Shown: positions 1 to 53,074 of the stretch, piece by piece
Layout of the letters: every line of letters starts with the position of its first letter
How positions within the stretch are numbered: position 1 is the first letter of the stretch
Assembly: GCF_030065885.1 (NCBI RefSeq)
Contig: NZ_JASJCS010000015.1
Location: forward strand, 1 to 53,074
Direction: 5' to 3'
Length of the DNA stretch: 53,074 nt
Source: Ilumatobacter sp.
GTDB lineage: Bacteria > Actinomycetota > Acidimicrobiia > Acidimicrobiales > Ilumatobacteraceae
Translations under genes and position numbers: made by a program
Notes under the pieces: model-generated
Databases searched by the model: none
What the model saw: only the letters and a program-made list of their open reading frames with translations
What the model was told of the DNA's origin: nothing

Positions 1-51
1 CGCCGCGTCGTCGACCTCCCGCTCGGCGAGCAGCTCCCCCGCATCTGCTGA
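1..51 (+). CDS. 3' end of an unidentified protein (partial)
   Basis: The first frame reads sixteen sense codons followed by TGA at 49-51. Every codon ends in G or C, as in the real genes of this window, and the stop lies 10 bp before the stop of the convergent gene. This fits the tail of a plus-strand gene that starts outside the window. The peptide ends in LPRIC and is too short to identify. Confidence 0.4.
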   Translation, partial: RRVVDLPLGEQLPRIC

Positions 52-61
52 GTGTCGCGGA

Positions 62-3000
62 TCAGGCCGGCAGCACGAACCGGTACGCGTAGGAGGTCTC
101 GCTGAGCGTGTCGTCGCTGGTCAGCGCGGACGAGATCGGATCGGTGCTCGTCGCGCTGGCGATGCCCGTGATCCCCAGCGGGCCGGACGCCACCGGCGTG
201 GACACCGTGACGCTCGTGCCCTGGCCGGCCCCGGCCGCGAGCAGGTCGTACAGGCGCCGCCACACGGTGAACGTGACGCACACCTCGACCATCGTGACGG
301 TGAACGACGGCGGGAACAGCGTGATGTTTGGCACGGGGAACCGGATGCACATCGTGAGGTCGAGCCGACGCTCGAAGCGCCGGACGTGTCCGACGATCGC
401 CGGGTTGACGAGTCCGCTGGTCAGCACCGCCGGATCGTCGATCACGAAGCTCTCCTCGTAGTTGTCGGCGCCGAACGTCGGCACGTAGTGCTCGTCATCG
501 ATGTCGGTCGTGTAGGCGTGATCGGACGCGGCCTGCAGGAACGCGAACTGGTTCGGGAACCGGAGCGTGGGCAGCGCCAGCAACACCGGCTGGACCATGC
601 CGCTCGGCGACAGCCACGGCGACACGCCGTAGGCGACGCCGAGGGGCCAGAAGGTCTGCTCGACGAAGTACGGCACGGACCGGATCAGCGGGAGCCCCAT
701 GTCGAACACCCGCTCCGGACCCGGGATCGGCGTGTACCGGTCGGGGTGGAACGGGTTGAAGCTCCCGCCCTGGCTGTTGGTGTTGACGACACCGTCGTCC
801 AGGCCGGCCAGCACGGGCTTGAGGACGTACGGCGCCCCCTCCATCCCGCCGAAGCTCGGGTGACCACCGGCGACCGTCAGGGTCGGTGTCGGCGACACGG
901 CCGTGAACGGGCCCCACACGACCTTGCTGACGATCGGCGAGAGGTCGACGAGGATGCTCGCGAACACGACCTCGGGGACGGTGGCGACCATCGCGGCGAT
1001 CGCGGCGTCGGTCGCTGCCAGCGCGTTGAAGAACGCGTCGAACCGGGCGGCCTCGCCGTCGCTGCGCGCCATCCCCCTCGCGACGAGACGACCCCCGGCG
1101 ATCAGGCTGTCGGTCACGGCATCGGCCACGACACCGAGGCCGCCGACGACCGCTGCGCCGGCGACCGCCAGCTGCGCCGCGTCGCTGCCGCTGATCGCGC
1201 CGTGGAGCGAGAGGTGGACCGTGGCGCGCTTGGCGATCAGGGACACGTCGCCGAAGGCGTCCTGCAACGGACCGGGGACGGCGGTCTGCTCGGCCACGGC
1301 CATGGCGACGTTCGTGACGAGGGCGCCGGTCGAGTGGGTGACGACGACGAACTCCGTCCCGAAGCAGTCGGTGGTCGGGTCCTCGGCGTCCGGATTCCGG
1401 ACGCCCGCGCCGGTGTTCATGGCGTCGGCGATCTGCGTGAGCACGGTGTGCACGGCGAACACCAGCCGCTGCGAGCAGTTGTACCCGGCGACCATGTACC
1501 GGTTCGGCTGACCCGGTCCGGTGAGGTAGGTGACGATGTGCTCGGACCAGTAGCTGTTCCCGCCCTGGCGGAAGAAGCCGTCGTCAGCCGGGTCCGACCC
1601 GGCCAGGTACGCGGCCGGGACGTCCGGCCACTCGTCGCGGATGTTGTCGATCTGCGCGTTGCTCGCCAGCGAGAGCCCGAGCGACGTGTGGATGGCGCGG
1701 ATCGTCGGATCCTCGGCGATCAACCGGGCGAGCACATGGCTCGGCACGAACCCGTGGACGTACACGATGTCCCGACCGGAGAACGGCACCGGCGGTCCGT
1801 CCTTGTTGCTGTGGCGCGGCTCGTGCGGGAACGGCGCCGGATCCCAGTCGTCGCACGACTCCGGCTTGAGCTCGATCGGCTCGAGGAGATCGGTCAGCGC
1901 CGGGTGCTTCAGGTCGTCGATCACCTTCTGGACGAGCTCGTGGATCTCGTCGGCCGTCAACGGCGGGTCCTCGCCCTCCCAGGGGACCTCGGCGTCGAGG
2001 TCGTCCGGGATCCACCCACCGAACGACGAGCAGTCGTTCCCCTCGGCGTACCAGTTGCTCGATCCGTCGTCGTCGAACGGGCCGCCGTACAGGTCGACCA
2101 TCGCTCCGAGGTCCGTGGCGACGAGCTGCGCCGTCGGTTCCGGGTTCGTCCGCAGCATCCCCTTCGGGAGCGCCAGGCTCCCGCCCGGGCCGAACGGGCC
2201 GAACGGCGTGTCGCATCCGTCGACCTCGCGGACGCACACGTTCGAGAACTGGCCGACCGCGTCGCCGGTCGTCGCGTCGTCGCTGTCGCCGACCGCGGCG
2301 ATCGAGATGCGACCGAAGTCGCGCGGCGCGCACCACGGGGGCAGGATCACCCACGTCCAGTCCTTGGAGGTGATGCGACCGGTCGTCCCGATCGGCGCGA
2401 CGTTCGCCGACACGTCCGGGTGGTCGCCCGAGGTCGGCAACGACCCGTTGTGGGCGACGACGCGGAGCCGGACGTAGTCGAGATCGCGCGTGAGCGCCCG
2501 GACGCAGACGCTCACCATGTAGTGCTTGCCGCCCTCGATCTTGAGGCTCGGGTCGAGGAACTGGGTGACCGCGTCGCCCGACGTCGCCGTGCCGGCGAGC
2601 TCGACCGCGCCGACGGCGCCGAGGCAGCCCTTCGTCTTGGGCTTGAACTGCGGGTCGCCGTACGCCGTGGCCCAGTCGTCGATCCGGTCGCCGATGCGCC
2701 GGTCGTCGCAGCACCGGAGCTGTTCGATCGGCACCGGGATCGACGGATCGGGCATGTAGAAGATGCCGAGCTCGCTTCGTTCGAGCAGTGCCGCCTTCCT
2801 GCTGCGTGTGGCCCTCGTGAACAGCGAGACCCGCCAGACGTAACCGACCCCGACATCGAGCGATGGACGGTTCTTCGGGTACGGGGCCGACGTTCGCCGA
2901 GCGTCTTCCACCTGCGACAGCAGCGGCTTCCTCCGGACGACGCGTCCGGGATCCTCCCCGGACTCGATCGGCCAGACCTCGACGTGCCACTCGGCGCGGT

Positions 3001-3133
3001 CGGGCGGCTCGATCTGCTTGATCGGTGCCCCGCGCCGCGGTGCGGCGTCCGTCCGCCATGCGAAGCGCGGTCGGCGGCCCTCCGCGCCGCAGATCCCCGT
3101 CGGTGCCAGCAGTTCGATCGACCGCGGTGCCAT
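62..3133 (-). CDS. large alpha/beta-hydrolase (lipase-like) domain protein
   Basis: This 1023-residue protein has no signal peptide or obvious membrane segment. Residues about 1-110 look like an Ig/fibronectin-type beta domain (PTG...RPRFAWRT, then VGYVWRVSLF). Residues about 190-310 look like a second beta-rich, jelly-roll-like region. Around 455-620 there is an alpha/beta-hydrolase core: a YVHGF oxyanion-type strand near 458 and VVVTHSTGALV, with the putative nucleophile Ser601 in a THSTG elbow that departs from GxSxG. The long C-terminal part includes His residues in SDHAYTTD and DDEHYVP that could complete a triad. A GAGGAGG ribosome site stands just before the ATG. The substrate is unknown, and the lipase or esterase role is inferred from the fold motifs only. 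Confidence 0.75.
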   Translation of the reverse strand: MAPRSIELLAPTGICGAEGRRPRFAWRTDAAPRRGAPIKQIEPPDRAEWHVEVWPIESGEDPGRVVRRKPLLSQVEDARRTSAPYPKNRPSLDVGVGYVWRVSLFTRATRSRKAALLERSELGIFYMPDPSIPVPIEQLRCCDDRRIGDRIDDWATAYGDPQFKPKTKGCLGAVGAVELAGTATSGDAVTQFLDPSLKIEGGKHYMVSVCVRALTRDLDYVRLRVVAHNGSLPTSGDHPDVSANVAPIGTTGRITSKDWTWVILPPWCAPRDFGRISIAAVGDSDDATTGDAVGQFSNVCVREVDGCDTPFGPFGPGGSLALPKGMLRTNPEPTAQLVATDLGAMVDLYGGPFDDDGSSNWYAEGNDCSSFGGWIPDDLDAEVPWEGEDPPLTADEIHELVQKVIDDLKHPALTDLLEPIELKPESCDDWDPAPFPHEPRHSNKDGPPVPFSGRDIVYVHGFVPSHVLARLIAEDPTIRAIHTSLGLSLASNAQIDNIRDEWPDVPAAYLAGSDPADDGFFRQGGNSYWSEHIVTYLTGPGQPNRYMVAGYNCSQRLVFAVHTVLTQIADAMNTGAGVRNPDAEDPTTDCFGTEFVVVTHSTGALVTNVAMAVAEQTAVPGPLQDAFGDVSLIAKRATVHLSLHGAISGSDAAQLAVAGAAVVGGLGVVADAVTDSLIAGGRLVARGMARSDGEAARFDAFFNALAATDAAIAAMVATVPEVVFASILVDLSPIVSKVVWGPFTAVSPTPTLTVAGGHPSFGGMEGAPYVLKPVLAGLDDGVVNTNSQGGSFNPFHPDRYTPIPGPERVFDMGLPLIRSVPYFVEQTFWPLGVAYGVSPWLSPSGMVQPVLLALPTLRFPNQFAFLQAASDHAYTTDIDDEHYVPTFGADNYEESFVIDDPAVLTSGLVNPAIVGHVRRFERRLDLTMCIRFPVPNITLFPPSFTVTMVEVCVTFTVWRRLYDLLAAGAGQGTSVTVSTPVASGPLGITGIASATSTDPISSALTSDDTLSETSYAYRFVLPA

Positions 3134-3258
3134 GAGCCCTCCTCGCTTCCCGACGGAGCTTCCCCGTCGTCAAGACCCTGCCAGATGGCGAGGCGCCGAT
3201 GATCCGAATTCGGACGGCGGGGCGGGAACGCGGGGCGGGCGCGGCCGACGCAGCGCGC

Positions 3259-3909
3259 TCAGCGCACCCTGGCCACGACGTAGTGGACGCCGATCTCGTC
3301 GGTGTAGTCGTCGTTGCCGGGCAGGTACGGCTCGGCGTCGCTGACGAGGATCGGTTCCCACGTCCCGTCGGCCACGAGCCGGTCGATCACCATCGGACAC
3401 TCACGCGGCTCCCAGAAGTCCTCGCGCTGGGTCACGACGACCACGCCGCCGGGTTCGACGACGCGGCAGAACTCGCGCCAGGCGTCCTCGACGGCGGGCA
3501 CGTAGGTCATCACGCCGACGCAGGTGAGCGCTCCGAACGCGTCGTCGTCGAAATCGAGTGGCTCCTGGAGGTTGGCGGTCGTGAGCATCGTGTAGGCGTT
3601 GGTCTCACCTGCGAGCCGGAGCGACTCCTCCGACACGTCGGCCCCGTGCAGCTCGCCCTCGAACCCCGCGGCCCGGAGCGCGACGCCGACCAGCCCGGTG
3701 CCGCACCCGGCGTCGAGGATCCGCTGGGGTGCCGAGTGTTCCATCGCGAAGCCGGCCACGACGCTCGGCGCCCGGTACGACCAGCTGTCGAGGTCGTCGT
3801 CGTACCCGGTCGCCCACCGGTCGTAGTACGCGGCGACCTCCTCCGGGTCGCCACTGCCGCGCACGAGCCAATCGCCGTCGGAGCCGGACTGCTGTTCGTC
3901 CTCGAACAC
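3259..3909 (-). CDS. class I SAM-dependent methyltransferase (METTL27-like)
   Basis: The protein is about 216 residues. An N-terminal helix region (PEEVAAYYDRWATGYDDDL) precedes the SAM-binding motif ILDAGCGTGLVG. Then come an acidic motif II (LHGADVSEE), DAFGALTCVGVMTYVP, and the VVEPGGVVVVTQR strand of a Rossmann-type methyltransferase. The YYDRWA...YRAP start resembles the METTL27/WBSCR27 group; the substrate is unknown. Two adjacent GTG codons (3912 and 3909) can start the protein. I prefer 3909 because a TAGGGT hexamer lies 8 nt upstream of it and there is no Shine-Dalgarno. The reading frame stays open further upstream, but that part is antisense-type sequence over the next gene. Confidence 0.85.
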   Translation of the reverse strand: MFEDEQQSGSDGDWLVRGSGDPEEVAAYYDRWATGYDDDLDSWSYRAPSVVAGFAMEHSAPQRILDAGCGTGLVGVALRAAGFEGELHGADVSEESLRLAGETNAYTMLTTANLQEPLDFDDDAFGALTCVGVMTYVPAVEDAWREFCRVVEPGGVVVVTQREDFWEPRECPMVIDRLVADGTWEPILVSDAEPYLPGNDDYTDEIGVHYVVARVR

Positions 3910-3917
3910 CACCGTCG

Positions 3918-3923
3918 ACCCTA
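3918..3923 (-). promoter_or_regulatory. putative -10 hexamer of a leaderless promoter (methyltransferase)
   Basis: On the minus strand TAGGGT ends 8 nt before GTG 3909 and 5 nt before GTG 3912. There is no Shine-Dalgarno, so transcription probably begins at or next to the start codon. Confidence 0.5.
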
Positions 3924-3944
3924 GACAGCCGGGCCCCGCGCCGG

Positions 3945-5063
3945 CTACCCGACGAGGTCGAACTCGCCGAGCGGCACCGTCCGCCCGTTGACGATCGCTT
4001 CGACCGCGTGCGTGCCCGGGTGGTGCGTCCGCGTCGACTGCTGAGCGACCGAGATCGTCTTGCGGACGGCCGATGCACTGCCCGGCTCGATCTCGACCTC
4101 GGCCCCCTTGAAGACCTTCGGGCTCGTCGAACCGTTCGCCTTCACGAAGTGGACCCGGAGGTCGACGAGGGCGCCGGCGAACTCGTCGGTCGGGTTGCGC
4201 AGCTCGATCTCGACCGCCACCTTGCCGCCGATCGCCGGCCGCTCGGGGGTGATCGTCACCGCGCCGACCTCCACCGGGGACGACTCGCCGTAGCCGAGCA
4301 CGTCGAGGGCGGCGGGGTCGCCCTGCTTGATCAGCGTCCTCAACGCGTGCCGCACCAGCTTGCGTCGCTCGTCGCCGGCACCGGGTTCCCGCCACCAGCG
4401 GCGTGCCACGTCGACGACCACGCCTGGGTGGTCCTTGGCGATGTCGTTGAGGTTGTTCGCGACCGACCGCCGCACGTACTCCTCGGGGTCGTCCTTCAAC
4501 CGTTCGAGCAGCTCGATCACCGGCGACGGATCGGCGATGAACGCCCTCAGCCGGGGCGCCCAGGGCAGGCGCGGCCGGGTGCCCTCCGACACCAGCCGCC
4601 TCACGTGCACGCTCTCGTCGTTCGCCCACTCCCCCAGCCGGGCGAGCGTCGCCTCGGGGTACCGCTCGAGATACGCACGGATCGAGAACTCCGCGGTGAA
4701 CCGTTTCGTCAGCTCGTACTGCGCGGTCATCGCCGTCTCGAAGTGATCCAACCCGTACTCCGCGATGAAGTACACGTGCGGCAGGTACACGAACGGCTCC
4801 ATGCCGGTCAGCTCCGAGCCGTACAGCTCGTCGCCGAGTGTGCGGACGATCGTCCGCATCGCCAGCTCGCGATCGGCGGGTAGGTACGCCGCCATCGCCG
4901 ACGCGATCTGCTTCGCCCTCGGCGTCAGTTCGAGATCGTCGTACCCGTCGAGGCAGGCGGCGAGGAAGCCCTCGCGGTCGAAGTCCTCGACGACGGTCGC
5001 CAACGCGTCGGCGATGCGGACAGGGACGTCGGTTCCGAACGAGTCCTTCAGTGGCTCGGCCAT
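3945..5063 (-). CDS. alkC: DNA alkylation repair glycosylase, AlkC family, with C-terminal Ig-like domain
   Basis: AlkC enzymes excise N3-methyl purines and methylcytosine from DNA without base flipping. The 372-residue protein begins MAEPLKDSFG and has helical HEAT-like repeats to about residue 240. These include the diagnostic stretch EEYVRRSVANNLNDIAKDHP (near 190-210) and FVYLPHVYFIAEYG. From about 250 a beta-rich region (GAVTITPERPAIGGKVAVEIELRN ... FKGAEVEIEPG) matches the Ig-like domain seen in longer AlkC proteins, which helps grip DNA. The ATG is preceded by CAGACT 7 nt upstream and lacks a Shine-Dalgarno. The gene stands alone on its strand with a short gap to the methyltransferase downstream. 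Family assignment is strong; the exact substrate range is inferred. Confidence 0.9.
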   Translation of the reverse strand: MAEPLKDSFGTDVPVRIADALATVVEDFDREGFLAACLDGYDDLELTPRAKQIASAMAAYLPADRELAMRTIVRTLGDELYGSELTGMEPFVYLPHVYFIAEYGLDHFETAMTAQYELTKRFTAEFSIRAYLERYPEATLARLGEWANDESVHVRRLVSEGTRPRLPWAPRLRAFIADPSPVIELLERLKDDPEEYVRRSVANNLNDIAKDHPGVVVDVARRWWREPGAGDERRKLVRHALRTLIKQGDPAALDVLGYGESSPVEVGAVTITPERPAIGGKVAVEIELRNPTDEFAGALVDLRVHFVKANGSTSPKVFKGAEVEIEPGSASAVRKTISVAQQSTRTHHPGTHAVEAIVNGRTVPLGEFDLVG

Positions 5064-5070
5064 GAGCGGA

Positions 5071-5076
5071 AGTCTG
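5071..5076 (-). promoter_or_regulatory. putative leaderless -10 hexamer (alkC)
   Basis: CAGACT on the minus strand lies 7 nt before the alkC ATG. It keeps the A at position 2 and T at position 6 of TANNNT but not the first T, so it is weaker evidence than other sites here. Confidence 0.35.
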
Positions 5077-5094
5077 CCGCGGCCGGGGGCGCGA

Positions 5095-5667
5095 TCAGCG
5101 CGAACCGACGACCGTTCCGACCAGCGTCCCGATCGCCAGGCCGCCGACCACGTCGAGCGGCAGATGGGCGCCCACGTACATCCGGCTCAATCCCGTGAAA
5201 CCGGCGATCGCCAGCGCGACCCGCCGACCGCGACCGGGCGGCATCGCGGTGAGCGCCAACGTGGTCGACACCGCGGCGTGGCCCGATGGATACCCGAGTC
5301 CGACCTGCGGCTGCCCGCGGACGACGACGCCGTCGAGGAGGTCGGCGGGCCGCCCGCGGTGGGCGAGCGGCTTGACCGCCTTGACCCCGGCCCACACCGC
5401 GGATCCGGCTGACAGTGCGATCGCAGCGCGATGGCGACCACCGAGCACCCGCGTGGCCGCCGACACGACCAGCACCGACGCCAGCGAACCGGACTGCATC
5501 ACCAGCCAGGCGGGGAGCTCCAGCCCGTCCGGGGCGCGGTTCGAGGCGCGGAACAGGCGCTCCTCGGTCGGCGGCACACGGCCGCGCCGGGCCGCGGCGG
5601 CAGAGATCACGAGTACCGACGCAGCGCCGAAACCGATCGCCAGTCGGGAACATCTCACACACGTCAC
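5095..5667 (-). CDS. PAP2-family phosphatase (membrane)
   Basis: The protein is about 190 residues and mostly hydrophobic. It carries the three PAP2 phosphatase signatures in order: KPLAHRGRP (KxxxxxxRP), GYPSGHA (PSGH) and SRMYVGAHLPLDVVGG (SRxxxxxHxxxD). It probably dephosphorylates a lipid phosphate such as undecaprenyl diphosphate or phosphatidate at the membrane; the substrate is not decided by sequence. Several in-frame GTG codons are possible starts. I choose 5667 because GGAAGG lies 5 nt upstream. The gene is divergent from the ABC operon starting at 5766. Confidence 0.85.
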   Translation of the reverse strand: MTCVRCSRLAIGFGAASVLVISAAAARRGRVPPTEERLFRASNRAPDGLELPAWLVMQSGSLASVLVVSAATRVLGGRHRAAIALSAGSAVWAGVKAVKPLAHRGRPADLLDGVVVRGQPQVGLGYPSGHAAVSTTLALTAMPPGRGRRVALAIAGFTGLSRMYVGAHLPLDVVGGLAIGTLVGTVVGSR

Positions 5668-5672
5668 ACACA

Positions 5673-5678
5673 CCTTCC
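5673..5678 (-). promoter_or_regulatory. ribosome binding site deciding the PAP2 start
   Basis: Minus-strand GGAAGG is 5 nt upstream of the GTG at 5667. The alternative GTG codons at 5673 and 5658 have no properly spaced site. Confidence 0.45.
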
Positions 5679-5765
5679 GAACGCGCTCCGCACCAGGGCC
5701 GTAGTGCTCTGTTCGGTCGAGACACACGGTGGTTTCGTGGAAATGCGAGTGAAGGAGCCGCCACC

Positions 5766-6539
5766 ATGACCGACGCAACGATGACCCGTGCCCCGCAGAC
5801 GCCAACCGACGAGCCCACGATGGCGGCCCAGGCGACCGGACTGACGAAGATCTACGGGCAGGGCAACACGAGAGTGGTCGCGCTCGACGGCGTCGACATC
5901 GGTTTCGAGGCGGGCAAGCTCACCGCGATCATGGGCCCGTCGGGCTCGGGCAAGTCGACCCTCCTCCACTGCATGGCCGGGCTCGACAACATCAGCGGCG
6001 GCGAGACGCGCGTCGGCGACACGTTGATCTCCGAGCTCTCCGACAAGCAGCTGACGCTGCTGCGTCGCCAGCGGCTCGGCTTCATCTTCCAGGCGTTCAA
6101 CCTCGTGCCCACGCTGACCGCCGAGGAGAACATCATGTTGCCGTTGCTGCTCGGAGGCCGGGAGGCCGACGCCGACTGGGCGCGCACGGTGACCGAGAGC
6201 CTGCAACTCGGCGAGCGCCTGCAGCACCGGCCCGACGAGCTGTCGGGTGGGCAGCAGCAGCGCGTGGCGGTCGCGCGCGCCCTGGTATCGCGCCCCGAGA
6301 TCATCTTCGCCGACGAACCGACCGGCAACCTCGACTCCAACAGCGGGCAAGAGGTGCTCGGCTTCCTGCGGCGCGCCGTCGACGACTGGAACCAGACCGT
6401 GGTGATGGTGACCCACGACGCGCACGCCGCGTCGTACGCCGACCTCGTCGTGTTCCTCCGCGACGGCAAGTTCGTCGATCGCCTGGCATCGCCGACCGCC
6501 GACCTGGTGCTCGACAAGATCCGCGAGCTCGAGGTCTGA
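5766..6539 (+). CDS. ABC transporter ATP-binding protein, MacB/LolD type
   Basis: This 257-residue ATPase energises the FtsX-type permease encoded next. All nucleotide-binding motifs are present in order: Walker A GPSGSGKST, Q-loop FIFQAFNL, signature LSGGQQQRVAVARAL, Walker B IIFADEPTGNLDS and the H-loop MVTHD. The QAFNLVPTLTAEEN and EPTGNLD wording is typical of the MacB/LolD subfamily, which drives mechanotransmission or export rather than import. The ATG at 5766 has GGAG 8 nt upstream, whereas the frame is open well before it. The stop is 1 nt from the permease ATG, so the two are translated as one operon. The exported substrate is unknown. Confidence 0.92.
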   Translation: MTDATMTRAPQTPTDEPTMAAQATGLTKIYGQGNTRVVALDGVDIGFEAGKLTAIMGPSGSGKSTLLHCMAGLDNISGGETRVGDTLISELSDKQLTLLRRQRLGFIFQAFNLVPTLTAEENIMLPLLLGGREADADWARTVTESLQLGERLQHRPDELSGGQQQRVAVARALVSRPEIIFADEPTGNLDSNSGQEVLGFLRRAVDDWNQTVVMVTHDAHAASYADLVVFLRDGKFVDRLASPTADLVLDKIRELEV

Positions 6540-6540
6540 C

Positions 6541-9093
6541 ATGGGACAGATGATCAAGCTCAGCATCCGGACCTTGACGAACAACAAGCTCCGGTTCTCG
6601 CTCACCACGTTCGCTGTCCTGATGGGCGTCAGCTTCGTCGTGGCGTCGTTCGTCCTCACCGACGGCCTGATGCGAACGTTCAACAACATCGTCGAGGACG
6701 CCAACGAAGAGGTCGACGTCGAGGTCCGGGCGGCATCGACCTTCGACGAGGTCACGTTCGGCGAGCAGTCGTTCGACGAGAGCATCTACGACACGGTCGT
6801 CGCCGTCGAGGGTGTGCAGGACGCGATCCCGATCGCAGCCAGCCTCAAGATCCAGCCGCTCACACCCGACGGCGAGACGATCGACACGCTGGCACCGGTC
6901 TTCGGATTCAGCTGGTCGAACTCACCCCTCGACGGCCTGACGCTCGTCGCGGGCGAGGTGCCCGACGGCCCCCGCGAGTTCGCGCTCGACGAGACGTCCG
7001 CCGACGACAACGGATTCGTGCTCGGTCAGACGTACGACATCGTCGGTGCCGCCGGCCGCGAGCCGTTCGAGCTCGTCGGCATCAACAAGTTCGGCGAGGA
7101 GAACGCCCTGGCCGGCGCCGTCATCGTGTCGTTCACCCTCGACGAGGTCCAGCGGCTCGACGACAGCGAGGGGTTGATCCAGTACATCGACATCGCCGCC
7201 GCGCCCGGCGTCGAGCCGGAGGTGCTGATCGACCGGATCGAGAACGTACTGCCCGCCGGCCTCGAGGCGGTCTCCGGTGAGGTCGTCGTCGACGAGGCGC
7301 AGGACGACTTCTCCACGATCGTCGACATCTTCGGCAACGTGCTCCTTGCGTTCGCGCTGGTCGCGGTCTTCGTCAGCACGTTCATCATCAGCAACACGTT
7401 CAACATCCTGCTCGGCCAGCGCGTGCGCCAGCTCGCGCTGCTCCGTGCGCTCGGGGCCAGCTCGGGTCAGGTCAGGTTCAGCTCGATCTTCGAGTCGCTC
7501 GTGATCGGCGTCATCGCATCGGTGCTCGGTCTCGGCGGTGGCGTGCTGCTGGCATTCGGGTTGCGGGAGTTGATGAACAGCCTCGGGATGCAACTGCCGA
7601 GCATGGACATCATCCTCGCTCCGCGGACGATCATCGCGGCGTTGATCGTCGGCGTCGGCGTCACGCTGCTCGCATCGTTGACGCCGGCCCGCCGGGCCGC
7701 GAACGTGCCGCCGATCGCGGCGATGCGCGCCGGCTTCCGGTTCGGCTCGGGCGAGGGCACCCGCCGGACGATCATCGCCATCGTCCTCTCGGTGTTCGGC
7801 GTGATCTTCATGGCCTACGGCCTCTTCGGCGGCTCCGACAACACCGGGGCGCTGCTCGGTTCACTGGGCCTCGGCGCGGTGCTCGTCTTCGTCGCCGTCT
7901 CGATGTACGCGCCGCTGTTCTCCAGCCCGTCCGCGTCGTTCCTCGGTGCCCCGTTGGAGCATGTGCCGGGCAACCAGATCACCGGTCACATGGCGCGCCA
8001 GAACGCGGCCCGCAACAACAAGCGGACCGCGTCGACGGCGGCCGGACTGATGATCGGGCTGGCGCTGATCGCGATGGCCAGCGTCGTCGCCGAGTCGCTG
8101 AAGAGCTCGTTCCGCGACGAGCTCGGGTCGACCATGGTCGCCGACTACGTGATCACCGCCGACGGCGACGTCGACTTCACGAACCAGCTGGCCGGCCAGG
8201 TCGCCGCGCTCCCGGAGTTCGACGAGGTGTCGGCCGTCCGGTCCGGCAACATCCGCGTCGACGGGGACACGAAGGAGATGCGGGGTGCCGACCTCACGAT
8301 CCTGACCGACCTGATGGCCGTCGACGTGCAGTCCGGCGACCCGGCTGCGGCGGCGAACCCGAACTCGATCATCCTGAGCCAGGAAGCGGCCGACGACTAC
8401 GGCGTCGTGGTCGGCGATCGACTCAACGTCGAATTCGCCGCCACCGGTCTGCAGGTGCTGACCGTCCAAGCGATCTACGACAACCCGTTCCTCGTCACGC
8501 ACCACATGATCGACCTGTCGGCGTGGGAGCAGTACTTCGACAGCCAGAACGACAGCGTGATCTCCGCGCGGGTCGCCGACGGCGTCTCGCTGACCGCGGC
8601 AGCGGCGGCGCTCGAGCCGTTCGCGACCGAGTTCCCCCAGCTCCTGTTCGAGACGCAGGAGGAGTTCCGCGACCGGTTGGAGGGCACGCTCGACTCGCTG
8701 CTGATCATCATCAACGTGTTCCTGGGCTTGGCGATCGTGATCGCCCTGCTCGGCATCACGAACACGATGGCGCTGTCGGTGCTCGAGCGGACGCAGGAGA
8801 TCGGCCTGATGCGAGCGATCGGCATGACCCGCCGACAGACGCGCGGCCTGATCCGGTTCGAGGCCGCAGTGGTCTCGCTGTTCGGCGCACTGCTCGGTGT
8901 CGTCGTCGGGTTGGCGTTCGGGTGGGTCGCGGTGATCGCGATCCCCGAGTCGATCATCAACCAGCTGTCGATCCCGGCGGTCCTACTCGTCGTCTACGTG
9001 GTGATCGCCACCATCGCGGGGCTGCTCGCCGCGTCGCTGCCGGCGCGGCGCGCCGCCCGTCTCAACGTGTTGGAGGCGATCGCCTTCGAGTGA
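6541..9093 (+). CDS. ABC transporter permease, FtsX/MacB type
   Basis: This 850-residue protein has the layout of actinobacterial FtsX-like permeases. There is an N-terminal membrane segment (about 17-40), a large extracytoplasmic MacB-core-like region, then three membrane helices around 265-385 ending in LASLTPARRAANVPPIAAMR. A second half repeats the plan: membrane segments near 410-470, an extracytoplasmic domain about 510-690, and a final three-helix FtsX block about 695-845 ending SLPARRAARLNVLEAIAFE. The duplicated FtsX blocks with PARRAA...A endings are diagnostic. It starts 1 nt after the ATPase stop, with GAGG in the ATPase end as ribosome site. Substrate unknown; possibly lipoproteins, lipids or peptides. 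Confidence 0.92.
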   Translation: MGQMIKLSIRTLTNNKLRFSLTTFAVLMGVSFVVASFVLTDGLMRTFNNIVEDANEEVDVEVRAASTFDEVTFGEQSFDESIYDTVVAVEGVQDAIPIAASLKIQPLTPDGETIDTLAPVFGFSWSNSPLDGLTLVAGEVPDGPREFALDETSADDNGFVLGQTYDIVGAAGREPFELVGINKFGEENALAGAVIVSFTLDEVQRLDDSEGLIQYIDIAAAPGVEPEVLIDRIENVLPAGLEAVSGEVVVDEAQDDFSTIVDIFGNVLLAFALVAVFVSTFIISNTFNILLGQRVRQLALLRALGASSGQVRFSSIFESLVIGVIASVLGLGGGVLLAFGLRELMNSLGMQLPSMDIILAPRTIIAALIVGVGVTLLASLTPARRAANVPPIAAMRAGFRFGSGEGTRRTIIAIVLSVFGVIFMAYGLFGGSDNTGALLGSLGLGAVLVFVAVSMYAPLFSSPSASFLGAPLEHVPGNQITGHMARQNAARNNKRTASTAAGLMIGLALIAMASVVAESLKSSFRDELGSTMVADYVITADGDVDFTNQLAGQVAALPEFDEVSAVRSGNIRVDGDTKEMRGADLTILTDLMAVDVQSGDPAAAANPNSIILSQEAADDYGVVVGDRLNVEFAATGLQVLTVQAIYDNPFLVTHHMIDLSAWEQYFDSQNDSVISARVADGVSLTAAAAALEPFATEFPQLLFETQEEFRDRLEGTLDSLLIIINVFLGLAIVIALLGITNTMALSVLERTQEIGLMRAIGMTRRQTRGLIRFEAAVVSLFGALLGVVVGLAFGWVAVIAIPESIINQLSIPAVLLVVYVVIATIAGLLAASLPARRAARLNVLEAIAFE

Positions 9094-9107
9094 ACCCGGG
9101 GCAGCAC

Positions 9108-9113
9108 AGGAGG
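9108..9113 (+). promoter_or_regulatory. strong Shine-Dalgarno AGGAGG before the sensor-domain gene
   Basis: AGGAGG is 7 nt upstream of ATG 9121, in the 27-nt gap after the permease stop. It fixes the start of the next gene and supports co-transcription. Confidence 0.6.
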
Positions 9114-9120
9114 TACAGAG

Positions 9121-9765
9121 ATGCTGCAACGCAACAACCAACACCGTGACCGGAGCACCGGCTTCTTCGGCGTGATCGCCGAGCCGGCCAGCTACGGGAG
9201 CATCCTGTACCTCCTGCTCGGGCTGCCGCTCGGCACGCTCTACTTCAGCGTGATCGTGACCGGCGTCTCGCTCGGCATCGGCCTGATGCCGCTGGCGTTG
9301 ATCGGCATCCCGATCATCATCGGGCAGTGGTACGTCAACCGGGCGTTCATGCACATCGAACGCGGACTCGCCGCCGGGCTCCTGCAGCTCGACATCGACA
9401 AGGTGCCGCCGGTACCGGCGTGGCCCGGCGGGCTGTGGCGGCACTTCAAGGCCGTCATGGCCGACAAGGTCGGCTGGCGAGGGATGCTCTACCTGCTGCT
9501 CCGATTCCCGGTCGGCGTGTTCACCTTCTCACTGGCCGTGACACTCGTCTCGACGTCGCTCGGCATGACGTTCGCGCCGACGTACATGTGGACCAGCAAC
9601 GACATCGAGTGGTTCGGCTGGGACGTCGACCCGTTCCCGTGGTCGTTCGCGCTCGTGCCGATCGGCATCGTGCTGACGTTCGTCTCGCTCCACCTGATGA
9701 ACGCGCTGGCACGAGCCTGCGGCCGCTGGACCCAGTGGACCTTCAGCCGCGAGCGCGACGACTGA
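9121..9765 (+). CDS. membrane sensor-domain protein (putative sensor, PF13796-like)
   Basis: The 214-residue protein has four hydrophobic segments in two pairs, near 20-70 and 120-200. The pattern SYGSILYLLLGLPLGTLYFSVIVTGVSLGIGLMPLALIGIPI matches the putative sensor domain that actinobacteria fuse to histidine kinases or place beside MacB-type exporters. Here it stands alone with no kinase part. It follows the permease by 27 nt with a strong ribosome site and so belongs to the exporter operon. A role in sensing or modulating the exporter is inferred. Confidence 0.75.
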   Translation: MLQRNNQHRDRSTGFFGVIAEPASYGSILYLLLGLPLGTLYFSVIVTGVSLGIGLMPLALIGIPIIIGQWYVNRAFMHIERGLAAGLLQLDIDKVPPVPAWPGGLWRHFKAVMADKVGWRGMLYLLLRFPVGVFTFSLAVTLVSTSLGMTFAPTYMWTSNDIEWFGWDVDPFPWSFALVPIGIVLTFVSLHLMNALARACGRWTQWTFSRERDD

Positions 9766-9842
9766 GGGGGATCGGCACATCTCGTACGTGGGGATGACCA
9801 GGGATCCATCAGTCGGCGGACGCAAGCGGGGTCGCGAGCTGG

Positions 9843-9848
9843 CATCCT
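9843..9848 (+). promoter_or_regulatory. putative leaderless -10 hexamer (ABC-2 operon)
   Basis: CATCCT lies 7 nt before the GTG at 9856, with no Shine-Dalgarno. It deviates from TANNNT at the first base. Confidence 0.35.
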
Positions 9849-9855
9849 GGTCGCC

Positions 9856-10788
9856 GTGGGAGTGATCGACGCATACGGGCTGACGATGCAGTTCGGCTCG
9901 ATGCGTGCGCTCGATGCGCTCGAGGTCGACGTCCCGCACGGCATCACGGGCCTCGTCGGTGCGAACGGCGCCGGCAAGACGACGTTCATGAGCATCGTGC
10001 TCGGGCTGCGGCCGCCCACCGCCGGCCGTGTCGAGGTCCTCGGTCTCGACCCGCAGCACGACGGCGCCCGGCTGCGGGCCCTGCTCGGCTACGGGCCCGA
10101 GCACCACGTCATGCCCGACGAGATGCCGGCGTCTGACTTCGTCAAGCACATGGCCGAGGTGCGGGGCATGCCGCGAGCCGAGGCGCGCGGCCGCGCCAGC
10201 GATGCGCTCTGGCTGGTCGGCCTCGGCGAGGAGCGGTTCCGGGCGTTGGGAACGATGTCCACCGGCCAGCGCCAGCGGGTCAAGCTCGCCCAGGCGATCG
10301 CCGCCGATCCGCGGCTCATCCTGCTCGACGAGCCGACCGACGGGCTCGACCCGGTCCAGCGCGACGAGATGCTCGCCCTGATCCGCCAGATCAGCGCGGA
10401 GTACCAGATCGACGTGCTCCTGTCGTCGCACCTGCTCGAGGAGGTCGAGCGGATCTGTGACAACGTCGTTGCGCTCGACGCGGGTCGGCTCGTCGCCCAG
10501 GGCCCGCTCGCCGCGCTCGTCGGCGCCGACGGCGGTGTCATCGTCGACCTCGTCGACGTGCCCGACCGCCCGGGCGCCCCTGCCGCGGTCGCCGACTTCC
10601 TCGGCCGACACGACTTCGAGGTGCGCCATGACGGCGTCGCCGGCACGCGGATCGAGGTGATCGGTAGCGACCCCGACGCGATCGCCGACGCGGTCCGCGA
10701 CGCCGTCGTCAGCGCTGACGCCCGGGTCGGGCGCATCGTGCGTCGCCGCCGGCGGCTCGAGGACCTGTTCCACGGGGCCGAGCGATGA
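9856..10788 (+). CDS. ABC-2 type exporter ATP-binding protein (first of two)
   Basis: The protein is 310 residues. Its ABC core has Walker A GANGAGKTT, Q-loop GYGPEHHVMP, signature MSTGQRQRVKLAQAI, Walker B LILLDEPTDGLDP and H-loop SSHLLEEVERICD. A C-terminal extension of about 90 residues follows, as in DrrA/CcmA-like exporter ATPases. The signature reads MSTGQ instead of LSGGQ. It begins at GTG 9856 and overlaps the next gene by 4 nt. It should pair with the permease encoded directly downstream; the substrate is unknown. Confidence 0.9.
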   Translation: MGVIDAYGLTMQFGSMRALDALEVDVPHGITGLVGANGAGKTTFMSIVLGLRPPTAGRVEVLGLDPQHDGARLRALLGYGPEHHVMPDEMPASDFVKHMAEVRGMPRAEARGRASDALWLVGLGEERFRALGTMSTGQRQRVKLAQAIAADPRLILLDEPTDGLDPVQRDEMLALIRQISAEYQIDVLLSSHLLEEVERICDNVVALDAGRLVAQGPLAALVGADGGVIVDLVDVPDRPGAPAAVADFLGRHDFEVRHDGVAGTRIEVIGSDPDAIADAVRDAVVSADARVGRIVRRRRRLEDLFHGAER

Positions 10789-11647
10789 GCGACGCCCAGA
10801 TCCTCGACCGGGGCTACCGGCGCTTCGAGGGTGAGCGCTCCGGCGTGCGCGGTTCGATGCGGTCGGTGGCCTGGCACACGACGCGGAGCATCCTCGGCCT
10901 CGGCCGTCCGGCCCGCCACAAGGTCTTCCCCGTCATCGTCATCGTGATCGCGTTCATCCCGGCGCTGGTGTTCCTCGCGCTGACCGCGTTCATCGGCGAT
11001 CTCCTCGAGGGCGAGCTGCGACCCGAGTACTGGGAGATGTTCGGCTTCTCGTTCCTCGCAACCGTCGCGTTCACGGCACTCGTCGCGCCCGAGGCGATCG
11101 TCCGCGACCGGCGCGATCGCATGTTCTCGCTCTACCTGTCGACCCCCTTGTCGCGGACGACCTACCTGCTGGCCAAGGTCGGCGCCGTGCTCCTCACGAT
11201 GACGCTGATCGTGCTCGGCCCGGCCCTGCTCGCCCTGATCGGCTTCACGCTCCAGAGCCTCGGCCCCGACGGTCCGGTGGCGTGGCTCGGCGTGATGTGG
11301 CGTCTCCTGGTCGTCGGGCTGGCGATCTGCGCGGTGTACACCACCTTGAGCCTCGGCGTCGCCAGTCTCACCGACCGTCGGGCGTTCGCCAGCATCGCCG
11401 TCGTGCTGGTGATGGTCGGCACGGCGCTCGTCTCGGGTCTGCTGGTCGAGGAGGCCGGCATGAGCGACAACTGGCGGGTCCTCGACCCGGTCGGCTCGGC
11501 GCTCGAGCTCGCGCCGCGGATGTTCGGCGACCGCGGGGAGGAGTTCCAGGACGTGAGCACCTGGGTCGTGCTCCTCGGGAGCGGTGGTTGGGCAGCGCTC
11601 GGGTCGGCGCTCCTCCTCGGCCGCTATCGCAAGCTGGCGGCGGTCTG

Positions 11648-11648
<1 letters not shown>
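10785..11648 (+). CDS. ABC-2 type exporter permease (first of two)
   Basis: The 287-residue membrane protein has about six helices (near 45-65, 85-105, 130-155, 165-185, 195-215, 250-275) after a cytoplasmic N-terminus. The APEAIVRDRRDRMFSLYLSTPLSRTTYLLAKVGA stretch is the coupling-helix region typical of ABC-2 permeases. ATGA overlaps join it to the ATPase before it, and its stop overlaps the start of the ATPase after it by 1 nt. Confidence 0.88.
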
Positions 11649-12609
<961 letters not shown>

Positions 12610-12613
<4 letters not shown>

Positions 12614-13344
12614 GCGTCGTGCAACCCGGGCGTGCCGTCGCGCTGACGTACGGTCTCGTGCTGAAGCAACTGGTGACGCGTGGACGCGTCGCCGCGCTCA
12701 CGTTCGTCGGCGGCGTCGTCGTGCTCGTCGCCATCCTGGTCGGCCGGTCGGAGTCCGACGTCGACGAGCTCGAGCGTGGCGTGCAGCTGATCTCGAACCT
12801 CGGGTTCACGATGGTCGTGCCCGTCGTGTCGCTCGTGTTCGCGTCCGCGGCCCTCGGCGACATGCGCGAGGACGGGACGCTCGTCTACCTGTGGCTGCGA
12901 CCGATGGATCGCTGGCCCGTCGTGGTCGGATCGTGGCTCGCCGCGATCACGGTCAGCCTGCCGATCACGCTCGTCCCGCTCGTGATCTCGTCGGTGGCGG
13001 TCGACGGTGGGAGTCAGCTCACCGTCGCGACCGTGTTGGCGGGCACGACCGGTGTCCTGTCGTACTCCGCGCTGTTCGTGCTGGTCGGTCTGCTGCTCAA
13101 GAACCCGATCGTCTGGGGCCTCGGCTACATCCTGATCTGGGAGGGCCTCGCCGCCCAGTTCTTCGGATCCCTCTCCAGGCTGGCGATCCGCGGCTACACC
13201 CGGTCGATCATCACGAGCCGAACCGGCGTCGACCTCGAGCTCGCCGACTTCTCGATGACCGTCGCGATCGTCGTTCCGCTCGCCGTGACCGTGGTGGCCA
13301 TCGCACTCGGCGCCGCCCGGTTGCAGTCGATGGAGGTCGCCTGA
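12610..13344 (+). CDS. ABC-2 type exporter permease (second of two)
   Basis: The protein is 244 residues with about six hydrophobic segments (near 25-40, 60-80, 105-130, 140-165, 168-185, 215-235). The AALGDMREDGTLVYLWLRPMDRWPVVVGSWLAA segment is the ABC-2 coupling-helix region. It is the last gene of the four-gene operon and is followed at once by a hairpin. Confidence 0.87.
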
Positions 13345-13360
13345 CCGACCTGCCGGTCGG
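13345..13360. terminator. hairpin after the ABC-2 operon
   Basis: Perfect inverted repeat CCGACC-TGCC-GGTCGG starts immediately after the TGA at 13342-13344, in the 34-bp gap between convergent genes. No T-run follows, so it may act as a weak bidirectional terminator or merely stabilise the transcript end. Confidence 0.35.
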
Positions 13361-13378
13361 AGGCGGTGGCGGGCCCGC

Positions 13379-14284
13379 TCAGGACTCGGGCGCGATGTCG
13401 CCGATGTCGCCGAGGGACGGTGCCGGCCCGTCCGAGGTTCCGCCGCTGCGGCGGGTGATCTGCCAGCCCACCGCCGCCGCGATCGCGGCGCCGGCACCGA
13501 GCAGGTACCAGCCGTAGTTCTCGGTGGTCGGCATGCGGTTGACGAGCCAGGTCTGGATCTCCTCGGCGAACCCGACGATCGGGTCGTCGACCGGGCCGTC
13601 GAAGAAGAAGAGCCGGACCTCGAAGTAGCCGTAGTAGGCGACATAGGCGCCGGCCACGACGAGGAACACGCCGGCGATCTTGTTCATCTTCGGCAGCAGC
13701 GCCCGGAACTTGTTGACCAGCCCGTCCTTGGCCAGCGCCACCGCCAGCGTGAGCACGCTGACCACGACGCCCATGCCGAGGCCGTAGAGCACGAACACCA
13801 TGACGCCCGAGAGGTAGTTCTCGTTGCGGAACGTGGTCGACGTGACCGCCAGGAACGGGCCGATCGTGCACGAGAGCGAGGCCACCGCGTAGGAGACGCC
13901 GAACAGGAACATCGAGAAGATGGTGCCGTCGGCGCCGCCCTTCTGCAGCTTCGGGATGCTGAGCACCAGCTGACGGCCCGTGAGGAGGTAGACGCCGAGC
14001 CCGACCAGGCCGATGCCGATCACGATCGTGGCCCAGGGCAGGTACTCCTGCACGCTGGAGATGAACTGCGTGATGATCAGGCCCATCACGCCGAACACCA
14101 GGACGAACCCGGCGGTGAGCACGAGCGAGACCTTGAGCCCCCGGCCCACCGCAGTCGACCTGCTGTTGCTGTCGTCGAGCCCGACGAACGCCGACAGGTA
14201 GGCAGGGAGCAGCGCGAACCCACACGGGTTCACGGTCGCCGCCATGCCGGCGGTGAGGGCGAGGGCGAAGGGTCCGTTCAGCAC
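13379..14284 (-). CDS. ccdA: CcdA/DsbD-type thiol-disulfide transporter
   Basis: The 301-residue protein has at least six membrane segments. It carries the two conserved cysteine motifs of CcdA: VNPCGFALLPAYLSAF near residue 17 and LSCTIGPFLA in the fourth segment region. Such proteins carry reducing equivalents from thioredoxin across the membrane for cytochrome c maturation or for reducing extracytoplasmic thiol proteins. A seventh hydrophobic segment (YGWYLLGAGAAIAAAVGW) precedes a short polar tail. I place the start at GTG 14284; the frame remains open upstream to 14353 but that sequence is not CcdA-like. It is divergent from a lipoprotein with a CxxC motif, a likely redox partner. No cytochrome biogenesis genes are adjacent. 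Confidence 0.87.
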   Translation of the reverse strand: MLNGPFALALTAGMAATVNPCGFALLPAYLSAFVGLDDSNSRSTAVGRGLKVSLVLTAGFVLVFGVMGLIITQFISSVQEYLPWATIVIGIGLVGLGVYLLTGRQLVLSIPKLQKGGADGTIFSMFLFGVSYAVASLSCTIGPFLAVTSTTFRNENYLSGVMVFVLYGLGMGVVVSVLTLAVALAKDGLVNKFRALLPKMNKIAGVFLVVAGAYVAYYGYFEVRLFFFDGPVDDPIVGFAEEIQTWLVNRMPTTENYGWYLLGAGAAIAAAVGWQITRRSGGTSDGPAPSLGDIGDIAPES

Positions 14285-14397
14285 GACTGGTGAACACGGT
14301 AGAGCCGAAATGCCATTCCGGTGCGTCGATCGCACGAAACAACTGCGGAACAACGGCGGCCCGGAACAAGCGCGGTCCCGACCGGGGTTTCGCTCGC

Positions 14398-15696
14398 ATG
14401 CACCGTGGAATCCTCTCGTTCACGACCGTCGGCGTCCTCCTGCTGGCGGCCTGCGGCTCGACCGACGACGGCGACGACGCCACTGCAGCGACCGACGCAG
14501 CCTCCGACACCGACACCGACACTGACGGCGATGCTGCCGACACTGACGGCGATGCTGCCGACGACGCAGCGGCCGAGAGCGGCGACGCGTCGTCGGGCGT
14601 GCCGTTCGCCGTCGACCAGATCGAGTCCTCGCCGCGCAACGTGACCGCCAGCGGCCTCGACGCGTGGAACGCCCGAGCCGTCCCCGAATCGGTCCCGGCG
14701 CCACTCGTCGACTTCGCCGAGATCCGCAGCGGCGGCCCCCCGCCGGACGGCATCCCGCCCGTCGACGAGCCACGGTTCCTGCAGCCGGCAGACGTCGACT
14801 TCCTCGCCGAGAACGAGCCGGTGCTGGCGCTGGAGATCGACGGCGACGCCCGCGCCTACCCGGTGCAGATCCTGACGTGGCACGAGATCGTCAACGACAC
14901 GGTCGGCGGCGTCCCCGTGTCGGTCACCTACTGCCCGCTCTGCAACTCGGCGGTCGCCTACGACCGCCGGCTCGGCGACCAGATCCTCGACTTCGGCACC
15001 TCCGGCCTGCTGTGGAACTCCGCGCTGGTGATGTACGACCGGCAGACCGAGACGCTCTGGAGCCACTTCACGGGCGAGGGCATCATCGGTGAGCTCACCG
15101 GCCAGGCGCTCGACGACTTCCCGCTCGCCACCGTGGCGTGGAGCACGTGGCGAGACGCCAACCCCGACGGCCTCGTGCTGAGCCGCGAGACCGGCTTCAG
15201 CCGCCAGTACGGCGCCAACCCGTACCCCGGATACGACAACGTCGACGGCGTCCCGTTCCTGTTCGAGGGCGAGGTCGACGGCCGCTACACGGCGCTGACG
15301 CGCATCGTCGGCGTCGAGCGCGACGGGGAGGCGCTGGGCATCCCGCTCATCGACCTGCAGGCCCAGCAGGTGGTGGCCGCCGAGTTCGACGGTTCACCGC
15401 TGGTCGCGTGGTGGACCGACGGCGTCGCCTCGGCGCTCGACACGTCCGCGATCTCACAGGGCCAGGACGTCGGTGCCACCGGCGTGTTCGTGCCGGTCGT
15501 CGACGGGACCGAGCTCACGTTCACGCCGAACGGCGACGGGTTCGTCGACGATCAGACCGGCTCGACGTGGAACGTGCTCGGCGACGCGGTCGACGGGCCG
15601 CTCACCGGCAGCGAGCTGGAGGCGCTGTCGCACGTCGACACCTTCTGGTTCGCGTGGTCGACGTTCCGGCCGGACACCGTGGTCGTCACGGAGTGA
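14398..15696 (+). CDS. DUF3179 domain-containing lipoprotein
   Basis: The 432-residue protein has a lipoprotein signal (VGVLLLAAC) and an acidic low-complexity linker rich in Asp/Thr/Ala up to about residue 60. The rest is a DUF3179 domain. Conserved landmarks are YPVQILTWHEIVNDTVGGVPVSVTYCPLCNSAVAYDR, with a CxxC pair, LWNSALVMYDRQTETLWSHFTGEGIIG, and PYPGYDN. DUF3179 members include selenoproteins with Sec in the CxxC position; here both are Cys. The function is unknown, but an extracytoplasmic thiol-redox role fits the divergent CcdA gene. The ATG at 14398 is chosen because it begins the signal peptide, although the frame opens earlier. Confidence 0.85.
   Translation: MHRGILSFTTVGVLLLAACGSTDDGDDATAATDAASDTDTDTDGDAADTDGDAADDAAAESGDASSGVPFAVDQIESSPRNVTASGLDAWNARAVPESVPAPLVDFAEIRSGGPPPDGIPPVDEPRFLQPADVDFLAENEPVLALEIDGDARAYPVQILTWHEIVNDTVGGVPVSVTYCPLCNSAVAYDRRLGDQILDFGTSGLLWNSALVMYDRQTETLWSHFTGEGIIGELTGQALDDFPLATVAWSTWRDANPDGLVLSRETGFSRQYGANPYPGYDNVDGVPFLFEGEVDGRYTALTRIVGVERDGEALGIPLIDLQAQQVVAAEFDGSPLVAWWTDGVASALDTSAISQGQDVGATGVFVPVVDGTELTFTPNGDGFVDDQTGSTWNVLGDAVDGPLTGSELEALSHVDTFWFAWSTFRPDTVVVTE
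14518..14559 (+). repeat. 21-bp exact tandem duplication in the lipoprotein linker
   Basis: Two identical 21-bp units (14518-14538 and 14539-14559) encode DTDGDAA twice in the acidic linker after the lipobox. Exact identity at DNA level suggests a recent slippage event. Confidence 0.85.
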
Positions 15697-15754
15697 CGCC
15701 GGCACGGAGTGACGCCGGCACCGAGTGACGCCGGCACCGAGTGACGCAGGCACC
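15691..15754. repeat. 16-bp tandem repeat, four copies, containing a stop codon
   Basis: Units start at 15691, 15707, 15723 and 15739, with consensus GAGTGACGCCGGCACC and one or two changes per copy. A fifth partial copy starts at 15755. The first unit contains the TGA that ends the DUF3179 gene, and each later unit repeats it. Confidence 0.85.
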
Positions 15755-15797
15755 GAGTGAGGCGATCGTCCGGCCGGCGATCGGGCATCATGCCCGC

Positions 15798-15992
15798 ATG
15801 AGCAGCGACACCCCGATCCGCGACGTCCTGCTCCCGAGCTCGGACCGCACGGCGCTCATCCAGGCGATCGTGGTGCTCGCTGCCACGCTGATCACGACGT
15901 TCCTGGTCCGCAAGGAGCGCGCCCTCGTGTTGCTCGTGCTCGGCGTCGGCTCGGTCCTGCTCGGCATCATGGGCCTGCGCACGCTCCACTGA
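15798..15992 (+). CDS. small membrane protein, unknown function
   Basis: A 64-residue protein with a polar N-terminus of about 20 residues and two hydrophobic segments (AIVVLAATLITTFLV and ALVLLVLGVGSVLLGIMGL) separated by a basic RKER turn. I recognise no family. ATG 15798 is the natural start; CATCAT lies 6 nt before it and there is no Shine-Dalgarno. Codon third positions are G/C-rich throughout, which supports a real gene. Confidence 0.6.
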   Translation: MSSDTPIRDVLLPSSDRTALIQAIVVLAATLITTFLVRKERALVLLVLGVGSVLLGIMGLRTLH

Positions 15993-16034
15993 GCGTTCGC
16001 TCACCATCGTGCGGGGCTGCCGCTCGGTCGGACG

Positions 16035-16562
16035 TCAGCCGAGGCTCAAGGTCCCGGTGAACACCTCGTAGAAGCCGTCGTCGACGCCACCGGGCGTCAC
16101 GACGCTCCACTCCCGGGTGCCGTCGACGTCGAGCTCGACGTAGTCGCCGCTGCCCTCGATCACCGACAGCGGATGCTCACTCAGCGGATCACCGGTCGCG
16201 ATCGCCGAATCGAGCTCTGCGAAGTCGACCAGCGCGTCGGCTCGGAGCACGAAGTCGCCGCTGCCGTCGGCACAGGTGAGCCGGTGCTCGACCCACACCA
16301 CCTCGCCGTCGCGAGGTGGATCGGCGGGCGATTCGGGCAGTCCGGTGTCGGCGTGCAGCGTCTGTACCCACGTCGAGGCGCCGTCCGGGCAGAGCATGCC
16401 CTCGTCGACGGCTTCGCCCGTCGCCGAGAAGGACGTGGTCTCGTCGCCGCCAGGCATCACCGGGTCGGTCTGAATTCTGAACTCGGCCTCGTCGGGTGTG
16501 TCGTCGCCGCACGACACGGCAAGCAACGAGGCCGCCACCAGCAGGACCAGCGTGCGTCGCAT
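16035..16562 (-). CDS. predicted lipoprotein, unknown function
   Basis: A 175-residue protein with a lipoprotein signal (MRRTLVLLVAASLLAVSC, lipid Cys at about 18) followed by an acidic, beta-rich extracytoplasmic part. It has two further Cys (MLCPD and LTCADGSGDF) that could form a disulfide. GGAGGG lies about 8 nt upstream of the ATG at 16562. The open frame runs far upstream across the MFS gene, but that is a shadow. No recognised domain. Confidence 0.72.
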   Translation of the reverse strand: MRRTLVLLVAASLLAVSCGDDTPDEAEFRIQTDPVMPGGDETTSFSATGEAVDEGMLCPDGASTWVQTLHADTGLPESPADPPRDGEVVWVEHRLTCADGSGDFVLRADALVDFAELDSAIATGDPLSEHPLSVIEGSGDYVELDVDGTREWSVVTPGGVDDGFYEVFTGTLSLG

Positions 16563-16624
16563 CGCATCGCTCCCTCCGCGCCGCCGCGGCTCGGGATCCG
16601 CCAGCGGTTCCCCGGCGCGGACGG

Positions 16625-17872
16625 TCACGCAGCGTCGGTGGTCAGCGCAGCCCGGTCTGCCCGGCGCCAGGCCAGCGCAGCGACCGTCGAGGAGACGATG
16701 AAGCCGATCGACAGCGGCGTGATCGTGCCGTCGAACTGGCGGTCGATCCCACCGCCGATCACGGCGCCGACGGCGCCTGCGATCATCCCGAGCAGCGCCG
16801 CACCGGTGCCGGCGACCTGCGCCAGCGGCTGCATCGCCGCCGCGTTGAGGTTGGGGATCAACATCTGCTGGAAGAAGAGCACCGCGCCGAGCAGGACCAC
16901 GAACAGCCAGAAGGGTGGCTCCCCGGCCGTGACGAGTGCGACCACGAACAGGAGGCCGGCGGCCAGCCAGTTCGCTGCGAAGCCGAACCGGATGATCCGC
17001 GCCAGGCCGACTCGTTCGACCACTCGACCGTTGAGGTACATCGCAGCGCCCATGGCGAGCGCGATGCCGCCGAAGAAGACCGGGAACCACTCCTCCAGGT
17101 CGAAGACCTGGTCGAGGATGATCTCCGAGCTCGCGAGGTACGACAGGAACACGCCGAACAGGGCGGTCAGCGAGAGCAGGTAGGCAGGCGTGCCGGGCGT
17201 GCGGAGCACGATCGCGCAGCTGCGCCACACGTCGCCGGCCGAGAGGCCCCGGCGAAGGTCGGTCGACAGGGTCTCGGGCAGCAACGAGACACCCCCGGAC
17301 ACGGCGACGGCGACCGCGGCACACGCCCAGAAGATCGCCTGCCACGGGCCGATCGCCAGGATGCCCACCGCCAGCGCCGGCGCGAACGTCGGCACGAGGA
17401 TGAACACCGCCATGACGAGCGACATCTGGCGTGCCATCTGCGCACCCTCGTAGGCGTCGCGGACCATCGCCATCGCGGCGACCCGCGGGCCGGCCGAGCC
17501 GAGCCCCCACACGAAGCGGGTGACGAACATCATCTCGATCGTCGGCGCAGCGACCGACCCGATCGCACCGAGGACGTAGAGCGCGAGGCCGCCCCACATC
17601 ACCGGGCGCCGCCCGAAGCGATCGGCCAGCAGGCCGGCCGGCAGCAGACCGAGCGACGACCCGATGAAGAAGAACGTGATCAGCCCCGTGACCTCGGTCG
17701 CATCAGGGTCGAGGTCGAGCGACGTGCGGATCTCGGGGAACGCCGGCAACACCGTGTCGATGCCGAGCGCGGTGACCGCCATGCAGAGCGCCAGGACGCC
17801 GATGAACGGGCGGGTGCCCGGCATCAGCACCCGGCGCTTCGGGGGGTCGCCCGGCCGGGCGGTGACGGTCAC
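16625..17872 (-). CDS. MFS drug-efflux transporter, Bcr/CflA type
   Basis: The 415-residue protein has twelve hydrophobic segments. The A-motif loop is GLLADRFGRRPVMWGG between helices 2 and 3, and FIGVLALCMAVTALGIDTVLPAFPEI at the N-terminus is typical of the Bcr/CflA subfamily. RFVWGLGSAGPRVAAMAMVRDAY matches the conserved helix 4-5 region. It probably exports drugs or small metabolites with proton antiport. The GTG start at 17872 has TAGCCT 6 nt upstream and no Shine-Dalgarno. Confidence 0.9.
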   Translation of the reverse strand: MTVTARPGDPPKRRVLMPGTRPFIGVLALCMAVTALGIDTVLPAFPEIRTSLDLDPDATEVTGLITFFFIGSSLGLLPAGLLADRFGRRPVMWGGLALYVLGAIGSVAAPTIEMMFVTRFVWGLGSAGPRVAAMAMVRDAYEGAQMARQMSLVMAVFILVPTFAPALAVGILAIGPWQAIFWACAAVAVAVSGGVSLLPETLSTDLRRGLSAGDVWRSCAIVLRTPGTPAYLLSLTALFGVFLSYLASSEIILDQVFDLEEWFPVFFGGIALAMGAAMYLNGRVVERVGLARIIRFGFAANWLAAGLLFVVALVTAGEPPFWLFVVLLGAVLFFQQMLIPNLNAAAMQPLAQVAGTGAALLGMIAGAVGAVIGGGIDRQFDGTITPLSIGFIVSSTVAALAWRRADRAALTTDAA

Positions 17873-17878
17873 CCGCTC

Positions 17879-17884
17879 AGGCTA
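17879..17884 (-). promoter_or_regulatory. putative leaderless -10 hexamer (MFS gene)
   Basis: TAGCCT on the minus strand ends 6 nt before the GTG start, inside the 21-bp gap after the PLP-enzyme stop. It would let the MFS gene be transcribed independently. Confidence 0.5.
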
Positions 17885-17893
17885 CGGCCGGAT

Positions 17894-19066
17894 TCAGCCG
17901 GCCATGGCGGCGACGGTGGCTGCCAGCACCGCCGGGCTGGTGGCGATGTTGATGCGGACGTGACCCTCGCCCGGTGGACCGAACTGCGAGCCTGGACTCA
18001 GCTCGACACCGCGCTCGCGGAACACCTTCGCCGGGTTCCCGCCGAGATCGAGCGCCCGGCAGTCGACCCATGCGAGATATGTCGCGTCCGGCACCTTGCA
18101 GACGGCGCCGGGCACGTGCTCCGCGAGCATGCCGGGCAGCGCGAGGCGGTTCTCGTCGAGCACGCCCAGCACGGCATCGAGCCAGGCACCACCCTCGGTC
18201 CACGCTGCCACCGTGGCGACGACCGCCATCAGGTTCGGCGCGCCCAGGTAGTGGCCGGGCAGCGACGTCATCGCCTCGTGCATGCGGTCGGACCCGGCGT
18301 GCATCACCGCCCAGCGCAGCCCGGCGAGGTTGAACGCCTTCGACGCCGACGTCACCGTCACCGTCCGCGCGGCGACATCTTCGCCGAGCAGGGCGAGCGG
18401 AACGTGGTCGTGACCCGGCATCGTGAGATCGGCGTGGATCTCGTCGGAGATCAACACGACGTCGTGGCGTTCGGCGATCTCGGCGATCCGCTCGAGCTCG
18501 GGGCGTCGCATCACGTGGCCGAGCGGGTTGTGCGGATGGCACACGATCCACACCGCGGCGCCCGACGCGGCGAGCTCGGCGTCGAGCGTGTCGTAGTCGA
18601 AGGCGCCGTCGCGCCACTCGACCGGCACCAGCCGACGGTCCATCTCGTCGATCGTGTGCAGGAAGGGGTGGTAGCTCGGCAGGTGCAGCACGACGCCGTC
18701 GCCGGGTTCGCTGAGATGGTGCACGGTCGCCCGCACGCCCTGGATGACGTCGACCAGGTCGTGGACGCGGGTCGGGTCGGGGTCCCAGCCGAACCGCTCG
18801 GCCATCCGGGGTGCGAAGAGCGTCGCGGCGGGCGAGACGTCGCCGGGTGCGCCCCAGGCCGGGTACCCGAACTCGTTGCGGTCGACCACCTCGCGCAGGG
18901 CGTCGGTGATGGCCGGTGCGACCGGGAAGTCCATGTCGGCGACCCACGCCGAGTACGCGGCCGGGCGAAACTGCCACTTCGCCCCCCGCTTGGCCCGCAG
19001 CTCGTCGATGTCGAGCGATCGCAGGCCGAACGGGTCGCCGGCGGAGGACAGCGCCGCGTCCGTCAC
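17894..19066 (-). CDS. PLP-dependent aminotransferase class I/II, MalY/PatB (cystathionine beta-lyase-like)
   Basis: The 390-residue protein has the fold-type I PLP enzyme landmarks. These are WVADMDFPVAPAI at the N-terminus, VWIVCHPHNPLGHV, the VLISDEIHADL aspartate that holds the pyridine nitrogen, and SASKAFNLAGLRWAV with the Schiff-base lysine. The ADMDF start and DEIHADL motif are typical of MalY/PatB C-S lyases, which cleave cystathionine or cysteine conjugates, so beta-lyase activity is likelier than transamination. The GTG start overlaps the stop of the upstream dehydrogenase gene by 4 nt (GTGA), so the two are translationally coupled. The upstream open frame is a shadow. Confidence 0.88.
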   Translation of the reverse strand: MTDAALSSAGDPFGLRSLDIDELRAKRGAKWQFRPAAYSAWVADMDFPVAPAITDALREVVDRNEFGYPAWGAPGDVSPAATLFAPRMAERFGWDPDPTRVHDLVDVIQGVRATVHHLSEPGDGVVLHLPSYHPFLHTIDEMDRRLVPVEWRDGAFDYDTLDAELAASGAAVWIVCHPHNPLGHVMRRPELERIAEIAERHDVVLISDEIHADLTMPGHDHVPLALLGEDVAARTVTVTSASKAFNLAGLRWAVMHAGSDRMHEAMTSLPGHYLGAPNLMAVVATVAAWTEGGAWLDAVLGVLDENRLALPGMLAEHVPGAVCKVPDATYLAWVDCRALDLGGNPAKVFRERGVELSPGSQFGPPGEGHVRINIATSPAVLAATVAAMAG

Positions 19067-20055
19067 GGCACGACCACGAGCTTGCCGGCGGCACGGCGTT
19101 CGGCGAGGTCGCGAAGTGCGTCGACGGTTCGCTCCAGCGGGTATTCCGTCGGCTCGACGGGACGGAGCGTGCCGGCGGCGATCAGCTGCATCACCTCGAC
19201 CAGCAGCGCGTCGTTCTCGGCGCGGTGCTTGCCGACCCACGAGCCCCACTCGACGCCGGTGACCTGCCGGTTGCGGAGCAGCACGTGGTTGAGCGGCAGC
19301 GACGGGATGCCGCCGACGAAGCCGATCACGAGGAACTGGCCGTTGTCGCCGAGTGACCGCAGCCACGTCTCGGCCTGCTCGCCGCCGACGGGGTCGTAGA
19401 CCAGATCGACGCCGGTCTTGCCCTCCTGAGCCATGAGCTCGCGGACGGCAGCCTTGATGTCGTCGTCGCGGACGTCGAAGGCCGCCTCGGCCCCGCGGTC
19501 GAGGGCCAGCTGCCGCTTCTCCTCCGAGGATGCCGCCGCGAACACGCGCAACCCCATCATCACGCCGACGTCGACCGCTGCCAGCCCGACGCCGCCACCG
19601 GCACCGATCACCAGCATCGACTGACCCCGTTCGGCGCGAGCCCGGTGGCGCAACGCGAAGACGGCGGTCATGTAGCTCTGCACGAACGTCGCGGCGACAC
19701 CGTCGGAGATGCCGTCGGGCACCGGCGTGACGGCGTGCGCCGGCGCGATGGTCTCGTCGGCGTACGCCCCCTCGCCCGAGGCGACGAGGACGCGGGTGCC
19801 GGGCGCGAGCTGCGGCGCATCACGGGCGACGTCGTCGGCCACCTCGAGGATGTCGCCGACGCATTCCCAACCGGGAGTGAACGGCGTCGGCGTCCTGACC
19901 TGGTAGCCGCCCTGCACGATCAACGTGTCGACGTAGTTCACGCCGGCCGCCCGCACGCGGACCTTGACCGTGCCGGGCCGGACCTCGGGCGACGCAATCT
20001 CGTCGAGGACGAGGTCGTCGATCGGTCCGTAGTCCAGACATCGGATGGCACGCAT
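19063..20055 (-). CDS. NADPH:quinone oxidoreductase-like zinc-independent alcohol dehydrogenase (MDR family)
   Basis: The 330-residue protein begins MRAIRCLDYGP and has a GroES-like N-terminal domain (VKVRVRAAGVNYVDTLIVQGGY, PFTPGWECVGDI). A Rossmann domain follows with the nucleotide motif LVIGAGGGVGLAAV. The catalytic zinc cysteine and the structural zinc cysteines are absent, as in the quinone oxidoreductase branch. It begins at ATG 20055 and is coupled to the MalY-like gene. CACAAT 6 nt upstream may be its -10. Substrate unknown. Confidence 0.88.
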   Translation of the reverse strand: MRAIRCLDYGPIDDLVLDEIASPEVRPGTVKVRVRAAGVNYVDTLIVQGGYQVRTPTPFTPGWECVGDILEVADDVARDAPQLAPGTRVLVASGEGAYADETIAPAHAVTPVPDGISDGVAATFVQSYMTAVFALRHRARAERGQSMLVIGAGGGVGLAAVDVGVMMGLRVFAAASSEEKRQLALDRGAEAAFDVRDDDIKAAVRELMAQEGKTGVDLVYDPVGGEQAETWLRSLGDNGQFLVIGFVGGIPSLPLNHVLLRNRQVTGVEWGSWVGKHRAENDALLVEVMQLIAAGTLRPVEPTEYPLERTVDALRDLAERRAAGKLVVVP

Positions 20056-20077
20056 CCGGCGATTGTGGCACCCACGG

Positions 20078-20083
20078 TACGGT
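20078..20083 (+). promoter_or_regulatory. putative leaderless -10 hexamer (GNAT gene)
   Basis: TACGGT lies 6 nt before GTG 20090. It shares a 34-bp divergent region with the start of the dehydrogenase gene, so the two promoters must nearly abut. Confidence 0.5.
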
Positions 20084-20089
20084 GACGGC

Positions 20090-20710
20090 GTGCCCGCACC
20101 GCTGTCCCCGGTCACCCTCGTCGGGCGTCACGTCCGTCTCGAACCGTTGTCGCTCGACCACGTCGACGGCCTCACGGAGGCGGCCACGCAGGACCGCGAC
20201 ACCTACGACCTCACCTGGGTCCCGGCCGACCGCGATGCGATGCACGACTACGTCGAGGAGCTGCTCGACGATCACCGGCGTGCCCGGGTGCTGCCCTTCG
20301 CGCAGCGCTCGCTCGAGACCGGCCGCCTCGTCGGCTGCACGCGCTACCTCGACCCGCACTGGTGGCGCGGCAGGGACGAGCCCGACGAGATCGAGATCGG
20401 CGGCACCTGGTTGGCGTCGGGCGCTCAGCGCACGGGCGTCAACAGCGACGCCAAGCTGCAGCTCCTCGGCCACGCGTTCGAGCGCCTCGACGTGTGGCGG
20501 GTCGCGATCTGCACCGACGCCCGCAACGCTCGCAGCAGGACCGCGATCGAACGGATCGGCGCGACCCTCGAGGGCGTGCTCCGCAACCACCGCCTCCGCG
20601 CCGACACCGGCGGTCCGGCCCCGCGCGACACCGCGGTCTACTCGATCATCGCCGACGAATGGCCGGCGGTCAGGACGGCCCTCGAGCGGCGAGTCGCCGC
20701 ATCACCCTGA
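20090..20710 (+). CDS. GNAT-family N-acetyltransferase (RimJ/RimL-like)
   Basis: The protein is 206 residues. It has the N-terminal VTLVGRHVRLEPLSLDHVDGL typical of the RimJ/RimL acetyltransferase branch, EIGGTWLASGAQRTGVNSDAKLQLLGHAFERL as the acetyl-CoA-binding region, and WRVAICTDARNARSRTAIERIGATLEGVLRNHR as motif B. It likely acetylates a protein N-terminus or a small amine. GTG 20090 is preferred over upstream ATG codons because a -10 hexamer sits 6 nt ahead. Its last 41 nt overlap the 3' end of the convergent surface-protein gene. Confidence 0.87.
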   Translation: MPAPLSPVTLVGRHVRLEPLSLDHVDGLTEAATQDRDTYDLTWVPADRDAMHDYVEELLDDHRRARVLPFAQRSLETGRLVGCTRYLDPHWWRGRDEPDEIEIGGTWLASGAQRTGVNSDAKLQLLGHAFERLDVWRVAICTDARNARSRTAIERIGATLEGVLRNHRLRADTGGPAPRDTAVYSIIADEWPAVRTALERRVAASP

Positions 20711-21926
20711 CCTCGGCGCGACGCCGGCGCACCTCGTGCCAGCGCAGGTGCCGCTCGAGCCAGCCCCAGCCCAGGATCACCGACCCGAGGAGCACCAGCG
20801 GCAGGCCGACCCACCAGTGTGAGGCGGTCGCGGCCCCGCCCAGCGCGAACGCAGCGCCCGGCACGGGTGATGCTGCGAGCGGCTCGTCGCCGGTGGCGAC
20901 CGTCGTGGTCGTGGTCGTCGTGGTCGATGTGGTCGACGTGGTCGGCGAGGAATCGAGCGTGGTCTCGACCAGCTCGACGATGTCTGGGGCGACGGTCGAT
21001 GCGGGCGCCTCGGCCGGTTCGGCGGTCGGCATGCCGCACTCGGGCAGCATCGGAGCGAGCACCGGGCCGTGCGCGATGCGGGTGTCGCCGACATCGATGT
21101 CCGACAGCGACAGCAGCGTGCCCTCGAGCATGTTGCCGTCGACGACGACCTGACCGTCGTCCGAGCCGACGAGCGAGTTCAGGCGGAGGTCGAGGCCGGT
21201 CGCGATCTCGACCGTGCCTGCGTCGGGCACGTTGACGAGCGTCGCCTCGGCGATCTCGTCCCAGCCGGCACCGGTCGGGGCGATCTCGATCGACGCGCCG
21301 TAGAGGTTGATGAGCACCGTGGCGCTGCGCGGGATGCGATTGAGGAGGACCGGTCCGACGAACGACCCGTCGATGTTGAACACCTGCAGGCCGCTCGTGC
21401 CATCCCCGATGAGGGTGATCCCGTTGCGGTCGGCCCGCACGAGGCCGGTGCTCGGCGCACGCCCGAAGCACTCCGAGCTGGCGCGCAGCGCCGGCACCAT
21501 CGCCGCATAGCGGGCGACCGCGTCGACGTCGCGCACGACCGTGTCGCTGCCGCCGACGGCACCGGTGCGGATGGTGCCGTAGCGCAGCGTGGCGGTCTCG
21601 GGGAAGACGACGGCGGCGTTCTCGCCGACGGTGACACCACCGCCGACGGCGAACACCCGGGCGGCATCCCGCTCGACGCGCAGCGAACCGACCGAGACGT
21701 CGAGATCGCCGAGCGCGACCGCCGTTCCGGCCAGCTGGGCATGCCCACTGACCGAGAGGTCGCCGGCCGTGAAGAGGTCGACGAGCTCGCCGCCGAGCAG
21801 CACGTCGCGTCCCGATGCGACGACCTGATCGGCCCGCCGCACCGCGGTGGCGGTGACGAAGACACCCAGGACCACGATCGCCGCGCCGACGAGCCGCATG
21901 AGAGCGCGACGTCGGCGATTGTCCAT
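20670..21926 (-). CDS. choice-of-anchor A family membrane protein
   Basis: The 418-residue protein has an N-terminal signal/anchor (MRLVGAAIVVLGVFVTAT), then a beta-helical choice-of-anchor A domain about residues 40-280. The domain is marked by LFTAGDLSVSGHAQLAGTAVALGD, VFAVGGGVTVGENAAVVFP, GLQVFNIDGSFVGPVLLNRIPRSATVLINLYGASIEI. A Thr/Ser-rich linker of repeated T residues lies about 320-345. A C-terminal membrane helix (HWWVGLPLVLLGSVILGWGW) is followed by a basic cytoplasmic tail. It should be a surface protein anchored by its C-terminus; the domain occurs in adhesin-like proteins of unknown ligand. The 3' end overlaps the GNAT gene by 41 nt on the opposite strand. Confidence 0.8.
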   Translation of the reverse strand: MDNRRRRALMRLVGAAIVVLGVFVTATAVRRADQVVASGRDVLLGGELVDLFTAGDLSVSGHAQLAGTAVALGDLDVSVGSLRVERDAARVFAVGGGVTVGENAAVVFPETATLRYGTIRTGAVGGSDTVVRDVDAVARYAAMVPALRASSECFGRAPSTGLVRADRNGITLIGDGTSGLQVFNIDGSFVGPVLLNRIPRSATVLINLYGASIEIAPTGAGWDEIAEATLVNVPDAGTVEIATGLDLRLNSLVGSDDGQVVVDGNMLEGTLLSLSDIDVGDTRIAHGPVLAPMLPECGMPTAEPAEAPASTVAPDIVELVETTLDSSPTTSTTSTTTTTTTTVATGDEPLAASPVPGAAFALGGAATASHWWVGLPLVLLGSVILGWGWLERHLRWHEVRRRRAEVRVMRRLAARGPS

Positions 21927-21982
21927 ACTTTTCGATCGGCACGGATTCCCCGATCCTGAAGCGCCACCACTCAGATTCTGGG

Positions 21983-21988
21983 TACTGT
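21983..21988 (+). promoter_or_regulatory. putative leaderless -10 hexamer (flavodoxin-fold gene)
   Basis: TACTGT lies 7 nt before GTG 21996 with no Shine-Dalgarno in between, a close match to actinobacterial leaderless promoters. Confidence 0.6.
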
Positions 21989-21995
21989 CAAGCCG

Positions 21996-22583
21996 GTGAA
22001 TTGCCTGGTCGTGGTCGCCCACCCGTGCCACGACAGCTTCTCCCACGCCGCGGCGGCCGCCGCGGTGCGGGGTCTGCAGGACGCCGGCCACTCGGTCACC
22101 GTCGTCGACCTCTACGAGCAGGGCTTTCGCGCCGCGATGAGCCGCGAGGAGCGGGCGGCCTACGACACGGACGAGCCGATCCTCGACCCCCAGGTCCGCG
22201 AGCACGCCGACCGGCTCAGAGAGGCGCAGATCCTGGTGTTCGTCTACCCGACGTGGTGGAGCGGCCTGCCGGCGATCCTGAAGGGCTGGCTCGAGCGGGT
22301 GATGGTGCCTGGTGTCGGCTTCCGGTTCGATCATCGGGGCAAGGTCAGGCCCGGCCTGGCACACGTTCGGCGGATCGTCGGCATCAGCTGCTACGGGTCG
22401 CACCGCGCGACGGTCAAGCTGGTCAACGACAACGGCCGCCGCGTGATCTGCCGCGCCCTGCGCATGTCGTGCGGTCTCCGGACGAGGGTGAGCTGGATGG
22501 CGCTCTACTCGATGGACCGCGCCACCGACGCGCGACGGCACGCGTTCCTGTCCTCGGTCGAGCGCCGGATGGCGGCACTGTGA
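21996..22583 (+). CDS. NAD(P)H dehydrogenase (quinone)-like flavodoxin-fold protein, copy 1
   Basis: The 195-residue protein has a flavodoxin_2 fold: VVVAHPCHDSFSHAAAAAAVRGLQDAGHSVTVVDLYEQGF at the N-terminus (FMN/FAD phosphate loop) and LVFVYPTWWSGLPAILKGWLERV as the central conserved motif. The family includes NQO1-like and KefF/MdaB enzymes that reduce quinones by two electrons. The GTG start is set by the -10 hexamer 7 nt upstream. Its stop overlaps the start of a second copy, so the two subunits are probably made together and may form a heterodimer. Confidence 0.87.
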   Translation: MNCLVVVAHPCHDSFSHAAAAAAVRGLQDAGHSVTVVDLYEQGFRAAMSREERAAYDTDEPILDPQVREHADRLREAQILVFVYPTWWSGLPAILKGWLERVMVPGVGFRFDHRGKVRPGLAHVRRIVGISCYGSHRATVKLVNDNGRRVICRALRMSCGLRTRVSWMALYSMDRATDARRHAFLSSVERRMAAL

Positions 22584-23167
22584 TGCGAGTGCTCGTCGTG
22601 TACTGCCACCCGAACCCCGAGAGCCTGATCGCGGCAGCGCTCGACCGAACGCTGCGGGCACTGGCCCGCGGCGGCCACGAGGTGCGCGTCGACGACCTGT
22701 ACGCATCGGGATTCCGGCCCGAGATGTCGGCCGACGAGCGGCGCGGCCACAAGGAGCCGGGCGTCGACGCCGGGCTGCAGCCGTTCGCCGACCGTCTGCA
22801 CTGGGCCGAGGCTCTCGTGCTCGTCTACCCCACGTGGTGGAGCGGTCAACCGGCGATGCTCAAAGGGTGGATCGACCGCGTCTGGATCGCCGGTGTCGCG
22901 TGGACCGGCAACGGTCGGAACGGCCGACCGCGGCCGCTGCTGACCAACATCCGCCGCATCGTGGTCGTGACGACGCACGGTTCGACCAAGCTCCTGAACT
23001 CGCTCGAGGGCGAAGCCGGCAAGCGGACCGTCACGAGGTCGATCCGCCCGATGTGCAGTCGTCGGGCCCGGACGACCTGGTGCGCGCTCTACGGCGTCGA
23101 CCAGAGCGACGAGGCGAAGCGCACGGGCTTCCTCGACCGAGTCGAGCGGACGCTCGCCAAGCTTTAG
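22583..23167 (+). CDS. NAD(P)H dehydrogenase (quinone)-like flavodoxin-fold protein, copy 2
   Basis: The 194-residue protein is clearly paralogous to the preceding gene: VLVVYCHPNPESLIAAALDRTLRALARGGHEVRVDDLYASGF and LVLVYPTWWSGQPAMLKGWIDRV sit in the same positions. ATG 22583 shares its A with the upstream TGA; a GTG one codon earlier is also possible. The stop TAG at 23165-23167 is the first three bases of a 59-bp tandem repeat array. Confidence 0.87.
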   Translation: MRVLVVYCHPNPESLIAAALDRTLRALARGGHEVRVDDLYASGFRPEMSADERRGHKEPGVDAGLQPFADRLHWAEALVLVYPTWWSGQPAMLKGWIDRVWIAGVAWTGNGRNGRPRPLLTNIRRIVVVTTHGSTKLLNSLEGEAGKRTVTRSIRPMCSRRARTTWCALYGVDQSDEAKRTGFLDRVERTLAKL

Positions 23168-23367
23168 CGTTCGGCGAGCGCAAAGGCCACGCGCAGGCGC
23201 GACCGAGACGAAGGGCCACCCACTAGCGTTCGGCGAGCGCAAAGGCCACGCGCAGGCGCGACCGAGACGAAGGGCCACCCACTAGCGTTCGGCGATCGCA
23301 ACGGCGACGCGCAGGCGCGACCGAGACGAAGGGCCACCCACTAGCGTTCGGCGATCGCAACGGCGAC
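23165..23367. repeat. 59-bp tandem repeat array, 3.4 copies
   Basis: Units begin at 23165, 23224, 23283 and 23342, each opening with TAGCGTTCGGCGA. The last is partial (26 bp). Copies 1 and 2 are identical in the variable stretch (GAGCGCAAAGGCCAC); copies 3 and 4 share another version (GATCGCAACGGCGAC). The array runs from the stop codon of the plus-strand oxidoreductase into the last 27 bases of the minus-strand glycosidase gene, so both stop codons lie in repeat units. It reads as repeated duplication of the glycosidase gene's 3' end. Confidence 0.9.
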
Positions 23368-24237
23368 CGCCGCGGCCACGGATGCGTTGTGCTCGGCGAG
23401 CGCGAGGTTGGCCGGCACGCTTCGGCCCGCGGTCGCGTCGGCGATGCGTCCGAGGACGAACGGGGTGATCGCGGCGCCCGTGATGCCCGAGGCCTCGCAG
23501 TCGGCCAGCGCGGTGCCGACGACGGCATCGAGCTCGCTGCGATCGAGCGCATCGCGCTCGGGGATCGGCACCGCCAGCAACAGGCCGGGGCGGCTCCGGT
23601 GGGCGAAGACCTCGGCGACCTCCTCGGCCGATTCGACCCGATGCGGCACGGGCAACCCCGACGATCGCGTGTAGAAGGCCGGGAAGTCGTCGGACCGCCA
23701 GCCGAGCACCGGCACGCCGGTGGTCTCGAGGTACTCGAGCGTCCGCCCGAGATCGAGAAAGGCCTTCGCCCCGGCACACACGGTGACCAGCGGACGCCGG
23801 GCGATGGCGTCGAGGTCGGCGCTCACGTCGCCCGTCAGCTCGGCACCGCGGTGCACGCCCCCGATGCCGCCCGTGGCGAAGACCTGCACGCCGGCCGCAG
23901 CGGCGAGCGCCAGCGACGCCGAGACCGTGGTGGCGCCGAACGGCCAGCGCTGGGCGATCGCCACCGGGATGTCGCGCTCGGCGACCTTGCGGGCGGCGCC
24001 GAGGATCCGTTCGTGCTCGTCGGCGCGGAGTCCGACCCGTGCCACACCGTCGAGAACGGCGGTGACCGCCGGGACGGCGCCCTCCCGCCGGATCGCGCCG
24101 AGGCTCCGCTCGAGCGCCTCGGCGTTCGCGGGCGAGGGCAGCCCGAGGTGCGAGAAGATCGTCGATTCGAGCGCCACGACGGGTCGCCCGCCGCCGAGCG
24201 CCGCGCGGACCTCGTCGGAGATCAACGGTTCGAGCAC
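23341..24237 (-). CDS. psuG: pseudouridine-5'-phosphate glycosidase
   Basis: The 298-residue enzyme would split pseudouridine 5'-phosphate into uracil and ribose 5-phosphate. Signature stretches are VVALESTIFSHLGLPSPAN, VGLRADEHERI, VFATGGIGGVHRGAE, TVCAGAKAFLDLGRTLEYLETTGVPVLG and VPHRVESAEEVAEV; the lysine in CAGAKAFLD fits the catalytic region. The usual HGMPYP motif reads HLGLPSP here. No pseudouridine kinase gene is adjacent. The GTG start has CAGACT 6 nt upstream; the longer open frame upstream is noise. The last seven codons and stop lie in a tandem repeat unit. Confidence 0.9.
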   Translation of the reverse strand: MLEPLISDEVRAALGGGRPVVALESTIFSHLGLPSPANAEALERSLGAIRREGAVPAVTAVLDGVARVGLRADEHERILGAARKVAERDIPVAIAQRWPFGATTVSASLALAAAAGVQVFATGGIGGVHRGAELTGDVSADLDAIARRPLVTVCAGAKAFLDLGRTLEYLETTGVPVLGWRSDDFPAFYTRSSGLPVPHRVESAEEVAEVFAHRSRPGLLLAVPIPERDALDRSELDAVVGTALADCEASGITGAAITPFVLGRIADATAGRSVPANLALAEHNASVAAAVAVAIAER

Positions 24238-24243
24238 GGCGTC

Positions 24244-24249
24244 AGTCTG
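24244..24249 (-). promoter_or_regulatory. putative leaderless -10 hexamer (psuG)
   Basis: CAGACT on the minus strand lies 6 nt before the psuG GTG; the same hexamer occurs before alkC. First base deviates from TANNNT. Confidence 0.35.
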
Positions 24250-24254
24250 CCAGC

Positions 24255-24391
24255 GTCTCGGCGTGACGCTCGTCCCGGTCGTGACATCGGCCGGGCGTGA
24301 CAGCCACGGCGTGACGTCGTCTCGGCCTGACTGTCTCTGCGTGACTGTCTCGGCGTGACTGCGTCTCGGCGTGCCAGCGTCTCGGCGCGAC
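24255..24391. repeat. degenerate 13-bp repeat GTCTCGGCGTGAC, six copies
   Basis: Copies start at 24255, 24319, 24333, 24347, 24363 and 24379, with zero to one change each; the last five are spaced 14-16 bp. They fill most of the 158-bp gap between psuG and the RNA methyltransferase gene. Confidence 0.8.
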
Positions 24392-24395
24392 GTCG

Positions 24396-25571
24396 TCACG
24401 TTCGGACGAAGCGGCTCACTGCTTCGACGTGGTGGGTGTGCGGGAACAGGTCGAGCACCTCGCTGCCGTCGTGGCGGTACCCCTGCCTGGCGAGCAGCGA
24501 GGCGTCGCGCGCCAGAGCCACCGGGTCGCAGCTCACGAGCACGAGCACGGGCGCGTCGGTGGCGACCATGGCGGCGACGCCGGGCCGGCCGAGACCCGAC
24601 CGCGCCGGGTCGGCGATCGCCACATCGATCACGAGCCCGTCCTCGGGCCGCCACGACCCGGCTTCTTGCTGCTCGATGCGAGCGTCGCGGTGGGCGAGGT
24701 TGATACGGCAGTCGGCGACGGCCGACCTCGAGGTCTCGACCGTGATCACCCTCGTCGGAGCCGACGTCACCGCGGCGGCGAACAGGCCGACACCCGCGTA
24801 GGCGTCGAGGACGGTCGCCGCCCCCGCGAGTTCGGGTGCCGCGCGCCGGACCGCGTCGACGAGGAGCTCGGCCGCGGCCGGGCCGCTCTGGAAGAACGAA
24901 GCCGCCGAGACCTGGAATCGGTGGCCTGCGACGACCTCGGCGAGGGTCGCCGATGCCCCGACCGAGGCACCGTCGGGCAGCCCCACCACGTCGCCCCGTC
25001 TGCGGTCCCAGCGTGCGGTCAGTTCGCCGGTCGCGGCCGACACGCGGAGCGTCACCTCGAGCTCGGGTGTGATCCGGATCGCGTCGAGGACGGGCAGGAG
25101 CGCCGGGTGGGCGATCAGGCACCCGCTCGCGGCGACCGTGTCGTGCGAGCGATCGACGCGGTACGCCGCTCGATTGGCCGCATCGCCGACGACGCGGATC
25201 GTCGTCCGGTAGCCGGCGGTGGGGACGCTCGATCCGATGCGGAGCTCGGCGTCGGGCAGCTTGCCCGTGCGACGCAGCGCTTCGCGCAGGACCTCGACCT
25301 TCGCCGGGAGTTGCGCGTCGACGGCAACGTGCTGCCAGTCACAGCCGCCACATCCCTCGACGCGCCGAGGGCACGGAGGATCGACCCGGCCAGCCCCGCG
25401 CTGATGGACCTCGGTCACGACGCCGCGGGCCCAGTCACCCTTGTCGTCGACCAGCTCGACGCTGACCTCGTCGCCGGGAACGCCTCCCCGCACGAACACC
25501 ACCCGGCCCTCGGCGTCATGTGCCAGCGCTTCACCACCGGCCACGAAACGCTCAGGACGCAGGCGGGACAT
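24396..25571 (-). CDS. RNA (uracil-5)-methyltransferase, TrmA/RlmD family
   Basis: The 391-residue enzyme has an N-terminal TRAM/OB-like domain (about 1-55, GGEALAHDAEGRVVFVRGGVPGDEVSVELV). An iron-sulfur cysteine set CPRRVEGCGGC lies around 68-78, with a fourth Cys in ASGCLIAHP. The methyltransferase domain has VLDAYAGVGLFAAAV for SAM and VLVSCDPVALARD with the catalytic cysteine, plus DLFPHTHHVEAVSRF at the end. The family makes 5-methyluridine in 23S rRNA or tRNA; which target cannot be told. ATG 25571 is set by TAGGGT 7 nt upstream. Confidence 0.9.
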   Translation of the reverse strand: MSRLRPERFVAGGEALAHDAEGRVVFVRGGVPGDEVSVELVDDKGDWARGVVTEVHQRGAGRVDPPCPRRVEGCGGCDWQHVAVDAQLPAKVEVLREALRRTGKLPDAELRIGSSVPTAGYRTTIRVVGDAANRAAYRVDRSHDTVAASGCLIAHPALLPVLDAIRITPELEVTLRVSAATGELTARWDRRRGDVVGLPDGASVGASATLAEVVAGHRFQVSAASFFQSGPAAAELLVDAVRRAAPELAGAATVLDAYAGVGLFAAAVTSAPTRVITVETSRSAVADCRINLAHRDARIEQQEAGSWRPEDGLVIDVAIADPARSGLGRPGVAAMVATDAPVLVLVSCDPVALARDASLLARQGYRHDGSEVLDLFPHTHHVEAVSRFVRT

Positions 25572-25578
25572 CGCAGGC

Positions 25579-25584
25579 ACCCTA
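25579..25584 (-). promoter_or_regulatory. putative leaderless -10 hexamer (uracil methyltransferase)
   Basis: TAGGGT on the minus strand lies exactly 7 nt before ATG 25571 with no ribosome binding site. It sits in the 35-bp divergent gap to the small acidic protein gene. Confidence 0.6.
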
Positions 25585-25606
25585 CGGGATGCGCGAACCT
25601 GACTCC

Positions 25607-25831
25607 ATGAACGCGAGCGAGTGGTACTGGGATCTCCGTCACGGGCGGGCGGTTCCGGCCGAGGAGCGTGGGCCGGGCGAGCACATGCTCGGGCCGTACC
25701 CCACCAGGGTCGCGGCCGAGAACTGGAAGCAGACGGTCGACGAGCGCAACGAGTCGTGGGACGAGGACGACGCCGAGTGGAACGCCTGGGACACCGATCG
25801 CGACGACGCCCGGACCGACCCGGCGCAGTAG
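25607..25831 (+). CDS. small acidic conserved actinobacterial protein
   Basis: A 74-residue, Trp- and Asp/Glu-rich protein (WYWDLRHGRAVPAEERGPGEHMLGPYPTRVAAENWKQTVDERNESWDEDDAEW). Its layout (aromatic start, basic mid part, LGPYPTR, long acidic helix) resembles a family of short actinobacterial hypothetical proteins that I know only by sequence. ATG 25607 is likely; ATG 25589 in frame would add six residues. It lies 11 nt upstream of rpe and may share its transcript. Confidence 0.7.
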   Translation: MNASEWYWDLRHGRAVPAEERGPGEHMLGPYPTRVAAENWKQTVDERNESWDEDDAEWNAWDTDRDDARTDPAQ

Positions 25832-25834
25832 GTT
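25829..25834 (+). promoter_or_regulatory. putative leaderless -10 hexamer (rpe)
   Basis: TAGGTT, whose TAG is also the stop of the preceding small gene, ends 8 nt before GTG 25843. Confidence 0.4.
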
Positions 25835-25842
25835 CGAGCGCC

Positions 25843-26526
25843 GTGCCACGACCGATCCAGATCGCCCCGTCCGTCCTCCCCGCCGACTTCGCCCGACTCG
25901 GCGACGAGGTCGCCGCACTCGAAGCCGCCGGCGTCGACCTGATCCAGTGGGACGTGATGGACGGCCAGTTCGTGCCGAATCTGACGTTCGGGCCCGACGT
26001 GATCGCCGCCGCGCGCGAGCACTGCAGCGTGCCGTTCGAAGCCCACCTGATGGTGCTGACGCCCGACGTGATGGCGCAGCAGTACGTCGACGCCGGCTGC
26101 TCGCGCCTGATCGTGCACGTCGAGGCCTGCACGCACCTGCACCGGACGCTCGCCAACATCGCCTCGATGGGGGCGACGGCGGCCGTCGCCCTCAACCCGG
26201 CGACCCCGGCGTCGGCGGTCGCGCACGTGCTCGACCTGGTCGACCTGGTGCTGGTGATGACCGTCAACCCCGGGTTCGGCGGTCAGGCGTACATCGCCTC
26301 GATGGAACCGAAGATCGCCGAGCTGCGATCGATGATCGAGACGGCGGGCCTCGCCGACGCCGTCGATCTCGAGGTCGACGGCGGGATCGGGCCCTCCACC
26401 ATCGGTGGTGCCGCCGCAGCCGGGGCCAACGTGCTCGTCGCCGGCAGCGCGCTGTACCGCGACCCGGACGGGCTCGAACACGCCGTGGCCCAGCTGCGCA
26501 CGCTGGCCGAGTCAGCCGTGGCGTGA
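25843..26526 (+). CDS. rpe: ribulose-phosphate 3-epimerase
   Basis: The 227-residue TIM-barrel enzyme interconverts ribulose 5-phosphate and xylulose 5-phosphate in the pentose phosphate pathway. Motifs in order: IAPSVLPADFARL, LIQWDVMDGQFVPNLTFGPDVI (metal-binding Asp), AHLMV, VLVMTVNPGFGGQAYI, DLEVDGGI (second catalytic Asp) and NVLVAGSALYR. GTG 25843 gives the canonical N-terminus; the earlier open frame belongs to a shadow over the small upstream gene. Confidence 0.95.
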   Translation: MPRPIQIAPSVLPADFARLGDEVAALEAAGVDLIQWDVMDGQFVPNLTFGPDVIAAAREHCSVPFEAHLMVLTPDVMAQQYVDAGCSRLIVHVEACTHLHRTLANIASMGATAAVALNPATPASAVAHVLDLVDLVLVMTVNPGFGGQAYIASMEPKIAELRSMIETAGLADAVDLEVDGGIGPSTIGGAAAAGANVLVAGSALYRDPDGLEHAVAQLRTLAESAVA

Positions 26527-26544
26527 CGCGCCACACCCCTTCTC

Positions 26545-26550
26545 TACGAT
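26545..26550 (+). promoter_or_regulatory. putative leaderless -10 hexamer (helicase-nuclease operon)
   Basis: TACGAT lies exactly 7 nt before GTG 26558 with no Shine-Dalgarno, and fixes that start. Confidence 0.6.
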
Positions 26551-26557
26551 CGCCATC

Positions 26558-29500
26558 GTGACCATCCGCGCGACGCCGGTGCGACCGGCCGCCGCACTCG
26601 CCGAGCTCGCTCGCGCCGTCCGCGACGCCAAGGCCGGCGATCCGCTGGCGCCGGTGTCGGTGGTCGTACCGACCAACGCCACCGGCGTCACGGCGAGGCG
26701 CTGGCTCGGCCGCCACGGGGGTGTGGCCGCCGTCGACATGCTGACGCTCCACCGGCTCGCCGAGCTGCTGGCCGGACCGTCGTTGGCCGCCGAGGAACGC
26801 CGTCCCGTCTCGACGCCCGTCATCGACATCGCCGTCCGTTCGGTGTTGCGCGCCACTCCCGGCGCGTTCGCCGCGGTCGCCGACCACCCCTCCACCGTCG
26901 TCGCGCTCCGCGACCTGCACCGCGAGCTGCGGGTCGCGCTCCCCGACGCACCCGACCGGCTCGCCATCGCGTCGGGCCGCGGGCGCGAGGCCGCCGAGGT
27001 CTCGACCCGCGTGACCGATCTGCTCACCGGCGAGTGGTACGACGAGGGAGACCTCCTCCGGCGCTCGATCGAGCGCACCGAGGCGGCCCCAGGGCCACCC
27101 CAGCTCGAGCGCATCGTCGTGTTCCTGCCCCATCCCCTGCGAGGGCTCGAGACCGCCCTCCTGCAAGCGCTCGGCGATGCCGGCCACGTCGAGGCGCTGC
27201 TCGCACACACCGGCGACGCAGCCGCCGACGACGAGGTCATCGCGCTCGGTCTCGCGCTCGACCCCTCCTATCGGCCCCGTGGGGTCGAGCCGATCGACAC
27301 CCGCGGCGCCGAGGTCGTGTCCGCAACCGACGCCGACGAAGAGGTGCGCCACGCAGTCCGCGCCATCGTCGATGCCGCGCGGCGGGGCACGCCGCTCGAC
27401 CGCATCGCCGTGCTCTGGCCCGCCGATCGGCCGTACGCACGGTTGGCCGAGCACCACCTCGACGCGGCCGGGGTGCCGTGGAACGGGCGGCCCGGTACCG
27501 GTGTCGCCGAGCGAGTCGTCCCACGTTTCCTGCTCGACCTGTGCGACGTCGATCGCCGCGGCCTCGGGCGGCGCGAGCTGTTCGACCTGCTCGCCGACCT
27601 CCCGGTCCGCGACCGCGCGGGGCACCACGTGCCGACCGCGCGATGGGAGCGCATCAGTCGTCGCGCCGGCGTCGCCCGCGACGACGACTGGGGGCCCCGC
27701 CTGCGCCGCTACGCAGGCCGAGAGCGCGACCGCGCGCCCGACGCTGCGGCCGACCGTGCCGACGACGCCGAGGCGTTGCTCGCCTTCGTCGACGACCTCC
27801 GACGCACGCTCGGCCCCCGCAACGCGACCCGACCGTGGGCCGACTGGGTCGACTGGGCCGAACGCCAGATCGCGTACCGGCTCGGCAAGTCGTTCGCCGA
27901 CGAGCGGCACGTGCGCCGCGACATCGCCGAACGGCAGGCCTGGGATCACACGAACCGCGTCCTCGACCGGCTGCGCAGCCTCGACGCGATCAGCGGCCCG
28001 GTGCGCCGCAGCGAGTTCCGTGCAGCCTTCGCCGCCGAGTTCGATGTCGCTCCGGGCCGCCTCGGCCGGATCGGCACCGGGGTCACCATCGGCTCGCTGT
28101 CGGGTGCGGCGGGCCTCGACGTCGACCTGGCGATCGTGCTCGGCGCCGCCGACGGCCTGATGCCGCCCGCCCCGTCGTCCGGTCCGCTGATCGGCGAGGC
28201 CGACCGCGCCGCGGCCGGGCTCGCACCGGCGACCGCCGCAGGCTCCCGCATCCACCGGCAGTTCCGAGCTGTGCTCGATGGCGTGCCGAACGCCATCGTC
28301 CTGTACCCGCGCGGCGATCTCCGGGCCACCACCGAACGCCACCCGTCGCGGTGGATTGCGTCGACCCTTGGCGATGCCGAGCTCCACCACCAGAGCAGCC
28401 ACCATGCCGCCCTGCTGGCGTGCGGGTTCCCGGCCAGTCGGCACGAGCACCGCCTGCGCGGCCGGCTGGCGGCCGCCACCTTCGGCGGGCCGATCGACGA
28501 GCGCACCCCAGGCGCCGACTCCGACCACGTGCTGCGCCGGGCGCTGGCCATGCGTGCGGCTCGTCGCTCCGACGCGATCACGGTCTACGACGGCGATCTC
28601 AGCGCGCTCGACATCGCCCATTTCGACCATCCCGTGGCGCCGACCCAGATCGAGCAGTGGGTCGCGTGCCCGCACGGGTACTTCGCCCGGTACCTCCTGG
28701 GCGTTCGCCCCATCGACGAACCCGCCGACGAGACGCAGATCACCGCCAACGAGCGCGGCAACCTGGTGCACCGCACGCTCGATCTCTTCCACCGGGACGT
28801 GATCGACGGAGCGCTGCCGCAGCCGTCGCCCGGTTGGACCCCTGCCCACCTCGAACGCCTCGCCCTGTTGTTCGAGCAGGTGGCAGCCGAGTTCGAGGCC
28901 GCGGGCCGCACCGGGCGGGCCGCCTCCTGGCACGTCGAACGCCTCGGCCTGTGGGCCGAGCTCGTCGAGTGGTTCCGCCGCGACACGGCACTCCTCGCCG
29001 CTCGCCCCGCACGAGTGATCAGCTCCGAGCAGCGCTTCGGCGACGACGGCACGGTCACGCTGCCGCTGGCCGGTGGCGGCCGGCTCGCCGTGCGCGGCGA
29101 CATCGACCGCGTGGACCGAACCGAGCGCGGCGAGCTCGTGGTGGTCGATCACAAGACCGGGAGCGCCCGCACCTACGCCGGCATCGCCGACGACGATCCC
29201 ACCGCGGGCGGTACCCGTTTCCAGCTTCCCGTCTACGCCGCCGGCGCCCGCGCGATCGCCGGCGCCGAGCTCCCCGTTCGCGCCGAGTACTCGTTCTTCG
29301 CGCGCGAGAAGTACAAGCGGATCGGGTACGCCCTCGACGACGAGGTGTGGGCGTCGGTCGCCCACGACCTCGGCGAGGCGGTGGCCGGCATCGAGAGCGG
29401 GCTGTTCCCCAACCGGCCCGACGTGCCGGGCTTCCAGCTGTTCGTCTCGTGCCACTACTGCCAGCCCGATGCGCTGGGCACGTCCGAACGCTGGCCCGAG

Positions 29501-29626
29501 TGGGAGCGCAAGCGACACGATCCGCGCGGTGCACGATGGTTCGCCGACGACGACGAACACGACGACGGTGCAGATGACGGCGGCGGCGACCGCGGACGGG
29601 TCGGCAGCGCGGGAGGCTCGGCATGA
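26558..29626 (+). CDS. AddB-like subunit of a helicase-nuclease (inactive helicase fold plus PD-(D/E)XK nuclease)
   Basis: The protein is 1022 residues. The N-terminal two thirds resemble an AddB/RecC-type helicase fold without a good Walker A (the corresponding VVVPTNATGVTARRWL lacks GKT). LSGAAGLDVDLAIVLGAADGLMPP and PSSGPLIGEADR match the helicase core of AddB. The C-terminal nuclease carries GDIDRVDRTERGELVVVDHKTG (about 848-870, D...DxK) and QLPVYAAGAR. Cysteines of the AddB iron-sulfur staple appear at about 704 (ACPHGY) and at 965 and 968 (CHYC), but the fourth expected Cys a few residues later is absent (QPDALG). It overlaps the AddA-like gene by 4 nt, so the two form a double-strand-break resection complex. 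Confidence 0.85.
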   Translation: MTIRATPVRPAAALAELARAVRDAKAGDPLAPVSVVVPTNATGVTARRWLGRHGGVAAVDMLTLHRLAELLAGPSLAAEERRPVSTPVIDIAVRSVLRATPGAFAAVADHPSTVVALRDLHRELRVALPDAPDRLAIASGRGREAAEVSTRVTDLLTGEWYDEGDLLRRSIERTEAAPGPPQLERIVVFLPHPLRGLETALLQALGDAGHVEALLAHTGDAAADDEVIALGLALDPSYRPRGVEPIDTRGAEVVSATDADEEVRHAVRAIVDAARRGTPLDRIAVLWPADRPYARLAEHHLDAAGVPWNGRPGTGVAERVVPRFLLDLCDVDRRGLGRRELFDLLADLPVRDRAGHHVPTARWERISRRAGVARDDDWGPRLRRYAGRERDRAPDAAADRADDAEALLAFVDDLRRTLGPRNATRPWADWVDWAERQIAYRLGKSFADERHVRRDIAERQAWDHTNRVLDRLRSLDAISGPVRRSEFRAAFAAEFDVAPGRLGRIGTGVTIGSLSGAAGLDVDLAIVLGAADGLMPPAPSSGPLIGEADRAAAGLAPATAAGSRIHRQFRAVLDGVPNAIVLYPRGDLRATTERHPSRWIASTLGDAELHHQSSHHAALLACGFPASRHEHRLRGRLAAATFGGPIDERTPGADSDHVLRRALAMRAARRSDAITVYDGDLSALDIAHFDHPVAPTQIEQWVACPHGYFARYLLGVRPIDEPADETQITANERGNLVHRTLDLFHRDVIDGALPQPSPGWTPAHLERLALLFEQVAAEFEAAGRTGRAASWHVERLGLWAELVEWFRRDTALLAARPARVISSEQRFGDDGTVTLPLAGGGRLAVRGDIDRVDRTERGELVVVDHKTGSARTYAGIADDDPTAGGTRFQLPVYAAGARAIAGAELPVRAEYSFFAREKYKRIGYALDDEVWASVAHDLGEAVAGIESGLFPNRPDVPGFQLFVSCHYCQPDALGTSERWPEWERKRHDPRGARWFADDDEHDDGADDGGGDRGRVGSAGGSA

Positions 29627-32600
29627 CCGGCGTGCCGCCACCCGACGAGGCCGCCCGAGAACGCATCGAGCGGGACCTCGCGACCAACCTGTTCGTCGAG
29701 GCGGGCGCCGGCGCCGGCAAGACGACCAGCCTCGTCGGCCGCATCCTCGGGCTCGTCGAGTCCGGCGTCCCGATCGAGTCGATCGCCGCCATCACGTTCA
29801 CCGAGAAGGCCGCTGCCGAGCTGCGGCGACGGGTTCGCGAACGCCTCACCGAACGCGCCGGCGAGTCCACCGACCTGTTGTACGAACCGTTCACGGCCGC
29901 GCTCGACCGGCTCGACCACGCACCGATCGGCACGCTGCACGCCTTCGCCCGTCGCATCCTGAACGACTTCCCCATCGCCGCCGGGCTGCCGCCGGGCTTC
30001 GAGGTGCTCGACGAGCTCGAGAGCAGCCTGGCGTTCGAAGAGAGGTGGGACGACCTGCTCGAGTCGCTGTTGGCCGACGCCGAACCGCCCGAGGGCCCGA
30101 CCGCCGGGGGCGCCACGTTCGTCCAGCTGTGCAACTACCGAGGCTTCGGGCTCCACAAGGGCCTGCGGCGCGTCGCCGTCGAGTTCCACGACAACTGGGA
30201 CCTCGTCGAAGAGCGCGTCGACCTGTCGCCGCCGGCTCCCTGGGAGCCCGACGTCACCGAGGTCGTCGCTGCGGCAGCAGAGGTGTGTGCCGCCGACGTG
30301 CCGGACGGCGACAAGCAGGCCGACCGGCTCGCCGCCGTGCGCGACGGCGTCGACCTTCTGACCGCCCAGCGGACACTGCTCGGCACCCTGAGCGCGCTCG
30401 ACGAGTTGACCTCCACGTGCCGGAAGGCCGCGAAGAGCGGCAACAAGACGAACTGGAAGCGTCACAGCAGCGTCGACGATCTCGAGTCGCTCCGCGCCCG
30501 CCACACCCGTGTGAGCGAGCTGGCCGACGGGGTCCTCGCCGAAGCAGCCGCGTACCGCAAGCGGGTGCTCGGCGCCGTCGTCGGGCGCTGGGTGCTCGAC
30601 TCCGCCCGCGCCCGCGCCGCCGACGGGGCCGTCGAGTTCCACGACCTGCTCGTGCTGGCCCGCCGGCTGCTGACCACCAGCGAGGCCGCCCGCCGCGCGT
30701 TGCACGAGCGCTACACCCGCGTCCTGCTCGACGAGTTCCAGGACACCGACCCGATCCAGCTCGCGATCGCGGTCCGGCTCACGGCCGATCCCGACCATCC
30801 CGCCCAGCATGGCGACTGGACCGAGCTGGCGCCCCTGCCGGGCCGGCTGTTCATCGTCGGCGATCCCAAGCAGTCGATCTACCGGTTCCGGCGCGCCGAC
30901 ATCGCGCAGTACATGCGCGCCCCCGGCCAGATCGGCGCCGTGGAGACCCAGCTCAGCGCCAACTTCCGCTCGGCGGCGGCGGTCATCGAGTGGGTCAACA
31001 CCGTGTTCGGCGACCTGATCGAGCTCGTGCCCGACGCCCAACCCGCCTATCAGCCGCTCGCGATGTGCCGACCCACGCCGCACGACCACGGTTCGGTGCA
31101 CGTGCTCGGGGTCGAACCGCACGACGACCTCGACGGCCGGGGCTCGGCCGACGAACTGCGCGAGCGCGAGGCCGACGAGGTCGCCGTCACCGTTGCCGCG
31201 GCGCTCGCCGACGGGTGGCCGGTGGGCGACGTCGACGAGCACGGCAACCGCACCGTGCGACCGTGCCGGCCAGGCGACATCGCGATCCTGCTCCCGGCGC
31301 GCACGTCACTCCCGGCGCTCGAGGGTGCGCTGCGCCGGCTCGAGCTGCCGTACCGGGCCGAGAACAGCTCGGTGGTGTACGTCACCACCGAGATCCGCCA
31401 CATCATGCTGGCACTGCGGGCCGCCGACGACCCATCCGACGAACTGGCCCTCGTGGCCGCGTTGCGAACCCCGCTGTACGGGTGCAGCGACGTCGAGCTC
31501 TACGAGTGGAGGCAGGCCGGCGGGCGCTGGTCGATCTGGCGGCCATGTCCCGACGGACTCGACGATCATCCCGTCGCGGCGGCGACGCGCCATCTTCGCG
31601 AGCTCGCCGAGCGGGCGGTCACCAGCCCGCCCGCCGACCTGGTCGCCGCCGTCGCCGACGAGCGCCGGCTGCTCGACGCCGCGCTCGACGACGCCGACGC
31701 TCGCGACGTCTGGCGGCGAGTCCGGTACGTCGTCGAGCAGGCACGCGCGTGGAGCGACGCGGGTGGCCACGGTCTGCGTCGCTACCTGGCCTGGGTGCAG
31801 TTGCAGGCCACCGAGGCCCGGGCCGCCGACACGATCCTCCCCGAGCACGATCACGACGCGGTGCGCATCATGACCGTCCATGCCGCCAAGGGCCTCGAGT
31901 TCCCGGTCACCATCGTGTCGGGGACGACCACCCGCCCGCGGCGCACGGGTGGACACGGCGTCGTGTGGCCCGGCGACGACTGGGGCATCGCCCAGCAGCA
32001 CGACGAGGTCTTCGACGACTACCAGCCCGTCGACGAGCAGATGAGCGACGCCGAGCGACGGCGGCTGCTCTACGTCGCCTGCACCCGGGCCGTCGACCAC
32101 CTCGTCGTGTCGGTCCACCGGCTCGCCCGCAACGTGACCGACCGGAGCAGGATGACCAGCGCCGAACTGCTGACCGACGGTCGCGCCCTCGCTGCGCCGC
32201 ATCTCGAGCTGTCGACCCAGCAGCTCGCGGTGTGGATGCCACCCGCCACACCTCGCCACGAGCTGCCGTGGGCCGACGCCGACGAGTACGGCGCCGAACG
32301 CGACCGAGCGATCCGCCAGGCGTCACTCACGCACTCCATCAGCGCCACCGAGTTCGCGTCCGCCACCTGGGACAGCGACCTCGGCGCCGGCGACCCCGGC
32401 AGCGAGGACCCCGGCATCCAGAAAGAGCCCGTCGATCTCGATCTCCCGCCGTGGCAACGGGGTCGGTACGGCACCGCGGTCGGCCGGGCGGTCCACGCCG
32501 TGCTGCAGTTCGCCGACCTCGGCACCGGTGCCGACATCGCCGAGCACGCTGCGGCACAGTGCGCGGCCGAGGGCGTCCTCGGCATGGACGACACGGTCGC

Positions 32601-32985
32601 CGCGCTGGCCCGTTCGGCCCTGGCGGCGCCCGTCGTCCGACGAGCCGTCGGACTCCCGCACCATCGCGAGTTGTTCGTCGCCGCCGAGGTCGGCGGACGG
32701 GTGCTCGAGGGCTACATCGACCTGTTCGTCGAGACGCCCGACGGCGGCCTCATCGTCGACTACAAGACCGACCAATGGCCCGACGACGACGAGCGCACCG
32801 ACCGCATCGCCCGGTACCGGCGGCAGCTCGCTGCCTACGGCGTCGCGCTCGAGCGTGTGCTCGGCACGCCCGTGGCCGGCGGCATGCTCGTTCGGTGCCG
32901 CCCCGACGGGCCCGCCGAGGAGATCGTCATCGACGGGTGGTCCGAGGCGGTCGAGGCAGCCCGTCGGCTCGCAGCGGCGGGCTGA
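29623..32985 (+). CDS. AddA-like UvrD/RecB-family helicase with C-terminal nuclease
   Basis: The 1120-residue protein is the active SF1A motor of the pair. Walker A AGAGAGKTT is at about 28-36, with motif Ia ITFTEKAAAELRRR, motif II LLDEFQDTDPIQ near 370, motif III GDPKQSIYRFRRAD near 414, motif IV LSANFRS, motif V IMTVHAAKGLEFPVTIVSG, and motif VI LLYVACTRAVDHL. The C-terminal nuclease has GRAVHAVLQ (His) and LEGYIDLFVETPDGGLIVDYKTDQW (D...DxK near 1046). Both subunits thus carry a nuclease, as in AddAB. The start overlaps the AddB-like gene (ATGA). Confidence 0.92.
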   Translation: MTGVPPPDEAARERIERDLATNLFVEAGAGAGKTTSLVGRILGLVESGVPIESIAAITFTEKAAAELRRRVRERLTERAGESTDLLYEPFTAALDRLDHAPIGTLHAFARRILNDFPIAAGLPPGFEVLDELESSLAFEERWDDLLESLLADAEPPEGPTAGGATFVQLCNYRGFGLHKGLRRVAVEFHDNWDLVEERVDLSPPAPWEPDVTEVVAAAAEVCAADVPDGDKQADRLAAVRDGVDLLTAQRTLLGTLSALDELTSTCRKAAKSGNKTNWKRHSSVDDLESLRARHTRVSELADGVLAEAAAYRKRVLGAVVGRWVLDSARARAADGAVEFHDLLVLARRLLTTSEAARRALHERYTRVLLDEFQDTDPIQLAIAVRLTADPDHPAQHGDWTELAPLPGRLFIVGDPKQSIYRFRRADIAQYMRAPGQIGAVETQLSANFRSAAAVIEWVNTVFGDLIELVPDAQPAYQPLAMCRPTPHDHGSVHVLGVEPHDDLDGRGSADELREREADEVAVTVAAALADGWPVGDVDEHGNRTVRPCRPGDIAILLPARTSLPALEGALRRLELPYRAENSSVVYVTTEIRHIMLALRAADDPSDELALVAALRTPLYGCSDVELYEWRQAGGRWSIWRPCPDGLDDHPVAAATRHLRELAERAVTSPPADLVAAVADERRLLDAALDDADARDVWRRVRYVVEQARAWSDAGGHGLRRYLAWVQLQATEARAADTILPEHDHDAVRIMTVHAAKGLEFPVTIVSGTTTRPRRTGGHGVVWPGDDWGIAQQHDEVFDDYQPVDEQMSDAERRRLLYVACTRAVDHLVVSVHRLARNVTDRSRMTSAELLTDGRALAAPHLELSTQQLAVWMPPATPRHELPWADADEYGAERDRAIRQASLTHSISATEFASATWDSDLGAGDPGSEDPGIQKEPVDLDLPPWQRGRYGTAVGRAVHAVLQFADLGTGADIAEHAAAQCAAEGVLGMDDTVAALARSALAAPVVRRAVGLPHHRELFVAAEVGGRVLEGYIDLFVETPDGGLIVDYKTDQWPDDDERTDRIARYRRQLAAYGVALERVLGTPVAGGMLVRCRPDGPAEEIVIDGWSEAVEAARRLAAAG

Positions 32986-32989
32986 CGGT

Positions 32990-33640
32990 TCACGTGCGGC
33001 GTGAACCCCGGTCGACGATGCTGTGGTACACGCCGGCGAGGCTCAGACGAAACGTCGCCAGCAGGAAGATCACACCGAGCGCCAGTGCGAGCGGGATCAG
33101 GAACGCGCCGACGATCTGCAGCCTCGCGCCGAAGAACGGGTCGAGCACACCGCCGTCGACGGGGGTGCCGTCGAGGTGGAGGGTGCGCATCGGGTCCTCG
33201 TAGTCGGGACAGTCGACGTCGCTCTCCGAGACGCCGATCACGTCGTCGCCACCGAAGTTCTCGATCGGTTCGGTCACCCGCGACACGAGGATGCCGAGAT
33301 CGGGGTCGACCACGGCCGACACGAGGTACCGGTCACCGTCGCCCAGGTACTGGGCGTCGAGGCCATATCGGACGTCGATCCGGTCGCCGGCAGCGAACGG
33401 GTCGGTCCGGCCCGAGCGCACCCGTTCGATCTCGAAGCGGATCGTGCGGAAGTCGCGGTCGACCACCTCGCCGACGAAGACGACGTGCGGCGACCGTGGC
33501 GCCTCGCAGCCGACCGGGACGGGGATCAGCGGCAGCGGCCCGTCGTCGACCGGACCGTCCTGCGCGGCGACGTCGCCGGCGCCCGCCACGGCTGCACCGG
33601 CGACGAGCGCGACGAGGACCGAGACGAGCATGCGCCGCAC
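32990..33640 (-). CDS. secreted or membrane-anchored protein, unknown function
   Basis: The protein is 216 residues: signal peptide (MLVSVLVALVAGAAVAGAGDVAAQ), a beta-rich extracytoplasmic domain of about 140 residues, and a C-terminal membrane helix (LQIVGAFLIPLALALGVIFLLATF) with a short basic tail. Segments such as CEAPRSPHVVFVGEVVDRDFRTIRFEIERVRSG ... GDRIDVRYG ... DGDRYLVSAVVD recall the netrin/TIMP-like OB proteins of actinobacteria, but the match is loose. GTG 33640 is chosen over ATG 33631 because TAGCCT lies 7 nt before it. It is convergent with addA, 4 bp away. Confidence 0.7.
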   Translation of the reverse strand: MRRMLVSVLVALVAGAAVAGAGDVAAQDGPVDDGPLPLIPVPVGCEAPRSPHVVFVGEVVDRDFRTIRFEIERVRSGRTDPFAAGDRIDVRYGLDAQYLGDGDRYLVSAVVDPDLGILVSRVTEPIENFGGDDVIGVSESDVDCPDYEDPMRTLHLDGTPVDGGVLDPFFGARLQIVGAFLIPLALALGVIFLLATFRLSLAGVYHSIVDRGSRRT

Positions 33641-33647
33641 GGATGTG

Positions 33648-33653
33648 AGGCTA
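33648..33653 (-). promoter_or_regulatory. putative leaderless -10 hexamer deciding the start at 33640
   Basis: Minus-strand TAGCCT is 7 nt before GTG 33640 and 16 nt before ATG 33631; no Shine-Dalgarno precedes either codon. Confidence 0.55.
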
Positions 33654-33670
33654 ACCGGGGCACTGCGGGC

Positions 33671-33676
33671 GATACT
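33671..33676 (+). promoter_or_regulatory. putative leaderless -10 hexamer (36-residue protein)
   Basis: GATACT lies 7 nt before GTG 33684, in the 43-bp divergent gap, back to back with TAGCCT of the opposite gene. Confidence 0.45.
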
Positions 33677-33683
33677 GGGCACC

Positions 33684-33794
33684 GTGGGATACAGCCCGTA
33701 TCGCAAGTTCAAGGCCAAGCCGGCCGACTACGTCACGATCGCCGTGGTCTTCGTGGCCGCGCTGGCGATGGTCGCCTGGGCACTGCTCGGCTGA
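33684..33794 (+). CDS. 36-residue single-span membrane protein
   Basis: A very short gene starting at GTG 33684. It has a basic N-terminus (GYSPYRKFKAKPADY) and one membrane helix (VTIAVVFVAALAMVAWALLG). Short proteins of this form occur across actinobacteria with unknown role; that statement is from memory of similar sequences. A -10-like hexamer at the leaderless distance, G/C-rich third positions and the positive-inside layout support it as real. Confidence 0.65.
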   Translation: MGYSPYRKFKAKPADYVTIAVVFVAALAMVAWALLG

Positions 33795-33828
33795 CGAGCC
33801 CGACGAGCCGGCACGGCGATCACGGGCG

Positions 33829-34188
33829 TCAGAACACCGAGCGGTGGTGCTCGAGGGTGACCCCGACGACCGTGACGACGTCGAAGCGGACGTCGACGTC
33901 GTGCCGGCGGTGGAGGCGGAGCCACGATTCGGCGAGGCGTCGGATGCGATCCTGCTTGCCGTCGTCGACGGCGGCGAGTGCGCCGCCGTGGCCGGCGCGC
34001 CGTCGAGCCTTCACCTCGCAGAACACGACGACAGCGCCGTCGACCGAGACGATGTCGAGCTCGCCGCCGACCTCGCGCTCGGGCGAGCGCCAGTTGCGGT
34101 CGAGCACGCGATGGCCGGCTCGCTCGAGCATGCGAACGGCTCGGTCCTCACCCCATCGTCCCCGGGCCTGCCTGGATCGATCGTTCAT
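33829..34188 (-). CDS. yraN: YraN family (UPF0102) endonuclease-like protein
   Basis: The 119-residue protein has the restriction-endonuclease-like fold landmarks of the family: GRWGEDRAVRMLERAGHRVLDRNWRSPEREVGGELDIVSVDGAVVVFCEVKARR (E...D...ExK) and FDVVTVV. The biochemical role is unsettled; a Holliday-junction or nuclease function is often suggested. ATG 34188 has GAGGAG upstream. It is the last gene of the ribosome-maturation cluster on this strand. Confidence 0.9.
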   Translation of the reverse strand: MNDRSRQARGRWGEDRAVRMLERAGHRVLDRNWRSPEREVGGELDIVSVDGAVVVFCEVKARRRAGHGGALAAVDDGKQDRIRRLAESWLRLHRRHDVDVRFDVVTVVGVTLEHHRSVF

Positions 34189-34255
34189 GGGCGCGCTCCT
34201 CGACCTGGGTGGTGTCGGGGTGCTGACCCGAGGGGCGGCGCTCAGGCGCCGCGAA

Positions 34256-34603
34256 TCAGAACTCGCGCTTCTCGCGGACCTTGGCGGCCTTGCCGACGCG
34301 ATCGCGCAGGTAGTACAGCTTGGCGCGGCGGACGTCGCCGCGCTTGACGACCTCGATCTTCTGCACGGTCGGGGCGTGCACCGGGAACGTGCGCTCGACG
34401 CCGACGCCGTAGCTCAGCTTGCGCACCGTGTACGTCTCTTGCAGACCGCTGCCCTGGCGACGGATCACGTTGCCCTGGAAGACCTGCACACGCTCTTTGC
34501 CGCCCTCGACGACGCGCACGTGCACCTTCAGCTCGTCCCCGGGGAAGAACTCGGGGATGTCGTCGCGAAGCGAATCGTTGTCGATGAGGTCGGTCGTCTT
34601 CAT
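34256..34603 (-). CDS. rplS: 50S ribosomal protein L19
   Basis: The 115-residue protein has the L19 signature: [97 protein letters not shown]. It sits at the interface of the 30S and 50S subunits. ATG 34603 gives the standard length. It lies 46 nt downstream of trmD, its usual neighbour. Confidence 0.97.
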
Positions 34604-34649
34604 GGCGTGTCTCTCAGATCGTCGGGCCCGGGCCACTGCAACGGGCCGC

Positions 34650-35384
34650 TCAAGGATACGGGACCGGCGGGAACTCTTCCAACAGCGCGCGCTCATCATC
34701 TGTGACCCCGCCGCGGGCCTCGATCAAGTCCGGGCGTGCGGCGATCGTGCGGTGCAGCGCCTGGGCGTGGCGCCACCGGGCGACACGAGCGTGGTCGCCG
34801 CTCCGCAGCACGTCGGGCACCTCCCATCCACGGAACGTCGCCGGCCGGGTGTAGTGCGGTTCCTCGAGCAGGCCACCCGATCCGAAGCTCTCGGTGACCG
34901 GGCTGTCGATGTTGCCCATCACGCCCGGCAGCAGTCGGGTGACCGCCTCGATCACCAGGCATGCTGCGACCTCCCCACCGCTCAACACGACGTCGCCGAC
35001 GCTCAGCTCGCCGTCGACGAGGTGTTCACGGACCCGGTGGTCGACGCCCTCGTAGCGCCCGCACAGCAGGCTGAAGCCGGCGCCCTCGGCGAGCTCGCAC
35101 GCCATCGGCTGATCGAAGCGACGGCCGCCCGGCCCGAGCAGGTACAACGGCCTCGGCGGGTCGGCGGCCTCGACCGCGTCGAACAGCGGCTGCGCCATCA
35201 TCAACATGCCGGCACCGCCTCCGAACGGCGCGTCGTCGACCGTGCGGTGGACATCGCTCGTGTGGGTCCGGGGGTCGTGCAGACGAACGTCGACGCGGCC
35301 GACGGCCCGCGCCTTGCCGAGCAGGCTCTCCGAGCAGAAGTGGTCCACCACGTCGGGGAACAGCGTGAAGACGTCGATGCGCAT
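34650..35384 (-). CDS. trmD: tRNA (guanine-37-N1)-methyltransferase
   Basis: The 244-residue SPOUT enzyme makes m1G37, which prevents +1 frameshifting. Motifs: [43 protein letters not shown], and the trefoil-knot SAM site [29 protein letters not shown], followed by [35 protein letters not shown] take ATG 35384, which gives the canonical N-terminus; GTG 35399 in frame overlaps the rimM stop (GTGA) and could be the coupled start instead. Confidence 0.96.
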
Positions 35385-35395
35385 CGCGGCTCGGG

Positions 35396-35905
35396 TCACT
35401 CTCCCAGGTCGAAGAGGCCGTCGGGCGGATCGATCGTCACCAGCGTGCCGTGTTCACCGACGTCGACGGCGGTGACGAACACGGCTGGGACCAGTGACCC
35501 GGTGTCGAGCTCGAGCAGGTCCGAGGCCGGGTTCTCGATCACGGCCGTGCAGCGCCCGCGCTCGATGCCGTTGACCTCGATCACGTGGGCGCCGATCACC
35601 TGATGCACCCAGAGCGCGTCCGCGTCGTCGATCGGAGGTGCGTACAGCAGCCCACCGGTCAGCGCCTGCGCCACCTCACGCGTGTCGACGCCGTCGAAGT
35701 GCACCCGCCATCGTTCGTTGGAGCGGCTGGACGCCGAGATGGTCATCCAGCGGCCGCGCACCCAGAGCCGGCTCCCGACCGCGGCGCGTTCGGAGCGATC
35801 GGTCGTGAGGTCGACGAAGAGATCCCCCCGCACCCCATGCGCCCGCCCCACGCGCCCCACCTCGAGCAACCCCTCGGGAACCCCCGAAGCCTCCTCCGCA
35901 CTCAC
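35396..35905 (-). CDS. rimM: 16S rRNA processing protein RimM
   Basis: A 169-residue protein with the N-terminal RimM barrel (LLEVGRVGRAHGVRGDLFVDLTTDRSERAAVGSRLWV) and a PRC-barrel C-terminal half (LWVHQVIGAHVIEVNGIERGRCTAVIENPASDLLELDTG). It assists 30S head maturation by binding S19. GTG 35905 is preferred to TTG 35914 because TACGTT lies 7 nt before it. Its 158-bp upstream gap separates it from khpA, so rimM-trmD-rplS likely has its own promoter. Confidence 0.93.
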   Translation of the reverse strand: MSAEEASGVPEGLLEVGRVGRAHGVRGDLFVDLTTDRSERAAVGSRLWVRGRWMTISASSRSNERWRVHFDGVDTREVAQALTGGLLYAPPIDDADALWVHQVIGAHVIEVNGIERGRCTAVIENPASDLLELDTGSLVPAVFVTAVDVGEHGTLVTIDPPDGLFDLGE

Positions 35906-35912
35906 GCCCGCC

Positions 35913-35918
35913 AACGTA
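35913..35918 (-). promoter_or_regulatory. putative leaderless -10 hexamer (rimM)
   Basis: TACGTT on the minus strand lies exactly 7 nt before GTG 35905. It decides the start and implies a separate rimM-trmD-rplS transcript. Confidence 0.55.
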
Positions 35919-36008
35919 CCCGCCCCTCAGAGGTGTTCAACGTGGGTCGCGAACAGGTAACTCGACTGAGGATCAGGTCTCGGTCTGCCAAGGCGCAATG
36001 AGCCCCGA

Positions 36009-36024
36009 GTTGCCCTCGGGCAAC
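36009..36024. other. perfect hairpin in the khpA-rimM gap
   Basis: GTTGCCC-TC-GGGCAAC is a perfect 7-bp inverted repeat with a 2-nt loop, in the 158-bp gap between khpA and rimM. It could be a terminator for the rpsP-khpA transcript or part of a leader; no T-run follows on the minus strand. Confidence 0.35.
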
Positions 36025-36063
36025 GAGCAGCGAGATGCAACGCCGGCAGGGGGAGAGCTGGCC

Positions 36064-36318
36064 TCAGTCGAGGAATTCGATGTCGAGCTCGACGCCGTCC
36101 TTGGACGCCGCGGCTCGCGTGACCGTGCGGATGCTCGCTGCCGTGCGACCGCGCCGGCCGATGACGCGACCCAGGTCGCCGTCGCCGACGCGCACGTCGA
36201 GGCGGTGCTTGCCGTCGTCGGTCACCTCGTCGACGGTGACCTCGTCGGGCTGGTCGACGATCGACTTGACGATGTGCGTGAGCACGGCGACCGCGGTGGG
36301 CGCGGACTGCTCGTTCAC
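36064..36318 (-). CDS. khpA: KH-domain RNA-binding protein KhpA
   Basis: An 84-residue protein consisting of one KH domain: LTHIVKSIVDQPDEVTVDEV ... RLDVRVGDGDLGRVIGRRGRTAASIRTVTRAAA, with the GRVIGRRGRT loop that binds RNA. It is the standard partner gene of rpsP in Gram-positive bacteria. GTG 36318 overlaps the rpsP stop by 4 nt (GTGA), so the start is set by coupling. Confidence 0.93.
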   Translation of the reverse strand: MNEQSAPTAVAVLTHIVKSIVDQPDEVTVDEVTDDGKHRLDVRVGDGDLGRVIGRRGRTAASIRTVTRAAASKDGVELDIEFLD

Positions 36319-36578
36319 TTGCTGCCCCTGAACTGCTCCATGGCCCCGGAGACCTCGAGCAGCTTGGCCACCCGCTCCGTGGGCTGCGCCCCCTGACTCA
36401 GCCACTTGACGGCCTTGTCGTTGTCGACGGTGAGCGCCGAGGGATCCTGACGGGGGTCGTAGTGACCGAGGATCTCGATGAACCGGCCGTCGCGCGGCGA
36501 GCGGGCGTCGGCCGCGACGATGCGGTACTGCGGCTGCTTCTTCTTGCCGACTCGTGTGAGGCGCAGCTTGACTGCCAT
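36315..36578 (-). CDS. rpsP: 30S ribosomal protein S16
   Basis: An 87-residue protein with the S16 signature MAVKLRLTRVGKKKQPQYRIVAADARSPRDGRFIEILGHYDPRQDP. AGGAG lies about 11 nt before ATG 36578. It follows ffh by 55 nt and overlaps khpA. Confidence 0.97.
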   Translation of the reverse strand: MAVKLRLTRVGKKKQPQYRIVAADARSPRDGRFIEILGHYDPRQDPSALTVDNDKAVKWLSQGAQPTERVAKLLEVSGAMEQFRGSK

Positions 36579-36633
36579 GTGAAACGTTTCTCCTGGATGC
36601 GAGCGATGCCGCGACGAATGCGGCCGTGAAAGG

Positions 36634-38058
36634 TTAGCGGGGAAGCCTGCCCGGACCACCCGGGAGACCGCCGGTCTGGCCGCCCATCAGGCCCTCGAGC
36701 TCGGACATGTCGGGCATGCCCGCGCCGGTGAGGCCGCCCAAGCCCGGGAAGCCGCCGCGCTTGCCCTTCTTGCCGCCCCCCATGCCCATCTTCTTCATCA
36801 TCTTCTGCATCTCGCTGAACTGCTTGACGAGGCGGCTCACCTCGCCCGGCTCGGATCCGGAGCCCCGGGCGATGCGGGCGCGCCGGCTGCCGTTGATGAT
36901 CTGCGGGCGGGCGCGCTCTTCGGCCGTCATCGAGTGGATCATCGCCTCGATCGGCTTGAGGGCGTCGTCGTCGATCTGGGCGTTCTTGAGCTCTTTGGGC
37001 ATGCCGGGCATCATGCCGAGCACGCCGCTGAGCGGGCCCATCTTCTTGATCGCCTGCATCTGCTCGAGGAAGTCGTCGAGGGTGAACTGTCCCTCGAGCA
37101 TCTTCGCCGCGGCCTGCTCGGCCTGTTCGGCCTCGAACGCCTTCTCGGCCTGCTCGATCAAGGTGAGCATGTCGCCCATGCCGAGGATCCGGCCCGCCAT
37201 GCGGTCGGGGTGGAACTGCTCGAACGCGTCGAGCTTCTCGCCGGTCGAGGCGAACGCGATCGGGCGTCCGATGACCTCCTTGACCGACAGCGCCGCTCCG
37301 CCGCGGGCGTCACCGTCGAGCTTGGAGAGGATGACACCGTCGATCTCGAGCGTGTGGTGGAACGCCTCGGCGGTCTGCACCGCGTCTTGACCGGTCATCG
37401 CGTCGATGACGAGGAACGTGTAGTCGGGCGACACGGCACCCGAGATCAGTCGCACCTGCTCCATCATCTCGGCGTCGATCGACAGGCGGCCGGCGGTGTC
37501 GACGATGACGACGTCGCGGCCGAGCCGCTTGGCCTCCTCGACCCCCTCGAACGCGGTGATGACCGGGTCCTCGGGGTCGGAGAACACCGGCACGTCGACC
37601 TGCGCGCCGAGCGTGCGGAGCTGCTCGACGGCGGCGGGACGCTGCAGGTCGGCGCCGACCAGCAGCGGTTGACGGCCGTGCGACTTGAACCACCGGGCGA
37701 GCTTGCCGGTGGCGGTGGTCTTGCCCGAGCCCTGGAGGCCGGCCATCAGCACGACGGTCGGCGGCTTGGATGCGTACTGCAGGGTCAGCGTCTCGCCGCC
37801 CAGGATGCGGATCAGCTCGTCGTTGACCGCCTTGACCACCTGCTGGCCCGGGTCGAGCGCCTGCGAGCGCGTCGCGCCGATGGCGTGCTCGCGGATGCGG
37901 TTGCACACCGACCGCACGACCATCACGTTGACGTCGGCCTCGAGCAGCGCCGAGCGGATCTCCTTCATCACCTCGTCGACGTCGGCCTCGGTGAGGCGGC
38001 CCTTGCCGCGGAGTCGCTTGACGATGCCGTCGAGCCGGTTGGAGAGGTTGTCGAACAT
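36634..38058 (-). CDS. ffh: signal recognition particle protein Ffh (SRP54)
   Basis: The 474-residue GTPase binds 4.5S RNA and signal peptides. The N domain is MFDNLSNRLDGIVKRLRGKGRLTEADVDEVMKEIR. The G domain has G1 GLQGSGKTTATGK near 107, G3 VIVDTAGR, G4 LSKLDGDARGGAALS and ATGEK-like ASTGEKLD. The Met-rich M domain has the RNA-binding SRRARIARGSGSEPGEVSRLVKQF and ends in a Gly/Met-rich tail. A TAGCCT hexamer lies 10 nt before the ATG (38069-38074), compatible with a very short leader. Confidence 0.97.
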   Translation of the reverse strand: MFDNLSNRLDGIVKRLRGKGRLTEADVDEVMKEIRSALLEADVNVMVVRSVCNRIREHAIGATRSQALDPGQQVVKAVNDELIRILGGETLTLQYASKPPTVVLMAGLQGSGKTTATGKLARWFKSHGRQPLLVGADLQRPAAVEQLRTLGAQVDVPVFSDPEDPVITAFEGVEEAKRLGRDVVIVDTAGRLSIDAEMMEQVRLISGAVSPDYTFLVIDAMTGQDAVQTAEAFHHTLEIDGVILSKLDGDARGGAALSVKEVIGRPIAFASTGEKLDAFEQFHPDRMAGRILGMGDMLTLIEQAEKAFEAEQAEQAAAKMLEGQFTLDDFLEQMQAIKKMGPLSGVLGMMPGMPKELKNAQIDDDALKPIEAMIHSMTAEERARPQIINGSRRARIARGSGSEPGEVSRLVKQFSEMQKMMKKMGMGGGKKGKRGGFPGLGGLTGAGMPDMSELEGLMGGQTGGLPGGPGRLPR

Positions 38059-38068
38059 CAGGTGGGTC

Positions 38069-38074
38069 AGGCTA
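38069..38074 (-). promoter_or_regulatory. possible -10 hexamer (ffh)
   Basis: TAGCCT lies 10 nt before the ffh ATG, slightly further than in the leaderless sites; transcription would start a few bases before the ATG. Confidence 0.35.
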
Positions 38075-38118
38075 CCGGCAGCCCGACGCCTGCCGGGGCC
38101 CGGCCGGCGTGCGTGTGT

Positions 38119-38532
38119 TCAGCAGACCCACTCGTAGGTCTGCTCCTCGACCGTGAGCCAGATCGTCTGCCCGCTGTCGGAGGTGTAGTGGGCGACGCCG
38201 TCGGCGTAGACGACCAGCGTGCCGACGTCGTCACCCGGTCCCGGTTCGGCGACTCGGGCGAGGCCGACCGGAGCAGTCGGCAGCGGCTCGCGAGGCGTGT
38301 CGAGGATCTCGGCGATCTCGTCTGCGAATCCGAAGCCGAAGTCCGCCAGTGGGTACCAGAGCGTGCCGTCGACCTCGACGGGCTCGTTGGCACAGCCGAT
38401 GTAGTACTCCACGTCCTCGACGACCTCCACGATCGCCACGGCTGCCCGTGGCTCATCGGATTCGGAGGAGCCGCAGGCGATGATCGTGGCGATCGAGCAC
38501 GCCGCCATCGCGAGCGTGCGCACGACGCTCAT
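38119..38532 (-). CDS. small predicted lipoprotein, unknown function
   Basis: A 137-residue protein with a signal and lipobox-like IIAC (Cys about 20) and an acidic extracytoplasmic part. Two more cysteines, IGCANEP and the C-terminal residue EWVC, may pair. Its ATG overlaps the stop of the upstream lipoprotein gene by 1 nt (TGATG), so the two are coupled. No recognised domain. Confidence 0.7.
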   Translation of the reverse strand: MSVVRTLAMAACSIATIIACGSSESDEPRAAVAIVEVVEDVEYYIGCANEPVEVDGTLWYPLADFGFGFADEIAEILDTPREPLPTAPVGLARVAEPGPGDDVGTLVVYADGVAHYTSDSGQTIWLTVEEQTYEWVC

Positions 38533-40268
38533 CAGCCGATGAACTCGACGGCCACGACGACGTCGGCCTCGACGGCGACGTTGGCGCGGTTGGTGACGAA
38601 GTCCTCGGTCAGGGCGAGCGCTTCGCCGTCGAGCACTGCGACGCGAGTCACGAAGCCGAGCTCCTCGGCCTGTCGTTCGAACTCGGCGAGCGAGATGCCG
38701 ACCAGCTCGTCGAGCACGAGCGGGTCGACCGCGGGTTCGGGAGCCGGCGACGGCACGTCGGGCTCGGGCGACGGGGCCTCGTCGATCGGTGACTCGACCG
38801 GCTCGTCGGCGTCGACGACGTCGCCCTCGCCGATCACGGGTGCATCGTCGACCGGCATCGGCTCGGGCGCCGGCAGCGGCTCGGGCATCGGGAGGTCATC
38901 GGGTTCGACTCGGATCAAGAAGTCGTCGGTGACGGCGGGCACGACGTGCCAGCCGCCGTCGCTGTCGATGAACCGGTAGGCGGGCAGCAACCACACGGCG
39001 CCGTCGGTGTCCCAGGCCCACCAGAAGTCGGCCTCGACGTCGACGAGCGTCACGGTGATCGGCTCGGGCTCGGGCAGCGGTGGCAACGGCTCGACCGGCA
39101 TGGGGTCGACCGGCATCGGCTCGGGCTCGACCGGCGGCTCGCCGGGCACCGTCTCACCGGACTCGTCGGGCAGCACCTCGACCGTCTCGTCGTCGGCCGG
39201 CAGCACGTCGACCGACGCCGGGTCCTCGGCGATCGCGGACTCGGCGATCGCGGGCTCGGCGGCGACGCCGGCCTCGACGGCGACGCCGGTCTCGGCGACG
39301 CCGGGCGCGCCGAGCGGGAGGTCGACACCACCCAGACCTCCGCCGAATCCACCGAAGAAGCCGCTCTGGTCGGTCAGGCGGGCGATCGCCGCCTCGAGGT
39401 CGATCAAGCCGTACGGCCCGACCGGCTCGGGGACGGCGAGCGTGCCGCCGGCGAACTGCATCACGCCCTCGGCCCCGAAGCCGAAGTTCCAGGTGCGACC
39501 GGGCGCACGGCCGTCGGTGGTGTCGGTGATGCTGACGCTGGCGAACCAGTCGTCGGCGAAGGTGTCGAACCGCATCGTCGAGGGATCCTCACCCAGCGCA
39601 GCGAGCAGTTCACGGGCACGCTGCTCGGCGTCGGCGCCGGACGGGACGCCGGACGGCGGCTCGGGCTCGGGGCACTCGCCGATCTCGTTGCCGTCACTGT
39701 CGACGGCGACGGCGCAGCTGGTGACGACGCCGCCCTCGTCCCATGCGCTGCTGTAGTTCCACGACAGCTGCGCGTCCTCGAACAGCCAGACGCTGGGAGC
39801 GGAGCCATCGTCGGGCCCCACCCGCCAGCTGACGCCGAAGCCCTCGTCGATGCGAACCGCCTCAGCGGTCACGCCCAACGTGCCCGCCAACTCCTGGACC
39901 TGCTCGGCGGTCGCGGTGGCGCCTGCGGCGAAGACGTAGCCGACGTCGTCGGTCGGCAGCGGCGGCATGCCGTCGCCGACGACGTACTCGGCGATCCAGG
40001 GCGCGATCATCATGTCGCTCGTGGCGGCACCCTCGGCCGACGCAGCCGTGGACTGGTCGGCGGCGAGCCCGCCTCCGCCGGCGGCGCTGCCGCCGGTGAT
40101 CTCGATCGGCACCGGTGCCCGCATGCCCGTGCCGTCGACGCCGTCGATGGTCGAGACGGAACCGGCGTCGTCGGTGGATGCGGGATCGTCGGACCCGCAG
40201 GCAGCGAGGATCAGGACGGCAGCAGCGGCTGCCGGGACGAGGCGTGGGGGGATTCGCATCATGACCAT
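38532..40268 (-). CDS. large lipoprotein with C-terminal I78-inhibitor-like domain
   Basis: The 578-residue protein has a signal with lipobox LILAAC. An extracytoplasmic region follows (ATAEQVQELAGTLGVTAEAVRIDEGFGVSWRVGPDDGSAPSVWLFEDAQLSWNYSS) and then a Pro/Glu/Met-rich linker around 365-395 (PVEPEPMPVDPMPVEPLPPLPEPEP). Next is a WWAWDTDGAVWLLPAYRFIDSDGGWHVVPAV segment and a second Pro/Glu-rich linker. The last 55 residues (DELVGISLAEFERQAEELGFVTRVAVLDGEALALTEDF...NVAVEADVVVAVEFIG) match the layout of the peptidase inhibitor I78 fold. A role in inhibiting proteases is inferred from that fold only. The start is one of three clustered ATGs (40268, 40262, 40259). Confidence 0.78.
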   Translation of the reverse strand: MVMMRIPPRLVPAAAAAVLILAACGSDDPASTDDAGSVSTIDGVDGTGMRAPVPIEITGGSAAGGGGLAADQSTAASAEGAATSDMMIAPWIAEYVVGDGMPPLPTDDVGYVFAAGATATAEQVQELAGTLGVTAEAVRIDEGFGVSWRVGPDDGSAPSVWLFEDAQLSWNYSSAWDEGGVVTSCAVAVDSDGNEIGECPEPEPPSGVPSGADAEQRARELLAALGEDPSTMRFDTFADDWFASVSITDTTDGRAPGRTWNFGFGAEGVMQFAGGTLAVPEPVGPYGLIDLEAAIARLTDQSGFFGGFGGGLGGVDLPLGAPGVAETGVAVEAGVAAEPAIAESAIAEDPASVDVLPADDETVEVLPDESGETVPGEPPVEPEPMPVDPMPVEPLPPLPEPEPITVTLVDVEADFWWAWDTDGAVWLLPAYRFIDSDGGWHVVPAVTDDFLIRVEPDDLPMPEPLPAPEPMPVDDAPVIGEGDVVDADEPVESPIDEAPSPEPDVPSPAPEPAVDPLVLDELVGISLAEFERQAEELGFVTRVAVLDGEALALTEDFVTNRANVAVEADVVVAVEFIG

Positions 40269-40310
40269 TGGACGCCCGGCCGGTCGGCGTGGTTCCCGGC
40301 CATCGGGAAT

Positions 40311-41480
40311 TCAGCCTGCCGAGGGAGCGCCGGAGGTCTCGTCGAACAAGGCGGCGACGAACTCCTCGGGGTCGAACGGGATCAGGTCGTCGACCTGCTC
40401 GCCGATGCCGACCAGCTTGACTGGGATCCCGAGCTCGGTCTCGATCGCGAAGACGATGCCGCCCTTCGCGGAGCCGTCGAGCTTCGTGAGCACGACGCCG
40501 GTCACGTCGGTGGCCTCGCCGAACTGGCGGGCTTGCGCCATGCCGTTCTGGCCGGTGGTGGCGTCGATCACCAGGAGCGTCTCGGTGACCGTGCCGGCGC
40601 CCTTCTCGGCGACGCGGCGCACCTTCTTCAGCTCCTCCATCAGGTTGGTCTTCGTGTGCAGGCGGCCGGCGGTGTCGGCGAGCACCAGGTCGATCCCCTG
40701 CGATGCGGCCCGCTCGACGCCGTCGAAGATCACCGACGACGGGTCGCCGCCTTCTGCGCCCCGCACGAAGTCGGTGCCCGAGCGTTCGGCCCACGTGCCG
40801 AGCTGTTCGGCGGCCGCCGCACGGAAGGTGTCGCCGGCGGCGAGCAGCACCGACCGGCCGGCCTCGACCTGGTGGCGAGCGACCTTGCCGATGGTGGTGG
40901 TCTTGCCGACGCCGTTGACGCCGACGAACATCCAGACGTTGGGGCTGCCGGGGTCGAATGACTCGTCGAAGTGCACCGTGCGATCGGCACCGGCGAGCTG
41001 CTCGACCATGTCGCCCTTGAGCGCGTCGAGCAGTTGCTGTGGCTCGGTGATCTCCTTGTCCTTCACGCGGGTCTTGAGGTCGTCGAGCAGCGCATCGGTC
41101 ACGCCGAGGCCGACGTCGGCCCGCAGCAACGCCTCTTCGAGCTCGTCCCACGTGTCGTCGTCGATGGCGCCCCGGCCGAGCACCGATGCAAACGCCCCGC
41201 TGAAGGCGGAGCGGGCCTTGGCGAGTCGCTGGCGCAGCGACGGCGGCTTCGCCTCGACGGCCGGTTCGGGCTCGACGACCAGCTCGGGCTCGACGACGGG
41301 CGCCTCGACGGCCGTGGCATCGTCGGCCTCGAGTGCCTTGGGCGGCGGCGCCTCGGGAGGCGCCACCGGACGCGGCGGCGCCTCGAGACGTGCGGCCGAA
41401 CGCCGGTTGAGGATGACGACCCCGAAGCCGAACACCATCACGGCGACGGCGAGGATCAGGAAGATCCAGTACCACTCCAT
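40311..41480 (-). CDS. ftsY: signal recognition particle receptor FtsY
   Basis: The 389-residue protein has an N-terminal membrane helix (about 4-25), then an acidic Pro/Glu-rich A domain (about 35-90). The NG domain follows: SLRQRLAKARSAFSGAF, G1 GVNGVGKTTTIGK, G2 DTFRAAAAEQL, G3 LVLADTAGRLHTK, G4 LTKLDGSAKGG and GIGEQVDDLIPFD. It docks the ribosome-SRP complex at the membrane. The integral N-terminal helix is common in actinobacterial FtsY. TAGCGT lies 9 nt before the ATG. Confidence 0.97.
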   Translation of the reverse strand: MEWYWIFLILAVAVMVFGFGVVILNRRSAARLEAPPRPVAPPEAPPPKALEADDATAVEAPVVEPELVVEPEPAVEAKPPSLRQRLAKARSAFSGAFASVLGRGAIDDDTWDELEEALLRADVGLGVTDALLDDLKTRVKDKEITEPQQLLDALKGDMVEQLAGADRTVHFDESFDPGSPNVWMFVGVNGVGKTTTIGKVARHQVEAGRSVLLAAGDTFRAAAAEQLGTWAERSGTDFVRGAEGGDPSSVIFDGVERAASQGIDLVLADTAGRLHTKTNLMEELKKVRRVAEKGAGTVTETLLVIDATTGQNGMAQARQFGEATDVTGVVLTKLDGSAKGGIVFAIETELGIPVKLVGIGEQVDDLIPFDPEEFVAALFDETSGAPSAG

Positions 41481-41489
41481 CGCTGAGAG

Positions 41490-41495
41490 ACGCTA
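41490..41495 (-). promoter_or_regulatory. possible -10 hexamer (ftsY)
   Basis: TAGCGT lies 9 nt before the ftsY ATG in the 81-bp gap after smc, consistent with a leader of only a few bases. Confidence 0.4.
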
Positions 41496-41561
41496 TCGGC
41501 CCGCGGGGGAACGACCGGCTAGGACGCCCCGTCGACCCAGGGAACGGTTTGACCCGGCCGG

Positions 41562-44500
41562 TCAGGTCCGCGCCGTCGCGGTGCTGGCCCGCTCGGTGAC
41601 GACCTTCGACGATCCGCCGGGCTGCATCGACACGCCGAGCAGGCAGTCGCCCGCCTCCATCGTGCGCTTCTGGTGCGACACGATCAGCAGCTGGGCGTCC
41701 TTGCGGAACTCGGCCACGAGCCCGAGGAACCGGTGCAGGTTGACGTCGTCGAGCGCCGCCTCGACCTCGTCCATGACGTAGAACGGCGACGGCCGGCTCC
41801 GGAACACCGCGAACAGGAACGCGAGCGCCGTCAGGCTGCGCTCGCCGCCGGACAGCAGGGACAGCTTCTTGATGTTCTTCCCGCTCGGCTTGGCCTCGAC
41901 CTCGATGCCGGTGTTGAGCAGGTCGTCCGGAGCCGTGAGCTTGAGCTTGCCCTCACCGCCTGGGAACAGGGTGCCGAACAGCTGCGCGAAGTTGGCGCTG
42001 ACGTCGGCGAAGGCGCCGGCGAACACGTTCTGGATCTCCTGGTCGACGGCCTTGATGACCCGGGACAGGTCCCGTCGCGTCGTGCGGACGTCGTCGAGCT
42101 GCTCTTCGAGGAAGGTGTGGCGCTGCTGCAGCTCGTTGAACTCCTCGAGCGCGAGCGGGTTGATCGGCCCGAGCAGGCGGAGCTCGCGGTCGAGCTCGCG
42201 GACCCGGCCGGCCGCAGTGGCACCCTCGGGCAGCTCCGGCTGCTCGGCGGCCTCGGCGGTCGCTGGTTCGACGTCGAGGTCGCGGCGCAGCGTCTCGATC
42301 GACGTCTCGAGCCTGAGCTTCGCCTCTGCCTCCTCGATCTCGGAGCGGTGCGAGGTGTGGCGCACCTCCTCGAGGCGCCGCTCGGCATCGGTCCGACCCG
42401 AGCGCGCCGTGTCGAGCTCGGTCGCCAGCGCGCGCACCTCGTCGCTCTGTCGGCGGCGACGCTCGACCAGGTCGTCGTGCTCGGCCTCGATCACCGTCCG
42501 GTGCCGCTCGACGAGCCCGGTCAGGCGCTCGATCGCCAGGATCGCTCGCTCGATCTGCTCGCGCCGGTCGGCGGCGACCAGCCGTGCCTCCTTGTCGGCC
42601 TCGAGACGCCGCTCGGTCTCGGCGATCCGGGCCTCGAGGAACTGCTGCCGCTCGTGCAGCCCCGCGTTGCGAACCTCCAACTCGCGGCGGCGCGACGCCA
42701 GGACGGCGGCGCGTGCCTCGAGCTCGGCGCGGGCCTCGCCACGCGCCCTGGCTGCCTCGGCCTCGGCCTGCTCGTCGGCATCCAACGACGGCAGCACCGT
42801 CTCGAGCTCGGCGATGCGGGCCCGCTCGCGCTCGATGTGGCCGCCGAGATCGACGACGGTCGCGCCGAGGGTCTCGAGCTCGGAAGCGGCCTCGCGGCGC
42901 TGACCGAGTGCCCGGCTGAGACCCTCGGAGGCCGCGGTGAAGCGCGCGTCGTTCTGATCGAGCTGCCGCGTGAGTTGGTGCTCGTGGGCGCGCGCCTGCT
43001 CCAAGGCGTGTCGGGCGTCGGCCTGCGCCTGGACGGCGGCTGCGAGCGCATCGGCGGCCTGCGCCGCCCGCTCGGTCGCGTCGTTGAGCGCGGCGGCAGT
43101 GGCGCCGCCCGCCGCAGCGCCGATCCGCCAGCCGTTCGGAGCGAATCGGTCGCCGTCCGCCGTGACGATGACGGCGGCCGGGTGCTGGAGCGCCGCGTCG
43201 ATGGCTGCGTCGAGCCCATCGACACGCACTGCGCCGCCGACGAGTGCCGCCAGCAGCCCTGCGAGCCCTGCCCGGTCGGAGCGAACGTGCGGGAGCACCG
43301 GCTCGCCGACGGCCGGCCGCATCGTGTCGCCCGCCGAGACGCCGGCCGCGAGCACAGCCCCGCTGGTGTCGGACTCGCGCAGCGCTGCGAGGGCGCGCTG
43401 CGCCGATGTGTGACCATCGACGACGACAGCGTTCAGGGCCTCGCCGAGCGCTGCCTCGACGGCGCTGTGCCACCCGTCGTCGATCTCGACCAGGTCGAGC
43501 AGGGTGCCGAGGACGCCGTCGACGTCGGCGAGCCGCTCGGCACCGGCGCGGGCGTGGGCCGCGTCGAGGGCGAGCTGGAGCGCCTCGACGCGGGCCTGGG
43601 CACGCGAGGCCTCGTCGGAGGCGGTGTGCCGCTCGGCCGTGCGCTCGTCGAAGTCGGCCGCGGCCTGGGTGCGGGTCTGCTCGGCCTGCTCGATCTGGCT
43701 CACCAGCGGTGACTCGACGTCTTCCGCACGGGCGCAGTCGGCGCGGAGACGGTCGGTCTCGTCGTCGAGCTCGGCCAGCTTGGTCCTGAGCTCGTCGCTG
43801 CGAGTGGTCGAACGCCGCAGTTCGCTCTCGGTGCGTTCGACCCCGCCGCGGATCGACCGCAGCTCGCCGCGCACCTCGGCGGCTGCGCTTGCCGCCTTCG
43901 CCCCGCCGTCGGCGGCGCCGAGCGCCTCGGTGACCCGCTCGCGCTCGCTCTGGAACGCGACCTCGTCGGACTCGAGCGCTTCGGTGTCGGGCGCCACCCC
44001 GAGGAGCGCAGCAGCGACCTCGTCGAGCTCGGCCCGGAAGCGCGCCGCGTCGGCTTCGAGGTTGGCGACGACGCCGGCGTCGAGCAGCTGACCGTGGTCG
44101 CGCTCCAGCGAACGTTTGCGTTCGGCGAGCACCGCAGTGAGACCACGCGAGCGCTCGCGCAGCTGCTCGACCTGCATCAGGCGATCGCTCACGTCGTTCT
44201 CGCCACGGGCGGTGAGCTGGGCCTCGATCGACATGATCTGCGTGTCGAGGCCGGCGAGCTCGTTCTTGAGGTCGTTCTCGAGGCGGACCGCCTCGATCCG
44301 GTCGGCTGCGATCGACTCGAGCTTGGCGCGCAGGCCGCTGATCTCGCGCCCCGCGACGAACACGCGCAGGGTGTGCAGCTCGCCGACGAGCGTCTCGTGG
44401 CGCCGCGCCGCCTCGGCTTGCCGCTCGAGCGGGCGGAGCTGCCGCCGCACTTCGCGCAGGAGGTCCTGCAACCGCAGCAGGTTCGCCTCGGTGGCGTCGA

Positions 44501-45041
44501 GGCGCCGCTCGGCCTTCTCCTTGCGCTTGCGGTACTTGAGGACTCCGGCCGCTTCCTCGATGATGCCCCGGCGATCCTCGGGCCGGGCGTTCAGCACCGC
44601 GTCGATCTGACCCTGGCTGACGATCACGTGTTGTTGCCGGCCGACGCCGGCATCGGAGAGCAGCTCCTGGATGTCGAGCAGGCGGCAGGGCACGCCGTTG
44701 ATGGCGTACTCGCTCTCGCCCGTGCGGAACAGGATGCGGGTGAGCGTCACCTCGTTGAACTCGACCGAGAGCAGCCCCGACGTGTTGTCGAGCGTGAGGC
44801 TGACCTCGGCGCGACCGAGGGCGGGCCGCGACTCGGTACCGGCGAAGATCACGTCGTCCATCTTCTGCGACCGCACCGACTTGGGTGCCTGCGCGCCGAG
44901 GACCCAGGCGATCGCATCGACGACGTTGGACTTGCCGGAACCGTTGGGCCCGACCACCACGGTCACCCCGGGTTCGAGGGCCATGAGGGTCGAGTCGGCG
45001 AAGGACTTGAAGCCCTTGAGGGTGAGACTCTTCAGGAACAC
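41562..45041 (-). CDS. smc: chromosome segregation ATPase SMC
   Basis: The 1159-residue condensin core protein has Walker A VVGPNGSGKSNVVDAIAWVLG near residue 33. Long coiled coils (about 170-490 and 660-1000) flank a hinge (about 500-650, DGVLGTLLDLVEIDDGWHSAVEAALGEALNAVVV ... DRFAPNGWRIG). The C-terminal head has signature LSLLSGGERSLTALAFLFAVF and Walker B FYVMDEVEAALDDVN, ending in LIVSHQKRTME. GTG 45041 gives the canonical MFLKSLTLKGFKSFAD start. TAGGTT lies 10 nt before it. No scpA/scpB is in the window. Confidence 0.97.
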   Translation of the reverse strand: MFLKSLTLKGFKSFADSTLMALEPGVTVVVGPNGSGKSNVVDAIAWVLGAQAPKSVRSQKMDDVIFAGTESRPALGRAEVSLTLDNTSGLLSVEFNEVTLTRILFRTGESEYAINGVPCRLLDIQELLSDAGVGRQQHVIVSQGQIDAVLNARPEDRRGIIEEAAGVLKYRKRKEKAERRLDATEANLLRLQDLLREVRRQLRPLERQAEAARRHETLVGELHTLRVFVAGREISGLRAKLESIAADRIEAVRLENDLKNELAGLDTQIMSIEAQLTARGENDVSDRLMQVEQLRERSRGLTAVLAERKRSLERDHGQLLDAGVVANLEADAARFRAELDEVAAALLGVAPDTEALESDEVAFQSERERVTEALGAADGGAKAASAAAEVRGELRSIRGGVERTESELRRSTTRSDELRTKLAELDDETDRLRADCARAEDVESPLVSQIEQAEQTRTQAAADFDERTAERHTASDEASRAQARVEALQLALDAAHARAGAERLADVDGVLGTLLDLVEIDDGWHSAVEAALGEALNAVVVDGHTSAQRALAALRESDTSGAVLAAGVSAGDTMRPAVGEPVLPHVRSDRAGLAGLLAALVGGAVRVDGLDAAIDAALQHPAAVIVTADGDRFAPNGWRIGAAAGGATAAALNDATERAAQAADALAAAVQAQADARHALEQARAHEHQLTRQLDQNDARFTAASEGLSRALGQRREAASELETLGATVVDLGGHIERERARIAELETVLPSLDADEQAEAEAARARGEARAELEARAAVLASRRRELEVRNAGLHERQQFLEARIAETERRLEADKEARLVAADRREQIERAILAIERLTGLVERHRTVIEAEHDDLVERRRRQSDEVRALATELDTARSGRTDAERRLEEVRHTSHRSEIEEAEAKLRLETSIETLRRDLDVEPATAEAAEQPELPEGATAAGRVRELDRELRLLGPINPLALEEFNELQQRHTFLEEQLDDVRTTRRDLSRVIKAVDQEIQNVFAGAFADVSANFAQLFGTLFPGGEGKLKLTAPDDLLNTGIEVEAKPSGKNIKKLSLLSGGERSLTALAFLFAVFRSRPSPFYVMDEVEAALDDVNLHRFLGLVAEFRKDAQLLIVSHQKRTMEAGDCLLGVSMQPGGSSKVVTERASTATART

Positions 45042-45051
45042 GCTTCGCCGA

Positions 45052-45057
45052 AACCTA
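45052..45057 (-). promoter_or_regulatory. possible -10 hexamer (smc)
   Basis: TAGGTT lies 10 nt before the smc GTG start; no Shine-Dalgarno is evident in between. Confidence 0.4.
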
Positions 45058-45286
45058 CTCGTCGCGTGTTGCGGAACTCGCGAACTCGCGCAGTTTGTTC
45101 AGCCGTCGTCCAGACGGCCCCGATTCACCACCTGCACCGGGGTCAGACGTGCACCGGACGATGTGCCGGCCGCCTCGCACTCAGTGACATCCGGCGGCAG
45201 CCCTGAACATCCCTTGACGGTGGGAAGCGGCCACGGCTCGACACGGCCACTACATTCGGCGTCGGCACCCGGCGGAAGGAATGTAG

Positions 45287-46966
45287 ATGCGGCGACCACA
45301 CGCGATCCTGGCGGCCCTCGCGGTCACGACCACCTCGGTGATCGCGCCGAGCATCGGCGGCGGCGTGGACGAGGCGATCGCCGCCACCACGTCGACGGTG
45401 ATCGACCTCGGCGCCGACGTCCACGACGTCGCCATCGACGAGACGGCCGGGCTGGCCTACGTGTCGGTGCCCGCTCAGGACGAGGTCGTCACGATCGACC
45501 TCACAACCGGGCTCGAGGTCGACAGCGACTTCTTCGCCAACCCGTGGGGACTCGAGCTGTCCGCGGACGGCAGCACGTTGTTCGTCGCCCTGCGCGACTC
45601 GACCGGCGTCGCGGTGTGGGACCTCGTCGCCGACACGACCCAGATCATCACGGTGCCCGAGCTCGACGACCCGCGGACGTACGACGTGATCAACCCGCAA
45701 CCCGACCTCCTGCTCGTCTCGGCCAGCCCCAGCAGCTCGGGGCTCGCGTACATCGCAGCCGTCGACCTCACCGACAACAGCACCAGCCGCGTCGCCAGCA
45801 ACGAGATCATCCGGGCCGCCCCGACCTTCACGGGCCACGGCGACTTCGTGTACGTCGGCGAGGGCTTCTCCCCCAACTCGCTCTACAAGCTCGACCTCAC
45901 CCAACCCGGCATCCCGATCGTCCTCGAAGACGACCACGGCGCCGTCAGCGGTACCCAACGATCCGTCGTCGCACCCGACGGCAGCGTCATCGTCACCGGC
46001 GCCGGCCAACGCCTCGACACCACGAACTTCGTCCAGACCGGTGCGTTCGGCGCTGGCCTCGGCGAGTTCTCGGTGAGCGACGGCGCGTTCTGGGTCTACG
46101 ACACGAGCTTCGACACCGCCGGCGACCTCCGACGCTACGACCCGATCACGACACAGCAGCTGCGCGTGTTCCCCGACCCGTGCGGGTTCAGCCAGCCACT
46201 GAACGGCAGCGGCTTCGAGGACGCTGTCGGCCGGTTCATCATCACCGCCGGCAGCGAGGTCTGCATCCTCGCCGTGCCCACGATCTGCTTCGGGCAGGTC
46301 GTCGACGTCGACCTCGCACTCGGGCAGACGCCGACACCCGGACCCGACGTGATCCTCGGCACGCCCGGCAACGACGTCATCGACGCACTCGGTGGCGACG
46401 ACCGGATCTGCGCCCTCGGTGGCTTCGACACGATCGACGGCGGCGACGGCGTCGACCTGATCGACGGCGGCGACGACGCCGACACGATCGACGGCGGCGG
46501 CCAGATCGACGGCATCGTCGGCGGGAGCGGCGGCGACCTCATCTACGGCGGCGCCGGCAGCGACATCATCCTCGCCGGCGAGGGCAACGACACCGTGCTC
46601 GGCGGCACCGGCGACGACGAGATCCACGGGGGACCCGGCGACGACGAGCTCCGTGGGCAGAACGGCGCCGACACCGTCTGGGCGAACACCGACACCGACA
46701 CCGGCTCGGTCGACGAGGACGCGATGTACGGCGGTGGCGGCCACGACAAGATCACCGGTGACCGGGGACCGGACGTGATCCTCGGCGGCAACCACGCCGA
46801 CGTGCTCGCCGGCAAGGCCGGCGACGACATGATCTACGGCAACAACGGCGCCGACACCCTTCGCGGCGGCCCGCACGACCTCGGCGACTACTGCAACGGC
46901 GGCACACGCAACTCGTCGACGGGTGACGTCGCCAGCGCCTGCGAGACGGTGCTCAACGTGCCCTGA
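45287..46966 (+). CDS. secreted beta-propeller protein with RTX calcium-binding repeats
   Basis: The 559-residue protein has a signal peptide (about 1-33, ending DEAIAA). A propeller-like region of YVTN type covers about 40-330 (DVHDVAIDETAGLAYVSVPAQDEVVTIDLTTG, LELSADGSTLFVALRDSTGVAVWDL). The C-terminal 200 residues hold RTX nonapeptide repeats of GGxGxDxhxGG type (DTIDGGDGVDLIDGGDDADTIDGG, GGTGDDEIHGGPGDDEL). It is probably exported and folds on binding Ca2+. AGGA lies 6 nt before ATG 45287. It is inserted in opposite orientation between mutM and smc. Confidence 0.87.
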   Translation: MRRPHAILAALAVTTTSVIAPSIGGGVDEAIAATTSTVIDLGADVHDVAIDETAGLAYVSVPAQDEVVTIDLTTGLEVDSDFFANPWGLELSADGSTLFVALRDSTGVAVWDLVADTTQIITVPELDDPRTYDVINPQPDLLLVSASPSSSGLAYIAAVDLTDNSTSRVASNEIIRAAPTFTGHGDFVYVGEGFSPNSLYKLDLTQPGIPIVLEDDHGAVSGTQRSVVAPDGSVIVTGAGQRLDTTNFVQTGAFGAGLGEFSVSDGAFWVYDTSFDTAGDLRRYDPITTQQLRVFPDPCGFSQPLNGSGFEDAVGRFIITAGSEVCILAVPTICFGQVVDVDLALGQTPTPGPDVILGTPGNDVIDALGGDDRICALGGFDTIDGGDGVDLIDGGDDADTIDGGGQIDGIVGGSGGDLIYGGAGSDIILAGEGNDTVLGGTGDDEIHGGPGDDELRGQNGADTVWANTDTDTGSVDEDAMYGGGGHDKITGDRGPDVILGGNHADVLAGKAGDDMIYGNNGADTLRGGPHDLGDYCNGGTRNSSTGDVASACETVLNVP

Positions 46967-47035
46967 CCGGCGGGGCGGGCTCGCGACGTCACGGACCCCC
47001 GCTCAGTCATTCCGAGCGTGGCCCGGGCGCGCCGC

Positions 47036-47887
47036 TCAGCGCTGGCAGCGTGGGCAGTAGAACGTCGAACGCTGGACCGAGACGGTGCGACGGATCCAAC
47101 CGACGCCGCACGTCCGGCACCGTTCGCCCTCCCGGCCGTAGACGTGGTGCTCGTCCTGGTACGAACCGCCCTCGCCGAAGAGGTCGACGTACTGAGCGTC
47201 GCCGAGCGTCGACCCACCCGACGCGATCGCCTCGGACAGCACGCGGTGGATCGCGTCGTGGAGGCGCCGTTCCGACATCGTCGACAGCTCGTCGCTGATC
47301 CGGTCGGGGCGCAGTCGGGCCTCGTGCAGGATCTCGTCGGCGTAGATGTTGCCGATGCCCGCGATGACGTGCTGGTCCAGCAGCAGGGGCTTCAGCTGGC
47401 GGCGGTGCGAGCGGAGGATGGCCCTGAGCTGGGGCAACGCCAGCCCCTCGGCGATCGGGTCGGGGCCGAGCGCGGCCAGGTCGGGGATCTCGACCGCGAC
47501 GTTGTCCGGATCGAACACGACGACCTCACCGAACGTGCGCGGGTCGACGAACCAGAGCTCCTCAGCCGGACGGTCGGCGTCGCCATCGAGATGGAGCACG
47601 ACGTGTGTGTGCGGCGGCCGATCGTTGCCGGTGGGCGCGACCAGCACCTGACCGCTCATGCGGAGGTGGATCATCAGCTCGTCGCCGCTGTCGAGCGGCA
47701 GCAGCAGGTACTTGCCACGGCGGTTCGCAGCGAGGATCGTCGTGTCGGTCAGGCCGTGGACGACCGCCTCGGGGCTGGTCCGGCGAACGGTCCGTTCGCG
47801 GCCGACTTCCACCGCGCCGACGTGACGGCCGACCACACGTCGTTCGAGGCCGCGGCGGACCGTCTCGACCTCGGGCAGCTCGGGCAC
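47036..47887 (-). CDS. mutM: formamidopyrimidine-DNA glycosylase (Fpg/MutM)
   Basis: The 283-residue bifunctional glycosylase/AP lyase removes oxidised purines such as 8-oxoguanine. The catalytic Pro2-Glu3 are in MPELPEVETVRRGL, the lysine in ANRRGKYLLLPLDSGDELMIHLRMSGQ, then H2TH residues in IAGIGNIYADEILHEARLRPD. A zinc finger of two C-x2-C pairs (CRTCGVG and FYCPRCQR) ends the protein. It begins 3 bp after the rnc stop. Confidence 0.96.
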   Translation of the reverse strand: MPELPEVETVRRGLERRVVGRHVGAVEVGRERTVRRTSPEAVVHGLTDTTILAANRRGKYLLLPLDSGDELMIHLRMSGQVLVAPTGNDRPPHTHVVLHLDGDADRPAEELWFVDPRTFGEVVVFDPDNVAVEIPDLAALGPDPIAEGLALPQLRAILRSHRRQLKPLLLDQHVIAGIGNIYADEILHEARLRPDRISDELSTMSERRLHDAIHRVLSEAIASGGSTLGDAQYVDLFGEGGSYQDEHHVYGREGERCRTCGVGWIRRTVSVQRSTFYCPRCQR

Positions 47888-47890
47888 GCG

Positions 47891-48565
47891 TCAGTCCGCG
47901 GTGATGGCATTGAACGCGATGCTGGCGGCGGCCTGCTCAGCGGCCTTCTTCGAGCGCCCCTCGCCCTCGCCCAGCAGCTCTTTGGCGACGAGCACTCTCG
48001 CGTAGAACGTCTTGTCGTGATCGGGGCCGCTCGACCGCACCTTGTAGTCGGGTGACGGGCGCCCCTGATGTGCCAAGGCCTCCTGGAGCGCCGACTTGTA
48101 GTCGAGCCGGTCGAGTGAGTCGACGGCGTCGGCGAGCCGTGGCGTGAACAGGCGGTCGATGAGCGCGTACGCGGGGTCTGCGCCGCCGTCGAGGTACACC
48201 GCCCCGAGCACCGCCTCCATGGCGTCGGACAGGATCGACACCTTCTCGCGCCCACCGGCTGCGTCTTCGCCGCGCCCGAGCAGGATGTGCTCGCCGACGT
48301 GCAGTTCGGCGGCGACCTCGGCCAGAGCGCGAGCGTTCACGACGCTCTTCCGCAGGTCGGTGAGCGCACCCTCGGCCAGATCGCCGAAGCGGTGGAACAC
48401 CAGATCGGCGATCACCCAGCCGAGGACCGCGTCGCCGAGGAACTCGAGTCGTTCGTTGCTGTGGTCGTCGTCGGATTCGGCCACCCACGAGCGATGGCAC
48501 ATCGCCCGATGGAGCAGCTTCTCGTCACTGAACTCGTGACCGAGGCGCGTCTGCAGCGCCTTCAC
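47891..48565 (-). CDS. rnc: ribonuclease III
   Basis: The 224-residue endonuclease processes double-stranded RNA, including rRNA precursors. The catalytic motif is NERLEFLGDAVLGWVIAD (Glu/Asp metal ligands) with SDAMEAVLGAVYLDGG as the second acidic site. The dsRNA-binding domain covers about 155-224 (DYKSALQEALAHQGRPSPDYKV ... GRSKKAAEQAAASIAF). It starts 3 bp after the acpP stop. Confidence 0.96.
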   Translation of the reverse strand: MKALQTRLGHEFSDEKLLHRAMCHRSWVAESDDDHSNERLEFLGDAVLGWVIADLVFHRFGDLAEGALTDLRKSVVNARALAEVAAELHVGEHILLGRGEDAAGGREKVSILSDAMEAVLGAVYLDGGADPAYALIDRLFTPRLADAVDSLDRLDYKSALQEALAHQGRPSPDYKVRSSGPDHDKTFYARVLVAKELLGEGEGRSKKAAEQAAASIAFNAITAD

Positions 48566-48568
48566 GGC

Positions 48569-48862
48569 TCAGCTGCCGGTGCGCTCGTGGACGTAGTCGA
48601 CCGCGTCGCGGACGGTCTTGAGATCCTCGAGGTCCTCGTCTTCGATCCGGAAGCCGACCGTTCGGTCGGACAGCTCCTCCTCGAGGGATTCGACCAGCTC
48701 GATCAACGCGAGCGAGTCGGCCTCGAGATCGTCGACGAACGACTGCCCCTCGCTGATGGTGGACGGGTCGATCTCCAAGATGTCGGCCAGCCGATCGCGG
48801 ACGATCTCGAAGATCTCGTCGCGCTCGATCGGGCCCTGGTTCACATGAGTCTCTGCAGGCAT
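48569..48862 (-). CDS. acpP: acyl carrier protein
   Basis: A 97-residue acidic helical protein. The phosphopantetheine attachment serine is Ser50 in DDLEADSLALIELVESLEEE, a small variant of the usual DSLD/DSLE motif (DSLAL). The context acpP-rnc-mutM is standard in actinobacteria. ATG 48862 is set by TAGAAT 7 nt upstream. Confidence 0.94.
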   Translation of the reverse strand: MPAETHVNQGPIERDEIFEIVRDRLADILEIDPSTISEGQSFVDDLEADSLALIELVESLEEELSDRTVGFRIEDEDLEDLKTVRDAVDYVHERTGS

Positions 48863-48869
48863 CGGGGCG

Positions 48870-48875
48870 ATTCTA
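48870..48875 (-). promoter_or_regulatory. strong leaderless -10 hexamer (acpP-rnc-mutM)
   Basis: TAGAAT, the closest match to TATAAT-type -10 elements in this window, lies exactly 7 nt before the acpP ATG with no ribosome binding site. Confidence 0.65.
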
Positions 48876-48924
48876 CCTGGTGCGTTGTTTGCTCGACGGG
48901 GTGTCTCTCCATCACAATCGAAGT

Positions 48925-49338
48925 ATGCGCGACGATCCCATCACCGCCGTCATGACCACCGACGTGGTGTCGATCGACCGCGACCAACCGCTGTCGGACG
49001 TCTACCACGCACTCCAGGGCGCCGGCTTCCACCACATGCCGGTGCTCGACGGTGATCGACCCGTCGGCATGATCTCGGGCACCGACGTGCTCAAGCTCGT
49101 CTACGACATCGAAGGTGCCAGCGACCGCATGCTGACGAACATGCTCGACCACCAGTTCAACATCGACGATGCGATGAGCACCGACCTGGTGACGTTGCCC
49201 GACACGGCGACGGTGCACGACGCCGCCGTCGTGCTCGCCGACGGCAAGCTGCACTCCGTCGTCGTGGTCGACGCGACGGGCGCGATGGCCGGCATCGTCA
49301 CCTCGACCGACCTCGTTCGCTTCCTCCGCGATCTCTGA
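48925..49338 (+). CDS. tandem CBS-domain protein
   Basis: The 137-residue protein is two CBS motifs forming one Bateman module: ITAVMTTDVVSIDRDQPLSDVYHALQGAGFHHMPVLDGDRPVGMISGTDVLKL and IDDAMSTDLVTLPDTATVHDAAVVLADGKLHSVVVVDATGAMAGIVTSTDLVRFL. Such proteins sense adenosine nucleotides; the partner is unknown. ATG 48925 has CACAAT 6 nt upstream. It is divergent from acpP and is followed by a palindromic repeat. Confidence 0.88.
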   Translation: MRDDPITAVMTTDVVSIDRDQPLSDVYHALQGAGFHHMPVLDGDRPVGMISGTDVLKLVYDIEGASDRMLTNMLDHQFNIDDAMSTDLVTLPDTATVHDAAVVLADGKLHSVVVVDATGAMAGIVTSTDLVRFLRDL

Positions 49339-49351
49339 ACCGTGCCAGTTG

Positions 49352-49407
49352 CCGTGTCACTTGGTGTCAGACACCAAGTGACACGGTGTCTGACACCAAG
49401 TGACACG
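49352..49407. repeat. palindrome with 17-bp arms plus an extra direct copy
   Basis: Arms 49352-49368 and 49370-49386 are perfect inverted repeats around a single A (CCGTGTCACTTGGTGTC and its complement). The right arm motif GACACCAAGTGACACG is repeated directly at 49392-49407, preceded by GGTGTC-T-GACACC, a second small palindrome. It fills most of the 81-bp gap between two convergent genes and can fold from either strand. It may be a REP-like element or a bidirectional terminator. Confidence 0.85.
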
Positions 49408-49419
49408 CGGTCGTGAGCG

Positions 49420-51465
49420 TCACTCCCAGAGTGCGACGCTGATCGTCTCGTCGTTGACGCCCTGCGGGAACCAGACCCGGACGTGGTCGCCGTCAACCGC
49501 GAAGACGACGCCTCCGGAGCGCGCCACCCACACGAACTCACCCTCGCCGCAGCACCCCTGCCGGAACGTGTCGAGGCCCGGCCACCGCTGCGTGTCGTCG
49601 ACCAGCCGGCCCGTCTCGACGTCGACCATCAGATAGCCGTCGGCCCGATGCGGGGAATCGGTCGGGCCGTACACCTCACCGCTGCTGACGATCGCGAACC
49701 CGTCCGCCGCCACCGGGACCGCACGCTGACCCGGGAGCTGCCAGCGGATCTCACCCGATGCGGTCTCGAGCGCGACGAGGGACCCGTCCACGCAGAACTG
49801 CTCGTCCGTCCGACCCGCACAGGCATCGAGCAGCGTGAGGTCGCCCACCTCGATGCTCCGGAAGCCCTCGCGTGAGGGGTCGAGCAGCTCCGGCCGCGTC
49901 CAGAGGACCTCGCCGATCGCGTTGCGACCCGACCATGCCCTGTCCTCGAACGAGGCATCCGCCCAGACGTCCGTCGCAGCGAGGATCGAGGCGTCGTCGG
50001 TCCGCCACGCGCCGCCCTCGAACACGCCGGCGACCTGGCGCCACTCGGAGGCCATGTGGAAGAGCCGGAACGAGCCATCGTCGACGTCCGGGTCGAGGCG
50101 GAACTCGAGCCGCCACGCCTGCTGACCGTTGGCACGCTCGAGGTACGGGATCGTCGTCGTCGACCCGCTGGCGACGTCCAGCACGTGCAGCCGGTCGTCG
50201 TCGACCGAGATGCGACCCTCCTTGCGGCCGAACACCACGTGACGGTCGCTGATCGCCTCGACCCCGAGACCCTCCGGGATGTCCGGGGCGGCGAGGTCGT
50301 TGCCGGTCCGCACGTCGAGGGCACGCCAGGCATCGACCAATGAGTGGTCGTCGGTCCGAGGGTGCTCGAGCACGAGCGCGGTCTGTGTCGGCCCCACGAC
50401 CACGAACCCGAGTGAGGCCCCATCGAAGCAGCGCCGCCAGCGCACCTCGCCGTCGTCACCGACCAGCGCGAGCATCCACGCTGCGAACCAATCGGACGAG
50501 CTCGGCCGGACCGAGATCAGGGTGCCACCGTCGACCCGCTGCACACCGACCGCCGGCTCAGATGCCAGCCTCGCACGCTCGGAGCGGCCGCGCGGAACGG
50601 TGATGTCGAGCGCCGGCACCGATCCGAGCGGGCCGAACTGCCCGTACACCGGTGCGTCCACGTTCGAGGTCGTCGGGTCGGCCGACAGCTCGACGCACTC
50701 CGGTGTCCACCCCACCGGCACGATCGGATCGAGCGTCCGGATCTGCTCGGCGAGGGCCTCGATCGATTCGCGCTCGGCGTCGTCTGGTAGCGGACCGAGC
50801 ACAGCGGTCACGTCGGTCCCACCGCACCCGACGTGGAAGCCGTGGACGTCGACCGTCCATGGCTCGTCGTCCTCCGGGTCGAGGAACGCGACCACGTCGA
50901 CGCCGGCAACATCGACGGCGGATGCGAGTGGGTCACCCTGCTCGTCCGGCCACGTGGACGGGATCTTGAAGCTGGTCATGCCATGGACGTCACCGACGAG
51001 GGTGCTCACGTCGTCGAGCTCGTAGACGGTGACGGTCGAGCCGTCCACGACGCGCCGGCTCACCGACGACAGCGAACCCGTGATCACCGCCCTGTTCCGA
51101 GCGATCAGGTCACCGAGCCGGACCGCAGGGTGGTCGTCGCGGGCGGTGTGACCGGAACCGAGCACCGCCAGGATCGGCGCCAGAGACGCTGCATCGGCGC
51201 ACTCCATGATCGACTCCGCTGCCTCCGTCGACGGGAGAGGCTCGACCGGACCGGTCGGCGGTGGCCGTTCTGTCGTTCGTTCTGGCGTCGTCGGTGAGGT
51301 CGATGACGTCGGGACGCCGCCGGTCCGCTCGGTGGACGGCGACGACGGTGGCGACTCGATGCCCACGTCGTCGGCGTCGGCCGCACACGCGGCGAGCGGC
51401 ATCAGCAGCGCGGTCACGGCAACCAACGCGGAGTGACGAGCCCTCGGATGGCCGCGGCTGCTCAT
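49420..51465 (-). CDS. predicted lipoprotein with PQQ-like beta-propeller features
   Basis: The 681-residue protein has a lipoprotein signal (ALVAVTALLMPLAAC) and a Ser/Thr/Pro-rich linker (about 38-75). The long beta-rich region contains repeated blade-like segments: GEVRWRRCFDGASLGFVVVGPTQTALVLEH, WRALDVRTGNDLAAPDIPEGLGVEAISDRHVVFGRKEG, LVALETASGEIRWQLPGQRAVPVAADGFAIVSSGEVYG, GYLMVDVETGRLVDDTQRW. The pattern value-ETASGEIRWQ-value recalls PQQ-like propellers. ATG 51465 is chosen over GTG 51468 because AGGAGG lies 4 nt before it. Function unknown. Confidence 0.72.
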   Translation of the reverse strand: MSSRGHPRARHSALVAVTALLMPLAACAADADDVGIESPPSSPSTERTGGVPTSSTSPTTPERTTERPPPTGPVEPLPSTEAAESIMECADAASLAPILAVLGSGHTARDDHPAVRLGDLIARNRAVITGSLSSVSRRVVDGSTVTVYELDDVSTLVGDVHGMTSFKIPSTWPDEQGDPLASAVDVAGVDVVAFLDPEDDEPWTVDVHGFHVGCGGTDVTAVLGPLPDDAERESIEALAEQIRTLDPIVPVGWTPECVELSADPTTSNVDAPVYGQFGPLGSVPALDITVPRGRSERARLASEPAVGVQRVDGGTLISVRPSSSDWFAAWMLALVGDDGEVRWRRCFDGASLGFVVVGPTQTALVLEHPRTDDHSLVDAWRALDVRTGNDLAAPDIPEGLGVEAISDRHVVFGRKEGRISVDDDRLHVLDVASGSTTTIPYLERANGQQAWRLEFRLDPDVDDGSFRLFHMASEWRQVAGVFEGGAWRTDDASILAATDVWADASFEDRAWSGRNAIGEVLWTRPELLDPSREGFRSIEVGDLTLLDACAGRTDEQFCVDGSLVALETASGEIRWQLPGQRAVPVAADGFAIVSSGEVYGPTDSPHRADGYLMVDVETGRLVDDTQRWPGLDTFRQGCCGEGEFVWVARSGGVVFAVDGDHVRVWFPQGVNDETISVALWE

Positions 51466-51469
51466 CACA

Positions 51470-51475
51470 CCTCCT
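51470..51475 (-). promoter_or_regulatory. ribosome binding site deciding the start at 51465
   Basis: Minus-strand AGGAGG is 4 nt before ATG 51465 but only 1 nt before GTG 51468. Confidence 0.5.
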
Positions 51476-51714
51476 CGCGACGATCGTACGGAGCGGTTCC
51501 GACGGGGCGCCAGGGTCCGACGACCCAGGCCAACGCTCGATGCCCGAGCCTCGAAGCGCTGCTCGGCGAACGCTTCCTGGTTCGGTGGCCCGGCATGCCA
51601 GGCCCCGCCCCGTCGTGGCCCCTCGGGCGATCAGGACCGGACGCCCTTGCCTCCCCGTCCTCCGAGCACGGCTACCAGGGCCGACTGTCGCCAGCGCAGC
51701 AGGGCCCGGTGGGT

Positions 51715-52224
51715 TCAGCCACGCTGTTGTTCGATCACGCCGGACCATGTGACGCGGGCGCCCTCGTGGCCGGTCCGCACCATCCAGATCGTGGCGAGCA
51801 CGGCCAGGATCGCCACGGCGACGGCGAGGCCCGGCACGATCAGACGCAGCGCAATCGCGCCGCGGTCCGCCGTCACGGGCTCGACGGCGAGTTCGCCGGG
51901 CGACCACCGCCGCTCGACGACGAGCAGGGCGACGAGCGCGACGAGCCAGAGCAGCATGAGGTTGCGGGTCGTCTCGGCCAGCGCTTCATGCTTGCCGACG
52001 TCGACGAGGCCGGCGAGCAGGTCGTCGAACGCCTGACCCGACTGCATCGCGAGCAGCACCGAGACGAAGACGACCACCTGCGCGCCGACCAACCACCAGC
52101 CGAAGCGAGCCCGCCAACGTGATCGGGCGACGACGACCACGGTGACGAGCGCGAGGAGGGGCTCGAGCACGATCGGTGCGTGCACGAGGAGCACGTGTGT
52201 CGGCAGGTCGAAGATCGACTCCAT
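51715..52224 (-). CDS. DUF2231-like four-helix membrane protein
   Basis: A 169-residue protein with four hydrophobic segments (near 10-35, 45-65, 90-105, 130-150). LPTHVLLVHAPIVLEPLLALVTVV at the N-terminus resembles the DUF2231 start, with a conserved His in the first helix that could bind heme or metal. GACACT lies 6 nt before the ATG. It follows the penicillin-binding gene by 25 bp on the same strand. Confidence 0.72.
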   Translation of the reverse strand: MESIFDLPTHVLLVHAPIVLEPLLALVTVVVVARSRWRARFGWWLVGAQVVVFVSVLLAMQSGQAFDDLLAGLVDVGKHEALAETTRNLMLLWLVALVALLVVERRWSPGELAVEPVTADRGAIALRLIVPGLAVAVAILAVLATIWMVRTGHEGARVTWSGVIEQQRG

Positions 52225-52249
52225 CGGTCCAGTGTCGCGTGGGTCGGGA

Positions 52250-53074
52250 TCAGGCTGTCACGGTCACGCTCAGGACCTGCCCGGCAGCGGCGTGGCTGTT
52301 CGGGCCGACGGCGATGTTGCAGAGCAGGACGTAGTTGCCCGGCGGCACCTCCCACGTCGCCGACATCGTCTGGCCGGGCTCGAACCGTTCGATGCGTCCG
52401 ATGAAGTCGTCGGGCGCGATCGCGTCCTCGTCGACGGCGCCGTTGGCGAGCAGCGGGAGCGTCTCGTAGCTCTCGCCGCGGACGAGCACCAGTTCGTGGG
52501 GGAACTCGCCGTCGTTCGACGCTTCGAACGTGACGGTCCCGCCGGTGAACTCGTTGGGCGCGACGATCTCCCATTCGATGAGCGAGACCGGGACGACCGT
52601 CCCGGCGGCCGGGTCGGTGGCCGGCGGGTCGGTGGCGGGCGGATCGGTGGCCGGCGGCGCGTGCGGCGAGCGGAAGGGCGTCGGTGCCGCAGGCGGCGCA
52701 GCCGGATCCGGCGGCACCGTCGCGGCCGGCTCGTAGCCGACGATGTCGAACAGGCACTCGTTGCCCGGGAGGTACAGCCGCGCCGCCTCGCGGGGCTGTG
52801 GGCCGGGCCGGTCCCAGTCGGTGAACTCGAACTGCTCGAGACCGATCTGCTCCATGTAGGCACCCCAGATGCGGGCCGGGAACGTGCCACCCTGCACGCG
52901 GGACACCCCCGCCGCCTCGAACTCGGGCACGTTGCGCATCGGCGTGTACCGGTCGGGGTCGCGCACCATCACGGCCGTCGAGAGCTCGGGGGTGGCGCCC
53001 ACGAAGAACGCCGTCCAGTTGTTCTGCTGGGTGCCGGTCTTGCCGAACGCCGGCCGCCGGTCGGCGAACTCCGC
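52250..53074 (-). CDS. penicillin-binding protein (3' part) fused to a cupredoxin-like domain
   Basis: The gene enters from the right edge; 274 residues are visible. Residues 1-75 are the end of a class A PBP transpeptidase: the KTG box in FGKTGTQQNNWTAFFVG (12-14), STAVMVRDPDRYTPM, and VQGGTFPARIWGAYM. A Pro/Ala/Thr linker follows with a three-fold TDPPA repeat (about 140-156). The last 110 residues are cupredoxin-like: TGGTVTFEASNDGEFPHELVLVRG, then VPPGNYVLLCNIAVGPNSHAAAGQVLSVTV. His193, Cys252, His261 and Gln266 fit type 1 copper ligands, with H-x4-Q replacing the usual H-x4-M. One unbroken frame covers both parts. Confidence 0.85.
   Translation of the reverse strand, partial: AEFADRRPAFGKTGTQQNNWTAFFVGATPELSTAVMVRDPDRYTPMRNVPEFEAAGVSRVQGGTFPARIWGAYMEQIGLEQFEFTDWDRPGPQPREAARLYLPGNECLFDIVGYEPAATVPPDPAAPPAAPTPFRSPHAPPATDPPATDPPATDPAAGTVVPVSLIEWEIVAPNEFTGGTVTFEASNDGEFPHELVLVRGESYETLPLLANGAVDEDAIAPDDFIGRIERFEPGQTMSATWEVPPGNYVLLCNIAVGPNSHAAAGQVLSVTVTA
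52613..52657 (-). repeat. 15-bp repeat, three copies, in the PBP-cupredoxin linker
   Basis: Units 52613-52627, 52628-52642 and 52643-52657 differ by one or two bases and encode the repeated TDPPA pentapeptide between the transpeptidase and the cupredoxin-like domain. Confidence 0.85.

Follow-up and report, generated by a model that had tools for sequence, protein, structure and literature searches.

The analyzed window was 53,074 nucleotides long and represented the entire contig C94 of an Ilumatobacter sp. assembly, position 53074 being the end of the contig. The assembly consisted of 200 contigs with a total of 5.04 Mb, a completeness of 90.7% and a contamination of 5.1%. An open reading frame of 274 aa ran on the minus strand from 53074 to 52250, contained no stop and was still open at the contig end. 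It encoded, in this order, a transpeptidase KTG box (53033-53041, within AFGKTGTQ), a PPATD-repeat linker of the sequence APPATDPPATDPPATDPAAG and a cupredoxin-like domain with a His and a Cys-x8-His-x4-Gln motif. The single uninterrupted frame from the KTG box to the cupredoxin pattern, which the preliminary description had reported, was thus present on the minus strand (53074-52250), and the claimed motifs were located exactly: the His of NDGEFPHE (codon at 52496-52498), the Cys of PPGNYVLLC (52319-52321; PPGNYVLLCN with the next residue) and the C-x8-H-x4-Q pattern, in which the His and the Gln were encoded at 52292-52294 and 52277-52279, respectively.

The cupredoxin-like domain occupied positions 52250..52600 (minus strand), with the putative ligands His35, Cys94, His103 and Gln108 in domain numbering; the alignment, the stand-alone relatives and a profile comparison with solved structures supported this assignment, and in relatives the corresponding sequence forms the C-terminal part of a stand-alone lipoprotein. 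Directly downstream, on the same strand, a gene of a DUF2231 membrane protein was found at 51715..52224 (Pfam DUF2231, E 2e-8). A putative 682-aa lipoprotein, recognized by eye from its lipobox, was encoded at 49420-51468, between the DUF2231 gene and a gene of a CBS-domain protein, and had no Pfam match at E ≤ 0.01. Another protein of the window (45287-46966) carried C-terminal GGxGxDxxxG-like nonapeptide repeats, which we take to be RTX-like. The repeat part matched many contigs of the same assembly at approximately 66-75% DNA identity and hence belonged to a multi-copy family.

The remaining part of the frame (52601..53074, minus strand) was assigned as a 3′ coding piece of a class A penicillin-binding protein (PBP) of the PBP1A type, comprising the KTG box, the end of the transpeptidase, the C-terminal tail and the PPATD-repeat linker. 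The assignment was based on the identity to a PBP1A encoded on contig C55 of the same assembly and on partial NCBIfam matches to PbpC (E 8.9e-8) and to the PBP1A family (PBP_1a_fam, E 2.2e-4). Neither half was recognized by Pfam, which gave no family for the frame at E ≤ 10, and weak matches to a signal peptidase (E 0.03) and to NPCBM_assoc (E 0.037) were discarded as chance. The KTG box and the transpeptidase end in the frame were homologous to PBP1A; the contig ended 474 bp into the PBP part, before the region upstream of the KTG box where the glycosyltransferase domain and the SxxK and SxN motifs would lie. The position of the contig end therefore reduced the PBP side to about 158 residues preceding the domain.

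The PBP1A of contig C55 was an 867-aa open frame with both Transgly (E 2.2e-53) and Transpeptidase (E 1.5e-15) domains of Pfam. The PBP part of the window was 85-87% identical to it at the protein level and 85% identical at the DNA level, and both possessed a KTG box and a P/T-rich tail. The gene following it encoded a CT398-like/zinc-ribbon protein, as did the gene following PBP1A in two further loci, L082 and L083, which apparently corresponded to the congeners G067 and G123 and thus added no genomes. A good PBP1A match was obtained in 8 of 9 congeners, and only a distant one was present in G101. The C55 protein and those of all 8 congeners with a good match ended in a conserved SGTTIPP-VLDP-APLPS tail without a cupredoxin, whereas the window frame ended in the cupredoxin domain. 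Within the assembly, only the C55 gene and the C94 fragment matched PBP1A; hence, the remainder of the C94 copy was missing from the assembly.

Over a stretch of 119 codons, the two copies showed 35 codon differences, of which 21 were synonymous and 14 changed the amino acid, and 27 of the 42 base changes fell on third positions. Such a pattern suggested that these were long-separated genes, as between species. In a tree of the PBP fragment, C55 clustered with G054 and G067 to the exclusion of C94 (support 82/82), and C94 was placed within the genus, apart from two outgroup rows; a paralogue and a gene of a congener were not separated by this placement. The source of the PBP piece was sought by DNA in 221 family genomes, including the window's own, where the best other genomes reached only 81-83% identity. 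At the protein level, the best match among genome contigs was 84%, in a search from which the own genome, or one very close to it, may have been left out. In complete congeners, PBP1A lay well apart from the smc/rnc locus carried by C94, the respective positions being 1.68 and 3.34 Mb in G019 (approximately 1.7 Mb apart) and 1.17 and 1.49 Mb in G038 (approximately 0.3 Mb apart).

Further, the cupredoxin domain was compared with its relatives. Of 200 family genomes, 65, including that of the window, had domain matches at E ≤ 0.001; these gave 85 rows, one of which was the window itself. The alignment comprised 26 loci out of the 32 available, some rows being near-identical (L084 and L085, L010 and L013). 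The His35, Cys94 and His103 residues were invariant in all 26 aligned domains, and the axial position was occupied by Gln in 13, by Met in 12 and by His in one. The six loci left out of the alignment (L024, L029, L031, L033, L034 and L035) retained His, Cys, His and Met, as judged by eye. The spread of the domain among the family genomes together with the conservation of His/Cys/His in 26/26 domains indicated that the ligand pattern did not arise by chance. The axial Gln and the C-x8-H spacing of the window differed from 12 of the more distant aligned rows, which had Met in the axial position, several of them as C-x4-H-x4-M. The axial position of L018, a close relative, was taken by His (SHAASGH). 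An axial His is unusual for a type-1 copper site. Two tandem cupredoxin domains per frame were observed in L023, L024, L029, L089, L092, L096, L100, L101, L102, L108 and L110.

When searched alone as a single sequence against solved structures (PDB), the window domain gave no cupredoxin match. A profile of the 26 domains matched a blue copper protein (6kol, E 4.5e-8), auracyanin B (1ov8, E 1.7e-4) and rusticyanins (E 0.007-0.15), and the likeness of the window domain to these proteins is accordingly one at the level of the profile. At E ≤ 0.05, Pfam SoxE and Cupredoxin_1 were each matched by 13 of the 26 members; the window row matched neither. The assignment of the window domain as a predicted cupredoxin with a type-1 copper site was considered well supported through its relatives. 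In this respect the reading given by the preliminary description stood, supported by the conservation of the ligands in the relatives and by the profile matches to 6kol and auracyanin B.

The relatives examined were mostly stand-alone secreted lipoproteins. Among 30 relatives (L008-L036 and L084), 25 matched a consensus lipobox pattern, four more (L020, L025, L034 and L035) had a lipobox-like sequence by eye, and none was seen in L023; L085 was cut by the end of its own contig. In the window frame, no signal peptide and lipobox of its own preceded the domain. The closest relative, L084 (CALKZY010000037.1), was a 209-aa lipoprotein that was 70% identical over the domain and was followed by a DUF2231 gene. 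The similarity started at residue 161 of the 274-aa window frame (position 52594), just past the linker. L084 shared with the window the H/C/H/Q ligands and a DUF2231 gene lying downstream in the same orientation, but it lacked any PBP part and had a signal peptide, a lipobox and a linker of its own. In the window, the PBP sequence took the place of these three elements. A separate, unfused PBP1A-type gene was observed on the same strand approximately 1-1.4 kb downstream of the cupredoxin gene in L084 (5414-8230) and L085 (1708-3513); it was 27-28% identical to the C55 PBP1A, and its Transgly and Transpeptidase domains were confirmed in L084.

Among the 13 closest loci, with at least 46% identity, 8 had the DUF2231 gene directly downstream on the same strand, as in the window (L008, L011, L014, L015, L016, L018, L084 and L085, the last two being near-identical). 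It was divergently oriented in L017 and placed about 1 kb upstream in L094, was not found in L009, L010, L012 and L013 among the 13 closest loci, and was found nowhere in the more distant set of 18 loci (L019-L036). The profile used for this search was built from the DUF2231 protein of the window and its matches in these loci. Given the presence of the DUF2231 pair and the absence of the lipoprotein start, the window cupredoxin had its usual downstream neighborhood, and its usual upstream start was missing.

Other PBP-cupredoxin fusions were searched for by tblastn with the C55 PBP1A (E ≤ 0.01). No PBP similarity was detected within the frames of 41 family loci (29 and a further 12, L100-L111), which accounted for 44 of the 84 cupredoxin rows that the 200 family genomes gave besides the window; the frames of the remaining 40 rows did not exceed 293 aa. 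Of 395 genomes of the class, 143, the own one included, had a match. Among the matches listed from the class genomes, the 10 loci whose frames measured 511-888 aa showed no PBP similarity, and neither did the frame of L094, a short stand-alone relative. In 8 of these 10 long frames, a lipobox-like start was seen by eye before the domain, the remainder of the frame being upstream DNA. By eye, the cupredoxins of L093 and L095 looked like C-terminal domains of longer proteins of other kinds with different upstream parts, and cupredoxin fusions as such may thus exist in the class. The PBP1A-cupredoxin architecture that the preliminary description had proposed to seek in Acidimicrobiia was therefore not met again in the loci checked.

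The similarities of the two halves met at the linker. Its repeat, which comprised three PPATD-coding copies with a 15-bp spacing, was located by a repeat search at 52604..52657 (minus strand), at the boundary of the PBP and cupredoxin similarities. The DNA match to C55 stopped at 52615, the protein alignment drifted on to 52589 through low-complexity sequence and the cupredoxin similarity started at 52594, so that the loss of one similarity and the onset of the other coincided at the same linker. The repeats were imperfect, the longest exact self-repeat being 14 bp, and the longest exact word common to the linker and seven other compared loci was 16 bp. The PPATD repeat was native to the PBP tail, since PATD repeats were also present in the tail of the C55 PBP (APPATDPPATDPP). 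A P/T-repeat linker was likewise found in some of the stand-alone lipoprotein relatives, such as L012 (PPATEPPATEPP) and L009 (PPETS/PPETA). The linker of L009 contained a run of 10 Ns and the contig of L085 ended just inside the domain, and the site thus appeared to be hard to assemble in relatives too.

The contig end did not coincide with a stretch identical to C55, mismatches being present within the last 30 bp. No long second copy of the C94 backbone was found in the assembly for positions 30001-42000 and 42001-52600, one multi-copy repeat family being set aside in the latter. Two linker patterns were used to look across the assembly for the absent 5′ portion of the lipoprotein gene, and no cupredoxin was among the matches. 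Outside C94 and C55, the matches belonged to a beta-helix-like protein on C53 and to two lipoproteins on C24 and C187 that looked by eye like substrate-binding proteins; all were rejected as not being cupredoxins.

Based on these comparisons, it was considered probable that the PBP-cupredoxin join is an assembly chimera of the PBP1A tail of a congener and an ordinary cupredoxin lipoprotein gene. In related bacteria, each half has its counterpart in an ordinary gene of its own, and it is for this reason that an assembly error was regarded as the most likely origin of the join. The course of the contig resembles that of a chimeric one: at a low-complexity linker it departs from the gene expected there, passes into another of which the assembly holds a fuller copy elsewhere, and stops 474 bp further on. 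The sequence below approximately 52600 would then be the 3′ part of the lipoprotein gene followed by the DUF2231 gene, and the last 474 bp of the contig, from approximately 52601 onward, would originate from PBP1A of a relative within the genus, either another strain or another species. The join would lie in a linker that is rich in proline and threonine and codes for repeats, such as either protein can have. According to a review, contigs that are chimeric between related species are a recognized error in the assembly of metagenomes (PMC7299287).

Several observations stood against an assembly origin. The reading frame was kept across the join, which has a chance of one in three for a random join and is likelier if the linkers carry repeats in the same frame. 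The exact shared words of 14-16 bp were short for an assembler k-mer, neither partner's missing piece was found in the assembly, and no genome with the source PBP was found. A PPATD repeat in the linker of the window's own lipoprotein is an assumption. The PBP1A-type gene near the pair in L084 and L085 also counted against a chimera, but it was located downstream and was only 27-28% identical to the C55 PBP1A.

The same continuity of the frame was weighed in favor of a genuine fusion, in which a second class A PBP (or the only one, if the genome bin is composite) would have had its P/T-rich tail replaced by the cupredoxin through recombination at the linker. A type-1 copper site would then be tethered outside the membrane beside the transpeptidase, where it might buffer copper or act as a redox partner. 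The unbroken in-phase frame with intact ligands agreed with such an origin, as did the PATD repeats native to the PBP tail, in C55 as well, and the single copy of the tested C94 backbone, owing to which the contig was not plainly a contaminant. However, this architecture occurred in none of the 41 family loci or of the 10 long-frame class loci among the matches listed, the genus tail was conserved in 8 congeners and C55, and the remainder of this PBP copy was missing from the assembly. A genuine fusion was therefore judged unlikely. Still less probable was a real rearrangement devoid of function, in which a partial 3′ duplicate of PBP1A, or a piece acquired from a congener, would have been inserted upstream of the cupredoxin domain, cutting the latter from its signal peptide and leaving the frame as a pseudogene chimera. 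It would fit a PBP side visible for only the last ~158 residues and the presence of another PBP1A in the assembly, but the PBP piece reached the contig end and hence showed no sign of stopping, the frame was undamaged and 21 of the 35 codon differences to C55 were synonymous.

The preliminary description was thus upheld for the cupredoxin and its copper site, on the strength of ligand conservation and the profile, but not for the fusion to the PBP, in view of the relatives and the contig edge. The cupredoxin as a PBP appendage, in particular, was disfavored by relatives that were mostly stand-alone lipoproteins and by the different tail of PBP1A in C55 and 8 of 9 congeners. The suggested function beside the cell-wall synthase is probably moot, considering the stand-alone relatives, the pairing with DUF2231, the different PBP1A tails and a contig edge lying 474 bp beyond the domain.

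If true, the fusion would be an unusual class A PBP architecture, met in no relative checked, and one lineage within a genus of Acidimicrobiia would have a site for redox reactions or copper buffering next to its cell-wall synthase. The case also carries a warning that assembly can produce a neat in-frame fusion of two recognizable domains where a low-complexity linker lies close to the end of a contig; such fusions are exposed by checking contig ends, second copies and neighbors. Judged by the compared sequences, the real content of the locus is a recurrent gene pair of a cupredoxin lipoprotein with a predicted axial Gln ligand and a DUF2231 protein. We proposed that this cupredoxin would have a type-1 copper site and be held at the membrane, outside the cytoplasm, by a lipid anchor, most likely serving as an electron carrier or a copper binder that works together with the DUF2231 membrane protein.
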